Positions 1 to 64,000 of a stretch of 64,000 nt of DNA are shown piece after piece (positions within the stretch are counted from its first letter, which is position 1; every line of letters begins with the position of its first letter). The stretch lies in NCBI RefSeq assembly GCF_030655665.1, contig NZ_JAUSPQ010000004.1, positions 1 through 64,000 on the forward strand, written 5' to 3'. Below the pieces are notes generated by a model. That model did not search any database. It worked only from the letters and a program-made list of their open reading frames with translations, and was not told where the DNA came from. A program made the position numbers and the translations under genes. The stretch comes from Methanocorpusculum sp. GTDB lineage: Archaea; Halobacteriota; Methanomicrobia; Methanomicrobiales; Methanocorpusculaceae.

Positions 1-141
1 TGCACGGTGTCCCATAATAAGGACAATGTCCTCATCAGTGACGCTGCGAATCTTTTCGAGCTTTACGTTCGGGTTCATCTGGTTGCGACGAATTTCCGCA
101 ACTTTGGAGGTTCCCGGACCATACTGTGGTTTGTATGCCAT
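1..141 (-). CDS. mcrG: Methyl-coenzyme M reductase gamma subunit, 5' part only
   Basis: This is the first 47 codons of the gamma subunit of methyl-CoM reductase, the enzyme that releases methane from methyl-CoM and coenzyme B. The gene runs off the left edge of the window. The visible start is MAYKPQYGPGTSKVAEIRRN, followed by a stretch containing NPNVKLEKIRSVTDEDIV and MGHRA, the conserved McrG amino terminus. An AAGGAAC ribosome-binding site lies just upstream of the ATG at 141. It follows mcrB after about 97 bp, and mcrD and mcrC, which sit between B and G in the common mcrBDCGA order, are absent here. mcrA presumably follows outside the window. Confidence 0.93.
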   Translation of the reverse strand, partial: MAYKPQYGPGTSKVAEIRRNQMNPNVKLEKIRSVTDEDIVLIMGHRA

Positions 142-237
142 TTTTATGTTCCTTCGTAGATGTCTTTGTTTATTCGCAGACGAATCCAGTAGAATATCTA
201 CTGGATGCCGTCAGCTATCTTATACACGGATGGAAAG

Positions 238-1551
238 TTATGCAACTTTTGCAATTGCCTGGATCGGGCGTGCAAACTCTTCGATCTTACCGAAGGTATC
301 ACCGTAAACTTTTGCGGTTCCTTCCGGAGAGAACATCTGGGTACCTGCATCAAGAGCACATGCTGCAACTGCACAAGGCATAGCAACACCTGCTGCATGG
401 CGGGTAACGACGTGGTTTCCGTTGAAGATACCTGGTCCTCCCCCACCATAGATGGAGTGACTGAAGAAGGAGAAACCAACACCGGCTCCCATAACTCTTC
501 CAAAGTCTGATCCCGGAAGTCCGGTTTCGTGCTCAAGAAGGTCGTTGAAGTACAGTAAGGTGGAGGATGCTGCCTGTGCCATTCTTCCTGCTCCTGCATT
601 GACCATGGTTGCTGCGAGGGTACCTGCGGATGCGTAGGCATTCCAGAGCATCGGGTCTTTGGTTTCGTAGGGTTTGAAGTAGCCGCCGGGGTTTCCTGCA
701 GTCTGGGTGATAACTTTGTCTTCAATTGCACGCTCGACTAAGGACTGAACAACAGTACCGACAGTACCGGTCTGACCATTTGCTTTTACAATGTCGTAGA
801 CGATATTGTTGGCGTTAAGACCCTGGTAAGCAAAGAGTAAGAGCTGGGCACGCTCGAACGGACCGATTGCGTTACCCATCTCGAACTGACCTGCATGCTC
901 GAAGGTCGATGCAAGTGCTGCACCCTGCATTGCGTTTCTGTGGGTCATCATTACGGTCTGGTTTGCCGGAATGTTACGGAGTGCGTATCCAAGGGATTCG
1001 TTGTTCTGCGGGATGGACATGATCATGGAACATGCTCCTCCTGTGAGATCCATTGTGACTGGGTAGGTACCAAATGCTGCTGCCTTGACAGTGTTTGCGT
1101 TGAACATATCAACGTTGAACTGCTCGACAACTGCATAGGTAGTAGCTGCTGCTACAGAGGTGAGGGCTGCATCGTAGGTTGCTGATGCTGCAATACGTGC
1201 TGAGGGGACCTTCACTAACAGAAGTTTTCCGCCGTTGAAGCGTTTGATCTCCGTGTCGTCACCTGATTCAACAGAGACATACTCTTTGATCTTTGCTTCG
1301 ATAGCGTCGATATTTCCAAGGATATCAAGGTCAAGTTCGCGTCCGAGGATCTGTTGGTGCTTGCCAAGTTTACCTGATTTCAGACCGTCCTGCATACCGC
1401 CGAGGTTGACTGCAACTGAACGTTTTGTGTCGTCAATGATCTTCTTGACGGCCGGGTTCACAAGCGGGCTGATCCGCTCAAGGGAAATATTGCTCCGTAA
1501 GAGTTTGCCATAGTCATCATATAAATCGATGACATCCTTGTATTTTGCCAT
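238..1551 (-). CDS. mcrB: Methyl-coenzyme M reductase beta subunit
   Basis: This gene encodes the beta subunit of the alpha2beta2gamma2 F430 enzyme that catalyses the last step of methanogenesis. At 437 residues it has the family length. The opening MAKYKDVIDLYDDYGKLL is typical, as is the glycine-rich coenzyme-binding segment with FFSHSIYGGGGPGIFNG and the following HVVTRHAAGVAMPCAVAAC in the C-terminal third. The start at 1551 has a short AGGTAA-like site upstream. The gene is followed directly by mcrG on the same strand. An AT-rich promoter region lies upstream. Identity is certain from length, motifs and the mcrG neighbour. Confidence 0.98.
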   Translation of the reverse strand: MAKYKDVIDLYDDYGKLLRSNISLERISPLVNPAVKKIIDDTKRSVAVNLGGMQDGLKSGKLGKHQQILGRELDLDILGNIDAIEAKIKEYVSVESGDDTEIKRFNGGKLLLVKVPSARIAASATYDAALTSVAAATTYAVVEQFNVDMFNANTVKAAAFGTYPVTMDLTGGACSMIMSIPQNNESLGYALRNIPANQTVMMTHRNAMQGAALASTFEHAGQFEMGNAIGPFERAQLLLFAYQGLNANNIVYDIVKANGQTGTVGTVVQSLVERAIEDKVITQTAGNPGGYFKPYETKDPMLWNAYASAGTLAATMVNAGAGRMAQAASSTLLYFNDLLEHETGLPGSDFGRVMGAGVGFSFFSHSIYGGGGPGIFNGNHVVTRHAAGVAMPCAVAACALDAGTQMFSPEGTAKVYGDTFGKIEEFARPIQAIAKVA

Positions 1552-2299
1552 AATGTTTACCTGTTTTTAGTTCATGCAAATCGCATGCTTTTTACCGAAC
1601 GGAGTTTTATTTAATGAGACAAAATCTGTTCCAAGGAGATTGGACAGACTTATTTTACTAATACGGTTAATTAACACGAAATGCGCTTAATTAATATATT
1701 AGTAACAAAATAATCTCCAGTTCTCCATATTTGTTTTTTGTTAAATGATTTATATGTTGCTTTATTAGTCAAACGTACTCTATTGTGGGCACATTATAGA
1801 AACAAGCATACGAATGTGTCCAGAATCAAATCTGATGGATTTATATTGAACAAAGTGATACGATTAATCACAGAAATATTACAAAAAGGCTGGTTCAGAA
1901 GTCCCCACCTGACGTCTTGGTCCTTTAATCATGGACAAAACTCATGCGGGCGGTGTAGATGATTCTCCATAGAATATATCACGTCCCCTCTCGACTTCAT
2001 ACCGCTTGCATGATTTATTTGGCGTTAAAAATGTATATTTCTGGCAATGCTGGAATTTTTCCAGCTTTTTTTGTAGATTGCTGCCAAGACGAGCCGCAGA
2101 AATTCTGTAACAAAATATAGTAAAATCCCCGCGCAGACAACGGACAGACTCGACGGATCGGTCCTCATCCTGCAAAGAATCCAGATGAGATTATGCGCTC
2201 CCGATCCATCAGGGACTTATAGGACACCGCCGCGCCGCGAAAGAGGGAAATTTTACACAAACAACCGGAACAAATACCGGTCATATGTGCAGGGTCCTG
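1552..2299. other. Intergenic region between mcrB and the metal ATPase, no gene seen
   Basis: About 750 bp without a convincing gene. The mcrB-proximal half is very AT-rich and carries the candidate promoter. The rest has mixed composition. Two short open frames (plus strand 1738-1962, minus strand 1942-2175) have no ribosome-binding site and no recognisable protein pattern, so I do not call them. Confidence 0.6.
1689..1706 (-). promoter_or_regulatory. Candidate TATA element for mcrB
   Basis: Read on the minus strand this is a strongly AT-rich GTTACTAATATATTAATT, the best archaeal TATA-like match upstream of mcrB. Transcription would begin about 25 bp further on, leaving a leader of roughly 120 nt. 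This is inferred from composition and position only. Confidence 0.35.
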
Positions 2300-4183
2300 T
2301 TATCTCATGATTTTCAGCGTTCGCATCGCATTCAGAATCGCGATGAACGCGACCCCTACATCAGCAAAAACTGCTTCCCACATATTCGCGACACCAAATG
2401 CCGCAAGGATCAGCACGAGAAACTTTACGCCCAGAGCAAACACGATGTTCTGGAAAACGATATGCATCGTCCTGCGCGAGATCCCGATCGCAGATATGAT
2501 CTTCATCAGATCATCGTCCATCAGGACGATATCAGCCGCTTCGATTGCCGCATCAGACCCAAGAGTTCCCATCGCGATCCCGAGATCAGCACGTGAAAGA
2601 ACGGGAGCGTCATTGATACCGTCCCCTACGAAGGCCGCCGTTTTGCCTGCTCTCTGCTTAGTCAGAATCTCTTCCATAACTGAGACCTTGTCCTGGGGCA
2701 AGAGACCGGCATAATACTCATCGACCCCCAACTCCCGTGCTATTGAAGATGCCACATCAGAAGAATCCCCGGTGAGCATGACGACACGCCGGATACCAAG
2801 CTTTTTCAACTCCGCCACTGCGTAAACAGCATTGGGTTTCACCGTATCGGCAATCACGAGCCAGCCGGCATACCTCCCATCCACAGCAACATGGATCCCC
2901 TGTCTTGACGGAGAATCTTTTTCAGTGTTGACCCCCAGTTCCTGCATTAGTTCGGCGTTGCCTACGGCAATCCGGCGACCTAGATACGTTGCAGTAATAC
3001 CATGACCGGCATGTTCGGAAACATCCGTCAGATCGCTGGTGCTGACTGTCTGTTGATATGCCGCCCGTAGCGAAACGGCGATAGGATGACTGCTGTATGC
3101 TTCTGCATGTGCGGCATATGCCAGCAGCTCACTCTCCAACATACCGACCGGGTGGATCTCAGTTACGGAAAAACTTCCTCTGGTAAGCGTACCTGTTTTA
3201 TCAAAAACAATCGTGTCGGTTTTTGACAGAGCCTCCAGATAATTGCTTCCCTTCACAAGTATCCCGGATCGGGAAGCCCCCCCGATCCCGCCAAAGAAAC
3301 TGAGCGGGATCGAGATAACAAGGGCGCAGGGACAGGAAACGACGAGGAAGATCAAGGCACGCTCGATCCAGACAGGAAACGGCTCGGCGAGAAGCAGCGG
3401 CGGTATCACTGCCAAAATTACAGCAGCAGCTACGACGGCTGGGGTATAATACCGGGAAAATCTCGTGATGAACTGCTCGGTTTTTGCCTTTTTACCAGCC
3501 GCACTCTCCACCAGCTCCAGAATACGGGTGACGGTAGATTCGCTCAGAGGCTTTGCTACCCGAACATGAAGCACTCCACTGATATTGATACACCCGCTGA
3601 TCACCTGATCGCCAACACCTACGTAACGGGGAAGGGACTCTCCTGTGAGTGAAGCGGTATCCAGTTCCGATGAACCTGCAATCACTACGCCGTCGACCGG
3701 GACCCGATCCCCTGCCTTGATCACGATATGGTCCCCAACCTGCAGTTCGCCGGGATTGACGGAGACTATCACTCCGTCGCGCTCGATATACGCATGATCA
3801 GGACTGATATCCATCAGTTCGGCAATCGATCTGCGGGATTTCTCCACTGCATAGCTCTGAAACAGTTCCCCGATCTGATAGAAAAGCATCACGGCAACGG
3901 CCTCCGGATACTGACCGAGACAGAATGCCCCGATCGTCGCAACAGACATCAGAAAATGTTCATCAAAAACATTGCCATGGAGAATATTTTTGCCGGCACG
4001 CAGAAGCACATCACCGCCGATCACAAGATAAACAGCCAGAAACAGCAAAAACTCAGCATATGATGAATAGAGTTTGGGATAGACACCATTTGCTGAGAGT
4101 AAAACGGCGAAGGCAAAGAAAACCGACGCTGCGATGATCCGATACAGAGATCGACGCTGTTTTTTGTTCAGGGTAACAGACAT
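2300..4183 (-). CDS. Heavy-metal-translocating P-type ATPase, Zn/Cd/Pb type
   Basis: A 627-residue P1B-type ATPase expected to export Zn2+, Cd2+ or Pb2+ across the cytoplasmic membrane. Visible in order are two N-terminal membrane hairpins, an actuator domain with TGES near residues 180-183, the SCPCALVIS metal-binding helix (CPC near 284-286), the phosphorylation motif DKTGTLT (Asp328), and the hinge motif GDGINDAP. The last helices contain GVKFLVL and ADVGVA, whose Lys and Asp match the ZntA-type (P1B-2) ligand set rather than the copper type. The usual N-terminal HMA metal-binding domain is missing and is encoded separately just upstream, 12 bp away, implying one operon. Exact metal preference is inferred. 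Confidence 0.93.
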   Translation of the reverse strand: MSVTLNKKQRRSLYRIIAASVFFAFAVLLSANGVYPKLYSSYAEFLLFLAVYLVIGGDVLLRAGKNILHGNVFDEHFLMSVATIGAFCLGQYPEAVAVMLFYQIGELFQSYAVEKSRRSIAELMDISPDHAYIERDGVIVSVNPGELQVGDHIVIKAGDRVPVDGVVIAGSSELDTASLTGESLPRYVGVGDQVISGCINISGVLHVRVAKPLSESTVTRILELVESAAGKKAKTEQFITRFSRYYTPAVVAAAVILAVIPPLLLAEPFPVWIERALIFLVVSCPCALVISIPLSFFGGIGGASRSGILVKGSNYLEALSKTDTIVFDKTGTLTRGSFSVTEIHPVGMLESELLAYAAHAEAYSSHPIAVSLRAAYQQTVSTSDLTDVSEHAGHGITATYLGRRIAVGNAELMQELGVNTEKDSPSRQGIHVAVDGRYAGWLVIADTVKPNAVYAVAELKKLGIRRVVMLTGDSSDVASSIARELGVDEYYAGLLPQDKVSVMEEILTKQRAGKTAAFVGDGINDAPVLSRADLGIAMGTLGSDAAIEAADIVLMDDDLMKIISAIGISRRTMHIVFQNIVFALGVKFLVLILAAFGVANMWEAVFADVGVAFIAILNAMRTLKIMR

Positions 4184-4195
4184 AAAACTGCTCGG

Positions 4196-4414
4196 TTATT
4201 CCTTAATAAAACAATCCGGCTCAACACGTCTGCAGATGACCCCGGCTTCTTTGAGGATCTCGGGAAAACGCCCCTCATCCGCATCCAGAACAAGTCGCCG
4301 GGTCATGAAACTGATACTCACATCATGCACGCCCTCAATCTTTTTTATCCCATTTTCCATAACAGCTGCGCAGTGTGCGCAGTCAAGATTTTCCAGTTTG
4401 AAACTCTTTTTCAT
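4196..4414 (-). CDS. Stand-alone heavy-metal-associated (HMA) domain protein
   Basis: A small 72-residue HMA-fold protein beginning MKKSFKLENLDCAHCAAVME. The CAHC pair in loop 1 is the metal-binding CxxC motif of this family, and the rest fits the beta-alpha-beta-beta-alpha-beta pattern. The start is placed at 4414, not at an upstream ATG at 4432, because TTGGAG lies at proper spacing before 4414. It is the first gene of a two-gene unit with the P1B-ATPase, which itself has no HMA domain. The protein is therefore probably the detached regulatory or delivery domain of that pump. Confidence 0.85.
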   Translation of the reverse strand: MKKSFKLENLDCAHCAAVMENGIKKIEGVHDVSISFMTRRLVLDADEGRFPEILKEAGVICRRVEPDCFIKE

Positions 4415-4763
4415 AACAGTCTCCAAGTACATATCCTCATTGTATTTCCGACGGTATTAAGCAAAAAGTGACTCGGAGAACAGGTAGTTTCCTCTAAGAA
4501 ACCAAATCTTGGGCTGATATCATACAAACCCAGGCAATACACTCATTATTTATAGGTAAAACTCAAACCATGTGAACGATTCTCATGGACGTAGAACGCA
4601 CGAGTAATTCATGCGGTATTCTATCTACGTTCCACGTTTTCTTTTTCTTCTTTAGATAGGAGAACCACCGTTACGTTCGCGTATCATGGTTCTCCGCTTG
4701 ATCTGATACAGTGACCGTATGGTGTCGAAAACGCCCGAATCACCCAAAATTTGGTGAATCTCT
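4415..4763. promoter_or_regulatory. Divergent intergenic region with structured leader before the symporter
   Basis: This 349-bp stretch separates the metal-export genes from the symporter unit. A plus-strand TATA-like TTATTTATA lies at 4546-4554, so a transcript starting near 4580 would have a leader of about 185 nt. Within it a perfect 9-bp inverted repeat, GGAGAACCA (4659-4667) and TGGTTCTCC (4687-4695), can form a hairpin. An upstream segment also shows weaker self-complementarity. No open frame is supported before the ATG at 4764. Whether the leader is regulatory is inference. Confidence 0.4.
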
Positions 4764-4892
4764 ATGTTAGGCATTAGTGACCCGTGGGTATGGATGACAT
4801 ACCTCATCTGCTTTATAGCACTGCTATTCTGCGGAATCTACGGATACATAAATTGGAACAAGGACAGTGATGATGATGACGGTCAGCACTGA
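4764..4892 (+). CDS. Small single-span membrane peptide, symporter accessory subunit
   Basis: A 42-residue peptide starting MLGISDPWVWMTYLICFIAL, with one transmembrane helix followed by NWNKDSDDDDGQH, an acidic cytoplasmic tail. Its last 20-odd bases overlap the first codons of the sodium:solute symporter in another frame, so the two are translationally coupled. Methanogen symporters of this family are often preceded by just such a tiny DPW-containing partner (from memory of the family). A second, different one precedes the symporter at 50503. It is probably a subunit that stabilises or modulates the transporter; function is inferred. Confidence 0.75.
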   Translation: MLGISDPWVWMTYLICFIALLFCGIYGYINWNKDSDDDDGQH

Positions 4893-6450
4893 GCTAACGA
4901 TCGGCATCATCGCGTTCTACCTTGTGATGATCATAGGTATCGGATATTATGGATATAGACGAACAAAAAAGGTAGAGGACTACATGGTCGCCGGGCGAAA
5001 TACGCATCCGGTTATAATAGCCCTGTCCTATGGTGCCACATTCATCAGTACGTCCGCCATCATCGGTTTTGGCGGGACGTCTGCTCAATACGGAATGAGT
5101 CTGATGTGGCTGACAGTGTTGTGTATCGTGGTCGGGGTGATCATAGCGTTCATCTTCATGGGAAAACGGATCAGACGGATCGGGAAAGATCTGGGAGCCC
5201 TGACCTATCCCGAACTCCTCGGAAAGATGTACGGATCGAAGAAGATCATCTATGCTACCGGCGCGATCTTTGTCGCAGCCATGCCTCTGTACACAGCGGC
5301 CGTGCTGATTGGCGGGGCACGTTTCATTGAAACGACCCTGGGTATCCCATACATGACTGCCCTGCTCGGTTTTGCCGGAGTTGTTGCGCTGTATGTCGTC
5401 ATAGGCGGTCTGATGGCCGTCATGTACACCGACGCAGTCCAGGGAGCGATCATGCTCGTTGGCATGGGTGTTTTGCTTGTGCTGACCTATATCTATCTCG
5501 GAGGAGTGACAGCGGCGAACAGTGCCCTGGACTCAATGGGATCTCTCGTTCCAAGCACACTCTCCTCAATGGGTATGACCGGGTGGACCTCAATGCCGGA
5601 ATTCGGATCTCCGATTTGGATGACGGTCATCACGACGCTCGTTCTCGGAGTAGGGGTGGGCGTCCTTGCCCAGCCCCAGCTTGCAGTCAGGTTCATGACG
5701 GCAAAAGACGGCAGATCGCTGAACCGGGCGATCCCGATTGGTGCTCTCTTCATCGTGATGATGACGGGAGTTGCATTCACCGTCGGACCTCTGACGAATG
5801 TGTATTTCATGGATAAGGTTGGGATGCTGGCGATCGATGCAGCCGGCGGAAATGCAGATTTGATCATTCCGCTCTTCATCAACTCGGCAATGCCTGAGTT
5901 GTTTGTTATCATTTTCATGCTGACGCTACTTTCGGCGGCCATGTCGACCTTGTCGTCCCTTCTGCACACCATGGGTACAACACTCGGCGGAGATATCTTT
6001 GCCAGAATGAAAGGAGTTCGCTACTCGATCAGGGCAAACCAGATCGGGATCGTGGTAATGATGATCGCCAGTGTTATACTCGCGGTGATGATGCCGGGAA
6101 GTATCATTGCACGGGCAACCGCCATGTTTATGGGACTTTGCACAGCAGCACTTCTCCCAGCCTTCGTCCACGGGATCACTGCAAAGAATCCATCCTACCT
6201 CGCCGCGAAATGGAGTATGGCAGTAGGTGCCGGAGGCTGGCTTCTTTGGGCCGTCTTCTGCCACTTGGCGGAATCAAAAATGCTTGGAATCTGTAATGCA
6301 CTATTCGGGGTCGATTCTCTTGTCAGTTCACCTTGGTGTTATCTCGACCCGCTGGTCGTCGGAGTCGTCCTCTCGGTCACTGTGCTTCTTGTCCTCATCC
6401 CCCTGGATAAAAACAAGGTGACGCATGAACAACAGATGAAACTTATCTAA
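4870..6450 (+). CDS. Sodium:solute symporter family (SSS) transporter
   Basis: A roughly 526-residue polytopic membrane protein of the sodium/solute symporter family. The amino end LTIGIIAFYLVMIIGIGYYG is helix 1, followed by KVEDYMVAGRN, the typical post-helix-1 motif. Further helices include AMSTLSSLLHTMGTTLGGDIF, the conserved TM8-type segment with small and hydroxylated residues forming the Na+ site. About 13 membrane spans are likely. The start is ambiguous: GTG at 4867 is followed by ATGs at 4870, 4873 and 4876, with AAGGA at 4860-4864. It overlaps the small accessory gene. Substrate cannot be read from sequence; the nearby betaine importer makes an osmolyte or amino acid possible but unproven. 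Confidence 0.9.
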   Translation: MMMTVSTELTIGIIAFYLVMIIGIGYYGYRRTKKVEDYMVAGRNTHPVIIALSYGATFISTSAIIGFGGTSAQYGMSLMWLTVLCIVVGVIIAFIFMGKRIRRIGKDLGALTYPELLGKMYGSKKIIYATGAIFVAAMPLYTAAVLIGGARFIETTLGIPYMTALLGFAGVVALYVVIGGLMAVMYTDAVQGAIMLVGMGVLLVLTYIYLGGVTAANSALDSMGSLVPSTLSSMGMTGWTSMPEFGSPIWMTVITTLVLGVGVGVLAQPQLAVRFMTAKDGRSLNRAIPIGALFIVMMTGVAFTVGPLTNVYFMDKVGMLAIDAAGGNADLIIPLFINSAMPELFVIIFMLTLLSAAMSTLSSLLHTMGTTLGGDIFARMKGVRYSIRANQIGIVVMMIASVILAVMMPGSIIARATAMFMGLCTAALLPAFVHGITAKNPSYLAAKWSMAVGAGGWLLWAVFCHLAESKMLGICNALFGVDSLVSSPWCYLDPLVVGVVLSVTVLLVLIPLDKNKVTHEQQMKLI

Positions 6451-6549
6451 CCCTTTTTTTAAACAATTACAAACTATCCGATGGAAGCGGCAGCCCTCTC
6501 TGGAAAATTGGAATACAGAATTTTCGGGATTAAAAAAAAGAAAAGAGAA

Positions 6550-7440
6550 TCAGGCAGTGCCGATCCAGTATGCCACGGTATCGGGGTTTGCGTCGACCCA
6601 TGCCTTTGCAGCATCCGTCTCGGACATTCCACCCGCGATCGCATTCATGACTGACGTGATATCTGCCATTGTCCAGTCAAACCGGCTCAGGATACCATAT
6701 GCCTCCGGGTCATCGGTCTTAAGACCAACACGTGCAAGCGTTACGATATCTTCAGCGCCGCCGTAAACTCCTTTCGGATCCTCAAGATACTTGAGATCAT
6801 ACCGGCTGAACATCCAGTGCGGGGACCATCCGGTCACAACAATCCAGTCACCATCTCCGATAGCGGAGTCGAGTTCAGCTGCCATACCGGCACTGCTGCT
6901 GGTGATCAGGTTAAAGTCGAGATTATACTCGTCGATTGCCTGCTCGGTTCGGGAGGTAATGCCCGCTCCCGGCTCGATACCAATGATCATGTGGTCAAAC
7001 TTGTCAGCAACGCTGTTCAATTCGTCGATCGAGTCGATCGTCACGTATGAAGGGACAACAAGACCTATGCGTGCAGCGCCCTTGATATTTTCATGGACGT
7101 AATTGATCTTATCACCATAGGTATCCCAGTAGCCTTCATGGGTATAAGGCAGCCATGCAGTCGTTGTGAAATCGACATCACCGTCGGCAAGAGCCTGATA
7201 CAGAGGACCGGCATCGACTGCAACCAGCGTGACATCATATCCCGCCTTTTCGAACACCTGTTTCATCACATTGGTACTGGAAATAGCGCAGTCCCATGTG
7301 ACATATCCGATGCTGATCTCTTTTGCAGGTTCTGTCGTCTGAGATGTGCACCCAGCAGTGAATAGAACAAGCATTAAGAGAAGCCCGGCAATTACGATAA
7401 GAGTTAAAGTTTTTTTCTTTTGAATCATGATTTTTACCAT
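6550..7440 (-). CDS. Glycine betaine/proline-type ABC transporter substrate-binding lipoprotein
   Basis: A 296-residue extracytoplasmic binding protein of the OpuAC/ProX family. The N terminus has a hydrophobic signal ending in FTAGC, a lipobox, so the mature protein is probably lipid-anchored. The body starts EISIGYVTWDCAISSTNVMKQ and has WLPYTHEGYWDTYGDK and GWSPHWMFSRYDLKYLEDP, the aromatic segments that line the quaternary-amine pocket in this family. The start at 7440 is chosen because a GAGG element precedes it; the ATG at 7428 is an alternative. It is the last gene of a unit with a permease and an ATPase, which together make a compatible-solute importer. Confidence 0.92.
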   Translation of the reverse strand: MVKIMIQKKKTLTLIVIAGLLLMLVLFTAGCTSQTTEPAKEISIGYVTWDCAISSTNVMKQVFEKAGYDVTLVAVDAGPLYQALADGDVDFTTTAWLPYTHEGYWDTYGDKINYVHENIKGAARIGLVVPSYVTIDSIDELNSVADKFDHMIIGIEPGAGITSRTEQAIDEYNLDFNLITSSSAGMAAELDSAIGDGDWIVVTGWSPHWMFSRYDLKYLEDPKGVYGGAEDIVTLARVGLKTDDPEAYGILSRFDWTMADITSVMNAIAGGMSETDAAKAWVDANPDTVAYWIGTA

Positions 7441-7605
7441 AGATTGATCCGCCTCACCACAGCAAGACGGAATTCCCACCCCGGACAACGGGGTGCGGCG
7501 ATACGCGGACAAAATGAAGGGAGAAGACCGCAGACACAGCACCGTGCCCCCTTCATCTGAGTTTTTTGGGATTTCGTTTTGTGAAAGGGATAGTGGGGTT
7601 ATGCC

Positions 7606-8448
7606 TCACTTCTTCCCATATTTCGGGACAAGGTTCTGAGTGATCCGGTCGAAGATGATCGCAAGGATAACAATAGCAAGCCCTGCCTCGAATCCCATGC
7701 CAATATCCACCCGCTGGATACCCACAAGAACCTGATATCCGAGACCACCAGCCCCGATCATGGAGGCGATAACGGTCATCGAAAGAGCAAGCATGATACA
7801 CTGGTTGACCCCGGCCATGATCGTTGGAAGTGCAACCGGAAGTTGGACCTTGAACAATTTCTGTCTGGGGGTTGCGCCGAATGCATCAGCCACTTCGATC
7901 AGCTCGACAGGGACCTGTCGGATGCCAAGCGTCGTGAGACGTAAGGCAGGCGGCATGGCAAAAATCACCGTTGCAATGATACCGGGAACACTGCCAAGAC
8001 CGAAGAAGATCACTGCAGGGATCAGATACACGAATGACGGCATCGTCTGCATGAAATCCAGAAACGGTCGGAGAATCGTGTTCAGTGTGTCGCTTCTCGC
8101 GGCCGCGATACCAATAGGAATCGAAAGCGCAAGCGCAATTACCGTCGCGATAATAACAAGGACCACGGTGAGCATCGAAAGCTCCCAGAGGCCGAGATCC
8201 CATATCAGCAGAAGACCTAGTATCGTGAGGACCGTCATTTTGATGTCATGACGCGTAACGAACCAGACGATAACACCCATAAGGACGATTAAAACCGGGG
8301 CTGGTATTGCGAGAAGAATATCATCAAGCCCGTTCACGAGAACACGGAGTCCATCGCTGATCGCATCAAGCAGCCATGAGAAATACTGATCGATCCAATC
8401 AACGATTGCTTCTACGGCATCACCTATCGGAATCTTAGGCAGTTCCAT
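7606..8448 (-). CDS. Glycine betaine/proline-type ABC transporter permease
   Basis: A 280-residue inner-membrane permease of the OpuAB/ProW family. An N-terminal amphipathic stretch (IPIGDAVEAIVDWIDQYFSWL) precedes the membrane helices. The cytoplasmic coupling loop reads ADAFGATPRQKLFKVQLPVALPTIMAGVNQ, the EAA-type motif that contacts the ATPase. LDFMQTMPSFVYLIPAVIFFGLG is the characteristic family segment. The start codon overlaps the stop of the upstream ATPase gene by one base (TAATG), so the two are coupled. It works with the binding protein at 6550 and the ATPase at 8448. Confidence 0.94.
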   Translation of the reverse strand: MELPKIPIGDAVEAIVDWIDQYFSWLLDAISDGLRVLVNGLDDILLAIPAPVLIVLMGVIVWFVTRHDIKMTVLTILGLLLIWDLGLWELSMLTVVLVIIATVIALALSIPIGIAAARSDTLNTILRPFLDFMQTMPSFVYLIPAVIFFGLGSVPGIIATVIFAMPPALRLTTLGIRQVPVELIEVADAFGATPRQKLFKVQLPVALPTIMAGVNQCIMLALSMTVIASMIGAGGLGYQVLVGIQRVDIGMGFEAGLAIVILAIIFDRITQNLVPKYGKK

Positions 8449-9674
8449 TATGCCTCACCCCCCTTACGGGCAAGTGCGGCCAGGATGGATGCCCGGGAAA
8501 TCACTCCGTGCAGTCTGCCGTTCTCATCTACAACCGCCATTGGATACGTACTATCAACGATCATAGAGATAATATCGGAAAGAGATGCATCGGGAGCAAC
8601 GATTGGAATGTCGGTTTTGAGAATATCCGAAAGACTCTTGCCTGCCTTGACAGCGCCAATTGTATCGTCCAGGGTCACCAGACCACGGAGGTTACGATGA
8701 CGGGTGATGACGAAGATCATTGGGATATCATGTTCTTCCATCAGATGCAAAGCCACACGGGGTCCGGCGGTACACTGGGCAACCGGTTCGGGATGACGCA
8801 TTACATCTTTTGCTGAAAGGACACGAGTCAAGTCAACATCGGCGACGAACTTTTCGACATATGCATTCTCCGGGTTTGTCAGTATTTCTTCCGGCGTGCC
8901 GATCTGCACGATCGCCCCGTCTTTCATCAAAGCAATCCGGGTGCCGAGCTTCAGTGCTTCGTCAAGGTCATGAGTCACGAAGATGATCGTCTTGCCGAGA
9001 CGCTCCTGAAGTTCCAGAAGTTCATCCTGCATGTCACGGCGGATCAGCGGATCAAGAGCGCTGAACGCCTCGTCCATTAATAGTATGTCAGGATCACTGG
9101 TAAGCGCACGTGCTAGACCGACCCGCTGTTTCATCCCACCTGAGAGTTCGGAAGGCATACTCGTCCCATAGCCGCCAAGGCCGACCATCTCAAGGACCTC
9201 TTCAGCCCGCAGATTACGTTCAGCTTTAGAAACCCCCATGATCTCAAGACCAAAGGCGACGTTGTCCAGAATATTTCTCTGCGGAAGAAGAGCAAAATTC
9301 TGGAAGATCATCCCTAGTTTGCGTCGGCGGATCTGCCGCAGCTCCTCGTGATCCATGCCCATAATGTCCTCGCCGTCGATCTCAATATCTCCTTCGGTCG
9401 GGTCAATAAGACGATTAATACAACGAAGAAGAGTAGATTTTCCGCTCCCGGAAAGACCCATAAGAACGAAGGTCTCCCCCCGCATAACCTCGAATGAGAC
9501 ATTATGCAGAGCGATCGTCGCCTCGGTCTCATCGTGAACTTCCTTTTTTGAGCGACCGGAACGATGAAGTTCCAGGGCTTTTTCCTGATCATGACCAAAG
9601 ACTTTGGTCAGACCACATACACGAACGATCGGCTGCGAATCAGGCGAATCCCCGCTACATACTATTTCAACTAT
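8448..9674 (-). CDS. Glycine betaine/proline-type ABC transporter ATPase, apparent non-standard start
   Basis: The ATPase of the compatible-solute importer, about 408 residues. Walker A is GLSGSGKST, the signature is LSGGMKQRVGLARAL, Walker B is ILLMDEAFSALDP, and two C-terminal CBS domains follow (for example MVDSTYPMAVVDENGRLHGVISRASI). The first ATG in frame (9485) would remove the conserved family N terminus, which is clearly encoded upstream: IVRVCGLTKVFG followed by KALELHRSG. No ATG, GTG or TTG exists in frame there. A GGAGG at 9683-9687 sits 8 nt before an in-frame ATA at 9674, which I take as the likely start. E. coli ProV is 400 residues. Confidence 0.85.
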   Translation of the reverse strand: MVEIVCSGDSPDSQPIVRVCGLTKVFGHDQEKALELHRSGRSKKEVHDETEATIALHNVSFEVMRGETFVLMGLSGSGKSTLLRCINRLIDPTEGDIEIDGEDIMGMDHEELRQIRRRKLGMIFQNFALLPQRNILDNVAFGLEIMGVSKAERNLRAEEVLEMVGLGGYGTSMPSELSGGMKQRVGLARALTSDPDILLMDEAFSALDPLIRRDMQDELLELQERLGKTIIFVTHDLDEALKLGTRIALMKDGAIVQIGTPEEILTNPENAYVEKFVADVDLTRVLSAKDVMRHPEPVAQCTAGPRVALHLMEEHDIPMIFVITRHRNLRGLVTLDDTIGAVKAGKSLSDILKTDIPIVAPDASLSDIISMIVDSTYPMAVVDENGRLHGVISRASILAALARKGGEA

Positions 9675-9958
9675 AACGAAATCCTCCGACTTAGTATTTG
9701 TTTTTAATCTTTGTTAAAATGACCCATTTTCAAAAAAGCTCATTTTAAAGAGGAATTGTCATTTTTACCCCAGTATGCTCTTCAATTAAAAATTTAAGCT
9801 CAACGTGTCCATGAATTTAGTATTTATTGCCATTTTGGGAATCGATTTTAATATAAAACCCACATTACGCTTGAAATTTTTCAAGAACAAATACTGAATT
9901 ACACCATACAAAAATTCGGAGATTAATTACGTGCGCGCAGGCATTCTCCCGCAGTTAC
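9675..9958. promoter_or_regulatory. AT-rich promoter region upstream of the betaine importer
   Basis: A strongly AT-rich 284-bp gap. It holds the GGAGG ribosome-binding site of the ABC ATPase (9683-9687) and several poly-A/T stretches suitable for a TATA element on the minus strand. No gene or clear repeat is visible. Confidence 0.4.
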
Positions 9959-10900
9959 TTACGATAATCGGGGAACCTCAGGGGCAACTGAAGACCGGGA
10001 TCGTCTGTTCAGCAGAACGATCGCTGCAAAGATCAGAATGACGCCAGTCATATTCAACAGGGTCATCTGTTCATGGAAAAGGAAGATCCCGATAAGTGTC
10101 GCTACCATCGGTTCAACAAACGCCATGACCGATGCCTTTCCACCTTCCACGTGTTTCAGACCTTTCGTGTACAGGAAGTAAGGAAGGACCGTACACAGTA
10201 TTCCCAGAATCAGGATATACGGGAGAACACCGGGATTCTCGACGGAAAGCCCGACCATCTCAGCAACATTGCAAAATGGAAGGATCCCCACAGCCGCCAC
10301 GACGAATGTATATGTCGTGATCGTAAGAGGATGATACTTTTTCAGCGCCACTCGTCCGAATATCGTATACAGTGCATAACCAAACCCTGAGCCAAGCCCA
10401 ACCAGAATCCCGACAGCGGTAATTGTTCCAATATCTCCTCCAACGATGCCGGCAGTCAGAACACAGCCGCCAAATGCAAGAATGAGAGCTAACCCTTTTT
10501 GCACGGTCATACGCTCATGAAATAAAAAGAGCGACATCAGCATCACAAAAAAAGGCGCTGTGTAAAGCAGTACCGACGCCATCGAAAGTGTCAGATACTG
10601 GATAGAGGTAAAGTAGCATATATTGAAAAATACGATGCTCAGTATCCCGGTCCCGATGAACATCCAGAGATCCTTGAGATTGATTTTTAATTTTTCTCTG
10701 TCCAGAACAAGCAGACATCCCACCAGACAGATAGCGGTGACCGCACACCGTGCCCCGGTTATCTGAACTGTGGTGAAGCCGGATGCCAAAAGCTCCCGCG
10801 TAAAAATACCGATCGTCCCCCAGAATATCGCCGCAAGGATGATGAGAAAAGAAGCGAGCCGCGTTTCACTTACGGAATGTACTGCATATTTTATACTCAT
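9959..10900 (-). CDS. EamA/DMT-superfamily permease
   Basis: A 313-residue drug/metabolite transporter with two EamA repeats of five helices each, giving ten membrane spans. The first repeat begins ASFLIILAAIFWGTIGIFTREL and ends in a GGCVLTAG helix. The second begins AVGILVGLGSGFGYALYTIFGR and ends EPMVATLIGIFLFHEQMTLLNMTGVILI, the classic EamA closing motif. The ATG at 10900 is preferred over a GTG at 10912 because AGGTGA lies 8 nt before it. Members export or import amino acids, nucleotide-like compounds or other metabolites; substrate is not evident. It stands alone between the importer and the fdh genes. Confidence 0.88.
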   Translation of the reverse strand: MSIKYAVHSVSETRLASFLIILAAIFWGTIGIFTRELLASGFTTVQITGARCAVTAICLVGCLLVLDREKLKINLKDLWMFIGTGILSIVFFNICYFTSIQYLTLSMASVLLYTAPFFVMLMSLFLFHERMTVQKGLALILAFGGCVLTAGIVGGDIGTITAVGILVGLGSGFGYALYTIFGRVALKKYHPLTITTYTFVVAAVGILPFCNVAEMVGLSVENPGVLPYILILGILCTVLPYFLYTKGLKHVEGGKASVMAFVEPMVATLIGIFLFHEQMTLLNMTGVILIFAAIVLLNRRSRSSVAPEVPRLS

Positions 10901-11118
10901 AGGGGAAGTCACCTGTCACGGATAAAGTTGATTGTTCAGAGGTATTGTCACTCACGATACTTAAAGGAGACAGAGAGAAGACACACGAAAATGATCTCAG
11001 ACCGGAAATCAGAATTATCCAAAAAAATATGAGGGGTTGATGAATATGCGAGGGTTGGACTGAATAAAAGCTGGTCAGCATTTCAGTTTTGTGTAAAGAA
11101 GATAGGGTGTTTTTTCTA

Positions 11119-12357
11119 TCACTCCTTGAAGACATTTTCGAAGATCATATCCGATCCTGTATCATGCAGACGCTGGCGTTCCACACTCTCCTCTGCAAAC
11201 GCGAGAATCGGGAGACTCATGTCAATGCCCGGAGTGTGACCGAACATCTTCTCAAGTTCGACCTGCTGGGCATGCATGAAAAGGGCGTTCGGGATCTCAG
11301 CAGGGCAGAGTTCCTGACACTGGCCGCAGTTCACACAGGAGTCGGCGATGTGCGCGAATCTGATCAGATGGAACATAAAGTCAGGAGGGGTCTGAGTCTG
11401 GTCGACAAGATGGGGTTTTAACGTTGAACACTCGACGCAGTAACAGATCGGACAGTTCTCGATACAGGCACGGCAGGTGATACAGCGGGAAGAGTCGCGC
11501 ATGATTTTGGCAAGTCGCTCGGTTCCTTCACCCAGAGCTGCAAACTGACTCTTCTGAGTCTTTTTGCCCATCTTGACCATGACGGTCTCGATTTTTCCAC
11601 GAATCTCAAGCCCTTTCGGATCAGGAGCGCAAACATCGATCGCGCCGGCACTGACTGCCCCGTCAAAGACTGAGGCTCCTTTTGCAGAACACACTTCAAC
11701 AAAGGTGGCTTTCCCTGCTTTGTCACCGAAAACACCCCAGTTACCACAGGCAAGATCCGCCTGTCGGGGGATCTTGGTCTCACAGCGCTGGCAGTTTGCA
11801 CGGCGGCCGAGACCTTCCTCTTCCAGTTCATCAATCTTGATGCCTTTGTGATGACCATCTTTGGTCATCACGATGAACTGTCCCTTATCGATCTCCTCCT
11901 TGACGACGTCATCAGGATCAATGCCGTACTTTTCGGCGATCATCTCGCGGGCGACAGTCGGTGAAACGGATCCTCCACAGTTGAGACCGATCGAGAGAAC
12001 ATTGTCCATATTGATCTGCTGACGTTTGGCGAGTTCATAGAGTGCCTTGGCGTCGCAGCCTTTGACGGTGATCCCCACCTTGAGATCTTTTGCGCCGTTC
12101 AGATATTTTTTGATCAGTTTCGGGAGAAGGAACGTTCCGCAGTGCAGTGATCCCGCACACGAAGCGAGCTCAGCAGGATCCGTGATGAATACCGGCTGAG
12201 GATCGTAGATATCGTACCCTTTTCTGACCGTCAGGACAACATCGACGATTTTTGCTTCAAGAGCATACTTCAGGAGAGAGATGACCGCCCCTCCGCACTC
12301 GCCTTTGATGTCGTCGGACTTCGTCCACGCATAGAACATATCGCCTTTTTCAGACAT
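11119..12357 (-). CDS. fdhB: F420-dependent formate dehydrogenase beta subunit (FdhB/FrhB family)
   Basis: A 412-residue FrhB/FdhB-type protein that normally binds FAD and passes electrons between Fe-S clusters and coenzyme F420. The N-terminal FrhB region contains VGITVKGCDAKALYELA and RRANCQRCETKIPRQADLACGNWGVFG. The C-terminal part has two ferredoxin-like cluster motifs, CITCRACIENCPICYC and CVNCGQCQELCPAEIP. It is separated from the upstream alpha-like gene by 2 bp, so the pair is one unit. Because its partner lacks an obvious formate active site, the pair may act as an F420 oxidoreductase module with a different donor. Confidence 0.9.
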   Translation of the reverse strand: MSEKGDMFYAWTKSDDIKGECGGAVISLLKYALEAKIVDVVLTVRKGYDIYDPQPVFITDPAELASCAGSLHCGTFLLPKLIKKYLNGAKDLKVGITVKGCDAKALYELAKRQQINMDNVLSIGLNCGGSVSPTVAREMIAEKYGIDPDDVVKEEIDKGQFIVMTKDGHHKGIKIDELEEEGLGRRANCQRCETKIPRQADLACGNWGVFGDKAGKATFVEVCSAKGASVFDGAVSAGAIDVCAPDPKGLEIRGKIETVMVKMGKKTQKSQFAALGEGTERLAKIMRDSSRCITCRACIENCPICYCVECSTLKPHLVDQTQTPPDFMFHLIRFAHIADSCVNCGQCQELCPAEIPNALFMHAQQVELEKMFGHTPGIDMSLPILAFAEESVERQRLHDTGSDMIFENVFKE

Positions 12358-12359
12358 AA

Positions 12360-13532
12360 TCAGACCTCACGAAGAAAGACGCCTTCTGGTTTGGCGATCT
12401 GAACATATTCGGCACCGGCAAATACCGGGATTTCGGCACTGAGAGCGGTAAAGAGCTCCTCAGGCGTGCCGGACGGGATGCTGACTCCCATCTTTCCGGC
12501 AAGATCTAAAAGGACTGCATCAAGCGTCTTCACACCCTCTGCTGAAACAACGGCCGGTTTGACCATCTGGAGACGTCCTTCCCAGTTGGTTACTGTCCCT
12601 TCGCTTTCGTGAAGTGCTGTGATCGGCAAAACGATGTCGGCTATGTCGGACAGAGATGTCTCGGCAGAGGTCGCAACGACGGTCAGTTCAAGGCTGTCCA
12701 GTTTCTCGAGAAGATCAGCATAGATATCCTGTTCCATCAACGGTGTTTCGGCGATAATGAAGGCAGCTTTGACATTCTCCGGAAGAGAAAGGGGACCTAC
12801 TCCCATCGCAGCGGTTCCCCGGCCGTTGTTTGTTTCGTACAATACTGCGGTGTTGATCTTAAGCCCCTCGGCGAGGGTCGCTGCTGCCGGATCATTTGCT
12901 AGGTGCACGACCACCGGATGAGTAGCATTCTTGAGAAGTGCACTGAATCCGGGTGGAAGTTCCGTGTATTCGTCAGTTATCTCGACTGTGTCTGCCTGGA
13001 CGGCGGTGTAGCTCTGTGGACCGATATAGAGAACACGGGCGCCTTTCTCTTTGGCTTGGAGAATCCGGTTTCCCGTGAGCGGTAGTGCTTTCATCACATC
13101 ACCGAGAACAAGGATCACATCGGCTTCCCTAATACCATTGAGTGTGACGGTTGGGACACCTGTTCCACCGTTCACGACACCGATATCGGCACCTAGTGCC
13201 TGAGCAAACTTTTGTACAAGGAACTGGGTTTCATTAGTGAGACGTGCCGAGGTGATGACAACGGTCTCACCGACGGCAAACTTCTTTAGTTCAGCCGCTT
13301 TACTGAGCGCCGTCTCCCAGTCTGCAGGCTCTCCCTTGATAAAGGGCTGTTCGATCCTCGCTTCATCAAGAGCATCGGCAGCGTGAAGTCCGCGGGAACA
13401 GAGTTTGCCGGAACATACGGGAGAACGGTGAGAAGGAGCAACCCCTACTGATTTTCCATCCCGAATAACGAGATTGAGTGCACAGCCTGTACCGCAGTAC
13501 GGGCATATGGTGGTCACATATTTCATCTGCAT
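12360..13532 (-). CDS. Shortened formate dehydrogenase alpha-like protein without catalytic Cys/Sec
   Basis: A 390-residue molybdopterin-oxidoreductase-like protein. The N-terminal cluster site is intact: Cys10, Cys13, Cys17 and Cys45 in CPYCGTGC and CSGKLC. However, archaeal FdhA is usually about 680 residues, and this protein has no equivalent of the selenocysteine/cysteine loop (the ARL-U/C-HGP region). After residue 100 it goes straight to GADIGVVNGGTG. The molybdopterin-dinucleotide-binding C-terminal domain also seems absent. What remains resembles the cluster and scaffold parts of FdhA or NuoG. It is co-transcribed with fdhB. It may be an electron-wiring subunit rather than a formate oxidiser. 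Confidence 0.8.
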   Translation of the reverse strand: MQMKYVTTICPYCGTGCALNLVIRDGKSVGVAPSHRSPVCSGKLCSRGLHAADALDEARIEQPFIKGEPADWETALSKAAELKKFAVGETVVITSARLTNETQFLVQKFAQALGADIGVVNGGTGVPTVTLNGIREADVILVLGDVMKALPLTGNRILQAKEKGARVLYIGPQSYTAVQADTVEITDEYTELPPGFSALLKNATHPVVVHLANDPAAATLAEGLKINTAVLYETNNGRGTAAMGVGPLSLPENVKAAFIIAETPLMEQDIYADLLEKLDSLELTVVATSAETSLSDIADIVLPITALHESEGTVTNWEGRLQMVKPAVVSAEGVKTLDAVLLDLAGKMGVSIPSGTPEELFTALSAEIPVFAGAEYVQIAKPEGVFLREV

Positions 13533-13653
13533 GATATTACCATAAAAACGGTCACGTTTTTCAGCATTTAATGGTGATGTTAACTAAACCCCGTTTTACT
13601 AAGCATTTGGTTATTAATGGTGGGTTTGTAAATTAAATATTGTGTACTAAAAA

Positions 13654-13663
13654 GTATTTATAT
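13654..13663 (-). promoter_or_regulatory. TATA box of the fdh-like operon
   Basis: On the minus strand the sequence reads ATATAAATAC within TGCATATAAATAC, a good archaeal TATA element. It sits about 120 bp before the start codon at 13532, so a leader of roughly 95-100 nt is expected. Confidence 0.5.
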
Positions 13664-13677
13664 GCAAAACACATTAA

Positions 13678-13689
13678 CTACGCGCGTAG
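13678..13689. promoter_or_regulatory. 12-bp perfect palindrome upstream of the fdh-like promoter
   Basis: CTACGCGCGTAG is a perfect palindrome placed about 15 bp upstream of the TATA box on the minus strand. This is where an archaeal activator or repressor could bind next to TFB. Its GC-rich centre stands out in AT-rich DNA. The regulator is unknown. Confidence 0.4.
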
Positions 13690-13767
13690 ATAAAAATATG
13701 AAAGCCATGTAATTAGAAGAGAGAAGTAGGGATGGACATCTCTGATTACCTGCTTTTTTCGGGATGG

Positions 13768-14631
13768 TCAGATCAGGTCCATCTGGGAGAACAGCGTTTC
13801 CTTCATCAAGCAAAGAGCATCCGTCGCGGGACAGGGGATCCTGGTTACCGGCATGCATGCCGATACGGCGGTCACCACGTTCTCATCGAACGGGATCCTG
13901 CCGATCACCGGGATATGTTCTGCGTCGCAAAACCGCTCGATCTCGCGGACCAGATCATTGGAAAGATCACACCGGTTTATTACGGTGAACATCCGCATAT
14001 GCAGTCCTTTGCATACCGTAACAAGACGTTTGAGATCATGGACCGCGGAGATACCGGGTTCCGTAACCATGAGAACTGCATCCACACCACCGACCGTCGC
14101 AATCAACGGACAGCCTATACCCGGTGGGCCATCGATGATGACGGGAGAAACCAATACGGGGGTCAGGGCACGACGTTTTACTTCATGGACCATCCGGCCT
14201 GAGTTACCGGAGCCGGCAAAAAGTCTCGCTGAGACGAGCGGCCCTTTTGCTGTTGTTCCGGAGAGGATCTCGCCGGAGATTATCTTTTTCAGCGTTATCG
14301 CGTCTGTAGGGCAGACCAGCGTACAGGTACCACATCCTTCGCAGGAAAGCATCTTGACCTCTGCCTTATCACCGTTGACACAAACAGCGGAGAAACGGCA
14401 GACATCCTCACAGGCCCCGCAGCCGGTACAGAGGTCCGTATCAATGCAGGCGACATCGCGACCGGCATACGGACTCGACGTCGTGCCCTTTGCCGGAAAC
14501 ACGAGCCCGAAGTTTGCAGCATCCACATCGCAGTCAGCAAGAACAAGAGGTCCTTCACAGAGATCAGCGAGCGCTGCAGCGACGGTGGTCTTTCCTGTCC
14601 CGCCCTTTCCGCTGACAACAGCGATCTTCAT
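13768..14631 (-). CDS. MinD/Mrp-type P-loop ATPase with inserted ferredoxin domain (second copy)
   Basis: A 287-residue deviant-Walker ATPase of the COG1149 type. The P-loop is GKGGTGKTT near residues 9-17. A two-cluster ferredoxin insert lies near residues 62-115, with CTGCGACEDVC and CEGCGTCTLVCP. The family scaffold then continues with VIIDGPPGIGCPLIA. Such proteins are related to Fe-S carrier ATPases (Mrp/NBP35), and a role in cluster transfer or redox is inferred. It overlaps the upstream paralogue by 4 bp (ATGA) and follows the NifX-like gene, forming a three-gene operon. Confidence 0.9.
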   Translation of the reverse strand: MKIAVVSGKGGTGKTTVAAALADLCEGPLVLADCDVDAANFGLVFPAKGTTSSPYAGRDVACIDTDLCTGCGACEDVCRFSAVCVNGDKAEVKMLSCEGCGTCTLVCPTDAITLKKIISGEILSGTTAKGPLVSARLFAGSGNSGRMVHEVKRRALTPVLVSPVIIDGPPGIGCPLIATVGGVDAVLMVTEPGISAVHDLKRLVTVCKGLHMRMFTVINRCDLSNDLVREIERFCDAEHIPVIGRIPFDENVVTAVSACMPVTRIPCPATDALCLMKETLFSQMDLI

Positions 14632-15473
14632 GAAGCATCACTCTTATCCCGGACCCCGGTATACAGATCGAGAAACCGTTGTTCCCATGCAGGAAACTCC
14701 CGGGAGATCAGGTCGCCCGCATTCTGAACGGCGGCAAACTCCCGCGAAAACGGGATGGTCAGCCATATAGGCAGACCTGCATCCCGACAGAATGCGTGAA
14801 CGACCTCATCATCGCCAAAACTCCGGTTGATCACCACAGCGGCAGGAATTCCAAGCATCCGGGTGAGTTCGGCCATCTGGGAGAGGTTTGCAACGCCGAA
14901 CGGTGTAGGTTCAGTCACCAGCAGGATGAAATCCGCATCCGAAGATGCTTCAATCACCGGACAGGCGATGCCTGGAGCTGCATCGCAGACCATCAGACCG
15001 GAAGCCGCCTGCTCCTTTGCTGCATGAATGATGGGGGGAGCAAGTACCTGACCGGGATCCATGATCCCGCTGTAGAGCGTGAGAGTGTCCGAGATGTTTC
15101 GTATTTCCACGGATCCTATGACATGGTCTTCTTCGGTGATAGCGTGTTCTGGGCAGGCGATCATGCATCCCCCGCAGGAGTGACACATCTCCGAAAAGAA
15201 AAGAACACGGTCTTTGAGGACCGTGAGAGCACCGTATCTGCAAAATCTGCCGCATGCCCCGCACAAAGTACAGACGTGCTGGTCGATCACGGGGATACGG
15301 GTCTTCACCGGAACAGACCGCGGTTCGCCCGGGAAGTACAAATGGAGATTTGGTTCTTCCACATCACAATCCACGAGAGAGACGTGCTCCTGCCGGGAGA
15401 CGGCATAGGCCATGTTAGCGGCAACCATGGTCTTTCCTGTCCCGCCCTTCCCGCTTGCGATGACGATTTTCAT
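14628..15473 (-). CDS. MinD/Mrp-type P-loop ATPase with inserted ferredoxin domain (first copy)
   Basis: A 281-residue paralogue of the following gene with the same architecture: P-loop GKGGTGKTM, a ferredoxin insert with CTLCGACGRFCRYGA and CHSCGGCMIACP, then MVCDAAPGIACPVIEASSDADF and the C-terminal half of the ATPase. The two paralogues could form a heterodimer, as MinD-type ATPases dimerise through the deviant Walker A lysine. It starts 3 bp after the NifX-like gene and overlaps the next gene by 4 bp. The exact client is unknown; Fe-S or metallocofactor handling is the best inference. Confidence 0.9.
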   Translation of the reverse strand: MKIVIASGKGGTGKTMVAANMAYAVSRQEHVSLVDCDVEEPNLHLYFPGEPRSVPVKTRIPVIDQHVCTLCGACGRFCRYGALTVLKDRVLFFSEMCHSCGGCMIACPEHAITEEDHVIGSVEIRNISDTLTLYSGIMDPGQVLAPPIIHAAKEQAASGLMVCDAAPGIACPVIEASSDADFILLVTEPTPFGVANLSQMAELTRMLGIPAAVVINRSFGDDEVVHAFCRDAGLPIWLTIPFSREFAAVQNAGDLISREFPAWEQRFLDLYTGVRDKSDAS

Positions 15474-15476
15474 GAC

Positions 15477-16205
15477 TTAGAGAAGTGGCGAAAGTTCGTG
15501 AGCAAGGTACTTCTGAAGGGCTTCAGCGATTGTGATAGGTTCAGTGAGTTCATATGCAGCGATCCCGCCGGCTTTCAGAGCAGCACTTGCATTCACTCCG
15601 CTTCGTCCGGTGATAAGAACCGAGACACCATTGGAGGCAAGAAGCTGGACGACCTTGGGACCGACGCCGCTTTCCACATCGGTGAAGGAATTCTGGATCA
15701 TGGAGGCTGTGTTCGAGGAGAGATTGATCACGGCAAAGTAAGGGGCACGGCCGAATTTCATATCTGCCGGGGAATCCAGAGTGGTCCCTGTTGAACTGAT
15801 ACAGACGATGTGGGCAGGATGATCCTGTTCGGTGTGCTCTTCGCCGCCGCATGCATGGTCGTCATGCGAGCAGGAACTCGTACCGGCAGTAAGAGTGCCG
15901 TTTGCAAATGCCTCAGCAGCACGGCCGAGATCGCCGGAGACACCAAGAATTACTTGAATGCCGTTTTCTTCGAAGAGGTCGATCGCCCGCGGACCCATTC
16001 CACCGGCGATGACGATGTTGACGCCTTCAGCGGCAAGCAGGCGCGGAAGTTTTCCGGGTTCGTGACCGGGGTTTTCCAGATCGGGAAGCCGGGTCATTTT
16101 ACCGTCTTCGAGATTGAACAATGCATAGCTCATACAGTGGCCAAAGTGCTGGGAGACCAGACTCCCGTCCTGCGCAATGGCAATTTTTTTGATTTGCTGT
16201 GTCAT
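15477..16205 (-). CDS. Two-domain NifX/NifB-C-type cofactor-binding protein
   Basis: About 242 residues with two dinitrogenase iron-molybdenum-cofactor-type domains. The first starts KKIAIAQDGSLVSQHFGHC and the second contains VCISSTGTTLDSPADMKFGRAPYFAVINL. They are joined by a His/Cys-rich linker (SSCSHDDHACGGEEHTEQDH) that looks metal-binding. The family carries Fe-S or Fe-Mo clusters between proteins. It leads the operon with the two ferredoxin-ATPases. The ATG at 16205 is chosen because a strong TATA-like stretch at 16227-16245 would start transcription only a few bases before it, giving a nearly leaderless mRNA; 16220 is an alternative. Confidence 0.87.
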   Translation of the reverse strand: MTQQIKKIAIAQDGSLVSQHFGHCMSYALFNLEDGKMTRLPDLENPGHEPGKLPRLLAAEGVNIVIAGGMGPRAIDLFEENGIQVILGVSGDLGRAAEAFANGTLTAGTSSCSHDDHACGGEEHTEQDHPAHIVCISSTGTTLDSPADMKFGRAPYFAVINLSSNTASMIQNSFTDVESGVGPKVVQLLASNGVSVLITGRSGVNASAALKAGGIAAYELTEPITIAEALQKYLAHELSPLL

Positions 16206-16226
16206 AACAATAGTACACATATGCGC

Positions 16227-16245
16227 GAAAATATAAATATATAAC
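16227..16245 (-). promoter_or_regulatory. TATA element of the NifX/ATPase operon
   Basis: On the minus strand this reads TTATATATTTATATTTTCG. Its distance of about 25-30 bp from the start codon at 16205 implies a leaderless or very short-leader transcript. Confidence 0.5.
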
Positions 16246-16290
16246 TATTGAGGCACATAATCAAAAATTTCTGAAAACAAGATCAAGCGA

Positions 16291-16893
16291 TCATTCGGGA
16301 CTGTCGGGAGTTTCGGTAATAGTATCTGGAATGTTGTCGACGATGTCCTTGAGAGATGACACCTTACCAAGCATTCGCATGGTCTCAGGGTGGGGAGCAG
16401 CATAGATTCCTTTCCAGAAGTATTCGTCATATTCCTTCCGGTTCGGGAATGCAAGTATTGGTGTTTCCAGAGAGAATCGTGCATCTTTCCCGTTGGTATT
16501 CCCGCGTGCGTCCAGTTTTATCCAGCGGTTCTGCAGAAAGACGGCATTAAAGCAGTGAACACAGTAACCGAGAGAATCATCGTCTGCAAGGGTCACGTGC
16601 TGAAAACAGAATCCTGTCGGGATACTCTCTGACCTGAGAAGAGCTGTGAGAAGATTTGCTTTTGCATGGCAGATACCTGTCCGATACTTGAGAACATCGG
16701 AAGCTTTTGCCGTAATTATGTCTGCCCGTATATCGAATGAGTGCGGGATATCATCACGAACGAACTCATAAGCAGAGCGGGTCTTTTCGATGTCGGAGGC
16801 GAGATCGGAGAAGAGCTCCCGGGCTTTCTTTTGTATGAGCGGGTGAGAGAAATCAATATACGGATCTTCGATGAGGAATGTGTGCAGATCCAT
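16291..16893 (-). CDS. Transglutaminase-like superfamily protein
   Basis: A 200-residue cytoplasmic protein with a transglutaminase-like core. The Cys-His-Asp triad is visible as Cys in YRTGICHAKANLL, His in CVHCFNAVFL, and Asp in WIKLDARGN, spaced as in the family. Archaeal members are usually thought to be proteases or amidases, not crosslinking enzymes. No signal peptide or membrane helix is seen. It lies between the cofactor operon and the nucleoside-salvage pair with modest gaps, so it may be a single-gene unit. The substrate is unknown. Confidence 0.8.
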   Translation of the reverse strand: MDLHTFLIEDPYIDFSHPLIQKKARELFSDLASDIEKTRSAYEFVRDDIPHSFDIRADIITAKASDVLKYRTGICHAKANLLTALLRSESIPTGFCFQHVTLADDDSLGYCVHCFNAVFLQNRWIKLDARGNTNGKDARFSLETPILAFPNRKEYDEYFWKGIYAAPHPETMRMLGKVSSLKDIVDNIPDTITETPDSPE

Positions 16894-16989
16894 TTCTTTA
16901 CTGTAGGATTGGTATCTGATATAAACTACGTGACGGAGTCAGTTCTGATTCTGACGAGGAAAAGATATTCACAAAAAAGAATGATGTGG

Positions 16990-18294
16990 TTATGCCGACG
17001 TTGCCCGTCTGACGAGATCCAAAGCAACTTCTCCGGCCTTCATCATGATCTCTTCCGCACCCGGGATCACGCCGTCATGCATCAGGATCACGCCGTCACA
17101 GATCGTCGTCGAGACAGCGAGACCGCTTGTCGCGTACACCGCATTCGAATCCGTGTTGAATGCCGGCACATTTAGCGGATTTCTTCCAATGAGGATCAGA
17201 TCCGCGAGACGGCCGGGAGCAATCACGCCTGCATTGAGACCCAAAGCCTTTGCCCCGTTAAGGGACGCGATTTTGAGCGCATCAGCGGCCGGCATCACGG
17301 TTGGATCGTTCCAGAAGAACTTCTGCAGAATCGCAGCCGTTTTCATCTCGCCGAACATATCCAGATCATTGTTCGAGGAAGCTCCATCCGTTCCAAGAGC
17401 CACGTTCACGCCGGCTACTTTCAGCTCCGGATAGGGCAGGGCACGGTTTCCGGCAAGCTTCATATTGCTGATCGGGTTATGGACCGCAGTCACCCCTCTC
17501 TTTGCCAGAAGCGAAATATCGCCCGCATCCAGCCAGCAACAGTGTGCAGCTATGCACTGCTCAGACAGAACACCGCAGTGGTCCAGCCATGCCGGCGGTC
17601 TCATGCCATGAGCAGCCTCACAGTCGATAACCTCCTGCTCGGTCTCCGAAAGATGTACATGCAGAGGGATATTCTCCTTTTTTGCGTACTCAGCACACCA
17701 GGTCAGACCCTCTTCTGAAACAGTGTACACCGCATGCGGCGAAACGCCGGGCATGACCCGCGGATTGTTCATACTCCTGATGTTTTTCACCGTCGACTCC
17801 ATGACCCGGGCCTCAGACTCGAACTTCGCATGATCCCCGCCGTCGATCATACAGTACGAAAGACATGCTCTGATCCCGGACTCTGCGACGGCACGGGCGA
17901 CCTGCTCCATTTTAAAGTACATATCGTTGAAGGTTGTCGTTCCGGTTCGGATCATCTCCAGGCAGGCGAGTTTCGCTCCCCAGTAGATGTCATCCTCGGT
18001 GAGATGTGCCTCTGTAGGCCAGATCTTGGTGGAAAGCCACTCAAAAAGCTGCATATCATCCGAATATCCGCGAAGCAGACCCATCGGCGAGTGGGTGTGC
18101 ATATTTATCATGCCGGGCAGTGCGGTCGCCCCGTCGCCGTCAATAATAAACTCGGCGTCGTGATCGGTGATCTTTTCTCCGACCGCCCCGATCATTCCTG
18201 TGCCATCAAGGTAGATCTCCTGTATTTTTCCGTTCAGGCTGACGTTTCTGATGAGAATCGGAACCTGTTTTCCAAAGATGTCTGTGTCTGTCAT
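16990..18294 (-). CDS. 5'-deoxyadenosine / methylthioadenosine / S-adenosylhomocysteine deaminase
   Basis: A 434-residue amidohydrolase of the MtaD/DadD group that converts adenosine-type by-products of SAM chemistry to inosine forms. The metal-site motifs are present in order: NMHTHSP, HVHLSETEQE, AAHCCWLD and GTDGASSNNDLDM. The C terminus closes the composite beta domain (GVILMHDGVIPGAEEI). Its start overlaps the stop of the upstream phosphorylase gene by 4 bp, so the two are coupled. In methanogens deamination precedes phosphorolysis in this salvage route (DadD then inosine-type phosphorylase). Relative preference among the three substrates cannot be told from sequence. Confidence 0.9.
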   Translation of the reverse strand: MTDTDIFGKQVPILIRNVSLNGKIQEIYLDGTGMIGAVGEKITDHDAEFIIDGDGATALPGMINMHTHSPMGLLRGYSDDMQLFEWLSTKIWPTEAHLTEDDIYWGAKLACLEMIRTGTTTFNDMYFKMEQVARAVAESGIRACLSYCMIDGGDHAKFESEARVMESTVKNIRSMNNPRVMPGVSPHAVYTVSEEGLTWCAEYAKKENIPLHVHLSETEQEVIDCEAAHGMRPPAWLDHCGVLSEQCIAAHCCWLDAGDISLLAKRGVTAVHNPISNMKLAGNRALPYPELKVAGVNVALGTDGASSNNDLDMFGEMKTAAILQKFFWNDPTVMPAADALKIASLNGAKALGLNAGVIAPGRLADLILIGRNPLNVPAFNTDSNAVYATSGLAVSTTICDGVILMHDGVIPGAEEIMMKAGEVALDLVRRATSA

Positions 18295-18962
18295 GCGAGT
18301 TTTTCCACGATTTTTGTTATGATTTCAGTTATCCGGTCACCATTTCTTCGGGAGATGGCGACGATCTCGTCATAGTCAGGGGCCGATGCCCCGCCGATGC
18401 CGTTTGCATAGTTATCTACCGTGCAAAGAGCTGCACAGGGGATTTCAAGTTCGTTTGCAAGGTTAAGTTCGCTTGCAACAGTCATACCGACCACATCGGT
18501 ATCTCCTGCAAAGCAGGCGATCTCCGCCCGTGTTTCGAATCTGGGACCGCGAGTCTGGAAGTAGGTGCCAGGTCGGCCTTCCGGAACGATGCGGGCGAGT
18601 TCTTCCCTCAGCCCTGCATCGATCGACGGGGGAATGTGATAGATGTCGTTGTCGTGCAGGCTGGGAATATCCCAGGGGCTGAAGGAGTCGTCAGGAATAA
18701 CGATGCTTCCCGGAGGGAGTTCATCATGCATACTGCCGGTCGAGCCGATAACGATGAGCCGGTCCACGCCGAGGATTTTCATGGCGGCCAGGTGTGCTCG
18801 ATGATTGACCCGGTGGGGCGGGGTATCGTTTTGATGGCGGCTGATAAAGACGATCCGACCTACGTGAGCCTGGGCCGGGCCGAAGGGTGTTGATACACGC
18901 TTTTTTTCCAGAGGGGGCAGGCGTGCCTGCAGGAGGGCTGTCCCCCCGATGATTCCTAACAT
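18291..18962 (-). CDS. Methylthioinosine/6-oxopurine nucleoside phosphorylase
   Basis: A 223-residue member of the MTA-phosphorylase/PNP family. MLGIIGGTALLQ is the phosphate-binding start, GSTGSMHDELPPGSIVIPDDS and FQTRGPRFETRAEI are core segments, and MTVASELNLANELEIPCAALCTVDNYANGIG is the base-binding region. The Asn in VDNYANG replaces the Asp pair used for adenine in true MTA phosphorylases, which points to a 6-oxopurine such as methylthioinosine. That fits the coupled deaminase downstream. It is somewhat shorter than typical MTAP (about 260-280). The ATG at 18962 gives a complete N terminus. Confidence 0.85.
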   Translation of the reverse strand: MLGIIGGTALLQARLPPLEKKRVSTPFGPAQAHVGRIVFISRHQNDTPPHRVNHRAHLAAMKILGVDRLIVIGSTGSMHDELPPGSIVIPDDSFSPWDIPSLHDNDIYHIPPSIDAGLREELARIVPEGRPGTYFQTRGPRFETRAEIACFAGDTDVVGMTVASELNLANELEIPCAALCTVDNYANGIGGASAPDYDEIVAISRRNGDRITEIITKIVEKLA

Positions 18963-19019
18963 TGTCAGAGTTATTATTTTCCGTCGAAGATATATAAGAG
19001 TCGGTTCAATCGCGCGATT

Positions 19020-19688
19020 TTAGAGGAAGGCAAGAATAATAAAGTAAATGCCGATCAGAATAATTCCGATTCCGATGATGATGTCGATGGTGTTTCCGCT
19101 GAGTTTGGTGACCGAGCGGATCTTCTGACCAAGGGAACCGCCGATCGAACTGAGGATGATCAGGGGGATACTGAGACCGACGGCATAGATGAAGATGGTG
19201 AGGAGTCCTTGGAGCGGGGTCTGGTAGAGGGCGATGTAGGTGAGAACGATTAGAAGCATCGGAGCGCCCCGACCGACAGTGATCGCCCCAAACGAAAGGC
19301 CAAGGAGAAATGCGCCGACAATAGTATAGGCATTTGGAAGACGAAAACGGTTGAAGATGCGCCGGATAGGCGGCTTGTAGAGATGGAGGAGCTGAAGTCC
19401 CATGGCGATCATGAGGATCCCGCCCAGAACCCAGGCAACCGAACTATTGAGATAGAGGATATACTCACCGAGGAATCCGGCAAGGAGTCCTAAGGGGAGA
19501 AGGGTAAGGATCGTCCCTATGCAGAAGGCAAGGACAAGTTTGAGTATTGTTGGAAGCGTGAAGGTGGTTTTACCGCTGGTAAGATAACCGATAAGCCCGA
19601 GGCAGATGACACTGTTGCATGGACAGATACCTGCGAGAAGGCCGAAGATGAAAATACCGGTGAGGGAGGGATCGAATACAGCGGTCAT
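19020..19688 (-). CDS. CcdA/DsbD-like membrane protein
   Basis: A 222-residue protein with six predicted membrane helices. The first contains GLLAGICPCNSVICLGLIGYL, which matches the CcdA/DsbD transmembrane electron carrier start. The second half repeats the pattern (LLGLSFGAITVGRGAPMLLIVLTYIAL), but the cysteine expected in the second repeat is missing. Thiol relay by the usual mechanism is therefore doubtful, and metal or small-molecule transport is an alternative. No thioredoxin-like partner is nearby. It stands alone between the phosphorylase and the tRNA. Confidence 0.7.
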   Translation of the reverse strand: MTAVFDPSLTGIFIFGLLAGICPCNSVICLGLIGYLTSGKTTFTLPTILKLVLAFCIGTILTLLPLGLLAGFLGEYILYLNSSVAWVLGGILMIAMGLQLLHLYKPPIRRIFNRFRLPNAYTIVGAFLLGLSFGAITVGRGAPMLLIVLTYIALYQTPLQGLLTIFIYAVGLSIPLIILSSIGGSLGQKIRSVTKLSGNTIDIIIGIGIILIGIYFIILAFL

Positions 19689-19837
19689 ATATCTCTTATG
19701 TATGAGGCAGGTGGTGAGGTATGATGGTTTCGGTGATTAGGAGGTGAATAAATAGAGAGTTTTCCGACGGAGAAAGCAACATCTTTTTATTGATATCTGC
19801 CCTATTGGTTAAGGCACATATTGTATGTGTGTTTGTT

Positions 19838-19909
<72 letters not shown>

Positions 19910-20170
19910 CTCGTTTTTTACGTTTTTCAGATACTTTGAGTTTATGTTCGTGCCGTATTTTTCCCGCCTCTTTCCGGTATAATCGTTTCCAAAGAAGACA
20001 GCGTCGTCATATATGAAATATGACGGGCACAAAATACCTGAAAACCCTTTTCCGAAAAGTGTAGCGGCAGTTTATCGAGGGGGACGTGATGAGGGGTAAA
20101 AATCAAAAAAAAGGGATTTCTGCATAACTGAAAAAATGCCCGGGCTTTGGAAAAGCCGGGCTGATACCGA

Positions 20171-22081
20171 TCAGCACTTTACATCGCAGGTAATTGTCTG
20201 AGCAATCTTTTCCTTGAGGATGTCAAGGAATTTGGACCACATTACATCGAAATGCTCATCATGGGAGATGAAGGGATTGAGCAGGCAGACACGGAGCACA
20301 TACACCGATCCGACACGGTCCCATTCTCCCTCCGGGATGCCGAGCCGCTTCACGAAGTTTCTCGGAGCATTGCCGTAGTCTTCCCGGGCAAGGGCAGTCT
20401 TCGAGGTGATCCAGTCATTTTTATACACAGGTCCGCTGACGTAGGAAGATTCGTCGTAGATTTTTTGGTTTAAATTGTTCATGGCATCCAGATTTGTATT
20501 CCCCACCTCGTTGAAAGCCAAACACACGATATTGAAGTCGGGTTTTTCCGCAAGAGTTTCCACCTGGAATTTTCTTCCATTCACCGTCAGGTATTTTGTC
20601 TTATCCAGCGCCTTGGATAACATCTGGGCGCCTTCGATGCTTCGGCCGATAATCCTGCCGTACCCGGTTACATTCAGCGGGATCAGTCTGTGTGTTGCCC
20701 AAACCGCAGCTGCCGTGGCCCCAGCCTTTGATCCCTCCATAATATAGCTTCCAAGCAGGGTTGGCGAATCCTCTCCCGCTTCAAAGACATATGCGGCAAA
20801 GTACGAGATAAGATCGAGAATACGCCTGTCCTTAATGGTAATGCCTCCGGCAGAATAGGGAATATATCCCATCTTATGCGGATCGATGGTTATCGAATCA
20901 GCAGCCGGTATTGCCTTATATGACTCATAAATCTTTTTTAGCGGGTAGTCATGTTCGTGTACAAATATCCCGTCGGCACTGAGGCGTTCTTTTACTTCCT
21001 TAAACTCCATGAAACGATTATTCTCGTCAAGGAAGAGAGCTCTTGAATAGCCGCCGTAGGCTGCATCGATGTGGAAGTAGAAGTTGATACCCTGTTTCTC
21101 ATACTCCCCGCGTAATTTTACGATCCTGTCGATCTCATCGATGGCACCCTCTTCCGTCGTTCCAACAACGGCGACAACAGCAAGGATCGGGACCTTTCGT
21201 GCGACATGATCATCGATGATACTCTTGAGCGTATCGATATCCATGTGATACTGGTCATTTACCTGCACCTGGATAAGATTCTTGTTTCCAATCCCGAGAA
21301 CATCGGCAGCCTTCACCCATGAATAATGTTTGGACTGAGGAACCAGTACCACGCCAAGCCTACCATCACCGGCGCCGATACCTCTGGCGCTTTCGTTTCT
21401 TACCTCGTCGAAACATCCTGCTTCTTTCACTTTCCCAATAAGGTCAAGAACCTGGCTGGTACTCATGTTCATGATCTGCCAGTCGTCAAGCCCCGGCACA
21501 AGGTCGGCCCGGATCTTTTTCACCGCTGGTGGGAACGATTTGAGGTTTCGTGCCATCCACAGACCCTCATAATTTGCAATGGTACCGTCGGTAGTGATAT
21601 GCCCCCATGACTGTTCGGGGTCAAAACCCAGCATCGTGGCCATGTCCTTTCCGGCTTCGATTTCCATCGGAGTCGTCGCGGTTGATGCTTCATATGCCAC
21701 GTTGTTTGGATTGTAGAGGATCGTCGCCATATAAGCGAGGTTAGCCACCATCAGAGTGTCGGAATTCATGTGACCGAGGTATCTGGATGAAAACCAGGGC
21801 ATTGAAGTTTCTTTAAGTTTGTTCGACAGCTGCATGAGCACTTCAGATGTGCGGTCAAGTGTTGTCTGGTACTCCTCGCTTCTCATCTCCTTTGGAGAGG
21901 AGACCATCCTGTCTTCAGGATGGAAGTCACTTCTCCAGTGCATATGCTCATCCATCAGGAAATTAAGCATATTCTTGAAATAATCGCGGTTCTCGGACTT
22001 TGGCCCCAGGAAGAGAGCCTTCACTTTGAGGGCATCTTCATTTACGCAGGGGGATGTGCTGTTTTTTTCAGTATTTGTCAT
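20171..22081 (-). CDS. Tyrosine decarboxylase, bacterial group II type
   Basis: A 636-residue PLP-dependent decarboxylase. Length and pattern match the lactic-acid-bacterial tyrosine decarboxylases (about 610-625 residues): RYLGHMNSDTLM, NNVAYEASTATTPME, WGHITTDGTIANYEGLW, VPQSKHYSWVKAADVLGIG and SITIDPHKMGYIPYSAGG. Lys403 in the last motif is the PLP lysine, and FHIDAAYGG holds the ring-stacking His. It is much longer than the archaeal MfnA tyrosine decarboxylase of methanofuran synthesis (about 380). The antiporter gene lies 14 bp upstream. The pair would take up tyrosine and export tyramine, consuming a proton. Substrate is assigned from family resemblance; glutamate is less likely. Confidence 0.82.
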   Translation of the reverse strand: MTNTEKNSTSPCVNEDALKVKALFLGPKSENRDYFKNMLNFLMDEHMHWRSDFHPEDRMVSSPKEMRSEEYQTTLDRTSEVLMQLSNKLKETSMPWFSSRYLGHMNSDTLMVANLAYMATILYNPNNVAYEASTATTPMEIEAGKDMATMLGFDPEQSWGHITTDGTIANYEGLWMARNLKSFPPAVKKIRADLVPGLDDWQIMNMSTSQVLDLIGKVKEAGCFDEVRNESARGIGAGDGRLGVVLVPQSKHYSWVKAADVLGIGNKNLIQVQVNDQYHMDIDTLKSIIDDHVARKVPILAVVAVVGTTEEGAIDEIDRIVKLRGEYEKQGINFYFHIDAAYGGYSRALFLDENNRFMEFKEVKERLSADGIFVHEHDYPLKKIYESYKAIPAADSITIDPHKMGYIPYSAGGITIKDRRILDLISYFAAYVFEAGEDSPTLLGSYIMEGSKAGATAAAVWATHRLIPLNVTGYGRIIGRSIEGAQMLSKALDKTKYLTVNGRKFQVETLAEKPDFNIVCLAFNEVGNTNLDAMNNLNQKIYDESSYVSGPVYKNDWITSKTALAREDYGNAPRNFVKRLGIPEGEWDRVGSVYVLRVCLLNPFISHDEHFDVMWSKFLDILKEKIAQTITCDVKC

Positions 22082-22095
22082 GGTATCTTCAATAA

Positions 22096-23517
22096 TTATT
22101 CTTTAGTCTCAGGTTGATTCTGCTTCCACTCGGGCTTTTTGAAGGCATAGATGATTAAAGGTATGGCTGCGACGACAACCGTTCCGATGATCATAAATGC
22201 CACATAGCCGCCGCCCTCTGAAATCTGGGTTGGAGGCAGCATTGCGACAATAAAGAGGATGGTCATCATCAGAAATCCAAATCCTCCGACAAGCCACATT
22301 CCTGCCTTTCCGCCGGGGATTTTAAATGCCCTTGGAACGTCTGGACGTGTGTATCTGAGCCTGATTGCTGCAGCATACATCAGTAAATACATGACGATGT
22401 ATACGGTTGTCGTCAGAGCAAAGAGCATCCAGAAAGAGCTGTTTACTCCTCCGGGAGCAAGGGCATAGACCGCTCCCCAGAAGGTGATAAGTATTCCCTG
22501 GAGGATGAGCATATTTACCGGGATGTCGTTCTTGTTTTTCTTCTGAAGGAGAGGAGGAAGCGTTCCTTCTTTGGCTGTCGCAAAAAGACCTCTGACCGGC
22601 CCTAAGATCCATGTAGAGACCTGACCGATCGCCCCAATTGCAATGAGCAGAGCGATGATCATGACCAGCCATGAGAACGGACCGGCAAAGATTACTTCAA
22701 AGGTCTGCATGATCCCTGCAAGAAGGTTGATGTTGTCTGCCGGCACGAGTAATGCGACGATAAGTGCACCAATGATACTTACCGCTGTGATGACCAAACC
22801 GACGGTAAAGATACCAAGCGGGTAATTTTTCTTGACATTGCTGATATCCCGTGCATGGCTTGCGGTCATCTCGATACCGATGAACAAAAAGACAAAGGTG
22901 ACGAGCATGACCAGATTGGAAAGGGATGAAAAGTCAGGAATGAGGTCTGCGACCGTCGGCTGGAGAGTGAGCTGAACAGGGTGTCCGGAGAAGATGTACC
23001 ATGCTCCGCCAACAAGAAGTATGGCTGCCGGAATGAAAGTTCCTAAGACAACGGAGACGGAACTGATTCTGGTATATGCTTTAAGGCCCCTGAAGTTCAG
23101 GAAGGTCAGACCCCACCAGACAATTACAATGAAAACGAACAGATATAATTTGTTATTCGCAAGCTCCGGGTTGATGATGTAGGAGAATGTTGCAGCAATG
23201 AAGGTCAGAACACTGATAAATCCGATCGTCATCTGGAACCACTGCAGCCATATGGCCGTAAAACCCCATTTCTCTCCAAATGCCTCTTTTACCCATACAT
23301 AGACACCACCTTCCTGCGGCCAGCCTGTGGCTAGTTCAGCCGAAACCAGGGAGGCAGGGATGAGGTATACGACGAAAGCAAGGAGGCAGAAAAAGATCGA
23401 CTGCCAGCCCACCTCACTTTGCGATGGGAAGGTACGCATACTCATGATAGCTGCAAAAGTAATCAGGATGAATGCGGTTAATGATAACTTATAATTAATC
23501 GAAGGTTTTGTTGACAT
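22096..23517 (-). CDS. Amino acid/amine antiporter of the GadC/TyrP type (APC superfamily)
   Basis: A 473-residue APC-superfamily protein with about 12 membrane helices. The first helix is SLTAFILITFAAIMSMRTFPSQSEVGWQ and the signature LATGWPQEGGVYVWVKEAFGEKWGF is typical for amino-acid/amine exchangers next to decarboxylases. FIGIEMTASHARDISNVKKNYP is the unwound helix-6 region. The start at 23517 is clear. It is the first gene of the unit, 14 bp before the tyrosine-type decarboxylase, so it likely exchanges the amino acid for its amine and creates proton-motive force or acid tolerance. Confidence 0.85.
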   Translation of the reverse strand: MSTKPSINYKLSLTAFILITFAAIMSMRTFPSQSEVGWQSIFFCLLAFVVYLIPASLVSAELATGWPQEGGVYVWVKEAFGEKWGFTAIWLQWFQMTIGFISVLTFIAATFSYIINPELANNKLYLFVFIVIVWWGLTFLNFRGLKAYTRISSVSVVLGTFIPAAILLVGGAWYIFSGHPVQLTLQPTVADLIPDFSSLSNLVMLVTFVFLFIGIEMTASHARDISNVKKNYPLGIFTVGLVITAVSIIGALIVALLVPADNINLLAGIMQTFEVIFAGPFSWLVMIIALLIAIGAIGQVSTWILGPVRGLFATAKEGTLPPLLQKKNKNDIPVNMLILQGILITFWGAVYALAPGGVNSSFWMLFALTTTVYIVMYLLMYAAAIRLRYTRPDVPRAFKIPGGKAGMWLVGGFGFLMMTILFIVAMLPPTQISEGGGYVAFMIIGTVVVAAIPLIIYAFKKPEWKQNQPETKE

Positions 23518-23948
23518 AGTACGTCCTTAAGGCACTGTATGGGAATCCAATGATAATAAATCTTTTTTGGGACAGATCATTTTTCAGGCATGATTTCTGC
23601 CATGTAATCCGTTCTATTGACATATTAACACAAAATAATCTGACTATACCTACATGTAAGACTTAAGGGGGAGGTGTATATAATAATTCCGAAATATAGA
23701 GGTATTGTTAAACAATATGGTTAGATATGGAAAGAGCGCTATAAAAACCCAGTGAAATATGCCGGATTAAGAGAAAAAAACGGGAGTGCGAGGTGAAGAA
23801 AGAGTTGTCAGATTCAGGAGAGCGAAGGATCTGTGTAGATGCAGAAAAAACCAACCACAACCACACATAACCATGCGCGAATATAAGCAAAATTCCGCAA
23901 AAGAAAAATATCCCTCATCTCTCGCGTTTCGAGTTCGTTAATTCCCCC
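23518..23948. promoter_or_regulatory. Intergenic region upstream of the decarboxylase/antiporter unit
   Basis: An AT-rich 431-bp gap with several TATA-like runs (for example near 23640 and 23690) on the strand that would serve the antiporter gene. No gene, repeat or strong inverted repeat was recognised. Confidence 0.4.
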
Positions 23949-24845
23949 TCACTCCTTGAACTTCTCCCAGATCATCGTCTGGAAAAAACTCTTCGGCGCT
24001 ACCGCCTCCATTGCAAGAAACATTTCCCAGGGAACCGCGTAGGTCATATACTCATTCGGGATAACATTTCGACAATGCCCGCGACCCGCAAGATCCGTCA
24101 TACCGAGAACGCCGTTCGGCACATCCTTCTTTGATTCCTGCAAAACTTTGCTTCCGAGTGCCTGACATGCCGACATCCGTGACGATGCATAAAGCCCGTT
24201 CCCGCCCGGAAGCGAACCCGCGAGATGCATCAGAGCCGCAAGCTCAACAGGATTCACCGTAAAGATCACCGAGACAGGGATCTCTCCGTCCAAAAGATCC
24301 TCCAGCGGCTTAAACACGGCATATTTCCCTGAAATCGGCGGTATCACAGTGACTTCATTATTAATGAATGCTTTTGCCGTCTCAAAATCTGCGTGCATCC
24401 GTTCACCCTCCAGAAATTTCCGTCGGATGTTTTCCGGCATCCGATCACAAAATTTCTGATACATCTCCGGATCCTTCGCCGACTCAAGACCATACGAGAA
24501 AAATGCCGCAAATGTATCTACGCCTCCAATTGCTGCCGCGTAACCGTTCCCAAAACAGAGACCTGCCGTTGCCCCGGCACAAAGACATGTTTCTTTCGTG
24601 AAAACTGCCGTCTTTCGATCTCTGATAACATGCGAAATAAATCCCATCACACATCCTCTTCGTGCCCCCTCTTTTGGGGAAATCGCGTCTGAAGGACAGG
24701 TATCTGTCCGCAGAAACACGATCGGCCCAAATGCTCCTCCTAACTCAGTTGCAATACGGCTTTCCATACGATAATTATTGATTTCCCGTATTATAGCAGT
24801 ATCCCTGTCGATCATCCCGTCCCGCATAAATACCAGACCGTCCAA
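23949..24845 (-). CDS. DUF169 family protein
   Basis: Up to 298 residues and recognisable as DUF169: an N-terminal segment with ATELGGAFGPIVFLRTD, a mid region with TCLCAGATAGLCFGNG, and the late SRMSACQALGSKVLQESKKDVPNGVLGMTDLAGR. Function is unknown; members are common in methanogens and other anaerobes. The Cys-rich CLCAGATAGLC stretch might bind a metal or cluster, which is speculative. The start is uncertain: the first in-frame codon (TTG at 24845) lacks a good ribosome-binding site, and ATGs at 24827, 24815 and 24767 are alternatives. It is divergent from the membrane protein at 24868. Confidence 0.75.
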   Translation of the reverse strand: MDGLVFMRDGMIDRDTAIIREINNYRMESRIATELGGAFGPIVFLRTDTCPSDAISPKEGARRGCVMGFISHVIRDRKTAVFTKETCLCAGATAGLCFGNGYAAAIGGVDTFAAFFSYGLESAKDPEMYQKFCDRMPENIRRKFLEGERMHADFETAKAFINNEVTVIPPISGKYAVFKPLEDLLDGEIPVSVIFTVNPVELAALMHLAGSLPGGNGLYASSRMSACQALGSKVLQESKKDVPNGVLGMTDLAGRGHCRNVIPNEYMTYAVPWEMFLAMEAVAPKSFFQTMIWEKFKE

Positions 24846-24867
24846 CCTATATCAACTTCCGTGCATC

Positions 24868-25518
24868 ATGAAACAAGATACTGCCATTCGGATAACGGTG
24901 ATGATCCTCGGTCTCTTTATCATGTCGCTCGGCATCGCCGTTTCCACCAAAGCAGGCCTTGGGACGACCCCCATCTCATGCGTGCCATATGTTCTGAGCC
25001 AGGGATTTCCTCTCTCCTTTGGAACGTTCACCTTCCTCATGAACTGTCTGTTTGTTGTTTTTCAGTATTTCCTGCTGAAAGAAAAGTTTGAAACCTATCA
25101 GTGGCTGCAGATCCCGCTCATATTCGTATTCAGTATATTCACTGATCTCGCGATGATCCTCGTAGGAGATCTCGTTATTACCGGTTATGTATTCCAATGG
25201 ATATTCTGTCTCATGAGTTGTGTTTTGGTCGCATTTGGTATTGCCCTGCTCCTGAAAGCAAATCTTCTGATGATGGCAGGGGACGCTCTCGTAAGAGCGT
25301 TATCGCTGGTCTCGAAGATTCAGTTCGGCTATACCAAAGTAGGATTCGACAGCACAATGGTAATGACAGCGGTCGTCATTTCATGGATACTGTTTGCCGA
25401 TTTAGTGGGCGTGCGGGAAGGAACGATCGTTGCGGCAGTTTTGGTCGGCCTTATCGTGAAGTTCTTTATACCCAAACTTGGATGTCTGGACCGGATCTTC
25501 ACGGAAAAAACCTGCTGA
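24868..25518 (+). CDS. YczE/YitT-like integral membrane protein
   Basis: A 216-residue protein with about five or six membrane helices. It starts with KQDTAIRITVMILGLFIMSLGIAVSTKAGLGTTPIS, the conserved N-terminal pattern of the YczE family, and later has LLLKANLLMMAGDALVRALS. Function of the family is unknown. The ATG at 24868 is preferred because an upstream extension would read into the divergent gene and lacks membrane character. Its promoter must lie within or beside the start of the DUF169 gene. Confidence 0.75.
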   Translation: MKQDTAIRITVMILGLFIMSLGIAVSTKAGLGTTPISCVPYVLSQGFPLSFGTFTFLMNCLFVVFQYFLLKEKFETYQWLQIPLIFVFSIFTDLAMILVGDLVITGYVFQWIFCLMSCVLVAFGIALLLKANLLMMAGDALVRALSLVSKIQFGYTKVGFDSTMVMTAVVISWILFADLVGVREGTIVAAVLVGLIVKFFIPKLGCLDRIFTEKTC

Positions 25519-25532
25519 ACGCTCAGTTTGCG

Positions 25533-26381
25533 TTAAGGCAGAAACGAGTCGAAGATGATCACATCAAAAGAGGATTTTGCTGTATCCAATTCTTCTTTAC
25601 TGCGGATCGTCCACCCGACTTTAACTATGCCGAATAATCCGGTACAGATCCGATAAGACAATTGATTTCTATAATGAATGTTGTAGGCAATAAAATCAGG
25701 TCTGATATAAAAATTCATCAAACAATTTGTGAGAGTAAATTTCTCTAAAAATGTCAGTTTCGGCAGTTGAACGCACGTGAGGGACGCCAGTTCCTTATGA
25801 TAATCCGTACTTAAAAAGCCCCGTAAATAGTCCGGGCGATTGATCCTGAACCAATGAACTATCATGGGGTTGAACGATTCGATACAAAATAACCCGTTAT
25901 ACGTATCAAGACATGCAGCTGTTCTTTCACACAGTTCTGCATAATCAGATGAAGAAGTGTTTTTCAGTTCAACGATGAGAGGGACAGTCCTGTTTATCAG
26001 AGATAAGACTGCAGAAAATTTAGGTATCTTTTCATCTGATTGAAACAGCCTGTACTCTCGAAGCATAGCATAGGTACAATCTGCAATCTTTGTATCGACC
26101 TTGGACGTGCGATGCAGATCTTCATCATGGATAACGACCACCTCGCGGTCTTTGGTCAGCTGCACATCCAATTCGATCCCAAAACCGGCATCAACCGCTT
26201 TTTGAAATGCGGACAGGGAATTTTCCGGAGCTGACGTTGTATTGTTGAATAACCCTCTGTGCGCAATGCGGTATTGTCCAAAGACAAGCATCCTCTCTTT
26301 TCTGGTTTTCCCGGGGTAGAGTAAAAAAAGATAGAGGCAGGCCGCCGCAAGGAAGATTATGAGAATATAGAGAATGATCAT
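25533..26381 (-). CDS. Glycerophosphodiester phosphodiesterase family protein, membrane-anchored
   Basis: A 282-residue protein. An N-terminal helix (MIILYILIIFLAAACLYLFL) anchors it, and the GDPD barrel follows. IAHRGLFNNTTSAPENSLSAF and GIELDVQLTKDREVVVIHDEDLHRTS provide the catalytic His pair and the metal-binding Glu-Asp. VPLIVELKNT is the third ligand region. It would hydrolyse glycerophosphodiesters outside the membrane, perhaps for lipid turnover, although archaeal substrates are unclear. It is convergent with the YczE-like gene and no operon partner is evident. Confidence 0.88.
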   Translation of the reverse strand: MIILYILIIFLAAACLYLFLLYPGKTRKERMLVFGQYRIAHRGLFNNTTSAPENSLSAFQKAVDAGFGIELDVQLTKDREVVVIHDEDLHRTSKVDTKIADCTYAMLREYRLFQSDEKIPKFSAVLSLINRTVPLIVELKNTSSSDYAELCERTAACLDTYNGLFCIESFNPMIVHWFRINRPDYLRGFLSTDYHKELASLTCVQLPKLTFLEKFTLTNCLMNFYIRPDFIAYNIHYRNQLSYRICTGLFGIVKVGWTIRSKEELDTAKSSFDVIIFDSFLP

Positions 26382-26571
26382 AGCTCGCTATTTTTCCGTA
26401 AATGCATAACTATTCAAAACCAAACTGTTTGGATTATTGAATATCGTCTGAGTATATTATTACACCCGGTATCGTAAAAAGGTATATTGGATCTCTTTTT
26501 AGCTTTTCAGTTTAGGTACCTTGTGAAAAAAACTATTCAGCGTTCAGAGAATGAAAAAAAGAAGTTGTTCC

Positions 26572-27123
26572 TTATTCAGTGAGTTTTTCACCAAATGCTT
26601 TTGCCCGTGCAAGCTGTGCATCCGTGACCTCATCTGCGTTGTGGAGCCCGCCGAAGAATTCCGGTGAAAGGACATCTGCACCGCAGCTCTCAAAGCCTTT
26701 GGTCAGATGTTCTGCTGCAATCGGATAATGCGTTTCGTCCGTAAAACCCTGAGTAATGATCGCAGCAGCTTTCTTCCCTTTCTTCAGCCTGGAACCGGCC
26801 GGACCGAGATATGCATACATCCGGTCAACGAAGCATTTGCTTTGTCCGGTTATATCTCCAAAATACACCGGGGATCCGAGCAGGATCACATCCGCTTCAT
26901 TGAGTTTGGTGTAGAGTCCTGCCATGTCATCCTTCTGGCAGCAGAATGTGGTCTGGTCCTTTTTGCATTCTGTGCAGCCCAGACATCCTTTGATGTTTAG
27001 TTTCGCGATGTTGATGAACTCGACATCGGCGCCTTTTTCCATTGCAGCTTCAAGAGCCGCTTCGATCAGTTTTTTCGTACTGCTCTTCGGTGCTGCAGAT
27101 CCAGATAATCCGATGATTTTCAT
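26572..27123 (-). CDS. Iron-sulfur flavoprotein-like NADPH/FMN reductase family
   Basis: A 183-residue flavodoxin-fold protein. MKIIGLSGSAAPKSSTKKLIEAAL is the FMN-phosphate loop, and KGCLGCTECKKDQTTFCCQKDD holds a compact cysteine motif resembling the 4Fe-4S site of methanogen iron-sulfur flavoprotein (Isf). VILLGSPVYFGDITGQSKCFVDRM closes the FMN site. Isf proteins of methanogens take part in oxygen or peroxide detoxification, but this role is inferred. It appears to be a single gene; the start is set by the flavodoxin N terminus. Confidence 0.88.
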   Translation of the reverse strand: MKIIGLSGSAAPKSSTKKLIEAALEAAMEKGADVEFINIAKLNIKGCLGCTECKKDQTTFCCQKDDMAGLYTKLNEADVILLGSPVYFGDITGQSKCFVDRMYAYLGPAGSRLKKGKKAAAIITQGFTDETHYPIAAEHLTKGFESCGADVLSPEFFGGLHNADEVTDAQLARAKAFGEKLTE

Positions 27124-27285
27124 ATGACCATATATTATCCGTGATTATATAACGGGTTTTTGTTCATCTGAGGGAGGGAAAAACAATGTCATCACCATCC
27201 AAGTTTTTCAAATGGAATAGTTTGCAAGGGAAAATGAAACTTTCACTTTCCAAATTCTTATCCTGTATCAATACAATAATATTCT

Positions 27286-28392
27286 ATGAGTTCATATCGG
27301 GAAGATTTCAGGGATTACTTCCGGTTCCATCGGGGTTTGATTCCAGGGATTCTCGTCTGCATCATAGTTGCTCTCGTTTCATATCTCCTTACGCGGGGTA
27401 CGCTCTGGGAAGGCGGGTTCAGGATTCTTCCGGCAGAGTTGTTCACTGATAATCCGGTGTTTTATTTCCTTTCAAAAATAGGACCGATCGTCCTTGCCCT
27501 CATCATCTGCATTTTTATCAATGTCAGGAAATTCGAAGCAGGAGGGTCATACGCCGGGAAATACATCCTGCGTATCGCCATCATCCTGATGGGTGCCAGA
27601 GTTACCTATGATGTTTTGATGACCGGTTCTCTTGTAGGTCTCATCATCATCCTTTGCGTTCTCGCAGGAGTTTTGATTGTGGCAATGCTCATCGGAAAAG
27701 GCTTTAAATTTCCGTGGGATGCAGCCGTCCTCACCGGCACCGGGAATGGAATTTGCGGCGTTTCAGCAACGCTTTCGGTAGCTCCGGTAATCAATGCCGA
27801 CAAGAAACATGTTGATGCAGTGGTCGGCGTTATCAGCCTTTTAGGGATCGTCGGCGTATTTGTCATCCCGGCAATCGCGTCTTTTCTTTCAATGACTCCC
27901 ACGCAGGCAGAGGTTTTCATCGGAGGGACTCTGCATGAAATCGGGAATGTCATCCCGGCGGCAGACCTCTACTACTCGATCACGGGTTCTGACGTTGGGG
28001 CGTTGGCACTTGCTTATAAAATGATCCGGGTTGCCATGCTTGTGGTGGTCGCAACCGTGTTTGGCTGGATGTACTGCAGACGTCAGAAGAAGCAGGTGAA
28101 CGGGTCCTGTCCTACGGAAAAAGCCAAAATCCAGGGATTTCTGATACTGTTCGTTATAATGGCTGTTTTGATGAGCCTGGTGATTTATTTCTTTTATGAT
28201 CCGGGAAAAGCGATCCAGGCACTCATCACAAATATTTCAGTAACTATTCTGACGATCGCAATGGCAGGTGTTGGTCTATCGATGAATCTGAAAGATACTC
28301 TTTCAACCGGTAAAAAGCTGCTTCCATTCGGTATTGCAGTCTGGCTGTTCCAGATCGTAGCCATGTGCATTCTTATAATGCTGTTCGTATAA
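27286..28392 (+). CDS. YeiH family putative membrane exporter (UPF0324)
   Basis: A 368-residue protein with about ten membrane helices. IAIILMGARVTYDVLM, AAVLTGTGNGICGVSATLSVAPVI and FIGGTLHEIGNVIPAADLYY are diagnostic for the YeiH (UPF0324) family, sometimes annotated as sulfate exporters. Transport direction and substrate are not established. The ATG at 27286 is followed by a cytoplasmic amphipathic leader before helix 1. It is convergent with the methyltransferase gene, with 41 bp between them. Confidence 0.87.
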   Translation: MSSYREDFRDYFRFHRGLIPGILVCIIVALVSYLLTRGTLWEGGFRILPAELFTDNPVFYFLSKIGPIVLALIICIFINVRKFEAGGSYAGKYILRIAIILMGARVTYDVLMTGSLVGLIIILCVLAGVLIVAMLIGKGFKFPWDAAVLTGTGNGICGVSATLSVAPVINADKKHVDAVVGVISLLGIVGVFVIPAIASFLSMTPTQAEVFIGGTLHEIGNVIPAADLYYSITGSDVGALALAYKMIRVAMLVVVATVFGWMYCRRQKKQVNGSCPTEKAKIQGFLILFVIMAVLMSLVIYFFYDPGKAIQALITNISVTILTIAMAGVGLSMNLKDTLSTGKKLLPFGIAVWLFQIVAMCILIMLFV

Positions 28393-28433
28393 AAAAAGAA
28401 AAATTTTCACATTTTTTTGAGGTATTTTTCAAT

Positions 28434-29267
28434 CTATTTTTCCCACCAGATATGAGCAAGGTACGATGTGCTTGGAACACGGACTCCTGCATCGGTCTTC
28501 TCGAATTTATTCGCGAGATACGCGTTCACGATCTCCTTCTGCCAAGGTTCCGATGCCGACAAACGGCCGTAATAATCCTCCTGCATGTCCAAAACGGTCG
28601 AATAGAGATGACCATTCGTCTCGGTTTTCAGGTTGATATTTGCATTGATGTCAAGCTGATTCAATGCATTCCAGAGCACGGATGCATTCGGTGCACTGTA
28701 ATACGGTTTTCCGTGCAGACTCTGCCAGAGATCTTCATGTCCCCATGATGAGGATTTTGAGGTCAGATACCAGTAGATATGGACACCTTTCTTTGAAGCA
28801 CCGTCCATCTTAAGCATGTTTTCCCGGAGATTGCCAAACATAAGCGATCTTGACGCGATCACAAAGTCATGACTGCCTGCCTCTTCCGGGGTTACATTCT
28901 CCCAGCGTTTGCGGATCCCGGCGATCTCCGGAGCGTGCATATGCATCCGGTATTTCTCCATCGCCTCACCCATCGGAATGGATGGTTCGATGACGGTTAC
29001 CCGGCAGCCGGCACAGGCAAGAGGGACAGCGAGGGTTCCGGGTCCGGCACCAATGTCAAGGACGGTGGATCCCGGCGGGATGTTCATTGATGCAATGTTA
29101 TCCTCGATCTTGCCGCCTTTTTTATTAAGAAGATGCTTGACGAACCGGTCGACATTTTCCTGGTCCGACCAGAAACTGTCTTCTGTATCGCCCGGGTTGA
29201 GTTTTCCTTCAAGAGCACGTGTATAGGTTTCATCCCAGATTTGGCAGTAGTCCGGTAGTTCAGTCAT
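28434..29267 (-). CDS. Class I SAM-dependent methyltransferase
   Basis: A 277-residue Rossmann-type methyltransferase. Motif I is STVLDIGAGPGTLAVPLACAG and the motif II acidic residue follows in VTVIEPS. HDFVIASRSLMF is the motif IV region. The N-terminal part (DYCQIWDETYTRALEG) probably covers the substrate. It is divergent from the ABC importer/nitrogenase-like cluster across about 350 bp that contains a palindrome, so it may share regulation and pathway with it. The methyl acceptor is unknown; a link with the imported or reduced compound is a hypothesis only. Confidence 0.82.
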   Translation of the reverse strand: MTELPDYCQIWDETYTRALEGKLNPGDTEDSFWSDQENVDRFVKHLLNKKGGKIEDNIASMNIPPGSTVLDIGAGPGTLAVPLACAGCRVTVIEPSIPMGEAMEKYRMHMHAPEIAGIRKRWENVTPEEAGSHDFVIASRSLMFGNLRENMLKMDGASKKGVHIYWYLTSKSSSWGHEDLWQSLHGKPYYSAPNASVLWNALNQLDINANINLKTETNGHLYSTVLDMQEDYYGRLSASEPWQKEIVNAYLANKFEKTDAGVRVPSTSYLAHIWWEK

Positions 29268-29600
29268 ATATATTATGGTTTATTTTTGCAGATTATAAAC
29301 TACCACTGATTGTCATTTTTGATAACGGACAAGGGAGTTCAACACTTGGAAAATACTATCGACACCCTTTTGAACGTATAAGCAAGAAAAATGACACTTT
29401 CGTTATGATAAAAATCTCCAGGAATCAATTTGGAGAGAGAAAAGCATGGATTCAGTCAACTCTGCAATCATTTACCAAAAAGAGATCACTCCAAAATATT
29501 ACCAAAGCTTAGATTATTAAAATATATCACATATCATTTTTTTATACTGCAATATATAGTAATAATATATAGTGTTTTATTAATATCAAATACGTCAAAC
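29268..29600. promoter_or_regulatory. AT-rich divergent promoter region of the nitrogenase-like cluster
   Basis: A 333-bp very AT-rich region between the methyltransferase gene and the binding-protein gene. Plus-strand TATA-like sequences lie near 29541 and 29551-29572 (AATATATAG, ATAATATATAG). No gene is supported. Transcription from these elements would start close to the palindrome at 29601-29618. Confidence 0.5.
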
Positions 29601-29618
29601 AATATTATAGATAATATT
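29601..29618. promoter_or_regulatory. 18-bp palindromic operator candidate at the start of the cluster
   Basis: AATATTAT-AG-ATAATATT is a perfect 8+8 inverted repeat ending immediately before the ATG at 29619. There is no ribosome-binding site there, so the element probably serves as a repressor site around the transcription start of a short-leader mRNA. A metal-responsive regulator would fit the genes behind it, but this is inference. Confidence 0.5.
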
Positions 29619-30740
29619 ATGACACATAAAAAAAATGTTTATCTCCCACTTATCATAGTGATCATTATTGCGATATGCGCAATTGCCGGATGTATTGGAA
29701 CAAGTCAGCCAACCATTGGTCCTGGCACAACGTTCACTGACCTTGCAGGAAACAACGTCACCCTCCCTGAATCAGTTGATCGAGTGATTATCACTTCCAT
29801 GTCGCCGATGGTGCCCATTTATGTCTACTACATGGATGGAACCGACAAACTGGTTGGTGCAAACTCGGCAGGTATCACCTACGCAAAATCAGGAGTTATG
29901 TCAACGATTTATCCAGAACTTGACTCTGTAGAAACCGGATTTGTTCAGGGAACTGTTATCAACATCGAAGAAATTCTCCGACTTGATCCCGATGTTGTCA
30001 TCTACACCGGATCACGTCAGGATGAATATGCCCTTCTCACAGATGCAAATCTTACTGCAGTCGGATTCACCACCTCACTTGGCGCCACTGGTTACAACGT
30101 ATTTACTCAACTCGACCTCTGGCTCAATCAATTAGGAAAAATAGTTGGAGAGACCAACAAAGCCGATGACCTCATCGCTTATAACACCGAAGTTCAGGAA
30201 AAAGTCGCTGAAAAAATCGACACAGTAACTGACAACGAAAAACCGCGTGCATTAATCATCTTTACCTACAAAGAAGGAACCTTGCAGGTAGCAGGAAGCG
30301 GGCACTATTCTGAATACTGGTTGAATGCAACCGGAGCAGAAAACGTTGCTTCCGAACTTTCCGGACTCAAACCAGTTGACATGGAACAAATTATTGCATG
30401 GGACCCGGAAATTATCTACTTTGCCAACTCCCAGAATGCTCTGCCTTCCGACCTCTACAACAATACCATTGCCGGTTACGACTGGAGTCAGGTAAGTGCA
30501 GTCAAAAACAAACAGGTATACATCTTCCCCTATGCAACCTACATGTCCTATGCGCCGTCTCTCGAAGATGGACTCGTCCTTCAGTGGATGGCACAGATTA
30601 ACCATCCAGATCTGTTCAAAGATCTTGACATGGAAGAAGAAACCTCATACTTCTTCAAAGAATTTTTCAACTATACTGCGACAGATGAAGACATCAAAGG
30701 ATTCCTGAATCCCGAATACATTGCAGTAAGACTCCATTAA
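29619..30740 (+). CDS. ABC transporter binding lipoprotein, iron-chelate/corrinoid type (FecB/BtuF family)
   Basis: A 373-residue class III periplasmic-type binding protein. The N terminus (THKKNVYLPLIIVIIIAICAIAGC) is a signal with lipobox IAGC. The fold starts FTDLAGNNVTLPESVDRVIITS and LDPDVVIYTGSRQDE, typical of siderophore/cobalamin binding proteins, with the long backbone helix in the middle. The start is at 29619 because upstream sequence in frame is AT-rich and has no coding character. It is the first gene of a six-gene run with permease, ATPase and three nitrogenase-like genes. The ligand is probably a metal chelate or tetrapyrrole, but this is not visible in sequence. Confidence 0.9.
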   Translation: MTHKKNVYLPLIIVIIIAICAIAGCIGTSQPTIGPGTTFTDLAGNNVTLPESVDRVIITSMSPMVPIYVYYMDGTDKLVGANSAGITYAKSGVMSTIYPELDSVETGFVQGTVINIEEILRLDPDVVIYTGSRQDEYALLTDANLTAVGFTTSLGATGYNVFTQLDLWLNQLGKIVGETNKADDLIAYNTEVQEKVAEKIDTVTDNEKPRALIIFTYKEGTLQVAGSGHYSEYWLNATGAENVASELSGLKPVDMEQIIAWDPEIIYFANSQNALPSDLYNNTIAGYDWSQVSAVKNKQVYIFPYATYMSYAPSLEDGLVLQWMAQINHPDLFKDLDMEEETSYFFKEFFNYTATDEDIKGFLNPEYIAVRLH

Positions 30741-30741
30741 G

Positions 30742-31746
30742 ATGAAAACTGTCTCAAAAAAATCATTTTTCATTTTTTTATTTTTTCTTCCGATAGCAGT
30801 AGCTTGTCTTGCCCTCTGTGTTGGGAGATACTGGATCAACCCCATTGATGTCTATGGAGCGTTTCTGGCATTTTTTGGATATCCCGTTGAAACGACCATC
30901 CAATCAGTTGTTCTCAACCTCCGGCTTCCGCGAATCCTTCTCGCTCTCTTTGTAGGAGCAGGTCTTGCCATTGCCGGCACAGCGTTTCAGTCAACATTTT
31001 CAAATCCCTTAGCTTCACCGGATATCATCGGGGTTTCATCGGGAGCTGCCTTTGGCGCAGCACTTGGTCTTTTGCTCTTTGAAAATATGTTCATTGTTCA
31101 GATTCTTGCAATAATTTTTGGTCTCGCGGCGATTGGGATTACATTTGCTTTAAGTAAAGCGGCAAAAACCGATTCGATCCTCATGATAGTGCTTGCCGGC
31201 ATCATCGTCTCCGGATTTTTTACAGCGATGATTTCATTGGTAAAATATACCGCCGACCCTCTGCTGAAACTTCCTGAAATTACCTTTTGGCTTATGGGCA
31301 GTTTGGCAGGGGCGAATTATGAAAAAATTGTGATTGCAGCACCGCTGTTGCTTCTTGGCATCATTATTATCTGGATAATGAAATGGCGTTTAAATATCCT
31401 TGCGTTAAGTGAGGAGGAGATCCAATCATGCGGAATCAATCCAAAACGTACCAGGTGGACAATAATCATCGCTGCAACATTGATTGTCGCAGCGACAGTA
31501 TCACTATGCGGACAAATTGGATGGGTTGGATTAGTGATACCTCATGTTGCCCGAATGCTGGTTGGTTCAGATAATCGCTATGTTATTCCAGCAAGCATTA
31601 GCATTGGAGCCTGCTATCTTCTGATAATCGACACACTCTGCAGAACAATATCACCATCAGAAATTCCGTTGTCTATTATGACAGCATTGATCGGAGCGCC
31701 ATTATTTGCATATCTGTTTCTTAAAAAAGCGAGATCATGGCTATGA
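30742..31746 (+). CDS. ABC transporter permease, FecCD/BtuC family
   Basis: A 334-residue permease with about ten helices. RLPRILLALFVGAGLAIAGTAFQSTFSNPLASPDIIGVSSGAAFGAALG is the diagnostic FecCD N-terminal block. The cytoplasmic coupling segment and QIGWVGLVIPHVARMLVG are the second family landmark. It begins 1 bp after the binding-protein stop and overlaps the ATPase start by 10 bp. It would dimerise to form the pore for the compound captured by the lipoprotein. Confidence 0.94.
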   Translation: MKTVSKKSFFIFLFFLPIAVACLALCVGRYWINPIDVYGAFLAFFGYPVETTIQSVVLNLRLPRILLALFVGAGLAIAGTAFQSTFSNPLASPDIIGVSSGAAFGAALGLLLFENMFIVQILAIIFGLAAIGITFALSKAAKTDSILMIVLAGIIVSGFFTAMISLVKYTADPLLKLPEITFWLMGSLAGANYEKIVIAAPLLLLGIIIIWIMKWRLNILALSEEEIQSCGINPKRTRWTIIIAATLIVAATVSLCGQIGWVGLVIPHVARMLVGSDNRYVIPASISIGACYLLIIDTLCRTISPSEIPLSIMTALIGAPLFAYLFLKKARSWL

Positions 31747-32525
31747 AACTAACAATTCAAAAAGGATGTTTTGGCTATCATGATGATTATTTGTTTAAAG
31801 ATATTAATTTCACGGTGAATGACCAGGATGTCTTCGCAATTCTTGGACCAAACGGCATTGGAAAAACAACGTTACTGAAATGTATTATGAATATGCTTCC
31901 TTGGAAACAAGGACATGCATATCTGGATAAGACCGACATTTCAACACTACCGTCCAAAGAATTCTGGAGGCAGGTATCTTACGTTCCGCAGGCAAAATCA
32001 TCGGCATTCAACTATCTTGCTCGCGACATGATTATGCTTGGACGAAGTGCCCATCTTCCTTTTTTCAAAGAACCAGGCGATTCTGACATGGAAATTACCG
32101 AACGTGCCATGGAGACTCTTGGAATCACACATTTAGCGAACCGCTCTTGTAAAACACTTTCCGGGGGAGAAATGCAACTGGTTTTAATTGCCCGGGCACT
32201 TGCAACTGAGCCAAAAATATTGATTATGGACGAACCTGAATCAAATCTGGATTATCACAACCAACTCATGATTCTGGAAAAAATACATGATCTTTCAAAA
32301 ACGATAGCCTGCATCATCAATACTCATTATCCGGAACATGCTTTGCGTATCTCTAACAAGGCGTTGATGTTTCTCGGGAATGGAGAGACTATCTGCGGCA
32401 ATACGCCTGACATTATTACAGAACAGCATCTTCGCGATGCATTTCGGGTGAATGTAATGATTGGAAATGTTTCAGACGGAACCAAAATCCATCAATACAT
32501 ATTACCAATATCCATCAGAAAATAA
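31737..32525 (+). CDS. ABC transporter ATPase, FecE/BtuD family
   Basis: A 262-residue ATPase. Walker A is LGPNGIGKTTLL, the Q-loop VPQAKSS, the signature LSGGEMQLVLIARAL, and Walker B ILIMDEPESNLDY. It overlaps the permease by 10 bp (ATG at 31737; a second ATG at 31743 is possible). A 10-bp gap with a ribosome-binding site (AAGGAG) then leads directly to the NifH-like gene, so importer and reductase genes form one transcription unit. Confidence 0.94.
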   Translation: MAMKLTIQKGCFGYHDDYLFKDINFTVNDQDVFAILGPNGIGKTTLLKCIMNMLPWKQGHAYLDKTDISTLPSKEFWRQVSYVPQAKSSAFNYLARDMIMLGRSAHLPFFKEPGDSDMEITERAMETLGITHLANRSCKTLSGGEMQLVLIARALATEPKILIMDEPESNLDYHNQLMILEKIHDLSKTIACIINTHYPEHALRISNKALMFLGNGETICGNTPDIITEQHLRDAFRVNVMIGNVSDGTKIHQYILPISIRK

Positions 32526-32535
32526 GGAGTTATGA

Positions 32536-33282
32536 ATGAAAAAAATTGCATTTTATGGAAAAGGCGGAATCGGAAAATCAACCTGTGTCTCAAATATATC
32601 TATGGCTCTCGTTGAACAGGGATTCACGGTCATGCAGATTGGCTGCGATCCAAAAGCGGACTCAACAAGAAATCTTACCCGCGGGGATCCGATTCCATCT
32701 GTTCTCTCAGTTATGCGGGAGAAAAAGAATGACATTTGTCTGGACGATATTGTTTACTGTGGATCCGGCGGAATTTTGTGCGTAGAGGCAGGAGGCCCAA
32801 AGCCGGGATCGGGTTGTGCAGGTCGCGGTATTATTACTGCGTTTGAACAATTGGAGGAACTTGGGGCATATAAAAAATATCATCCAGATATTATTCTCTA
32901 TGATGTTTTAGGAGATGTGGTCTGTGGAGGGTTCGCCCTGCCGATTCGTCAGGGATATGCAGATGAGGTGTGTATTGTAACATCCGGCGAGATGATGTCC
33001 TTGTATGCGGCAGATAACATATCTCAGGCGGTTAAAAATTATTCAAAACGCGGATATGCAGCATTGAAAGGACTCATATTCAATGCAAAAAATATTGAAA
33101 ATGAAGATGAGATTGTGGAAAAAGCGGCTGCAGAAATGAATACAAAGGTTTTGTCCAGGATTAACCGTGACCCGATTGTCCAAAAGGCTGAAAATGCCGG
33201 CATGACTGTTGTGGAATATGCACCGGATTCATCTCAAGCAGATTTGTATAGAAAACTTGCAGGAATTTTACTTGAGGATTAA
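32536..33282 (+). CDS. NifH-like ATP-dependent iron protein (nitrogenase-like)
   Basis: A 248-residue homologue of nitrogenase iron protein. The P-loop is YGKGGIGKST near residues 7-16, the switch element GCDPKADSTRNL follows, and the two cluster ligands are Cys94 in GSGCAGRGI and Cys130 in YDVLGDVVCGGFA, which bind one 4Fe-4S between two subunits. It is shorter than genuine NifH (about 275-290). It should be the ATP-driven electron donor for the NifD/NifK-like pair downstream, from which it is separated by 2 bp. This is not molecular-nitrogenase NifH; other known donors of this kind serve F430, chlorophyll or sulfur metabolism. Confidence 0.92.
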   Translation: MKKIAFYGKGGIGKSTCVSNISMALVEQGFTVMQIGCDPKADSTRNLTRGDPIPSVLSVMREKKNDICLDDIVYCGSGGILCVEAGGPKPGSGCAGRGIITAFEQLEELGAYKKYHPDIILYDVLGDVVCGGFALPIRQGYADEVCIVTSGEMMSLYAADNISQAVKNYSKRGYAALKGLIFNAKNIENEDEIVEKAAAEMNTKVLSRINRDPIVQKAENAGMTVVEYAPDSSQADLYRKLAGILLED

Positions 33283-33284
33283 AT

Positions 33285-34511
33285 ATGAATAAACTCTGTT
33301 TCTGCTCAACCACCTATGGAGGATATGGGATTGTAAGAGTCGGTTCATTAATTCCGGAAAGCTATCTATTGTTTGTCTGCCCGCCATCATGCGGGCGGCA
33401 CACATCCATCAATGCAATTCAGCAGGAGTATAAAAATAGGATCAGTTATCTTTTCTTTGATGAGCATGAACTTGCTCTTGGAATGGTTGAAGATGAGCTC
33501 TGTAATGCTATTGATGAACTTCTACCTCAGATACAACGCCCTAAAGTATTTTTGGTATATATCTGCTGTGTTCTTTATTTAGCAGGATTTGATGAAAAAA
33601 GTATAATTGATGAGCTGAAAAAGCGAAATCCCGACATTGTATTTCAAATTTGTCTGATGAATCCAGTGTCTGCAGATACGAAACGTCCCCCTGGACTGAC
33701 TATGCAGGAGAAGATGTACTCATTACTGGATTTCTCTTCATCACAACTGAACACGCTCAATTTTATTGGGAATAATGTGCCGATCAATTCCAACAGCGAA
33801 ATTTATGAAGTGCTAAAAAACTGTGGGGTTACAGAGACATTTCATGTATCTGACCAACCCTCATTTGAAGATTTTAGACGAATGGGGCGATCAAAATGGA
33901 ATCTGGTGGTTCGTCCCGAAGCGATTCTTGCAGCAAAAAGTCTAAGTTCCCGAATGGAATTTCGCTTTGTTCCGGTCTCTTATGATATTATTCAGATTAG
34001 AGAGCAGTATGAAGAGATATTTTCGATGCTTTCTGCACGATGCGAGCTCGAAGAGTATGAAAAACGTGCGCGGGAAGCAATCAATAAAGCAAAAGATGCA
34101 GTGGGAAAAAAGCCGATCGCAGTCGGAGCATCTGCGGTATGCAGACCGTTTAGTCTTGCTCGGGCATTGATAATCTATGGCTTTGTTGTCACTGACATTT
34201 TCGGAAAAGATGTTGTGCCCTTTGAACGCGAAGCGTATGAATGGATACGAAAGTATGCTCCGGAAATTGTGATCCATGATACGAAAGATCCCGCAATGAC
34301 GAATAACATTGGAAAATGCGGTATGGCGGAAATTGCTGTCGGATATGATGCAGGATATTTCGCAGGTGCTGAAAGTGTGGTCGATTTGCTTGGTGATGAA
34401 GGGATGTTTGGCTACTATGGGGTAGAACTCTTGATGAATCTTTTGATAGAGAGTGTCTCTCATCCAAAGGATCTGCGCAAAATGATTGAAGCTTATGGAC
34501 TGGTGGCATAA
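33285..34511 (+). CDS. Nitrogenase component 1-like protein, NifD-like
   Basis: A 408-residue member of the nitrogenase component 1 family, shorter than NifD (about 480). Candidate cluster cysteines are Cys32 and Cys36 in FVCPPSCGRHTS and Cys94/Cys95 in VYICCVLYLAGFD, at the places of the P-cluster ligands. I could not find convincing equivalents of the FeMo-cofactor ligands (Cys275 and His442), which speaks against nitrogen fixation. The C terminus has EIVIHDTKDPAMTNNIGKCGMAEIAVGYDAGYFAGAESVVDLL. It is followed directly by the NifK-like gene (stop codon next to start codon). The substrate is unknown. Confidence 0.86.
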   Translation: MNKLCFCSTTYGGYGIVRVGSLIPESYLLFVCPPSCGRHTSINAIQQEYKNRISYLFFDEHELALGMVEDELCNAIDELLPQIQRPKVFLVYICCVLYLAGFDEKSIIDELKKRNPDIVFQICLMNPVSADTKRPPGLTMQEKMYSLLDFSSSQLNTLNFIGNNVPINSNSEIYEVLKNCGVTETFHVSDQPSFEDFRRMGRSKWNLVVRPEAILAAKSLSSRMEFRFVPVSYDIIQIREQYEEIFSMLSARCELEEYEKRAREAINKAKDAVGKKPIAVGASAVCRPFSLARALIIYGFVVTDIFGKDVVPFEREAYEWIRKYAPEIVIHDTKDPAMTNNIGKCGMAEIAVGYDAGYFAGAESVVDLLGDEGMFGYYGVELLMNLLIESVSHPKDLRKMIEAYGLVA

Positions 34512-35675
34512 ATGAGCCATCTGTTTGTACACCTGCCGTCATTTGCAACGGATTATTCCGGCGCCGCTTCGGTATTTTATAATATGGGCGGGCTTGTAGT
34601 GATCCATGAACCATCAGGATGTATGGGTAATTTTACCGGATTTGACGAACCCCGCTGGTATCATGCTCCAGAGATGGTATTTAGTTCATTTATCCGTGAG
34701 GAGGAGGCAACGATGGGTGATGATTCGATTCTTCTCGATAAAATTCTTCAGGAGTGCAAAAATCATCATCCCAAATTTGTTGCAATTCTTGGAACACCAG
34801 TCCCTGCATTAATCGGTTGTGATATCTCGGGAATTGCTGCTGAAGTTTTTGATGCTGCCAAAATTCCCGCATTTGGGCTGAATACTACAGGATTTCAGTA
34901 TTATGATGATGGTATCAAAAAAGCTCTCCTGATGATCGAAGAGCAGTTTATGAAGGAATCGGGAGTAAAAGAGCCAAAAACAGTCAATATCCTCGGATAC
35001 ACCCCCTTAGATTTTTTCATTTCAGGCGACGATCGAAGATTAGCATCATTTGTAGAGTCGTGCGGATACCGGGTATTATGTTTTCTCCCCGGAGATGATC
35101 TGGAGACGATTATCAAAGCACCCAATGCGGAAAAAAATATTGTGGTGTCCGCGGCAGCAATTCCTCTTGCAGAAAAAATGAAGGAAAAATATGGCACTCC
35201 TTTCTGCGCAATGCTTCCGGGAACTACTAACGACAAAGAGAAAATGCAGGCATTTTTACAAGATTATACGCCGCAACTTCCCGCCCCTCATGTTTATTCC
35301 AGAAAAGCGCTTGTGATTGGGGAACAGATTTCTGCGAACACTAGACGTGATTTCCTGATTGAAGACCTGAATTATTCTACGGTGAATGTCGCCACATTCT
35401 TTGCATTTGCTGGTTCTATCGCACGTGAAGGAGACATCAAACTTTCAAATGAACTACATCTTCAAAAACTTATCGAAGAAGGATGTTATGATCTCATTGT
35501 TGGTGACCCGCTGTTTGAACGGTTTACGAACCAGCAACAGATTTTTGTTTCACTTCCGCATCCGGCAGTGAGCAGTAAATTACACTGGCATTCGTATGTT
35601 TCTCTTCTCAACAATGATTTTTCAACATATCTTTCTGCAAAGATAAATCACAAGAGTCCTGTAACATTACAGTAG
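34512..35675 (+). CDS. Nitrogenase component 1-like protein, NifK-like
   Basis: A 387-residue second component 1 homologue. It opens with TDYSGAASVFYNMGGLVVIHEPSGCMGNFTGFDEPRWY, where Cys37 occupies a P-cluster position and the DEPRWY block resembles uncharacterised nitrogenase-like proteins of anaerobes (from memory). Cys82 and Cys103 (IGCDISG) are further ligand candidates. It should form a heterotetramer with the NifD-like protein and receive electrons from the NifH-like protein. The gene ends the cluster; an inverted repeat follows. Neither the cofactor nor the substrate can be deduced. Confidence 0.86.
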   Translation: MSHLFVHLPSFATDYSGAASVFYNMGGLVVIHEPSGCMGNFTGFDEPRWYHAPEMVFSSFIREEEATMGDDSILLDKILQECKNHHPKFVAILGTPVPALIGCDISGIAAEVFDAAKIPAFGLNTTGFQYYDDGIKKALLMIEEQFMKESGVKEPKTVNILGYTPLDFFISGDDRRLASFVESCGYRVLCFLPGDDLETIIKAPNAEKNIVVSAAAIPLAEKMKEKYGTPFCAMLPGTTNDKEKMQAFLQDYTPQLPAPHVYSRKALVIGEQISANTRRDFLIEDLNYSTVNVATFFAFAGSIAREGDIKLSNELHLQKLIEEGCYDLIVGDPLFERFTNQQQIFVSLPHPAVSSKLHWHSYVSLLNNDFSTYLSAKINHKSPVTLQ

Positions 35676-35704
35676 AGCAGAGAATGAGAAAATTAGTTCG
35701 ATTG

Positions 35705-35742
35705 ATGCGCTGATAATAAATCTTCAAAATATTACAGCGCAT
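35705..35742. terminator. Inverted repeat after the nitrogenase-like cluster
   Basis: ATGCGCTG (35705-35712) and CAGCGCAT (35735-35742) can pair around a 22-nt loop, with A/T-rich sequence after it. It lies between two convergent genes and may mark the transcript ends of both; the role is inferred. Confidence 0.35.
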
Positions 35743-35786
35743 TCATGCGCATAAAACAACAAATTAAAAAAAATGTGCCTGAATAT

Positions 35787-37136
35787 TCAGGCAAATAATT
35801 TGGTATTATCCTGTTCATCGCCCGTTGTCTGGGAAGCTACTACCGCTGTGACCACCTGGGTGATCGCATTCCGCACGATCTCAAGACCCTGCATCAGCAT
35901 AGCATCATCGGTCGTTAATGCAGGCATCAGCTTCACAACCGAGTCCTCTCTGCCCGAGAGCTCAAGGATGAGCCGGTTTTCAAAGCACAGCTGTCTGATC
36001 TGATGAGCGGTCCCTGCAGGATATGCCCCGCAGTCGATACCCCACATCAATCCAAGACCCCGGAAGGTCAGCCCCGGATCAATGAGCGGCAGGTTTGCAG
36101 CCAGATAATCCTGAACGATCTTACCTTTTCGAACGGTCTCCTCTTCGATATGCTCATTGAGCATGAACTCGAGAGCAGCCTTTCCTGCAACGAACGAAAG
36201 CTGGAAGCCTCTGAATGTTCCGTTGTGCTCACCTGGCGCGAGGACATCATACTCCGGCTTCACCAGAGCAATCGAACACGGCATGCCGATACCGCCGATG
36301 GATTTTGCCATGACCACGATATCGGGAACGATACCGCCGCGTTCGAACGAGAAGAACGAACCTGTCCTGCAGCATCCAGTCTGGATCTCGTCCAGGATCA
36401 GCAGCATATCATGTTTGTCGCATAATGCACGGATGTCTCTGAGCCACTGATCCGAGACGATATTGATACCGCCCTCTCCCTGTACGGATTCGAGAATAAT
36501 GGCCGCCGGTTTATCAACACCGCTGTGATCATCACTCAGGATCATATCGATATACTCGATCGTGTCCAGATTCTTCATCATCGACGGATGAGGAACATGC
36601 GTTGCATTTCCGAGAGTCACACCACAGGCTTCCCGTGCAGTTCTCTCCGTCGTCAGAGCAAGAGCTCCAAGAGTCATTCCATGGAATCCGCCCATCAATG
36701 CCAACACGTTGGATCTGCCTTTCGCCTTGCGGGCGATCTTTAATGCAGCTTCAACAGCATTTGTCCCAGTCGGTCCCGGAAACAGGATCTTATAATTGAG
36801 ACCGCGCGGGATCAGAACATACTTCTGCATGAACTGAATGAACTCGCCCTTGGCAATGGAATACATATCCAGACCATGGATCAAGCCATCACTCTGCAGA
36901 TACTCGATCACTTTTTCTTTGATATAGTCATTATTATGACCATAGTTACAGCTGCCGGCCCCACAGAGGAAATCGATATACTCGATCCCGTTCTGATCAA
37001 TTAGTAAAGAGCCTTTGGCTTTTGAAAAAATAACCGGATACTTCCGACAATACGACCTTACGTTACTTTCGAATTCTTCGAATAAGGTTGTTTCCATCAA
37101 GACGTCATTTGTGTTTTCAAGACCCATAGACCACAC
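35787..37136 (-). CDS. Diaminobutyrate-2-oxoglutarate aminotransferase-like enzyme (EctB family)
   Basis: A 449-residue class III aminotransferase. IPRGLNYKILFPGPTGTNAVEAALKIARKAKGR and LALTTERTAREACG are close to the EctB/Dat pattern, and MAKSIGGIGMP carries the PLP lysine. It would interconvert aspartate semialdehyde and 2,4-diaminobutyrate. The ectA and ectC genes of ectoine synthesis are not adjacent, so the product may feed another pathway, for example 1,3-diaminopropane or a diaminobutyrate-containing compound. The start is placed at 37136; an ATG at 37124 is an alternative. Confidence 0.85.
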   Translation of the reverse strand: MWSMGLENTNDVLMETTLFEEFESNVRSYCRKYPVIFSKAKGSLLIDQNGIEYIDFLCGAGSCNYGHNNDYIKEKVIEYLQSDGLIHGLDMYSIAKGEFIQFMQKYVLIPRGLNYKILFPGPTGTNAVEAALKIARKAKGRSNVLALMGGFHGMTLGALALTTERTAREACGVTLGNATHVPHPSMMKNLDTIEYIDMILSDDHSGVDKPAAIILESVQGEGGINIVSDQWLRDIRALCDKHDMLLILDEIQTGCCRTGSFFSFERGGIVPDIVVMAKSIGGIGMPCSIALVKPEYDVLAPGEHNGTFRGFQLSFVAGKAALEFMLNEHIEEETVRKGKIVQDYLAANLPLIDPGLTFRGLGLMWGIDCGAYPAGTAHQIRQLCFENRLILELSGREDSVVKLMPALTTDDAMLMQGLEIVRNAITQVVTAVVASQTTGDEQDNTKLFA

Positions 37137-37446
37137 TCCTTTTTAGCTAGTATGAAAGTACAGGAAATCTAGCCCCGCAACCGGGCGGCTCTGAGATTAC
37201 TAAACTTAATTGCCCCCCCCTAGGCTTAAAGGTGTCCCTCGTAAAAGAATGGAGAATTGCCTGATTTATGGACTTTGGGCCGATATCCATGGACTTCAAA
37301 AAACCAAATGCATGCCCGGATTTTCCATTTATGTCACAAGGGGGGTTGAATAGTTTTGGGTGACTGGGCTTCAGCGGTTTTTTGGAAAAAGAGGGGGGGG
37401 GTATACGCGCATAAGCGGGGTAAAAAAATATTTGCCGAAAGGCGGT
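37137..37446. other. Intergenic region with C8 and G9 homopolymer tracts
   Basis: About 310 bp without a gene. It contains eight consecutive C (37213-37220) and nine consecutive G (37393-37401). The two tracts are complementary and could pair. The region upstream of the EctB-like gene has AT-rich promoter-like sequence. No conserved element was recognised. Confidence 0.4.
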
Positions 37447-38901
37447 TTACCGAAGCTGCCGCTCGACGGTGATCTCGCCCAGATCGTTGATGCCGATGAC
37501 TTTCTCTCCGGCATCTCTCAGCTTTTTGATGTACTGTATGACCTCTTCGGTGAGCTGTTCGCCGGGGCAGATGAAGGGGATGCCCGGCGGATAGGGGATG
37601 ATCGATGAAGCACATATCCTACCGGCACCCGCAAGTAGCGGGACGCGTTCCTTGTCCTGCGGTACAGGGAACAACCGAAGTTTTTCTTTGAGGACCGCAG
37701 TGACCGCGGTTTTTGCTGGCGAGGCGGCGGCCGCGACGCTGCAGCATGCACTAATATCTTTCAAAGCTTCGATCAGCCGTTTACTGTCGCTGAGTGTATT
37801 GCCGATCCCTGTCATGCACATGAGGATCGGGCCGGTGGTAAGTTCAGCAAAGATCCCGCGTTCCATCAAAAGTTCTTCGAGTCGTGCCCCGTCGATGCCG
37901 ACCGCACTCATGTCGAGGTTGATTTTCGTGATGTCCATACTTATATTCGCGTCAGCATCCAGAGGACTGCCGATGACCTTGAGACCTTTGACGGCAGGCG
38001 CCTCCTGATAGAAGTGCATGAGGCTCTCATGCCACTCGGTCATGAGGGTCGTTTGGTGTTCGTTCAGGATCGCGGCATTTATGTCGAGCGAGCCCATGAG
38101 AAGATACGAGGGGCTGGTGGATTCCAGCATCTGAAGTTTGTCTTCCAGTACATAATGATCGACCCAGTCGGAGTTGAGATTGAGTACCGCACTTTGCGTA
38201 AAGGAGGCGAGGGTTTTGTGGATCGAGTTGACGACGATGTCGGCACCCTGCTCTTCGGCGGATTCGGGCATGTCGGTAAAGCCTGCGTTACGGAAGAATT
38301 TGAGGTGGGCGCCGTGCGCCTGATCGACGATGAGGACCTTCCCGCGGCGGTGTACGACTTCGGCGATGGCCCGGATGTCGGAGCAGATTCCGTAATAATT
38401 TGGAGATGGAAGAATTACTGCCTCGGCTTCGGGATTTTCGGCAAGACACCGTTCGATCTCATCTGCAGTGATGCCGCCGGAGATGCCGTATTCACTGATG
38501 ATCTCGGGGTAGGCATAGACTGGCTGGATGTCAGCAAGGACGAGAGAGTTGAAGATCGCCTTATGGGAGTTGCGGGCCATGACGAGTTTTCTGCCTTTGG
38601 GAACGGAGGCCATAACGGCGGCAATAACGCCGCAGCTTGTACCGTTGATGAGGAGATAGGAGCGTTGTACACCGTAGAGTTCGGCATACTTTTCCTGAGC
38701 AGCTTTGAGGATGCCTTCGGTCTGGAAAAGGTTGTCGGCGCCGGGGATCTCGGTGATATCGCAGTCCATCATCTTTTGGAGGAAGTCATCGTAGCCGAAC
38801 CGCCGGTAGACGGCGGAGCCTTTGTGGCCGGGCATGTGGAAGGAGACGGTTTTTTTGTCTGCATGTTCCGTCAAAAACGTTATGATCGATGGTGTATTCA
38901 T
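37447..38901 (-). CDS. Orn/Lys/Arg decarboxylase family, fold type I
   Basis: A 484-residue PLP decarboxylase of the SpeA/LdcC-like family that lacks the wing domain of the large biodegradative enzymes. VSFHMPGHKG near the N terminus, ARNSHKAIFNSLVLADIQP, VLIVDQAHGAHLKFF and VNSIHKTLASFTQSAVL (PLP lysine) are all present. The C terminus, YPPGIPFICPGEQLTEEVIQYI, is typical. It could make a polyamine precursor from arginine, lysine or ornithine. The start at 38901 is preferred because AAGGGA precedes it. It is upstream of the EctB-like gene, 310 bp apart, so a joint diamine pathway is possible but unproven. Confidence 0.87.
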   Translation of the reverse strand: MNTPSIITFLTEHADKKTVSFHMPGHKGSAVYRRFGYDDFLQKMMDCDITEIPGADNLFQTEGILKAAQEKYAELYGVQRSYLLINGTSCGVIAAVMASVPKGRKLVMARNSHKAIFNSLVLADIQPVYAYPEIISEYGISGGITADEIERCLAENPEAEAVILPSPNYYGICSDIRAIAEVVHRRGKVLIVDQAHGAHLKFFRNAGFTDMPESAEEQGADIVVNSIHKTLASFTQSAVLNLNSDWVDHYVLEDKLQMLESTSPSYLLMGSLDINAAILNEHQTTLMTEWHESLMHFYQEAPAVKGLKVIGSPLDADANISMDITKINLDMSAVGIDGARLEELLMERGIFAELTTGPILMCMTGIGNTLSDSKRLIEALKDISACCSVAAAASPAKTAVTAVLKEKLRLFPVPQDKERVPLLAGAGRICASSIIPYPPGIPFICPGEQLTEEVIQYIKKLRDAGEKVIGINDLGEITVERQLR

Positions 38902-38949
38902 GGCATTCCCTTGTGGGTACAACGTACAACGCCTGTCGAATTATATTTT

Positions 38950-39035
38950 TTGGGATGCGGGCTGCCCCGCAGGGGCGGCCTCAGCCGAGCAAGGCTTTGC
39001 CTTGCGAGCAAATCTTGAGATTTGAGATTGCGGGC
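38950..39035. repeat. Dispersed GC-rich repeat, partial copy
   Basis: This segment contains CCTCAGCCGAGCAAGGCTTT and then a run with self-complementary GCAAGGC/GCCTTGC and CAAATCT/AGATTTG units. It matches, in inverse orientation, parts of the repeats that flank the SIR2 gene near 52160-52240 and 56680-56735. It lies between the decarboxylase and the M24 peptidase genes, and its GC content contrasts with neighbouring intergenic DNA. Confidence 0.65.
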
Positions 39036-39132
39036 TGCCCGAATACATGAAGAAAACGAACAGGGCCTGCATCCACCCTGATCCTGTATGAGATATACCA
39101 AGTATTATCCCCTTATTCTGAATAAACTGGTT

Positions 39133-40326
39133 ATGCAAAATAATGTCCCTCTCTTTGAGCTTGAAAACCGTATGACCCGGTTTCATGCACACATGGACTG
39201 CAAAAATCCCGACTGGGAATATACCGCAATTTTTGGCAAGGTCAATCTCTACTACTTTACCGGCACGATGCAGGACGGCGTGCTTTTGATCCCCCGCGAT
39301 GAAGACGCTGTATTCTGGGTGAGAAACAGTTATTCACGTGCTCTTGATGAATCCAACTTTAAAGATATACGACCGATGGGAAGTTTCCGCGATGCTGCAG
39401 GAGAATCGGCAATCACGAGTGAAACCATTTACACAGAAACGGAACTTATCTCCTACGCACACCTGCAGAGATTTCTGAAATATTTCCCGTTCAAGAATAT
39501 CGTTTCAGCTGATAAGACGATCGCCGATCTCAGATCAGTAAAGAGTGAGTATGAGCTTGCGCTCATGAAAAAATCCGGGCAGATCCATCGTCATGTGAAA
39601 GAGGATCTGGTTCCCGATATGCTCAGAGAAGGTATGAGCGAGGCGGAGTTCGGAACAGACCTTTACAAGGTTTTTGTTGAGGAGGGTCATCAGGGGCTCG
39701 TAAGGTTCGGGATGTTTGACACAGAAATGATAATGGGTCATATCGGGTTTGGCGAGAGTTCGTTATATCCGTCGTATTTTAACGGTGCAAGCGGAAACCG
39801 GGGTATCGGGCCGTATGCTCCAGTGCTCGGAAGTCCGGATAGGAAGTTGAAATTTGGTGATCTGGTGTATCTGGATGTGGGATGCGGCTATCACGGGTAT
39901 CAGACGGATAAGACGACGACATATATGTTTGGGAAATCACAGCCGGAAGATGTGATGGATATGCATTATAAATGTGTAGATGTCCAGAATACAGTTGCGT
40001 CGATGCTGAAACCGGGTGAGATCCCGTCGGTGATCTATCAGACGATAATGGACGGTCTTGATGAGGATTTCAAAGAAAATTTTATGGGCTATAAAGAACG
40101 GCGGGTCAAATTCCTTGGTCACGGGATCGGTCTGTTAATCGATGAGATGCCGGTCATCGCGAAAGGGTTTGATGAGCCGCTTGCTGAGAATATGACGCTC
40201 GCGATCGAGCCGAAGAAGGGGATAACAGATGTAGGAATGGTCGGGATCGAGAATACGTTTATCGTGACGCCTCACGGTGGGGAATGCATCACCGGGGAGA
40301 ATACGGGTCTGATCCCGGTGTATTGA
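39133..40326 (+). CDS. M24 family aminopeptidase (Xaa-Pro aminopeptidase-like)
   Basis: A 397-residue peptidase with an N-terminal creatinase-like domain and a C-terminal pita-bread domain. The five metal ligands are visible: Asp in [10 protein letters not shown] and [10 protein letters not shown], His in [12 protein letters not shown], Glu in LAIEPKKG, and Glu in [10 protein letters not shown]. It probably removes residues before proline from peptides. The ATG at 39133 is chosen because a TATA-like element (near 39093-39099) would give a short leader; 39088 is the upstream alternative. It stands alone, next to the dispersed repeat. Confidence 0.88.
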
Positions 40327-40373
40327 TACGAGCGAAAGGGCTGGCAGATATTTTGTGTTGAAATAATACAGAA

Positions 40374-40934
40374 CTAAAGCCCGCAGACTTCCCTAATTAG
40401 TGCTGCTGCCTCCAGATCCCTCGCCCCTCCGCACTTACGCACGATACCCAGATGATACTTGATCAGATCACGCAGCTTTGGATCATGATTCATCACATAC
40501 CTCGTCGCATGGACCGTCGCATCGATCACCGCATTGAATCCGCGGTTCACCGGTCGCATCTCATCACGACAAAACTCTGAGGCAACCGGTTCAAGCTCCA
40601 CAAAATACGCATCCTTCGTCTCATTCACCACGCGGGCCGTAAATGCCATCCAAGCATCCGCATCCCGAAGCAGCTGCATCACCGTCCCCCCGACAAACAC
40701 CTTCCGGAGACTCGACTTCTCCACATCCGAAAATGCATACTGCGGATACAGATACGAATCGCTCACAAAATTCGCCGTCACCCAGCCGTACTGTGCCACA
40801 TTCTCCGCCGTCTTTGACCCCTTGAAAAGGATCATCTTCGGCGCCTGACCCGCCCGCACAATGATCCCGATCGGTGCTGCATTATCCTTGGTGACCGCGA
40901 TCACTTCAGTGATCCCTTCGCCTAACAGTCCCAT
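40374..40934 (-). CDS. DUF447 family protein
   Basis: A 186-residue protein with the DUF447 pattern: MGLLGEGITEVIAVTKDNAAPIG at the start, then NFVSDSYLYPQYAFSDVE and CRDEMRPVNRGFNAVIDATVHATRY. The fold is flavin-reductase-like. Members are found in methanogens and in methylotrophs that use tetrahydromethanopterin, so a role near cofactor synthesis has been suggested; this is family knowledge, not visible here. The start is at 40934, overlapping the end of the CitG-like gene by 13 bp; an upstream in-frame ATG at 41018 lies inside that gene. It is the last gene of a three-gene operon. Confidence 0.82.
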   Translation of the reverse strand: MGLLGEGITEVIAVTKDNAAPIGIIVRAGQAPKMILFKGSKTAENVAQYGWVTANFVSDSYLYPQYAFSDVEKSSLRKVFVGGTVMQLLRDADAWMAFTARVVNETKDAYFVELEPVASEFCRDEMRPVNRGFNAVIDATVHATRYVMNHDPKLRDLIKYHLGIVRKCGGARDLEAAALIREVCGL

Positions 40935-41734
40935 TGCCACCCCTCCAGAAGCGCAGTAAAGATCCCCGCGATGCAGATATCTGCAAGAGAGCCGGGATTC
41001 ACCCCGCCGCGGATGCACTCCTCATCGAACCTGCTCAGCGAAAGTCCGCCTGCGCGAACCAGCTGCGCCCGTTCCATGATCGAAACCGCCCGGGCATACC
41101 CGAACTTCTTCGCGATAAACGTATCCGGATACGCGGCCATCAAACGCAGAAACATATCCTGGATCGAATCTGCCCCGTCCTTTTCCTTCAGCATATCGGC
41201 CGCCTTTCGCGTCAGCGAAAAGCCGTTCACCCATTCGCGGGCAACCATATCCGTCTCACTCGAATACGTCATAACATCAAGCATAGTCATCTTCTTCTCG
41301 CGGAGCATCGCGATCGACGCGGGATCATTTACATCCATCTCATCCTCCTTGTTCACCCGAACCTGGGTCTTGCCGAAAGCCTGATAAAAAAGAATGGCAT
41401 CTTCGACCGTCGTCTGCATGACGGCTTCACACGCCCCGGCGATGCCTTTGCCTTTGATCAGCGGCAAAAGGAGGATAAACGCCCCGAAATGCGTATTCCC
41501 TCCCGCATGACCGTTCGTGTGAACGACTGTCGCATACATCGCCTCGCCGAGCGTCAGATTCGAGACCTTTTCAAAAACATCCCTGGCGAGCACTGCCGAT
41601 GCCAGAAAATGCCGGAACTTCGTATCCTCATAATCATGAAACCGGTCGATATTTCCCGGTTTGATGTTGGCGCTCACCTCAAGGAGCATCGATAGTTCGG
41701 CAGTTTCAGCAAGAGACAGCTTAGACATTTTCAA
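40922..41734 (-). CDS. Triphosphoribosyl-dephospho-CoA synthase-like (CitG family) protein
   Basis: A 270-residue all-helical protein. LLEVSANIKPGNIDRFHDYEDTKFRHFLASAVLA and TNGHAGGNTHFGAFILLLPL are the CitG/MdcB active-site blocks. Citrate-lyase and malonate-decarboxylase prosthetic-group enzymes are not expected in a methanogen, so the archaeal branch probably has another ATP-dependent ribosylation role, perhaps in methanopterin-type cofactor synthesis, as DUF447 is the partner. It overlaps the upstream gene by 14 bp and the DUF447 gene by 13 bp, indicating tight coupling. Confidence 0.82.
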   Translation of the reverse strand: MKMSKLSLAETAELSMLLEVSANIKPGNIDRFHDYEDTKFRHFLASAVLARDVFEKVSNLTLGEAMYATVVHTNGHAGGNTHFGAFILLLPLIKGKGIAGACEAVMQTTVEDAILFYQAFGKTQVRVNKEDEMDVNDPASIAMLREKKMTMLDVMTYSSETDMVAREWVNGFSLTRKAADMLKEKDGADSIQDMFLRLMAAYPDTFIAKKFGYARAVSIMERAQLVRAGGLSLSRFDEECIRGGVNPGSLADICIAGIFTALLEGWQWDC

Positions 41735-42824
41735 AGATCTTCTTCACGATCTTCTCTGAAAGCGTACGTTTCAGAGCCATATATTCATTCATCGGGAGAT
41801 CGATCGACTTCAGCGTCATGTCCCGGAACATACAGGGGGTCGAGGATTTACAGCAAAAGGCAAGACTGCCGAAACAGGTATGACTGCCCTGTGAGAGAGG
41901 CGTCTCGATCGTCGCCTCCTTTTTCAGGGCGAGATACTCCTCGCGGCTCATACCAAGTGACTCCAGAGAGGGAAGAAGCGGACACTGTTTCACCGGCATA
42001 CAGCAGAACGTGAGCGAGCGCATATCGCCGCCCCTGCACAGCTGCTTTGGCGCATTGTACCAGCCGATCTCCTCTGCGACGGCCCGGATATACCGGTCGA
42101 GGGTCTGCAGGACACTGACGCTTGCACTTCGGGCGACCGAAACAAGATCCGCCCCGTGAGCGAAGTAGTCCATCATCTTGTCGGGACTATTGACCCCGTT
42201 GTTTGCGATGATGATCAAGGGGCAGCTGTTTCTGATCTGTCTGATCTTGGTGTGTCCCGTATCCATCAGATCGACATGGATGATCGAAGCTCCGGCTTTC
42301 CAGAGCATTTTTGCGAGCTCGCGGTCATCAACCACACCTGCACGGGTCTTGACTGAAACGGTCACACCTTCGGCTGCAAGGGCCGAAACGATCGCACACA
42401 ACTTTTCCGGATTGTGAAGAAGATACTCGCCGCATCCTGCATCGATCATCGGCTGCTGACGGCAGTGGGCATCGATCTCGTACACGACCGAAGGTCCGAA
42501 CCGTTTTGCCGCGGCAACAAACCCTTCCGGTGTCGCTCCTCTCAGATTGAGACCGATGATGATGTCTGCTCCGTCCAGGATATCGATCTCGGTAGCTATT
42601 TCATCAAAGTCAGCATCGAACTCTTTACGTCCGTCTGCTTCCATCGCAGTCGACGCTTTTCTGCTTGGTTCATCTGTATTGTATCCGCCGATAAAAGCAA
42701 CGCCGGCATGTTTACTGCGGGCAAGAACAAACTCCGCATCGGTTATTCCTGCCATTGATGCGATCACGATCGGAGTTTTGACAGGCCTTCCGTTTATTGA
42801 TATGAATCTTGTAGCTGCCGTCAT
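41721..42824 (-). CDS. Methanogenesis marker 9 domain protein fused to a dihydrouridine-synthase-like barrel
   Basis: A 367-residue protein. Residues 1-260 form a TIM barrel resembling tRNA-dihydrouridine synthases (TPIVIASMAGITDAEFVLAR, VSVKTRAGVVDDRELAK, IIIANNGVNSPDKMMDYFAHGAD). The C-terminal Cys-rich part, with CRGGDMRSLTFCCMPVKQCP and HTCFGSLAFCCKSSTPC, is the methanogenesis marker 9 domain, found only in methanogens and relatives. The cysteines could hold one or two Fe-S clusters. Function is unknown. It leads the operon with the CitG-like and DUF447 genes, overlapping the former by 14 bp. Confidence 0.86.
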   Translation of the reverse strand: MTAATRFISINGRPVKTPIVIASMAGITDAEFVLARSKHAGVAFIGGYNTDEPSRKASTAMEADGRKEFDADFDEIATEIDILDGADIIIGLNLRGATPEGFVAAAKRFGPSVVYEIDAHCRQQPMIDAGCGEYLLHNPEKLCAIVSALAAEGVTVSVKTRAGVVDDRELAKMLWKAGASIIHVDLMDTGHTKIRQIRNSCPLIIIANNGVNSPDKMMDYFAHGADLVSVARSASVSVLQTLDRYIRAVAEEIGWYNAPKQLCRGGDMRSLTFCCMPVKQCPLLPSLESLGMSREEYLALKKEATIETPLSQGSHTCFGSLAFCCKSSTPCMFRDMTLKSIDLPMNEYMALKRTLSEKIVKKIFENV

Positions 42825-42858
42825 GAATTCTATACTTATTGGTTTTCACTCCTAATTA

Positions 42859-43320
42859 CTATAATGGATTGAGACAGGGAAGACGGTAGCCTCCCTGCAC
42901 CCTCTCAAGTGGAATGCATTTCCGAAACTCCTCGATAGGGATCCCGGCAGATGTCCCGAAAAACTCCAGAACCTTCGTCCAGGGCATAAGATATGCCTCA
43001 TTTTTTGGACCCTGACCACGGAACTCGACCGCGAGATACCCGCAACGGCCGGTGTATTTGACAAACCCGGAGATGTTGTCGACCTGATGCACACCGTCCT
43101 TATCTTTGTGGAAGTTGCTGGTGAAGTACAGCCGTTTTCCGTTCAGGGATTTGCACTCGATCGCGAGATAATAGGCAGGATCCAGCGAATCGACGATGAT
43201 ATCCACATACTGGGTGTTAAAGTGAGACTGTTTGAGTCGGTAGGCAAACCCCTTCTTTTTATTTTCGGTAAAGAATCGGTTCATGCAGAGAACCATCTCC
43301 CGCTCAAAGTCGTTGCTCAT
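42859..43320 (-). CDS. Hjc-like PD-(D/E)XK endonuclease
   Basis: A 153-residue protein resembling archaeal Holliday-junction resolvase Hjc and related nucleases. SNDFEREMVLCMNRF gives the early Glu, and YVDIIVDSLDPAYYLAIECKSLNG supplies the D...ExK core. The start is placed at 43320 (ATG before SNDFERE); a longer frame upstream has no nuclease character. It is divergent from the flavoprotein pair. Hjc resolves four-way junctions in recombination, but substrate specificity here is inferred from fold only. Confidence 0.75.
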   Translation of the reverse strand: MSNDFEREMVLCMNRFFTENKKKGFAYRLKQSHFNTQYVDIIVDSLDPAYYLAIECKSLNGKRLYFTSNFHKDKDGVHQVDNISGFVKYTGRCGYLAVEFRGQGPKNEAYLMPWTKVLEFFGTSAGIPIEEFRKCIPLERVQGGYRLPCLNPL

Positions 43321-43429
43321 CTGTTTTATGATTTTGTACTCAACAGTGATGAATCTGGCGACCGGATAAACGTCACAATTAATGTATGTCAGAGCAAATG
43401 TACAATCACATATCTCAAAGGAACATATT

Positions 43430-44284
43430 ATGGGAAAGTACACGATTGTTCAGGCACAAGCCTTATCAGAAGCCGTATTCGAGATGTGGATCCATGCACC
43501 TCAGGTCGCACGCCATGCAAAGGCCGGCCAGTTTTGTATTATCCACGCCGATGGAGCTGGGGAACGGGTTCCTTTGACGATTTCCGGAACGAACGGAGAC
43601 GATATCAGGATCGCTTTCATGGCAGTAGGAACGACAACGAAACTACTTGCAACCCTGAAAACGGGCGATGAACTGCGTGACGTTGCAGGCCCTCTCGGAA
43701 TGCCGAGCGATATCGCCCGCGGCAGCGAGACCGTGGTCATCGTCGGCGGAGGAGTCGGCGTGGCCTGTACGCCGATCCTTGCAGAGGCAGCAAAGGACGC
43801 CGGAAACTATGTCATCGGCATCATCGGTGCGAGAAACCGGGATCTGCTGATCTTCGAAGACGACATGCGGGCGATATGCGACGAACTCTATGTAACGACC
43901 GATGACGGTTCCTACGGGATCAAAGGATTCGCAAGCGGCCCTCTGAAAGAGTTATGCGAGTCGGGACGAACGATCGACAAGGTCTGGATCATCGGACCGG
44001 GCATGATGATGAAAGTCACGAGCGAAGTGACCCGTCCGTTCGGTATCAAGACCTACGTCTCCTTAAACCCGGTGATGGTGGACGGTACCGGAATGTGCGG
44101 GAGCTGCAGAGTCACCGTCGGCGGCGAGATGAAGTTCGCCTGTGTCGACGGACCCGAGTTCGATGCGCATGAAGTCGACTGGAACGATCTGATGACCAGG
44201 CAGAGAATGTATCTCGCAGAGGAGAAGCAGTCGATGGAATTCCGTGCCGAACAACACGTCTGCCGCTGCAGGAAGGTGGAGTAA
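43430..44284 (+). CDS. Ferredoxin-NAD(P)+ reductase-like flavoprotein (NfnA/SudB type)
   Basis: A 284-residue FAD/NAD-binding reductase of the dihydroorotate-dehydrogenase electron-transfer family. RVPLTISGTNGDD is the FAD-binding block, VVIVGGGVGVACTPILAEAA the NAD-binding loop, and MCGSCRVTVGGEMKFACVDGPEFDAHEVDW carries the C-terminal 2Fe-2S cysteines. The start ATG at 43430 follows a GGAAC-like site. It lies directly before the NfnB/SudA-like gene (stop next to start), so the two proteins make one complex. Known relatives are sulfide dehydrogenase and the electron-bifurcating transhydrogenase NfnAB. Confidence 0.9.
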   Translation: MGKYTIVQAQALSEAVFEMWIHAPQVARHAKAGQFCIIHADGAGERVPLTISGTNGDDIRIAFMAVGTTTKLLATLKTGDELRDVAGPLGMPSDIARGSETVVIVGGGVGVACTPILAEAAKDAGNYVIGIIGARNRDLLIFEDDMRAICDELYVTTDDGSYGIKGFASGPLKELCESGRTIDKVWIIGPGMMMKVTSEVTRPFGIKTYVSLNPVMVDGTGMCGSCRVTVGGEMKFACVDGPEFDAHEVDWNDLMTRQRMYLAEEKQSMEFRAEQHVCRCRKVE

Positions 44285-45625
44285 ATGGATCGCGATGCAA
44301 ATATCAGAGTAGCCGACTTCGAAGAAGTGGATCTCGGACTTTCCAGAGAAGAGGTCGTTGCCGAGGCAAAACGGTGTATCCAGTGTAAAAAACCGAAATG
44401 CATCAGTGGATGCCCGGTGGGGATCGACATCCCGGCATTTATCCAGGCGATCGCCGACGAGAAGTTCCAGGATGCGGCGGATATTATCAAGAAGGACAAC
44501 ATGCTGCCGGCTGTCTGCGGACGTGTCTGCCCGCAGGAATCCCAGTGTCAGGGAGTGTGTATCCTCGGTAAGAAGGACACGCCAATCGCTATCGGCCAGC
44601 TTGAGCGGTTCGTTGCCGACGTTGAGCGAAAGAAAGGGGCGAAGTGCCCGAAATGTGCTCCGGCGACCGGCAAAAGAGTGGCGGTCGTCGGCTCGGGTCC
44701 TGCAGGTCTTGCCTGTGCTGCCGAACTCGCACGACGCGGTCATTCTGTAACGATCTTTGAGTCCCTGCATGAGGCAGGAGGCGTTCTGATGTATGGCATC
44801 CCGGCGTTCCGTATGCCAAAGGATATCGTGCAGTATGAGATCGATCAGGTGAAAAAACTCGGTGTCGAGATCAAAACAAACCATATCGTGGGCCGTTCGG
44901 TCTCGGTCGAGGAGCTTCTCACCTATAGTGCCGTGTTCCTTGGAACGGGCGCGGGCCTCCCGTACTTCATGTGCATTCCGGGAGAAAATCTGCCGGGCGT
45001 GTACTCGGCAAACGAGTTCCTGACCCGCGTGAATCTGATGGGGGCAAACAAGTTCCCTGAAAACGATACGCCGGTAAAGGTCGGCAAAAAGGTCGTGGTC
45101 ATCGGCGGCGGGAACGTCGCGATGGATGCGGCACGTGTCGCCCGGCGTATGGGCGCTGACGTAACGCTCATGTACAGGAGAGGCGAAGCAGATATGCCGG
45201 CAAGACTCGATGAAGTTCGTCATGCGAAGGAGGAAGGTGTCTCCTTCATGACAGCGACGAATCCGATCGCTATCCTTGGCGAGAACAACGCCGTTTCCGG
45301 GGTCGAGGCCATCAAGATGGAACTCGGCACGACCGGAGACGACGGCCGCTGTTCTTTCTACCCGATAGAAGGAAGCGGGTTTGTGATCGAGGCGGATGTC
45401 GTGGTCGAGGCGATCGGTCAGGGACCAAACCCGCTTCTTCTCCGCATGCTGCCCGAACTTACCCGAAACAGAAACGGCAGTGTTGCCGTGAACTGTCTGG
45501 GCGAGACGAGCATCCCCAAAGTCTATGCCGGCGGAGATGTCGCAACCGGAGCCGCGACCGTGATTCTCGCGATGGGGACCGCAAAAGAAGCGGCTATTGC
45601 CATCGATAAAAAGCTGAGAAAATAG
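44285..45625 (+). CDS. NADPH-dependent glutamate synthase small chain-like flavoprotein (NfnB/SudA type)
   Basis: A 446-residue protein. The N-terminal domain has two 4Fe-4S cysteine sets (CIQCKKPKCISGCPVGID and CGRVCPQESQCQGVC). The first FAD site is VAVVGSGPAGLACAAELARRGH and the NADPH site VVVIGGGNVAMDAARVARRMGA, ending with VYAGGDVATGAATVILAMGTAKEAA. Paired with the preceding gene it should form an NfnAB/SudAB heterodimer shuttling electrons between ferredoxin and NAD(P)H. A genuine glutamate synthase large subunit is not adjacent, so amination is unlikely. Confidence 0.93.
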   Translation: MDRDANIRVADFEEVDLGLSREEVVAEAKRCIQCKKPKCISGCPVGIDIPAFIQAIADEKFQDAADIIKKDNMLPAVCGRVCPQESQCQGVCILGKKDTPIAIGQLERFVADVERKKGAKCPKCAPATGKRVAVVGSGPAGLACAAELARRGHSVTIFESLHEAGGVLMYGIPAFRMPKDIVQYEIDQVKKLGVEIKTNHIVGRSVSVEELLTYSAVFLGTGAGLPYFMCIPGENLPGVYSANEFLTRVNLMGANKFPENDTPVKVGKKVVVIGGGNVAMDAARVARRMGADVTLMYRRGEADMPARLDEVRHAKEEGVSFMTATNPIAILGENNAVSGVEAIKMELGTTGDDGRCSFYPIEGSGFVIEADVVVEAIGQGPNPLLLRMLPELTRNRNGSVAVNCLGETSIPKVYAGGDVATGAATVILAMGTAKEAAIAIDKKLRK

Positions 45626-45745
45626 ATTCTCAGACTTTGTTCTTTTTTACGTTTGATCGGAGCAAACCGACGCAGAGCCTCATTTTCATTCGGGCTGACT
45701 GACCCAAACACAAGACTGAATATTCAGTGACCCAAACGAAAGATA

Positions 45746-46537
45746 ATGCATCTCCCAACAACCCAGTCTTCCTCAGAAAAACCCAATAAAGATCCTCTGC
45801 AGATCGACATCGTGCTGGTGGAACCGCTGTACGAAGGAAACATTGGATTCACCGCCCGCGTGATGAAAAACTTCGGCTTTCATAATCTCGTTCTCATCAA
45901 CCCGCCCAAACTCAGCATGGAGGCCGAAGCCCGTGCAGTTCATGCAAAAGATGTTTTGGAAAATGCTGAACGGATCACTCTCGACGAGGTCTTTGCGAGG
46001 AGCAATATCTGTATTGCGACAACCGGCGGTCTCGCAAAATCCGTCACCTGTCCCATGCGGATGCCGTATTACTCGGTCGCCGAACTCCGCGAGATGATCA
46101 AAGACGTTGACGGCAGGATCTCTATCCTCTTCGGCAGAGAAAACTGGGGACTCAACAACGAAGAGATCGCACGGTGCGATATCGTCTGCACGATACCGAC
46201 AGACGAAGAATACCCGATCCTTAACATCTCCCACGCAGTAGGCATCGTTTGTTATGAACTCGCCCATCTCCAGCGTGGCAAGTATCAGCTCGCAAGCAAA
46301 ATCGAGATGGAATCACTTTACGCCCACCTTGGACGATTCCTGGAAGGGATCCGGCACCCGGTCGAGAAACGCGAGACGACCCTTCTCCTTGCGCGAAGGG
46401 TCCTTGGACGAACCAAACTCACCGTTCGTGAAGCAAGCACGCTTCACGGGATCCTGCGCAGGACCGAGTGGCATCTCAAACATCCGGGTCAGGCATATGA
46501 CGCGGAAGAGAGAGAGTACTGGGACGGCAAAGAATAA
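45746..46537 (+). CDS. tRNA (cytidine/uridine-2'-O-)-methyltransferase TrmJ-like, SPOUT family
   Basis: A 263-residue SpoU/TrmH-type methyltransferase. NIGFTARVMKNFGFHNLVLINPP is motif 1, LFGRENWGLNNEEIARCD motif 2, and YPILNISHAVGIVCYELAHLQ motif 3, together forming the SAM-binding knot. The C-terminal helical extension suits TrmJ, which methylates the ribose of tRNA position 32. It is followed 82 bp later by the tRNA-Gly gene, possibly by chance. The start ATG at 45746 is the first one compatible with the motif spacing. Confidence 0.9.
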   Translation: MHLPTTQSSSEKPNKDPLQIDIVLVEPLYEGNIGFTARVMKNFGFHNLVLINPPKLSMEAEARAVHAKDVLENAERITLDEVFARSNICIATTGGLAKSVTCPMRMPYYSVAELREMIKDVDGRISILFGRENWGLNNEEIARCDIVCTIPTDEEYPILNISHAVGIVCYELAHLQRGKYQLASKIEMESLYAHLGRFLEGIRHPVEKRETTLLLARRVLGRTKLTVREASTLHGILRRTEWHLKHPGQAYDAEEREYWDGKE

Positions 46538-46593
46538 GCAAAAAATGGGGTTCTGGGCAAGCTCTCAGAACTCCAAATCGAATCCTTTTAATG

Positions 46594-46600
46594 TTTATAC
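46594..46600 (+). promoter_or_regulatory. TATA box of tRNA-Gly
   Basis: TTTATAC lies 20-26 bp upstream of the mature 5' end of tRNA-Gly at 46620, the usual spacing of an archaeal TATA element from a tRNA transcription start. Confidence 0.6.
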
Positions 46601-46619
46601 GTCCTTGTAATTAGTGCAA

Positions 46620-46691
46620 GCATCGATAGTGTAGTGGTTATCACTAGGCGTTGCCAACGCCTAAACTCGGGTTCGAGTCCCGGTCGATGCA
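46620..46691 (+). tRNA. tRNA-Gly (anticodon GCC)
   Basis: A 72-nt cloverleaf. Acceptor arms GCATCGA and TCGATGC pair perfectly. The anticodon stem AGGCG/CGCCT encloses TTGCCAA with anticodon GCC. The T arm has GGGTTCGAGTCCC. The discriminator base is A and CCA is not encoded. Confidence 0.97.
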
Positions 46692-46736
46692 TTCTGTTTT
46701 TTGGTGATTTAAAATGATTTTTCTGTCAGGACCGAT

Positions 46737-47180
46737 ATGTCGATAGTTCTTCTCGGGATCGGCAATCCGCTTCACGCAGATGACGGGGCGGGACCCCGGC
46801 TTGCGGATATGCTTGAGGGCGTTTCCGGCGTGACCGCATTCAACTGCGGGACTGCTCCGGAGAACTTCACCGGACTTGTGCGCAAACTCAATCCCGAGCT
46901 GCTGATCATCGCAGACGCCGCAGAGATGGGACTTCCGGCAGGATCGGTCCGGATCATCCCGCCGGAAAATATCCATGACACTTCTGTCGGGACGCATACG
47001 CTTCCTCTGTATCATCTGGTCGATTTTTTAGCCGAACCCTCACGGAAAATCGTGATTATCGGCATCCAGCCGGCAAGTCTTGGATGGGCAGATCACGTGA
47101 GTGACCCGGTTGCGTCGGCATTAAACGAAATTAAGATGATGATTGCCGAAAACAACCTGCTGAAAATCCCTGTTTTGTGA
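46737..47180 (+). CDS. Hydrogenase maturation endopeptidase family protein
   Basis: A 147-residue protease of the HycI/FrhD family, which removes the C-terminal tail of the NiFe-hydrogenase large subunit after metal insertion. SIVLLGIGNPLHADDGAGPRLADML carries the first nickel-sensing acidic residue, LLIIADAAEMGLPAGSVR the second, and SVGTHTLPLYHLVDFL the His. No hydrogenase structural gene is next to it, so its client (F420-reducing, F420-non-reducing or energy-converting) is undetermined. Start ATG at 46737 lies shortly after tRNA-Gly. Confidence 0.9.
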   Translation: MSIVLLGIGNPLHADDGAGPRLADMLEGVSGVTAFNCGTAPENFTGLVRKLNPELLIIADAAEMGLPAGSVRIIPPENIHDTSVGTHTLPLYHLVDFLAEPSRKIVIIGIQPASLGWADHVSDPVASALNEIKMMIAENNLLKIPVL

Positions 47181-47233
47181 TTTCGCGTAAAGATAAAGTT
47201 AATCACTGTCGAAAAACAGAAAGTAATACAATC

Positions 47234-48136
47234 ATGTCCGACATTACGGTCCCCCTCGACGTCCCCCTTGCCATGCGGGACATATATCTTTCCAATTATG
47301 ATCTGATCACTGCCGGATCCGGTCGCCTGATGCTCTTTGCCGGAGATCAGAAAATAGAACACTTGAACGACGATTTCTACGGTGCAGGGATCTCCGAAGA
47401 TGATGCTGATCCTGAACATCTCTTCCGCATCGCATCCAAAGCAAAGATCGGCGTTCTCGCGGCTCAACTGGGACTCATCGTGCGGTATGCCGGAGACTAC
47501 CCTTCCGTTCCCTATCTCGTGAAGATGAACTCCAAGTCGCATCTGGTAAACGTTTCCCAGAAAGACCCGGTCTCCCCGCAGCTGTGGAGTGTTGAGCAGA
47601 TCGCTGATATCGCTGAAGAGTCCGGAATAAAGATCGCCGGTGTGGGCTATACGATCTACCTCGGCAGCGAAAACGAAGCCGATATGCTCGCTGAAGCCGC
47701 CCAGATCATCAACGAAGCACACTTCTACGGCATGGTCTGTGTGCTCTGGATCTATCCGAGAGGAAAAGCCGTTGGTGACGAGAAGGATCCCCACCTCATC
47801 GCCGGAGCGGCAGGTGTCGCCGCATGTCTCGGCAGCGACTTCGTCAAGGTCAACGCACCCAAAAAAGATGGAAAGTCCTCGCCCGAACTCCTCAGGGAAG
47901 CGGTTCGTGCCGCCGGCCGCACGAAACTTGTTTGTGCAGGGGGCTCGGTCACCACGGAAGAGAAGTTCCTCAGCGAACTCTATGACCAGATCCATGTCGG
48001 CGGAGCATCCGGAAACGCAACCGGCAGAAACATCCACCAGAAATCTCTGGATGATGCAGTCAAATTCTGCAATGCGATCTATGCGATCACTGTGGAAAAT
48101 AAAAGCGTGAGCGACGCAATCGCTCTTCTCAAATAA
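47234..48136 (+). CDS. Class I aldolase of the DhnA/archaeal fructose-bisphosphate aldolase family
   Basis: A 300-residue TIM-barrel aldolase. GRLMLFAGDQKIEHLNDDFYGAG, CVLWIYPRGKAVGDEKDPH and GSDFVKVNAPKK provide the Schiff-base lysine region and phosphate-binding parts, and VGGASGNATGRNIHQKS is the C-terminal phosphate loop. It probably cleaves or forms fructose 1,6-bisphosphate; a role in the archaeal aromatic-precursor route cannot be excluded from the motifs. The ATG at 47234 is preferred because the earlier in-frame codons extend into the preceding gene. Confidence 0.85.
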   Translation: MSDITVPLDVPLAMRDIYLSNYDLITAGSGRLMLFAGDQKIEHLNDDFYGAGISEDDADPEHLFRIASKAKIGVLAAQLGLIVRYAGDYPSVPYLVKMNSKSHLVNVSQKDPVSPQLWSVEQIADIAEESGIKIAGVGYTIYLGSENEADMLAEAAQIINEAHFYGMVCVLWIYPRGKAVGDEKDPHLIAGAAGVAACLGSDFVKVNAPKKDGKSSPELLREAVRAAGRTKLVCAGGSVTTEEKFLSELYDQIHVGGASGNATGRNIHQKSLDDAVKFCNAIYAITVENKSVSDAIALLK

Positions 48137-48243
48137 TACCCTCTTTTCTTTACATTTTTTTGGAATGCACAGCGCAGCACGGACCCCGGGCTGATGTATA
48201 CCCAGTTCCCTTAATTACCAAAAAAGTACAATAATACATCATT

Positions 48244-49746
48244 ATGAATGATGCGGAGGTTATGATGAACCCGAATGATTTGGTACAGTTTCTGAAAAAA
48301 AGTCCGGAGTATTTCACAAAAGACGACATCCTCCGTTTCTGTGAAGAAAACCATGTTGAAATGGTCAACTTCCGCTACGCTGCAGGCGACGGGAAACTCA
48401 AGACCCTGAATTTCGCCGTCTCGTCAAAGGAGTATCTCGACACCATCCTCTCCGATGGTGAGCGTGTTGACGGCAGCAAACTCTTTTCCTTCATTGAAGC
48501 ACCAAGTTCCGATCTCTTTGTCGTTCCAAGGTACGGCACAGCTTTCATGGATCCTTTCGCAGGGGTCCCGACGTTAAACATCCTTTGTTCCTACTACGAC
48601 AGTACCGGACATCCGCTTGCCTCTTCTCCAGAACATATTCTTCGTCAGGCAGAATCATCATTCAAGAAACACACCGGTATGGAATTCAAATGTCTGGGTG
48701 AACTTGAATACTATGTCATCTCCAAAGAGGATACATTCTACCACGGAAGCAACAGGACGGGATATCAGGAATCAGCCCCATTCTGCAAGTTTTGTGAGAT
48801 GCGGACCAAAGCCTTGCTCATGATCACCCGGGCAGGCTGTAAGATCAAATACGGACACTCCGAAGTCGGCTCCTTCACCAAAGACGGCTACTATTATGAG
48901 CAGCATGAGATCGAGTTTCTGCCGACCAGTCCGGTCTTCGCCGTCGAACAGATCCTCATTGCAAAATGGATCCTTCGTGTGCTCAGTGTCCAGTACGGTG
49001 TTGAAGTCTCCTTCGCTCCGAAAATCGCCATCAACAAAGCAGGTTCAGGTCTCCATATCCACATCCTCGCAGAGAAAAACGGTACAAACGTGCTGATCAA
49101 AGAGGGCGTGCTTTCCGACACGGCAAAGAGGATGATTGTCGGCATTCTGGATGTCAGCGACGCAGTGACCGCATTCGGGAACACTATTCCCGTCTCATAT
49201 CTGAGACTCGTTCCCAATCAAAGAGCACCAACCTATATCTTCTGGGGAAACCACAACCGCTCGGCTGTGATCCGCGTACCGCTCGGCTGGATCGACTCGG
49301 CCGATATGGCTGCAGAAGCAAACTTTGGTCTCAAGAGAAAAACCGACAAAGATGCCAAGCAGACCTTCGAATACCGTGTTGCAGACGGTTCGGCCAATAT
49401 CTACGAAACGGTCGCCTGTCTGATCTGCGGAGCGATCCACGGTCTTGGTATGAACGGCGCTCTCACCAAAGCAGATGAACTCTACACGTCCAGAAACATT
49501 TTCGACGAGGAGTGCACGTCGTTCCTTAAAACGCTTCGGCAACTGCCGACCTGTTGTGCTGAATCAGCTGATGCCCTCATAGCAAAACGAAAAATGTTTG
49601 AAAGAGATGATATCTTCCCGCCGGGAGTCATCGATGCACAGGCAGAAAAGCTGAGAGCATATAATGACGAGACGCTTTCCGAAAGGATCATCCGCGACGA
49701 GACCCTGTTCATCGAATGCGTAGAGCACTACGTACACATAAACTGA
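48244..49746 (+). CDS. Glutamine synthetase family protein, divergent
   Basis: A protein of about 495-500 residues with the glutamine-synthetase beta-grasp and catalytic domains. LGELEYYVIS and GYYYEQHEIEFLPTSP carry metal-binding glutamates, AGSGLHIHILAEKNG the HIH motif, and VPNQRAPTYIFWGNHNRSAVIRVP the arginine-rich active-site region. The sequence differs from typical archaeal GlnA (about 440-450), so ammonia assimilation is not certain and a related gamma-glutamyl ligase is possible. Start at 48244, or at an ATG at 48262 or 48265. It is followed 9 bp later by a small protein gene. Confidence 0.82.
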   Translation: MNDAEVMMNPNDLVQFLKKSPEYFTKDDILRFCEENHVEMVNFRYAAGDGKLKTLNFAVSSKEYLDTILSDGERVDGSKLFSFIEAPSSDLFVVPRYGTAFMDPFAGVPTLNILCSYYDSTGHPLASSPEHILRQAESSFKKHTGMEFKCLGELEYYVISKEDTFYHGSNRTGYQESAPFCKFCEMRTKALLMITRAGCKIKYGHSEVGSFTKDGYYYEQHEIEFLPTSPVFAVEQILIAKWILRVLSVQYGVEVSFAPKIAINKAGSGLHIHILAEKNGTNVLIKEGVLSDTAKRMIVGILDVSDAVTAFGNTIPVSYLRLVPNQRAPTYIFWGNHNRSAVIRVPLGWIDSADMAAEANFGLKRKTDKDAKQTFEYRVADGSANIYETVACLICGAIHGLGMNGALTKADELYTSRNIFDEECTSFLKTLRQLPTCCAESADALIAKRKMFERDDIFPPGVIDAQAEKLRAYNDETLSERIIRDETLFIECVEHYVHIN

Positions 49747-49755
49747 TTTGATAGT

Positions 49756-50232
49756 ATGGGACTTTTAGGCAACATTGAACGTGCACTTGGCGTCTGGTAT
49801 CCGGACAAGGACACTGAGCCCGATGACGGAAATCCGCTGGTAGCTCTGGCGTTCCGTGATTATGTGATCAACAGGCTTGGAAGCAACTGGTCGGCGACCG
49901 GCCGCGAGGAGAGGGAGTTGGGTGAGCCCGATCTTCTTGCCCTCAGGAACGCCGACGAGGTCCGTTTCGATCTGGTCACCTGCTACCGGAGCCGGATGTT
50001 TATCGGTGAAGACGGCGAGGCGTATCTGCCGTGGACGACACAGGAGATCTACGACAAATATCTTGCCTATGCAAAAGCTGAGGGAAATCCATTCTACGTC
50101 GTCTTCGGTCTGCACGGATTTGCCGATGTGCCGAAGTTCGTATTCGTCGTACCGCTTGAGGACGCAGTCATTGATCTGAAAAAAAGTGTTCTCCAGCAGT
50201 ATGAGATCCAGCCCGGTCAAAAGCTGCTGTAA
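49756..50232 (+). CDS. Hypothetical protein co-transcribed with the glutamine-synthetase-like gene
   Basis: A 158-residue soluble protein I do not recognise. It has no membrane helix or cysteine motif. The pattern EVRFDLVTCYRSRMFIGEDGEAYLPWTTQEIYDKY followed by PFYVVFGLHGFADVPKFVFVVPL, with a late hydrophobic beta strand pair, resembles small nuclease-like folds, but the D-ExK residues are not clear. It begins 9 bp after the preceding stop and so is likely in the same transcript. Confidence 0.6.
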   Translation: MGLLGNIERALGVWYPDKDTEPDDGNPLVALAFRDYVINRLGSNWSATGREERELGEPDLLALRNADEVRFDLVTCYRSRMFIGEDGEAYLPWTTQEIYDKYLAYAKAEGNPFYVVFGLHGFADVPKFVFVVPLEDAVIDLKKSVLQQYEIQPGQKLL

Positions 50233-50399
50233 CTTCTCCAATCCCGCGCGGTCATCTGCGGTTCCGCGTGAAAACTTCTAAACCTCACAGATAAATCAAC
50301 GACAAACCCTCTTTTTTCACTCTTCAGCCATTAATCACTCAGTGGCTTTCCAAAATTAAACCGATCGTGTTATATGTCAACACGTAGCATACTATTGAT

Positions 50400-50513
50400 A
50401 TGATATTAGGATTACCCGATATTACAGTTTTTGCTGTAGGCGGAGCCATCATTTTATGTATCATCCTCCTACTGATTTGGGGCATTACATTCCCTAAGGA
50501 GAATGAAGACTGA
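50400..50513 (+). CDS. Small single-span membrane peptide, second symporter accessory subunit
   Basis: A 37-residue peptide starting MILGLPDITVFAVGGAIILC, with one transmembrane helix and a short charged tail (PKENED). Its last codons overlap the symporter start at 50503 in another frame, exactly as in the 4764/4870 pair, although the sequences of the two peptides differ. It is too short for most gene finders. The function is inferred from position: a subunit of the transporter. Confidence 0.75.
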   Translation: MILGLPDITVFAVGGAIILCIILLLIWGITFPKENED

Positions 50514-52089
50514 GATGGCACTTGCTGAAGGAAGCACAATTATTACGATAGCTCTCATCGCTGTTTACTTTGTAGTTTTACTAGGTATCGGCGTATGGGC
50601 CTCAAAGAAGATCAAAAATACCGAAGACTATATGCTCGCGGGCAGAAGTCTCGGGTTCTGGCTGTTTACCCTCCTGATCGTCTGTTCGATCTGCAGCGGT
50701 ATGACCCTTGTTGGAACCAGCGGATTTGGTTTTGCATCAGGCTGGCCGGGCATCTGGGAACAGATTTTCGTTCCGCTGTCGGCAGCATTTTGTATCATAT
50801 TCTTTGGATCGAAACTCAATAAGATCGGTAAAAAACACGGTTGCATGACCGTTGTGGATTACTTTTCACTCAGATATGAAAATACGAGGGAGCTTCGTGC
50901 CCTCTCTGCTCTTGCAAGTATTGCTGTTTCACTGGTATATCTCGTCGGGCAGTATACTGCCATCAGTATCGTTCTGATCTGGGCGTTTGGTATTGAACAC
51001 TGGCAGGCTCTGCTGATTGCAGGAGTCATTATCACCGCATATACTGTGATCGGCGGTCTGTATGCAGTCTCATGGACAGGACTCGTTCAGGGTCTGATCC
51101 TTATCTTTGGTGTGATCCTCGTAGCTCCGTTCATCCTGACCTATGCAGGCGGTCTCGAGCATATCAATACCGTTCTTGCAACGATTGATCCGAACCTGGT
51201 AATGCCCTGGTTCCCGTCGGGAAGTACCGCGGCATATGCCTACTGTACACCTGAATATCTATTCTCATTTGGCGTACTGCTGATCGTGGGTCTCGCCTGT
51301 GCACCGCATGTTCTCTCGAACGTATTTGCTGCAAAAAAGACATCGTACTTCAAGTGGGCGCCGATGGTGGCATTTCTGATCTACCTCGTGATCATGCTTC
51401 TCATTAAGATCTGCGGTATGGCTGTCAGATCCATGCAGGCCGACGGACTCCTCTCGGGCATTGTGCCGGAGGGAGGACGGGTCGCAGACTTTGCACTTAT
51501 GTACGGTATCCAGGCGTCAAGTCCAAGCATCCTGATCACCGGGCTTTTTGCGGTGATCGTGCTCTCGGCAGTCATGTCAACGACCGATCGGCTGATGCTG
51601 ACGGTCGGAACGACCTTCTCCTGGGATATCTTCAAGACCATGCTCAGACCGAAAGCAAACGAGCGTCAGGTGGTACTCGTGAGTCAGATCTGCGTTCTTC
51701 TCGCAGCCGTCATCTCGCTGATCCTTGCAATCAACCCGCCGGAGATGCTCGCATTCCTGATCTGGCTCGGTATCGGTCTGATGCTCAGTGCATTCGCCGT
51801 GCCGATGATCGCAGGCCTCTACTGGAGACGGGCGACCGCACAAGGCGCTATCGCCAGTATGCTGATCGGTCTGATCACCTGTCTCGCGTTCGGCGCTTAC
51901 TACAACTTCGTAGAGAAACTGCCAATGCACTTCTCGATCTACTCACTGGCCTGTTCGATCGCCGCGATGATCATATTCAGTCTGCTGACGAAGAAGAACT
52001 CCGAGAAGGCACTTGACATGACCTACACAGGCATGTACCTTCATCCAAAGGATGGACCAACCTCTCTGACTGAAGAGTCAAAAGAGTAA
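50503..52089 (+). CDS. Sodium:solute symporter family (SSS) transporter, second copy
   Basis: A 528-residue symporter with about 13 helices. After helix 1 comes NTEDYMLAGRSLGFWLFTLL, and ITAYTVIGGLYAVSWTGLVQG and AVMSTTDRLMLTVGTTFSWDIFK are the Na+-site segments. It is related to, but not the same as, the transporter at 4870. The start may be 50503 or 50515; AAGGAG lies upstream of both. It overlaps the 37-residue accessory gene. Substrate is not evident from the sequence. The transcript may be single-gene apart from the accessory peptide, since a repeat follows. Confidence 0.9.
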   Translation: MKTEMALAEGSTIITIALIAVYFVVLLGIGVWASKKIKNTEDYMLAGRSLGFWLFTLLIVCSICSGMTLVGTSGFGFASGWPGIWEQIFVPLSAAFCIIFFGSKLNKIGKKHGCMTVVDYFSLRYENTRELRALSALASIAVSLVYLVGQYTAISIVLIWAFGIEHWQALLIAGVIITAYTVIGGLYAVSWTGLVQGLILIFGVILVAPFILTYAGGLEHINTVLATIDPNLVMPWFPSGSTAAYAYCTPEYLFSFGVLLIVGLACAPHVLSNVFAAKKTSYFKWAPMVAFLIYLVIMLLIKICGMAVRSMQADGLLSGIVPEGGRVADFALMYGIQASSPSILITGLFAVIVLSAVMSTTDRLMLTVGTTFSWDIFKTMLRPKANERQVVLVSQICVLLAAVISLILAINPPEMLAFLIWLGIGLMLSAFAVPMIAGLYWRRATAQGAIASMLIGLITCLAFGAYYNFVEKLPMHFSIYSLACSIAAMIIFSLLTKKNSEKALDMTYTGMYLHPKDGPTSLTEESKE

Positions 52090-52141
52090 CTTCTTTTTTT
52101 CACGCGATTTTCGCCAATCGTTTATTCCAATTCTTTTTCTG

Positions 52142-52440
52142 ATCGCGGGGTGCGGGGACGCGACTGCGGGTTGGACGCTGAAAGCGGACGACCTCAGCGA
52201 AGCAAATCTCTGATTTGCGATCCGGCGCGGAGCGGCCCGCGGTGGGGGATCCTGACATTGTGGACCCATAAGATAAAACCAACCGCGAATCGGCGCGAAT
52301 CCCGCCCTTCGGGCTCCCAGAATCGGATTTGCTTATCCTCACTCTCGCAAGCCTGCTCTGCAGTCTTGCTCCTCCCTCATCGGGAGCGTTCGGGCAAATC
52401 CTGTCGCCGCCCCAGCGGCTCCTCTGGGAGAAAACATAGA
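52142..52440. repeat. Left inverted repeat of the SIR2 island
   Basis: About 300 bp, GC-richer than the neighbouring SIR2 genes. Its reverse complement matches the right repeat at 56424-56735 in two blocks: an inner block (about 52280-52435, with CGATGAGGGAGGAGCAAGAC and GAGGATAAGCAAATCCGATT on the reverse strand) and an outer block (about 52160-52215, with CTTTCAGCGTCCAACCCGCA on the reverse strand). Thus the SIR2 genes lie between inverted copies. No coding sequence was recognised inside. Confidence 0.8.
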
Positions 52441-52494
52441 CCATCTCATTAAAAAAAGTTGAGGACAAAATAGTCCTGTGAATATCATCCGACA

Positions 52495-55400
52495 TTAGGG
52501 AACTTGCATATTTTCTTCATAGATAGGTCGGAGAAAATCATAACCCGCTTGTAAATAACTATTGCATATCATATCTGCATTTCTGCGTTCATTTAATTGA
52601 TAAAGTATCTTCACAAATTGAACAATTTTGTCTTCAGGGTGCCTAGAGTATTGTCCTGATTCAATCATAATTAGAAACAGTTCCACACAACGTTTTGGTT
52701 GTGATGGGGCGTGTTTGATTAAATTGTCGATGAATTTTGTTTCAAAGGGTTTCATGTACTTTACTGATAGTTTTAGCCACTCACATATTTCATCGGTTAA
52801 TTCATCGACTAAAGATATCCAGCAATTTAGTTCAGCTAATATTTTGATGTTGTCACTATTTTCCGGATCCTCTTCGATTTTAGAAATAATGATGTTCCAG
52901 AGCGATATAACCATTGGACGCTTCTCTGGAGGGAGTTTATTACCATAAAATCTAAATGAACGTATTAATTGTATAATCTGTTCAGAATCCCATCGGTCAA
53001 AAACTTGGTTGATCAAACTTTCTTTCTCACTTAATAGCTCAAATCCTTCTAGATATCCCTGACAAATATGATTTACTAAATGGCGATTGATACGTAGCTC
53101 TTTAAATTCCGTTTGAATTGCTTTTGAGTAATGCCCATTCTCTTTAAGCAATATATAGATATTTTTGGAAATATTTGAATTGAATAAATACGCTGTAAAT
53201 GCAGCATTCCAATGTTCGTCATTTTCTTGGGGGAATATCTTATTGATATTTTCTCTTACCCAGGAATTATCGAGATAACAGAGGTTTGAAAGATATTGAC
53301 CTAGAGTCACAGAAAATTCCACCGTCTGTTCAAATGTAATATCAAGTCTTCGTTCAAACTCAGCTTTAATTGTTTCCGGCCATCGTATTTCATCGGTTTT
53401 ACGATAATGGCGGCCAAAACAAAGAGAATAACATACCATCGATGAATAAATATGCCCTTTAGCTGAATTTAAGACGGAAGCCACAAGGTCGCCCATTGGA
53501 TAGAGATCGGACTCAACGTTATTAGAGAGAGTTAAGAGAATCTTCTCAACTTCCGGTAACAACTCCATCTCTATTAAGTGAGCATCATTTCTGGTTCCTT
53601 CTTCAAATAATCTTGTAATTCCGGAGATTATCTCTTTTCTGTAGTTAATTTCTCCATCTTGATATGCTTCTGTCCAAAATTCATCAGAATCAATGATGGA
53701 ATTGATGTATTGAATGACAGGATTCCAGTTGAATTGTTTATCTGCTTTCCAGGCTTCAGATAAGCCATATATCAATTCAGATTGATATAGCCGTTTTAAT
53801 GTTAGAAATGGATCAAGATATTCAACAAATTTTACGGGATTATCAATAATGCTTAATCGAAGGACATTACCAAGAGAGTGAGCTGATACAAATATCTCTC
53901 CAAAGTCTTCTCTCTTAAAATTGTTGAGATATTCGGCAATGTCATAATTAGATTTGCTAAGAAGTTCCTCTTTTGATAGAGGAGATTGGGCAGCATCCAT
54001 ATAATCTCTTGCACTTCGGTTTGGAGGTTGGTTTGGAGGTGATAGTTTTACAGGATTTATCTGATTATATTTATCGAAAAGGGATTTAACTATTGGATTG
54101 TTTGCTTCCAATAACGCAGATAACCATTCTTTTTTCCACTCTGCAAGATATAGTTTCTGAATTTCTAAATCATGAGATAATTTATCTTCATGATAGTCTT
54201 TAGTCTCGATCCAGTCAATAATCTGTGTAATTTCTGATTCCGAAAACTCTTTGCAGTGATTGGTAAACAAGTCATATACTTCAGTTTTAAGATGATATTC
54301 CTGAAGTGGATTTTCTTTGTAATTCCAAAATATCTCATTTAATTCCGGATAATGCTCATCTATCAAACAAATTGCGATTCTCTTGAAAATTGGGTGATCT
54401 TTCTCTAACAATGACTTCGTAAGATCTTGGATTTCCTCAATATTCATCATATTGAGCGCAATCCAAACGAAATGAACTATTTGATAATCATACCTGTCTG
54501 AATATTCATCATCTTCTTTAATCGAGGGGATCCAGACAGGATTGAACTGAGTTGAATCTTCTCTCACAATTATCTCGATTTTTTCTAATGCGATTTTTAT
54601 ACTGTCCATCGCACATAATGTTATAATTCTCTCAGAGAATGTCTCTAATATTAAATTGAGATAATATTCTTCAAGATTAGGGCTATATAGAATAGAGATA
54701 TATTCTTCAAATGCCGGAATTTCATTTTTCTTGAAATCTAATACGATATCAAGAACTTCAAGAAGTAATTCTTTATTACCGTTTTCAAGAAGTCGCGGAA
54801 TGATAGTTTCAGCAATATCATGTGCAAAATAGAGGGTATCAGTATAATCATGCATACATTTTTTAATATAATCAAAGTGGAACTGACTGATTTCATTTAA
54901 AGGAAGGAGAAAGAGTATGCGTATGATGTGCTGGTCTGTTAAATAATTTAGGATACGCTCATTTTTTGCATCTTTATATTCTATAATCGATTTGATAATT
55001 GTAAGGATTTCATGTGTTATCTCTGAATTGGGATTGGTTTGATTAAGTTTGGCAATATTTTCTAAAACCCCCATAACAATCCAATATGACACGGATCCAT
55101 TGACCGGTGCGGGATTATTTTTTGGATTGAAATATCCTCTTTCTTAAGAGGAATTAACCAGGGAAGAGAATTTTGTGATTGTGATAATTGTTTAAAGAAC
55201 TCTAATTTGCAGGATCGATCATTATTGATTTCTTGGAATATCTTCCCTTCTTTCAATGGATCATAATTATTAGCTGCATCCCTAAATTCATTAAATAATG
55301 CATAAAATGCACGAGATTCAAGAATTATATTTCGATTCCATGTTTTTATCACATTGAATAACTGATTATAATCTCTATTACTATCCAGATAAGGAATTAC

Positions 55401-56205
55401 ATCAATACCAAGTTCAGAATAATAATATGTATCAAATTGTAATCTTGTGTCTTCATTTTCGCGATAAGGCAGTAAGATAAAATGTTTTTTTCTTCCGGGA
55501 AGAGAATCTTGCGATTTAGTAAATAAGAAATCTAATACTTCAAATTCACTTAAACCATATCCGATAAATAATATTACTTTTTCATCAAAAATTTTCCTTA
55601 AAAAAGCCATAAATTTAGGATCACTATATCTATCAAAGTAATTCTTAACGGTAAGAACAACTGAATCCCTATCTAATATCGAACCATGGATATGGTATAA
55701 TTTTGATTTATCAATGTTATCCTCAGTAATCTCTTCTTTTCGACAAATAATGTGAGATGAATCAAAACGATCGTCAAAGTGCGTGTCAATATTTGTTGTA
55801 ATAAATAATCCCCGCAGTCCATACAATTCGGTGTAGATATTTTGTTTATCTAACAAATCTAAATCAACTTTCAGAGAATCATTGACCGTCTCATAAAAGA
55901 TGTTGCTTGAATTATTTTTATCAAGTATACATTGACAAATTGTGATTACTTTTTTTGGATCTTTTTCTATTATATCTTCAAGGGTCTTTCGCTCAATTAT
56001 ATTTCTGGATGTACTTGGCGAGTCGTCCTTTTTTTCTTCTGGAAAACACTTGTCGATGAGAGTCTCGGCAAGTTTTTTCCCAACTGCTGCATCCTATTGA
56101 CATCGAAGTTCCAGCACCAAAAAAAATAGCTAACTCGTCATCGTTCACTGCATCGATTATTTCTTGTGGTATTTGAGGAATATCTAGAATAGTTCTTTGA
56201 GACAT
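52495..56205 (-). pseudogene. SIR2-domain defence-type protein, interrupted by two frameshifts
   Basis: Three minus-strand open pieces make one protein of about 1236 residues. The first (56205-55993) has LAIFFGAGTSMSIGCSSWE, the SIR2 NAD-binding start. The second (open down to 55062) has FITTNIDTHF and YHIHGS, with the catalytic Asn and His of SIR2 NAD hydrolases, and FIGYGLSEFEVLDFLF. The third (55092-52495) is an 865-residue, helix-rich region ending ADMICNSYLQAGYDFLRPIYEE. A run of six A (56073-56078) breaks piece one from two, and a run of five G near 55074 breaks two from three. One extra and one missing base exactly restore the reading frame: the span is 3711 bp, divisible by three. Such SIR2 proteins kill phage-infected cells by NAD+ depletion. 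AT-rich composition and flanking inverted repeats suggest transfer. Confidence 0.8.
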
Positions 56206-56423
56206 TTTTGCGGTTAAGGATGTGAATTATAAGTTTTCGAATATAATAAAAGGTTTGTGAAAGAAATTGCGGTAAATTGTCCATAATTTAGAATCACCTT
56301 CACTAGTTATTTCTCATAACATCCCCAGGAAATTTCTTGAGAAAAATGATCTATAACATATTTCTCTCTAATAAAACACCCAATTGGGTTTTGATAATCA
56401 AAAAAAGGGATGGGATATTTTTG

Positions 56424-56735
56424 GGAGCCGCCGGAGCGGCGACAGGATTTGCCCGAACGTTCCCGATGAGGGAGGAGCAAGACAGCGTAGCTGGCTTGCG
56501 AAAGTGAGGATAAGCAAATCCGATTCTCTTCGCCCGAAGGGCGGGATTCGCGCCGATTCGCAGTTGGTTCTTCCTCATGGATCTACACAATCTCTTACAC
56601 GAGATCAAAGCACACGTCCGCAAAAAAGGGATTACCTATTCTTAAATGTGCAAATACGATATTTCCACCGCGTCGGTCGCAAGGCAAAGCCTTGCTCGGC
56701 TGAGGTCGGCCGCTTTCAGCGTCCAACCCGCAAAA
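56424..56735. repeat. Right inverted repeat of the SIR2 island
   Basis: Inner block 56424-56578 and outer block 56668-56735 match, in reverse complement, the corresponding blocks at 52142-52440, giving outer-inner-gene-inner-outer symmetry. The outer block also matches the partial copy at 38950-39035 (GCAAGGCAAAGCCTTGCTCG). Between the blocks the two copies have diverged. It includes an Hjc-unrelated, non-coding GC-rich stretch. Confidence 0.8.
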
Positions 56736-56770
56736 AAATGAGAGGCAGACCTGATTTCGCTTTTCAGCGT

Positions 56771-58852
56771 TCAGCGATCTGCGGTCCAGCTCAGGTGTCC
56801 GAGTGCACGGTAGGTGAACTCCAGCTCCTCGAAGACCAGGATATTGTTCTTCTTTAAGAGATCAACACCCGGTTTCAGGCAGTCTCCTCCAACAAAGGTT
56901 CCGACAAGCAGATTGTCCGTGCGTTTCGAGTTGTCGATCAGGATCTGGGCAACCCGGTCGGGTGCCAGAACTTTGTTCGGGAAGTTGACGAGGATCGCCA
57001 TATCCCAGAGATCTGCATTCTTGCACAGAACATCGAAGACCCCTCTGAAGCGTGCCTCGGTGGCATCGCCTAAGAGATCGATCGGGTTGTTCTTGTTCCA
57101 GAACGGCGGGAGGAAGGTGTTCAGCTCATCGATGATGTGCTTTGGCAGATCAACGATCTCGATACCCCAGGTCTCGGCGTAATCATTGGAGAGAACGGCG
57201 AATCCACCTGCATTGGTGATCACGACAGCACGACGGCCGGTCAGCGGCTTCTTCAGATCGCCAAGGGCCTTTGCCACCTGGAATGCGCCCGGAAGCGTCT
57301 TGACCGGAACAACACCGCACTTTCTGAATGCCTCCATGTAGACTTCGAATGCACCGGAAAGGGAACCGGTATGGGAAGCGGCTGCCGCCTGACCTCTCTT
57401 CGAAGAACCTGCTTTGATGGCAACGATCGGCTTTGTCTGGGTGATCTGCTTTGTCTGGGTGATCTGCTTTGCCATCTCCATGAATGCCACACCGTTTTTG
57501 ATCTCTTCAACGTAGAGGATGATCGATTTGGTGTGCGGGTCACGGGCTGCATAACTCATATAGTCGAGGAAGTCCAGATCGCACTGGTTTCCGACCGATA
57601 CGACCTCGGAGTATCCCATCTCGGAGCCTTCCGAAAGGGAGATTCCGACAACTGCATTCACGATAGCTCCCGACTGGGAGATGAACGCGATGTCGCCCGG
57701 CAGAGGCGAGGTGGAAACATACGTCGTATCGAGTTTGTAGGGTGGAAGGATCAGACCAAGACAGTTCGGACCGACGATACGGATGCCGTAGTTCTTGGCG
57801 ATCTCGACCATGCGGTTTTCAAGCGCACGCCCATCCTCGTCCATCTCCTTGAATCCTGCGGTGATAACGACCGCCATCTTCACGCCTTTCAATCCGCACT
57901 CGCTCATGATCGCCGGAACGAGCTGAGCAGGAACGGTGATTACGACCATATCCACGTGGCTGGGAATATCCGAGAGAGTCGGGTAGCATTTGACGCCCTG
58001 GATCTCGTCGCGTTTGTTGTTCACCGGGTAGACTTTGCCGGGGAACTGGAGAATATTGCGGAACACCGCGTATCCCATTTTGGTCGGGTCGTCAGATGCG
58101 CCGATGACCGCCACGCTTCTTGGCTTATAGTAGTCAAGCGGAACGATCTTTGCCGGATCATAATGTGCCGGCAGGTCGACCGGGTCGTCCTGAACGATGA
58201 CGCGTGCATCGACTGCACAGCCGCCCTTCTCGTAGAGTCGGAGAGGGTTGATATCGAACTCGACGACGGTATCGTTCTTCTCAAAGAACGCACAGGCGTT
58301 CTTTAATGTCTGGAACAGGAACTCCTCATCCAGAGGGGCCTGACCGCGGTATCCTCTGATAAGCGTATATGCTTTGATCTGGTGGATCAGACTTCTGATA
58401 TCTTCATCGTCGCAGGGTAAGAGCCGGATCCCGACATCTTTATAGAACTCGACTAAGGTGCCGCCGAGACCGAAGGTGAGGACACGCCCGAATGCCGGGT
58501 CGATCTTTCCGCCGATGATCAGCTCGAGACCAGGTTTTGCCATCTCTTCGACGATGACCCCTTTGATCTCTGCAGAGGCTTCATAGGCTTTAGCAGATGT
58601 TACGATTTTATTGAATGCTTCTTTTGCTTCAGCATCCGTTTTGATCCCGACAATCACTCCGCCCGCATCGCTTTTGTGGATGATCTGGGGGGAAACGATC
58701 TTCATTACTACGGGATAACCGATTTTTGTTGCGGCTTTTGCAGCATCGTCCGCTGTCTGGACGACCTCAAAGGCCGGAGCAGGTACATTAAACTGACGCA
58801 GAAGGTCATATCCATCCGCTTCAGAGAGCATTTTGGTAGCTTTGACTGACAT
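56771..58852 (-). CDS. ADP-forming acyl/acetyl-CoA synthetase, beta-alpha fusion
   Basis: A 693-residue enzyme that makes ATP from an acyl-CoA. The ATP-grasp (beta) domain comes first (residues 1-230; YPVVMKIVSPQIIHKSDAGGVIVG). The CoA-binding Rossmann domain follows (SVAVIGASDDPTKMGYAVFRNIL), then the ligase domain with AAASHTGSLSG, whose His is phosphorylated. RIVGPNCLGL and FISQSGAI are further family motifs. Around residues 460-472, QITQTKQITQTK results from an 18-bp tandem duplication. It is a single-gene unit, with a clear start at 58852. Acetate, pyruvate-derived or branched acyl substrates cannot be distinguished. Confidence 0.9.
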   Translation of the reverse strand: MSVKATKMLSEADGYDLLRQFNVPAPAFEVVQTADDAAKAATKIGYPVVMKIVSPQIIHKSDAGGVIVGIKTDAEAKEAFNKIVTSAKAYEASAEIKGVIVEEMAKPGLELIIGGKIDPAFGRVLTFGLGGTLVEFYKDVGIRLLPCDDEDIRSLIHQIKAYTLIRGYRGQAPLDEEFLFQTLKNACAFFEKNDTVVEFDINPLRLYEKGGCAVDARVIVQDDPVDLPAHYDPAKIVPLDYYKPRSVAVIGASDDPTKMGYAVFRNILQFPGKVYPVNNKRDEIQGVKCYPTLSDIPSHVDMVVITVPAQLVPAIMSECGLKGVKMAVVITAGFKEMDEDGRALENRMVEIAKNYGIRIVGPNCLGLILPPYKLDTTYVSTSPLPGDIAFISQSGAIVNAVVGISLSEGSEMGYSEVVSVGNQCDLDFLDYMSYAARDPHTKSIILYVEEIKNGVAFMEMAKQITQTKQITQTKPIVAIKAGSSKRGQAAAASHTGSLSGAFEVYMEAFRKCGVVPVKTLPGAFQVAKALGDLKKPLTGRRAVVITNAGGFAVLSNDYAETWGIEIVDLPKHIIDELNTFLPPFWNKNNPIDLLGDATEARFRGVFDVLCKNADLWDMAILVNFPNKVLAPDRVAQILIDNSKRTDNLLVGTFVGGDCLKPGVDLLKKNNILVFEELEFTYRALGHLSWTADR
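57431..57466. repeat. 18-bp perfect tandem duplication inside the acyl-CoA synthetase gene
   Basis: CTTTGTCTGGGTGATCTG occurs twice head to tail. It adds six residues (QITQTK) in frame between the CoA-binding and ligase parts of the protein. Confidence 0.9.
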
Positions 58853-59148
58853 GTGTCGGTACTCCAGTAGGTTTCTCGTTCGCAGGAGTCATTTCCCGCG
58901 AATTTGAATTATACATTATTTATCATGTAGATTTGATATATACTCTGTGGTTTGAGGTATTTGTTCTGGGATCGTCTGGAAGAGATTTCAACGTTTGTCG
59001 AAGTTGCGCGCACATTCTGACGACAGTATTTTTGAATAAAATAAAAACATCCGCGCCATCCAAATCCACCTGTGACCCGGTTCGCCGTTTCACTCGTTTT
59101 GCGGAACTCTGCAGGGAAATGAAAAAAGGTGGGAAATATGTTCCGAAA
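58853..59148. promoter_or_regulatory. Promoter region of the acyl-CoA synthetase
   Basis: A 296-bp intergenic stretch. AT-rich sequence at 58900-58930 (minus-strand TATA-like around 58907-58925) is suitable for the synthetase promoter. No gene was recognised. Confidence 0.4.
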
Positions 59149-59556
59149 TCAGTATTCCGCGGTTTCAGACTCTTCTTCCGGGAGTGCCTCCCCGGTCTTG
59201 ACCTCAGGTTTCTCCTCGGGTGAGATGACGTTTTCCCGATCAAATTTGTTGCGGTAAACGGTAAGAGCGTTTACATACTCCTCGGATTCATGGAAGCCTT
59301 TGAGGAATTTATCTCTGGTTTGACAGATCGATTCGCCGGCTGGTGAATCAGGTGAATCGCCCAGGATGTTTTCCAACGCGGCCTGCTCGGCAAAGTAACT
59401 GCCCATAGACTTGCAGTAGTTGAGCAGAGCTTCGGCGCCCTGCTCCTCTTTCTTGAGCTGCTTTAACGTCTTCTTTGCTGTTTTTGTTTTCTTCACGAGT
59501 TGCTTAGAAACTTCCTTACTCGCCTTTTTGTTGTTTTTTGATTTATTCGATGCCAT
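59149..59556 (-). CDS. Hypothetical Lys-rich, coiled-coil-like protein
   Basis: A 135-residue soluble protein of unknown function. Its amino third is very rich in lysine (SNKSKNNKKASKEVSKQLVKKTKTAKKTLKQLKKEE), then a helical segment with two cysteines follows, and the C terminus is acidic (PEEESETAEY). The basic start could bind nucleic acid. The ATG at 59556 is preferred to 59580 because GGAG lies upstream. No neighbour shares its strand closely, so it is a single-gene unit. Confidence 0.6.
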   Translation of the reverse strand: MASNKSKNNKKASKEVSKQLVKKTKTAKKTLKQLKKEEQGAEALLNYCKSMGSYFAEQAALENILGDSPDSPAGESICQTRDKFLKGFHESEEYVNALTVYRNKFDRENVISPEEKPEVKTGEALPEEESETAEY

Positions 59557-59580
59557 GTTGATAACAACTCCTTTAACCAT

Positions 59581-60523
59581 GAAATAGGAGTTCCTCTATT
59601 AATATGGTTTGGGTGGGGGACAGTTTTGTCCGGGGTTTTACTTTAAAATATCCTGAAATCATCCCGAAAACACCCCTTATTCCCAGTATGGATCCGATTC
59701 AGCGAAGAACTCCTCCTCCGAAACGACAGACTGAGGATACTTTTCTCTCCGGAATCCAATCAGTATTCAGGATCATGTACGTGTCGCACGGGATCAAAGT
59801 CCAGGTAACACACGACCCAGCCGTACATATTCAGGTAATGTACTTTCGGCGATCCTGTCAATAAGAAACCACATGCTTTTATTTATATTAATTAAATGAA
59901 TTTAACAATATGCAAAAATTAACCAAGTGCGCGTTTGACCCAAAAACCGAATAAATTTGCGTTTTCTTCGGTTGTTGGTCATGTTAAGCTTAGTTAGATA
60001 AGAGCCTAACTAACCCCAGATTTGGTTAACTTTAAAATATTAACTTACATTAAAAATAAAAACAAAGTAATTTACATATTGAGAACATAATCTATTAATA
60101 CGCTCAGAATTGAACGTTCATTTGTAACTATTTGCACACGATGCATTGGTTATAAGGTCAAATTACTTCTTGCATACAATTAATTGACCAATCAGGATGA
60201 GGTATTGGCTCTGCAGCTATCGTGCCCGACACATGAGTCCTAGTTGTATTCACAGGACGAAGTAATGTTACATACTTAAAATATGTGTCGTGACCCGTGA
60301 TGTTCGACAGATATCTGAAAAAAAATGCCAAATATGTTCCAATGACGCATAACTGGTAGGATCAAAGGTGGTGCTTTGTTTTCAACCATTCTGCAACGGC
60401 ATTTGGAACAATCATCTCGATTTTATGGTTAATAATTGTAACTGCTTTTTCACAGTAATTTGACCCGCACACCAACATCCAATGTATCTCATCAAAGGAG
60501 TGAATCTTCGGGAGAATTGAAAC
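59581..60523. promoter_or_regulatory. Long AT-rich leader/regulatory region before the formylmethanofuran dehydrogenase operon
   Basis: About 940 bp with no supported gene. A TATA-like TTTATATTAAT at 59880-59892 would start transcription near 59912, giving a leader of roughly 600 nt. That leader begins with an imperfect 13-14-bp hairpin (59937-59950 with 59968-59980) and then a perfect 8-bp inverted repeat TTAGTTAG/CTAACTAA (59990-60013). The short plus-strand frame at 59604-59864 has no protein-like character. The region could hold a regulatory RNA or operators for metal-dependent control; this is inference. Confidence 0.45.
60362..60478 (-). other. Possible small gene or remnant antisense to the fwd leader
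   Basis: A 38-codon frame starting MLVCGSNYCEKAVTIINHKI, with the frame staying open upstream to about 60546. It has protein-like composition including two cysteines, but no clear ribosome-binding site. It may be a remnant of a longer gene or a chance frame. Confidence 0.2.
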
Positions 60524-60922
60524 TTGACTAAAATCAACATTAACTTAATTTCTGGCCGGACAATCCAGCAAGGAGTCTCGATGGAAGCCGGAAAAGAGAA
60601 AGAGAACTATATGACATCCTGCGGGTTAATTGAACTTGACCAGGCCGACATACATCAACTGGGTATTATGAAAAATACCAATGTCCGGGTTACCAGTAAA
60701 TTTGGTAGTGTTATTGTTAAGGCCATTCTCGCAACACAGGGCCCTCACCCAGGTCTTGGCTGGATCCCGATGGGACCGTGGGCTAATATGCTCGTGGACA
60801 GTAATACCTACTCAACCGGGACGCCAACGTTCAAAGGTACAGCCGTAACCGTTGAACCCGCTGAGAATGAGCATGTTCTAAGTTCTATCGATCTTGTATT
60901 GAAATCCTGTAATGATGTGTAG
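60524..60922 (+). CDS. fwdD: Formylmethanofuran dehydrogenase subunit D
   Basis: A 132-residue molybdopterin-dinucleotide-binding subunit of the enzyme that reduces CO2 to formylmethanofuran, the first step of methanogenesis. The motif GPHPGLGWIPMGPWANMLVDSNTYSTGTPTFKG is diagnostic. It begins with TTG at 60524, preceded by GGAG 9 nt before. It leads a D-B-A-C operon. The sequence does not show whether molybdenum or tungsten is used, so the symbol could equally be fmdD. Confidence 0.92.
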   Translation: MTKININLISGRTIQQGVSMEAGKEKENYMTSCGLIELDQADIHQLGIMKNTNVRVTSKFGSVIVKAILATQGPHPGLGWIPMGPWANMLVDSNTYSTGTPTFKGTAVTVEPAENEHVLSSIDLVLKSCNDV

Positions 60923-60930
60923 AGGGAAAA

Positions 60931-62250
60931 ATGAGTAAAAGATTAACTGATATTATCTGCCCATTCTGCGGTACTCTTTGTGATGATATTGAAATTGACG
61001 TCAGCGATGACGGCAAACAGATCCTTGAAGTGTACAATGCATGTGCCATCGGATCCGAGAAATTTCTTCATGTCCAGTCACCTGATCGGATCACTCGCCC
61101 GCGTATGAAGCAGGAAGACGGATCCTGGAATGAAATCACTTATGATGAAGCTGCAAAGTATACGGCAAAGGTGCTGTGCGACGCAAAAAAACCGTTGATG
61201 TACGGCTGGTCGTCCACATCCTGTGAAGCTCAGTCAATTGGGCACATGATTGGAGAACAGGTCGGCGGTGTCCTCGACAATACCGCGACCGTCTGCCATG
61301 GATCAACTCTCATCGCTATGCAGGATGTGGGTATCCCGTCATGTACACTTGGCGAAGTCAAAAACCGTGCTGACAGAATCATTTTCTGGGGATGTAATCC
61401 GGCACACGCACACCCGCGCCACATGTCCCGCTACTCGATCTATTCCCGCGGATACTTCACCGGAAAAGGTTCGAAGAGCAGAAAAATCATTGTGGTGGAT
61501 CCTCGCCCGACCGACAGTGCATCTCTTGCAGATGAATATATTCAGGTCGAACAGGGACGCGACTACGAACTTCTCGATGCTTTCCGTGCTGCACTCAAGG
61601 GTTCCCCGCTGCCAAAAATGATTGCGGGAGTTCCAAGCGAAAAAATATATGAACTTGTCGAAATCCTGAAACAAGGAAGATTTGTAGTTATTTTCTTTGG
61701 TATGGGCGTCACCCATTCTCTGGGGAAAAACCATAATATCGACATGGCCATTGCCTTGACCTCAGATCTGAACAACTATACGAAAGCAAGCATCATCGCG
61801 ATGCGTGGGCACTATAATGTCACTGGATCCGGTCAGGTCCTTGGATGGCAGTTTGGTTTCCCATTCTGTGTTGATCTTTCACGCGGCTTCGCCAGATATA
61901 ATCCGGGAGAGACGAGTTCCAATGATCTTCTGATGCGTGGTGAAGTCGATGGATGTTTAGTTATCGGCAGTGATCCTGGATCACATTTCCCGATTGGATC
62001 AGTGAAAAAGATCAATGCCATCCCAACAGTATGTGTCGACCCCCACATGACGCCGACGGCAGCTATTTCCAAGTGTCACGTTCCGGTAGCATTAGTTGGG
62101 ATCGAGGTTGGAGGTTCCTGTTATCGCATGGATAATGTGCCAATTGATTCCCGCAAAGTTGTCGATCCCCCGGAAGGGATGCTCACAGATGCTGAATTCC
62201 TCGATCTTGTTCTGAAAGAAGTAAACAAGATTAAAGGAGATGCCAAATGA
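60931..62250 (+). CDS. fwdB: Formylmethanofuran dehydrogenase subunit B (catalytic, Mo/W)
   Basis: A 439-residue molybdopterin oxidoreductase subunit. The 4Fe-4S ligands are Cys10, Cys13, Cys17 and Cys38 (CPFCGTLC and NACAIGSEKF). Cys122 in TVCHGST is the direct metal ligand at the active site, encoded by TGC and not by a selenocysteine codon. FWGCNPAHAHPRHMSRYS is the next conserved block. It reduces CO2 to formate, which passes to subunit A. It starts 8 bp after subunit D and overlaps subunit A by 4 bp (ATGA). Confidence 0.96.
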   Translation: MSKRLTDIICPFCGTLCDDIEIDVSDDGKQILEVYNACAIGSEKFLHVQSPDRITRPRMKQEDGSWNEITYDEAAKYTAKVLCDAKKPLMYGWSSTSCEAQSIGHMIGEQVGGVLDNTATVCHGSTLIAMQDVGIPSCTLGEVKNRADRIIFWGCNPAHAHPRHMSRYSIYSRGYFTGKGSKSRKIIVVDPRPTDSASLADEYIQVEQGRDYELLDAFRAALKGSPLPKMIAGVPSEKIYELVEILKQGRFVVIFFGMGVTHSLGKNHNIDMAIALTSDLNNYTKASIIAMRGHYNVTGSGQVLGWQFGFPFCVDLSRGFARYNPGETSSNDLLMRGEVDGCLVIGSDPGSHFPIGSVKKINAIPTVCVDPHMTPTAAISKCHVPVALVGIEVGGSCYRMDNVPIDSRKVVDPPEGMLTDAEFLDLVLKEVNKIKGDAK

Positions 62251-63956
62251 CCTCGATACATATAAAAAACGGATTCGTCGTTGACCCTGGACAGGGTATC
62301 CATGGAGATAAAAAGGATATTTTCATAGAGAACGGGAAAATCGTCAAAAGTCTTACGCATGCCGAAAAAACCATCGATGCATCCGGAATGGTGGTAATGG
62401 CCGGCGGGGTTGATATCCATTCCCATGTAGCAGGGGCCAAAGTTAATGTTGGCAGGAATTTCCGTCCCGAAGACAAAATGCAGTCGACCTATGAACCGTA
62501 TCACGGCATTCGTCACATGGCAGGCGGCACATCTGTGCCGACAGTCTTCAAAACAGCCTATGCCTATGCTGATATGGGGTATACGACCGTAATTGAAGCG
62601 GCAATGCCGCCTCTCTATGCACGCCATACCCACGAAGAAATGCGTGACACCCCGATCCTTGACGAGGCCGCCCTGCCTATGTTTGGAAACAACTGGTTCA
62701 TTCTCGATTATCTCAAACGCGGGGAAATTGAGAACGCTGCCGCCTACGCTGCATGGCTGCTCCGAGCAACGAAGGGTTACGGAATCAAATGTGTGAATCC
62801 CGGAGGTACAGAAGCATGGGCATGGGGATTAAACTGCCTCAGTATTGATGATCCGGTGCCGTATTTCGACATCACGCCAAAACAGATCGTCAGCGGCCTT
62901 ATGGAAGTCAATGAGTCTCTGCATCTCCCTCATTCGCTGCATCTCCATTCCAATAATCTTGGTAACCCGGGCAATTATACGACTACCCTTGATACGCTGA
63001 AACTGAGTGAAGGCATCAAACCGAACAACAACTTCAACCGTGAACAGGTGCTGCATCACACGCATATCCAGTTCCATTCCTATGGCGGAACGACCTGGGC
63101 CGATTTCGAGTCGAAAGGCAAAGAAGTCATGGACTACATCAACAACAATCCGACCGTCACCTGTGATATCGGATTCGTTACGCTGGATGAGACGACAACT
63201 ATGACTGGAGACGGTCCGTTCGAGTACCACCTGAACAAACTCAATCATCTGAAGTGGGCAAACACCGATGTCGAACTGGAATGTGGTTCCGGTATCGTGC
63301 CGTATGTGTACAGCAAAGATGTCTATGTCTGCGGTGTCCAGTGGTCCATCGGTCTTGAGATGGCTCTGCTCGCAAAAGATCATATGCGCTGCCATCTGAC
63401 GACAGACCACCCGAATGCCGGACCATTCTGGAGATACCCGAGAGTCATGAAATGGCTCATGAGTGAGAAAGCGAGAAACGATGTTCTCGCATCGATGAAA
63501 AACGAAGACAAAGTCCGTGACCGATCAACGCTCGGTTCTATCGACCGTGAACTGACGCTCTATGAAATTGCTCAGATGACCAGAGCAGGACCTGCAAAAG
63601 CTCTGGGTCTTAGCTCATCTATCGGAAGTTTAACTCCCGGAATGCAGGCTGACGTCGCCGTGTATCCCTATAATCCCGAGACCGAATCCGATCCGGAAAA
63701 GATCGAATGGGCATTTTCTCATGCAAAATACCTGATAAAATCAGGTGAAATCATCCTCAACGACGGGGAGCTTGTAAGCAACGGCAATAAGAAAACCTAC
63801 TGGGTCGATGTGACAACCAAACCCAACCGTCAGGTTGAGCGTGACATCGATAGGACATTTGTGAAGTATTATACCGTTACGAAGAACAACTACGAAGTCA
63901 CTGAACATGAATTCATGAAAAACCCGTGTGCCGTGAAGATAGATGCGGTACAATAA
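62247..63956 (+). CDS. fwdA: Formylmethanofuran dehydrogenase subunit A (amidohydrolase)
   Basis: A 569-residue dinuclear-zinc amidohydrolase that condenses formate with methanofuran. The metal ligands are His58 and His60 in GVDIHSHVAG, Lys181 in GYGIKCVNPGG (probably carboxylated), later histidines in HLHSNNLGNPGNYTTT and VLHHTHIQFHSYGG, and Asp in LTTDHPNAGPFWRYP. FKTAYAYADMGYTTVIEAAMPPLYARHTHEE is typical. It overlaps subunit B by 4 bp, with subunit C next. Confidence 0.96.
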   Translation: MTSIHIKNGFVVDPGQGIHGDKKDIFIENGKIVKSLTHAEKTIDASGMVVMAGGVDIHSHVAGAKVNVGRNFRPEDKMQSTYEPYHGIRHMAGGTSVPTVFKTAYAYADMGYTTVIEAAMPPLYARHTHEEMRDTPILDEAALPMFGNNWFILDYLKRGEIENAAAYAAWLLRATKGYGIKCVNPGGTEAWAWGLNCLSIDDPVPYFDITPKQIVSGLMEVNESLHLPHSLHLHSNNLGNPGNYTTTLDTLKLSEGIKPNNNFNREQVLHHTHIQFHSYGGTTWADFESKGKEVMDYINNNPTVTCDIGFVTLDETTTMTGDGPFEYHLNKLNHLKWANTDVELECGSGIVPYVYSKDVYVCGVQWSIGLEMALLAKDHMRCHLTTDHPNAGPFWRYPRVMKWLMSEKARNDVLASMKNEDKVRDRSTLGSIDRELTLYEIAQMTRAGPAKALGLSSSIGSLTPGMQADVAVYPYNPETESDPEKIEWAFSHAKYLIKSGEIILNDGELVSNGNKKTYWVDVTTKPNRQVERDIDRTFVKYYTVTKNNYEVTEHEFMKNPCAVKIDAVQ

Positions 63957-63968
63957 GGAGATATACGT

Positions 63969-64000
63969 ATGAATACAGTAACAATTACCATCAAAAAGCA
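63969..64000 (+). CDS. fwdC: Formylmethanofuran dehydrogenase subunit C, 5' part only
   Basis: Only the first ten codons (MNTVTITIKK) are present before the window ends. A strong AAGGAG lies 8 nt before the ATG. Position after subunit A in the D-B-A-C order and the beta-strand-like start suggest the C subunit, a beta-helix protein. Confidence 0.7.
   Translation, partial: MNTVTITIKK

Follow-up and report, generated by a model that had tools for sequence, protein, structure and literature searches.

What does a nitrogenase-like enzyme do when its genes share an operon with those of an ABC importer? The question is raised by a locus in a 64,000-nucleotide stretch of Methanocorpusculum sp. DNA (contig NZ_JAUSPQ010000004.1; the whole analyzed stretch is referred to here as the window), in which six head-to-tail open reading frames occupy positions 29619-35675 of the forward strand, separated by at most 10 bases or else joined by short overlaps. 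The first three make up a complete FecCD-type importer set, comprising a substrate-binding lipoprotein (SBP) with the lipobox IAGC (29619..30740; Peripla_BP_2, Pfam 2e-23), a FecCD/BtuC-type permease (30742..31746; PF01032, 2e-89) and an ATPase (31737..32525; ABC_tran, 3e-31) whose gene overlaps that of the permease by 10 bases. The other three encode an Fe protein, NflH (32536..33282; PF00142 (Fer4_NifH), 1e-95; 1cp2, 2.7e-77), with the P-loop GKGGIGKST and cluster cysteines C94 and C130, followed by two nitrogenase-like subunits, NflD (33285..34511; PF00148 (Oxidored_nitro), 1e-17) and NflK (34512..35675; PF00148 (Oxidored_nitro), 1e-29). ORF positions and Pfam matches agree with the importer-NifHDK-like operon that an initial sequence-only reading had placed here. 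That reading's NifH hallmarks are present in NflH, with C94 and C130 invariant in our alignment, and the ORF list bears out its remark that the D- and K-like proteins are short (408 and 387 aa). Among the Pfam and NCBIfam matches listed, none of the six proteins reached a curated equivalog cut-off, and the permease fell below every NCBIfam one. The GC content of the operon is 42.4 percent versus 48.7 percent in the remaining window, which would be compatible with horizontal transfer but is no proof of it.

The window enzyme is one of several nitrogenase-family members in its host: the genome, 1.8 Mb in size and 98 percent complete, has a regular nif cluster as well, a further H gene with its own D/K pair (contig 6) and, at L018, CfbD. 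Divergent from the operon lies a SAM methyltransferase gene (28434..29267, reverse strand), whose product is CpaM-like but below cut-off. It had been put forward as a component of the system; our neighborhood comparison instead identified it as a genus-level neighbor, recurring solely at L053, the locus of the one congener with the operon. At L054, the remaining archaeal locus, the methyltransferases are of different kinds, and no counterpart was found at the clostridial loci; we therefore ruled the gene out as a conserved part of the module.

To what extent the six genes belong together was addressed across genomes. A tblastn map located all six together in 16 genomes including that of the window, the other 15 being archaeal and clostridial; the hosts are Methanomicrobiales-like archaea and Clostridia, and two main gene orders occur. 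In four clostridial relatives recovered by a protein scan, the six genes were adjacent in every case, arranged either as H-D-K-SBP-permease-ATPase or as SBP-permease-ATPase-H-D-K. The enzyme is rare in the phylum of the host, where a draw of 394 genomes yielded a close D relative only in one congener, out of eight other congeners included, and in one genome of the same order; in the class of Anaerobacterium, 25 of 391 genomes gave a match. Adjacency of six genes in 16 genomes is far beyond chance, and importer and HDK (NflH-NflD-NflK-type) enzyme form one conserved module. The survey of relatives, proposed at the outset as a means of refuting the importer link, thus upheld a durable tie to a FecCD-type importer. 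Three of the first four bacterial hosts lack any other nitrogenase-type protein, indicating that a supply of NifEN or FeMo-co is unneeded. A second, distant nitrogenase-like clade also lies beside FecCD importers (L108, L109 and L111), which suggests that such pairing is a recurrent principle.

Phylogenetic analysis was used to place NflD and NflK within the superfamily. In both the D tree and the K tree, which included Nif, CfbD and MarD references, all 37 sequences formed a single clade with support 100, standing apart from the host NifD, NifK, NifE, NifN and CfbD and from MarD, which was represented by L114 (5e-152 to 9fmg). CfbD forms a long branch in these trees. Neither window protein matched the CfbD family TIGR03282 (NCBIfam), and NflD and NflK neither joined the NifDK clade nor reached a curated family cut-off. 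BchNB was compared by profile only, and the similarity was remote (5e-12 for the NflK profile versus BchB); NflH scored near both CfbC and NifH. Judged from these sequence comparisons, NflDK represents a deep new clade of the nitrogenase superfamily, with a cysteine pattern unlike that of BchNB. Trees and ligand residues together ruled out Mar, Nif and CfbD membership. Placement in a characterized clade had been named as grounds for refutation, and none of the clades tested contains the enzyme, in keeping with the original view that the enzyme is nitrogenase-like yet outside CfbCD, Mar and Nif.

Ligand residues define the enzyme further. Across the 37 aligned rows, the only invariant cysteines (37/37 each) are C36 and C95 of NflD (codons 33390-33392 and 33567-33569) and C37 of NflK (codon 34620-34622), a protein that also carries the motif GC-x-G-N-x4-DEPRW. 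Of the cysteine ligands that had been proposed, these three hold up; NflD C94 and NflK C103 show no conservation across the alignment, and NflD C32 is only partly conserved (7/12, 5/5, 10/10 and 0/10 in four groups). The second P-cluster cysteine site of K is occupied by proline in 36 of 37 sequences (Pro96 in the window), leaving the P-cluster set of three cysteines per subunit incomplete, and the DPOR pattern of three cysteines in N plus an aspartate in B is likewise not reproduced by two invariant cysteines in D and one in K. At the site of the FeMo-co ligand α Cys275, the window proteins have R210 in D and S213 in K, with cysteine in 0/37 D sequences; together with the incomplete P-cluster set, this supports the earlier judgment that FeMo-co ligands are lacking and that a nitrogenase is unlikely. 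From the three invariant cysteines and the missing FeMo-co ligand, we predict a three-cysteine site spanning D and K that would hold one simple Fe-S cluster rather than a P-cluster and FeMo-co. Single-chain AF2 models built from five-row alignments gave a confident model with a nitrogenase/BchN fold for NflD (pTM 0.81) and a poor one for NflK (pLDDT 66).

We therefore asked what such an enzyme could do beside an importer. With a probability of roughly 0.45, the operon encodes an import-coupled, two-component nitrogenase-like reductase, in which a small, probably metal-bearing compound is imported and then reduced at the expense of ATP. The FecCD-type importer would take up the compound, probably one containing iron; electrons of low potential would move, gated by ATP, from NflH to an Fe-S cluster at the NflD-NflK interface; and reduction would occur in the cavity that holds a cofactor or tetrapyrrole in other family members.

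Clues to the possible fate of the product came from the closest relatives of the enzyme and their association with [FeFe]-hydrogenase maturation, a link that lay beyond the reach of the sequence-only reading. In 15 clostridial genomes carrying the hydrogenase-associated branch of this enzyme, HydE and HydF exceeded their cut-offs in 15/15 and HydG in 0/15, weak HydG matches in G607 and G715 remaining below cut-off. The HDK cluster itself contains the gene for HydF, in some cases also that for HydE, and often that for the hydrogenase protein TM1266, and the partner in these HydG-less hosts is either HypF-C-D-E with a second DK pair or an ABC importer. The importer type is illustrated by L090 (HydE-H-D-K-SBP-permease-ATPase-HydF, followed by a TM1266-like ORF) and L094 (permease-ATPase-HydE-H-D-K-SBP-HydF), and the other type by L107 (HydA-H-D1-K1-HypF-HypC-HypD-HypE-TM1266-D2-K2-HydF-HydE), whose first gene encodes a group A6 [FeFe]-hydrogenase. 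Representatives of HydA, HydF, HydE, HypF, HypC and TM1266 passed curated cut-offs; for L090 and L107, the TM1266-like ORF was assigned by sequence inspection only. A C-terminal TM1266 domain scoring over cut-off is fused to the importer ATPase in L094, L095 and L097, and this fusion ties the importer itself to the [FeFe]-hydrogenase system. Each of the ten HypFCDE-type hosts has a single HypD gene, located within the HDK cluster, and 0/5 importer-type HydG-less hosts have one, indicating that the importer on the one hand and HypFCDE with an additional DK pair on the other are alternative partners.

The loss of HydG stands out against the background of the class, where 241 of 391 genomes have HydG over cut-off and 363 have HydA-type proteins. 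Using hand-compiled lists of genomes with strong HydA matches (E<1e-80), the ratio of HydG-negative to HydG-positive genomes was 15:0 in the HDK branch versus 103:207 elsewhere (Fisher p=1.4e-7). This value treats the genomes as more independent than they are, since the D genes of the 15 hosts form one clade; HydG loss and membership of the ABCx/DK2 clade do not vary independently from genome to genome. The HydF proteins of the 15 hosts do not form one group. When 80 of the 102 other strong-HydA, HydG-negative genomes were sampled, all of them also lacking this HDK set, 11 contained HydF, and in 8 of those 11 no nitrogenase-type protein exceeded the family cut-off. These eight genomes led us to discard the HDK enzyme as the only substitute for HydG: either it is not the sole HydG-less solution, or some of the genomes are incomplete.

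The combination of HydE, HydF and HDK with no HydG, present in the 15 relatives, does not occur in the window genome. None of the three archaeal hosts, the window organism included, has HydE, and the HydF profile gives only background GTPase matches in them; two further genomes (G538 and G397) keep the ABC-HDK module with HydE, HydF and HypD all absent; the importer-linked form therefore works without either hydrogenase pathway. In the D tree, this form is paraphyletic, with the HydG-less branch (importer-type and DK2 sequences, support 100) nested inside it, and the HypFCDE-linked DK1 pair forms a separate clade. In our reading, the HDK enzyme of HydG-less clostridia provides a way to the H-cluster that does not depend on HydG, and the importer-linked form of the window type is the older one. 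Since the sister branch accompanies HydE and HydF in maturation clusters, in place of HydG, the reaction may yield a metal unit in activated form from which a metallocofactor is assembled; carrying this role over to the window enzyme is nonetheless a weak analogy. The ancestral module would have imported and reduced a small compound, and would later have been recruited as a supplier of iron units to HydE and HydF upon HydG loss. Known biochemistry suggests how the CO in such a route could arise, since the Fe proteins of nitrogenases are able to convert CO2 into CO. In its fullest form, which we propose tentatively and at less than even odds, NflHDK (present twice) with HypF-C-D-E, or NflHDK with the importer, would stand in for HydG and, together with HydE and HydF, build the H-cluster; NflHDK would then be a maturase of hydrogenase-type organometallic iron cofactors, and the window form would be ancestral, processing an imported iron complex that possibly carries CO or CN.

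Other substrates were weighed against the same evidence. A tetrapyrrole or corrinoid reductase, fed by a BtuC-like importer and acting in the manner of DPOR or CfbCD, would suit the permease family, the CfbC- and NifH-like scores of NflH, a single simple Fe-S cluster as in DPOR and CfbD, and the K-BchB profile match. Other comparisons gave no support to this idea, which the initial reading had raised alongside that of a metallophore: by family profile, the best solved relatives of the SBP are 4ovk (4.5e-82) and MolA (3psa/3psh, 7e-37), with BtuF only at ~1e-6; the vitamin B12, heme and F420-0 importer equivalogs (NCBIfam) all scored below cut-off; and no riboswitch, including the cobalamin type, was found near 14 loci (Rfam). 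With D and K also outside CfbD in the trees and the linkage to HydE, HydF and HypFCDE left unexplained, we consider this reading unlikely. We are similarly doubtful that the module serves reductive iron acquisition only, with an imported ferric metallophore releasing its metal after HDK reduces metal or ligand and the hydrogenase link arising by later reuse. A FecCD-type importer is what this would call for, and G538 and G397 retain the module although all three hydrogenase-pathway proteins are missing; yet no metallophore synthesis genes were recognized beside it, HydG loss would go unexplained, and reduction of ferric siderophores usually needs no nitrogenase-level potentials.

MolA binds oxyanions and is the best characterized relative of the SBP, raising the prospect that the importer supplies molybdate or tungstate for HDK to process into a Mo/W or Fe-S cofactor. 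This is improbable in view of the missing FeMo-co cysteine and the absence of NifEN from three of the four hosts examined, and the MolA similarity may be family-level only. Shared superfamily membership and a full HDK set would also accommodate a Mar-like C-S or sulfonate reductase or a nitrogenase variant, an idea that we regard as very improbable and that the ligand and tree tests ruled out, given a clade separate from MarD and Nif, Arg and Ser at the Cys275 equivalents of D and K, and the incomplete P-cluster cysteines. Import coupled to reduction of a small, probably metal-bearing compound is thus the reading that we carry forward.

Collectively, our results describe a new branch of the nitrogenase superfamily partnered with an importer and, in relatives, with genes for hydrogenase cofactor assembly. 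Among the open-access papers searched for nitrogenase-like proteins and for maturation without HydG, none was found to describe such a system, consistent with the initial failure to match it to a described one, and a HydG-less maturation gap in acetogens has been noted there without a settled explanation (PMC9431212). If HydG replacement is true, it provides a testable answer to how [FeFe]-hydrogenases mature in some HydG-less anaerobes, brings a nitrogenase-type enzyme into organometallic Fe-CO-CN chemistry, and could bear on the source of the CO ligand in anaerobes.

Comparison with known systems places these features in context. Like DPOR (BchL-BchN-BchB), Nfl would be an ATP-driven HDK enzyme with short D and K subunits, probably one simple interface Fe-S cluster and no FeMo-co, but it has two invariant cysteines in D and one in K, is linked to an importer and shows only remote profile similarity. 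CfbCD, the Ni-sirohydrochlorin a,c-diamide reductive cyclase, resembles it in the score of NflH near CfbC and in the same two cysteines kept by NflD, whereas Nfl has two different component 1 subunits, an importer and a distinct clade. The methylthio-alkane reductase MarHDK is likewise an HDK set found in anaerobes; unlike Nfl, which falls in a separate clade, it relies on nitrogenase-type metalloclusters (PMC12552129). The [FeFe]-hydrogenase maturation system (HydE, HydF, HydG) is approached by HDK relatives encoded beside HydE, HydF, TM1266 and, once, HydA, but these relatives have HDK plus HypFCDE or the importer in place of HydG, an arrangement unseen in the window organism. Finally, the importer shares its subunit make-up and families with the type II importers BtuCDF, FecBCDE and MolABC, and differs from them in scoring below equivalog cut-offs and in sharing an operon with redox or maturation functions, to which it is in part fused in relatives.

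Beside the importer–nitrogenase-like operon of the window, and on the opposite strand, lie genes for a diaminobutyrate-type transaminase and an Orn/Lys/Arg-type decarboxylase (35787-38922), a pair that possibly serves polyamine synthesis. Both are retained beside the operon in the congener locus L053. The flanks of the second archaeal locus (L054:4610-17999) hold three additional binding proteins as well as two O-methyltransferase-like genes. Elsewhere in the window, a tyrosine decarboxylase-type gene adjoins an amino acid permease (20171-23517), and an 865-residue ORF (52495-55092) had no Pfam match. The window's own genome carries a further H and D/K-like set on contig 6 (L016:6021-8986), with no importer adjoining.

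Nitrogenase-like HDK proteins of another clade than the window's were observed at L108, L109, L111, L124 and L125, joined to a FecCD importer in the first three. By sequence, D of this clade has three candidate cluster cysteines, and K has none obvious. At L124, a nitrite/sulfite reductase-like protein with ferredoxin domains (12838-13761) adjoins an SBP-permease-ATPase set, close to the De/Ke pair.

Seven clostridial loci (L098, L099, L103-L107), from genomes in which no HydG exceeded the cut-off, share the operon order H-D1-K1-HypF-HypC-HypD-HypE, followed in most by TM1266-D2-K2-HydF. The L107 operon (576-17249) opens with a group A6 [FeFe]-hydrogenase gene and closes with that of the maturation protein HydE.
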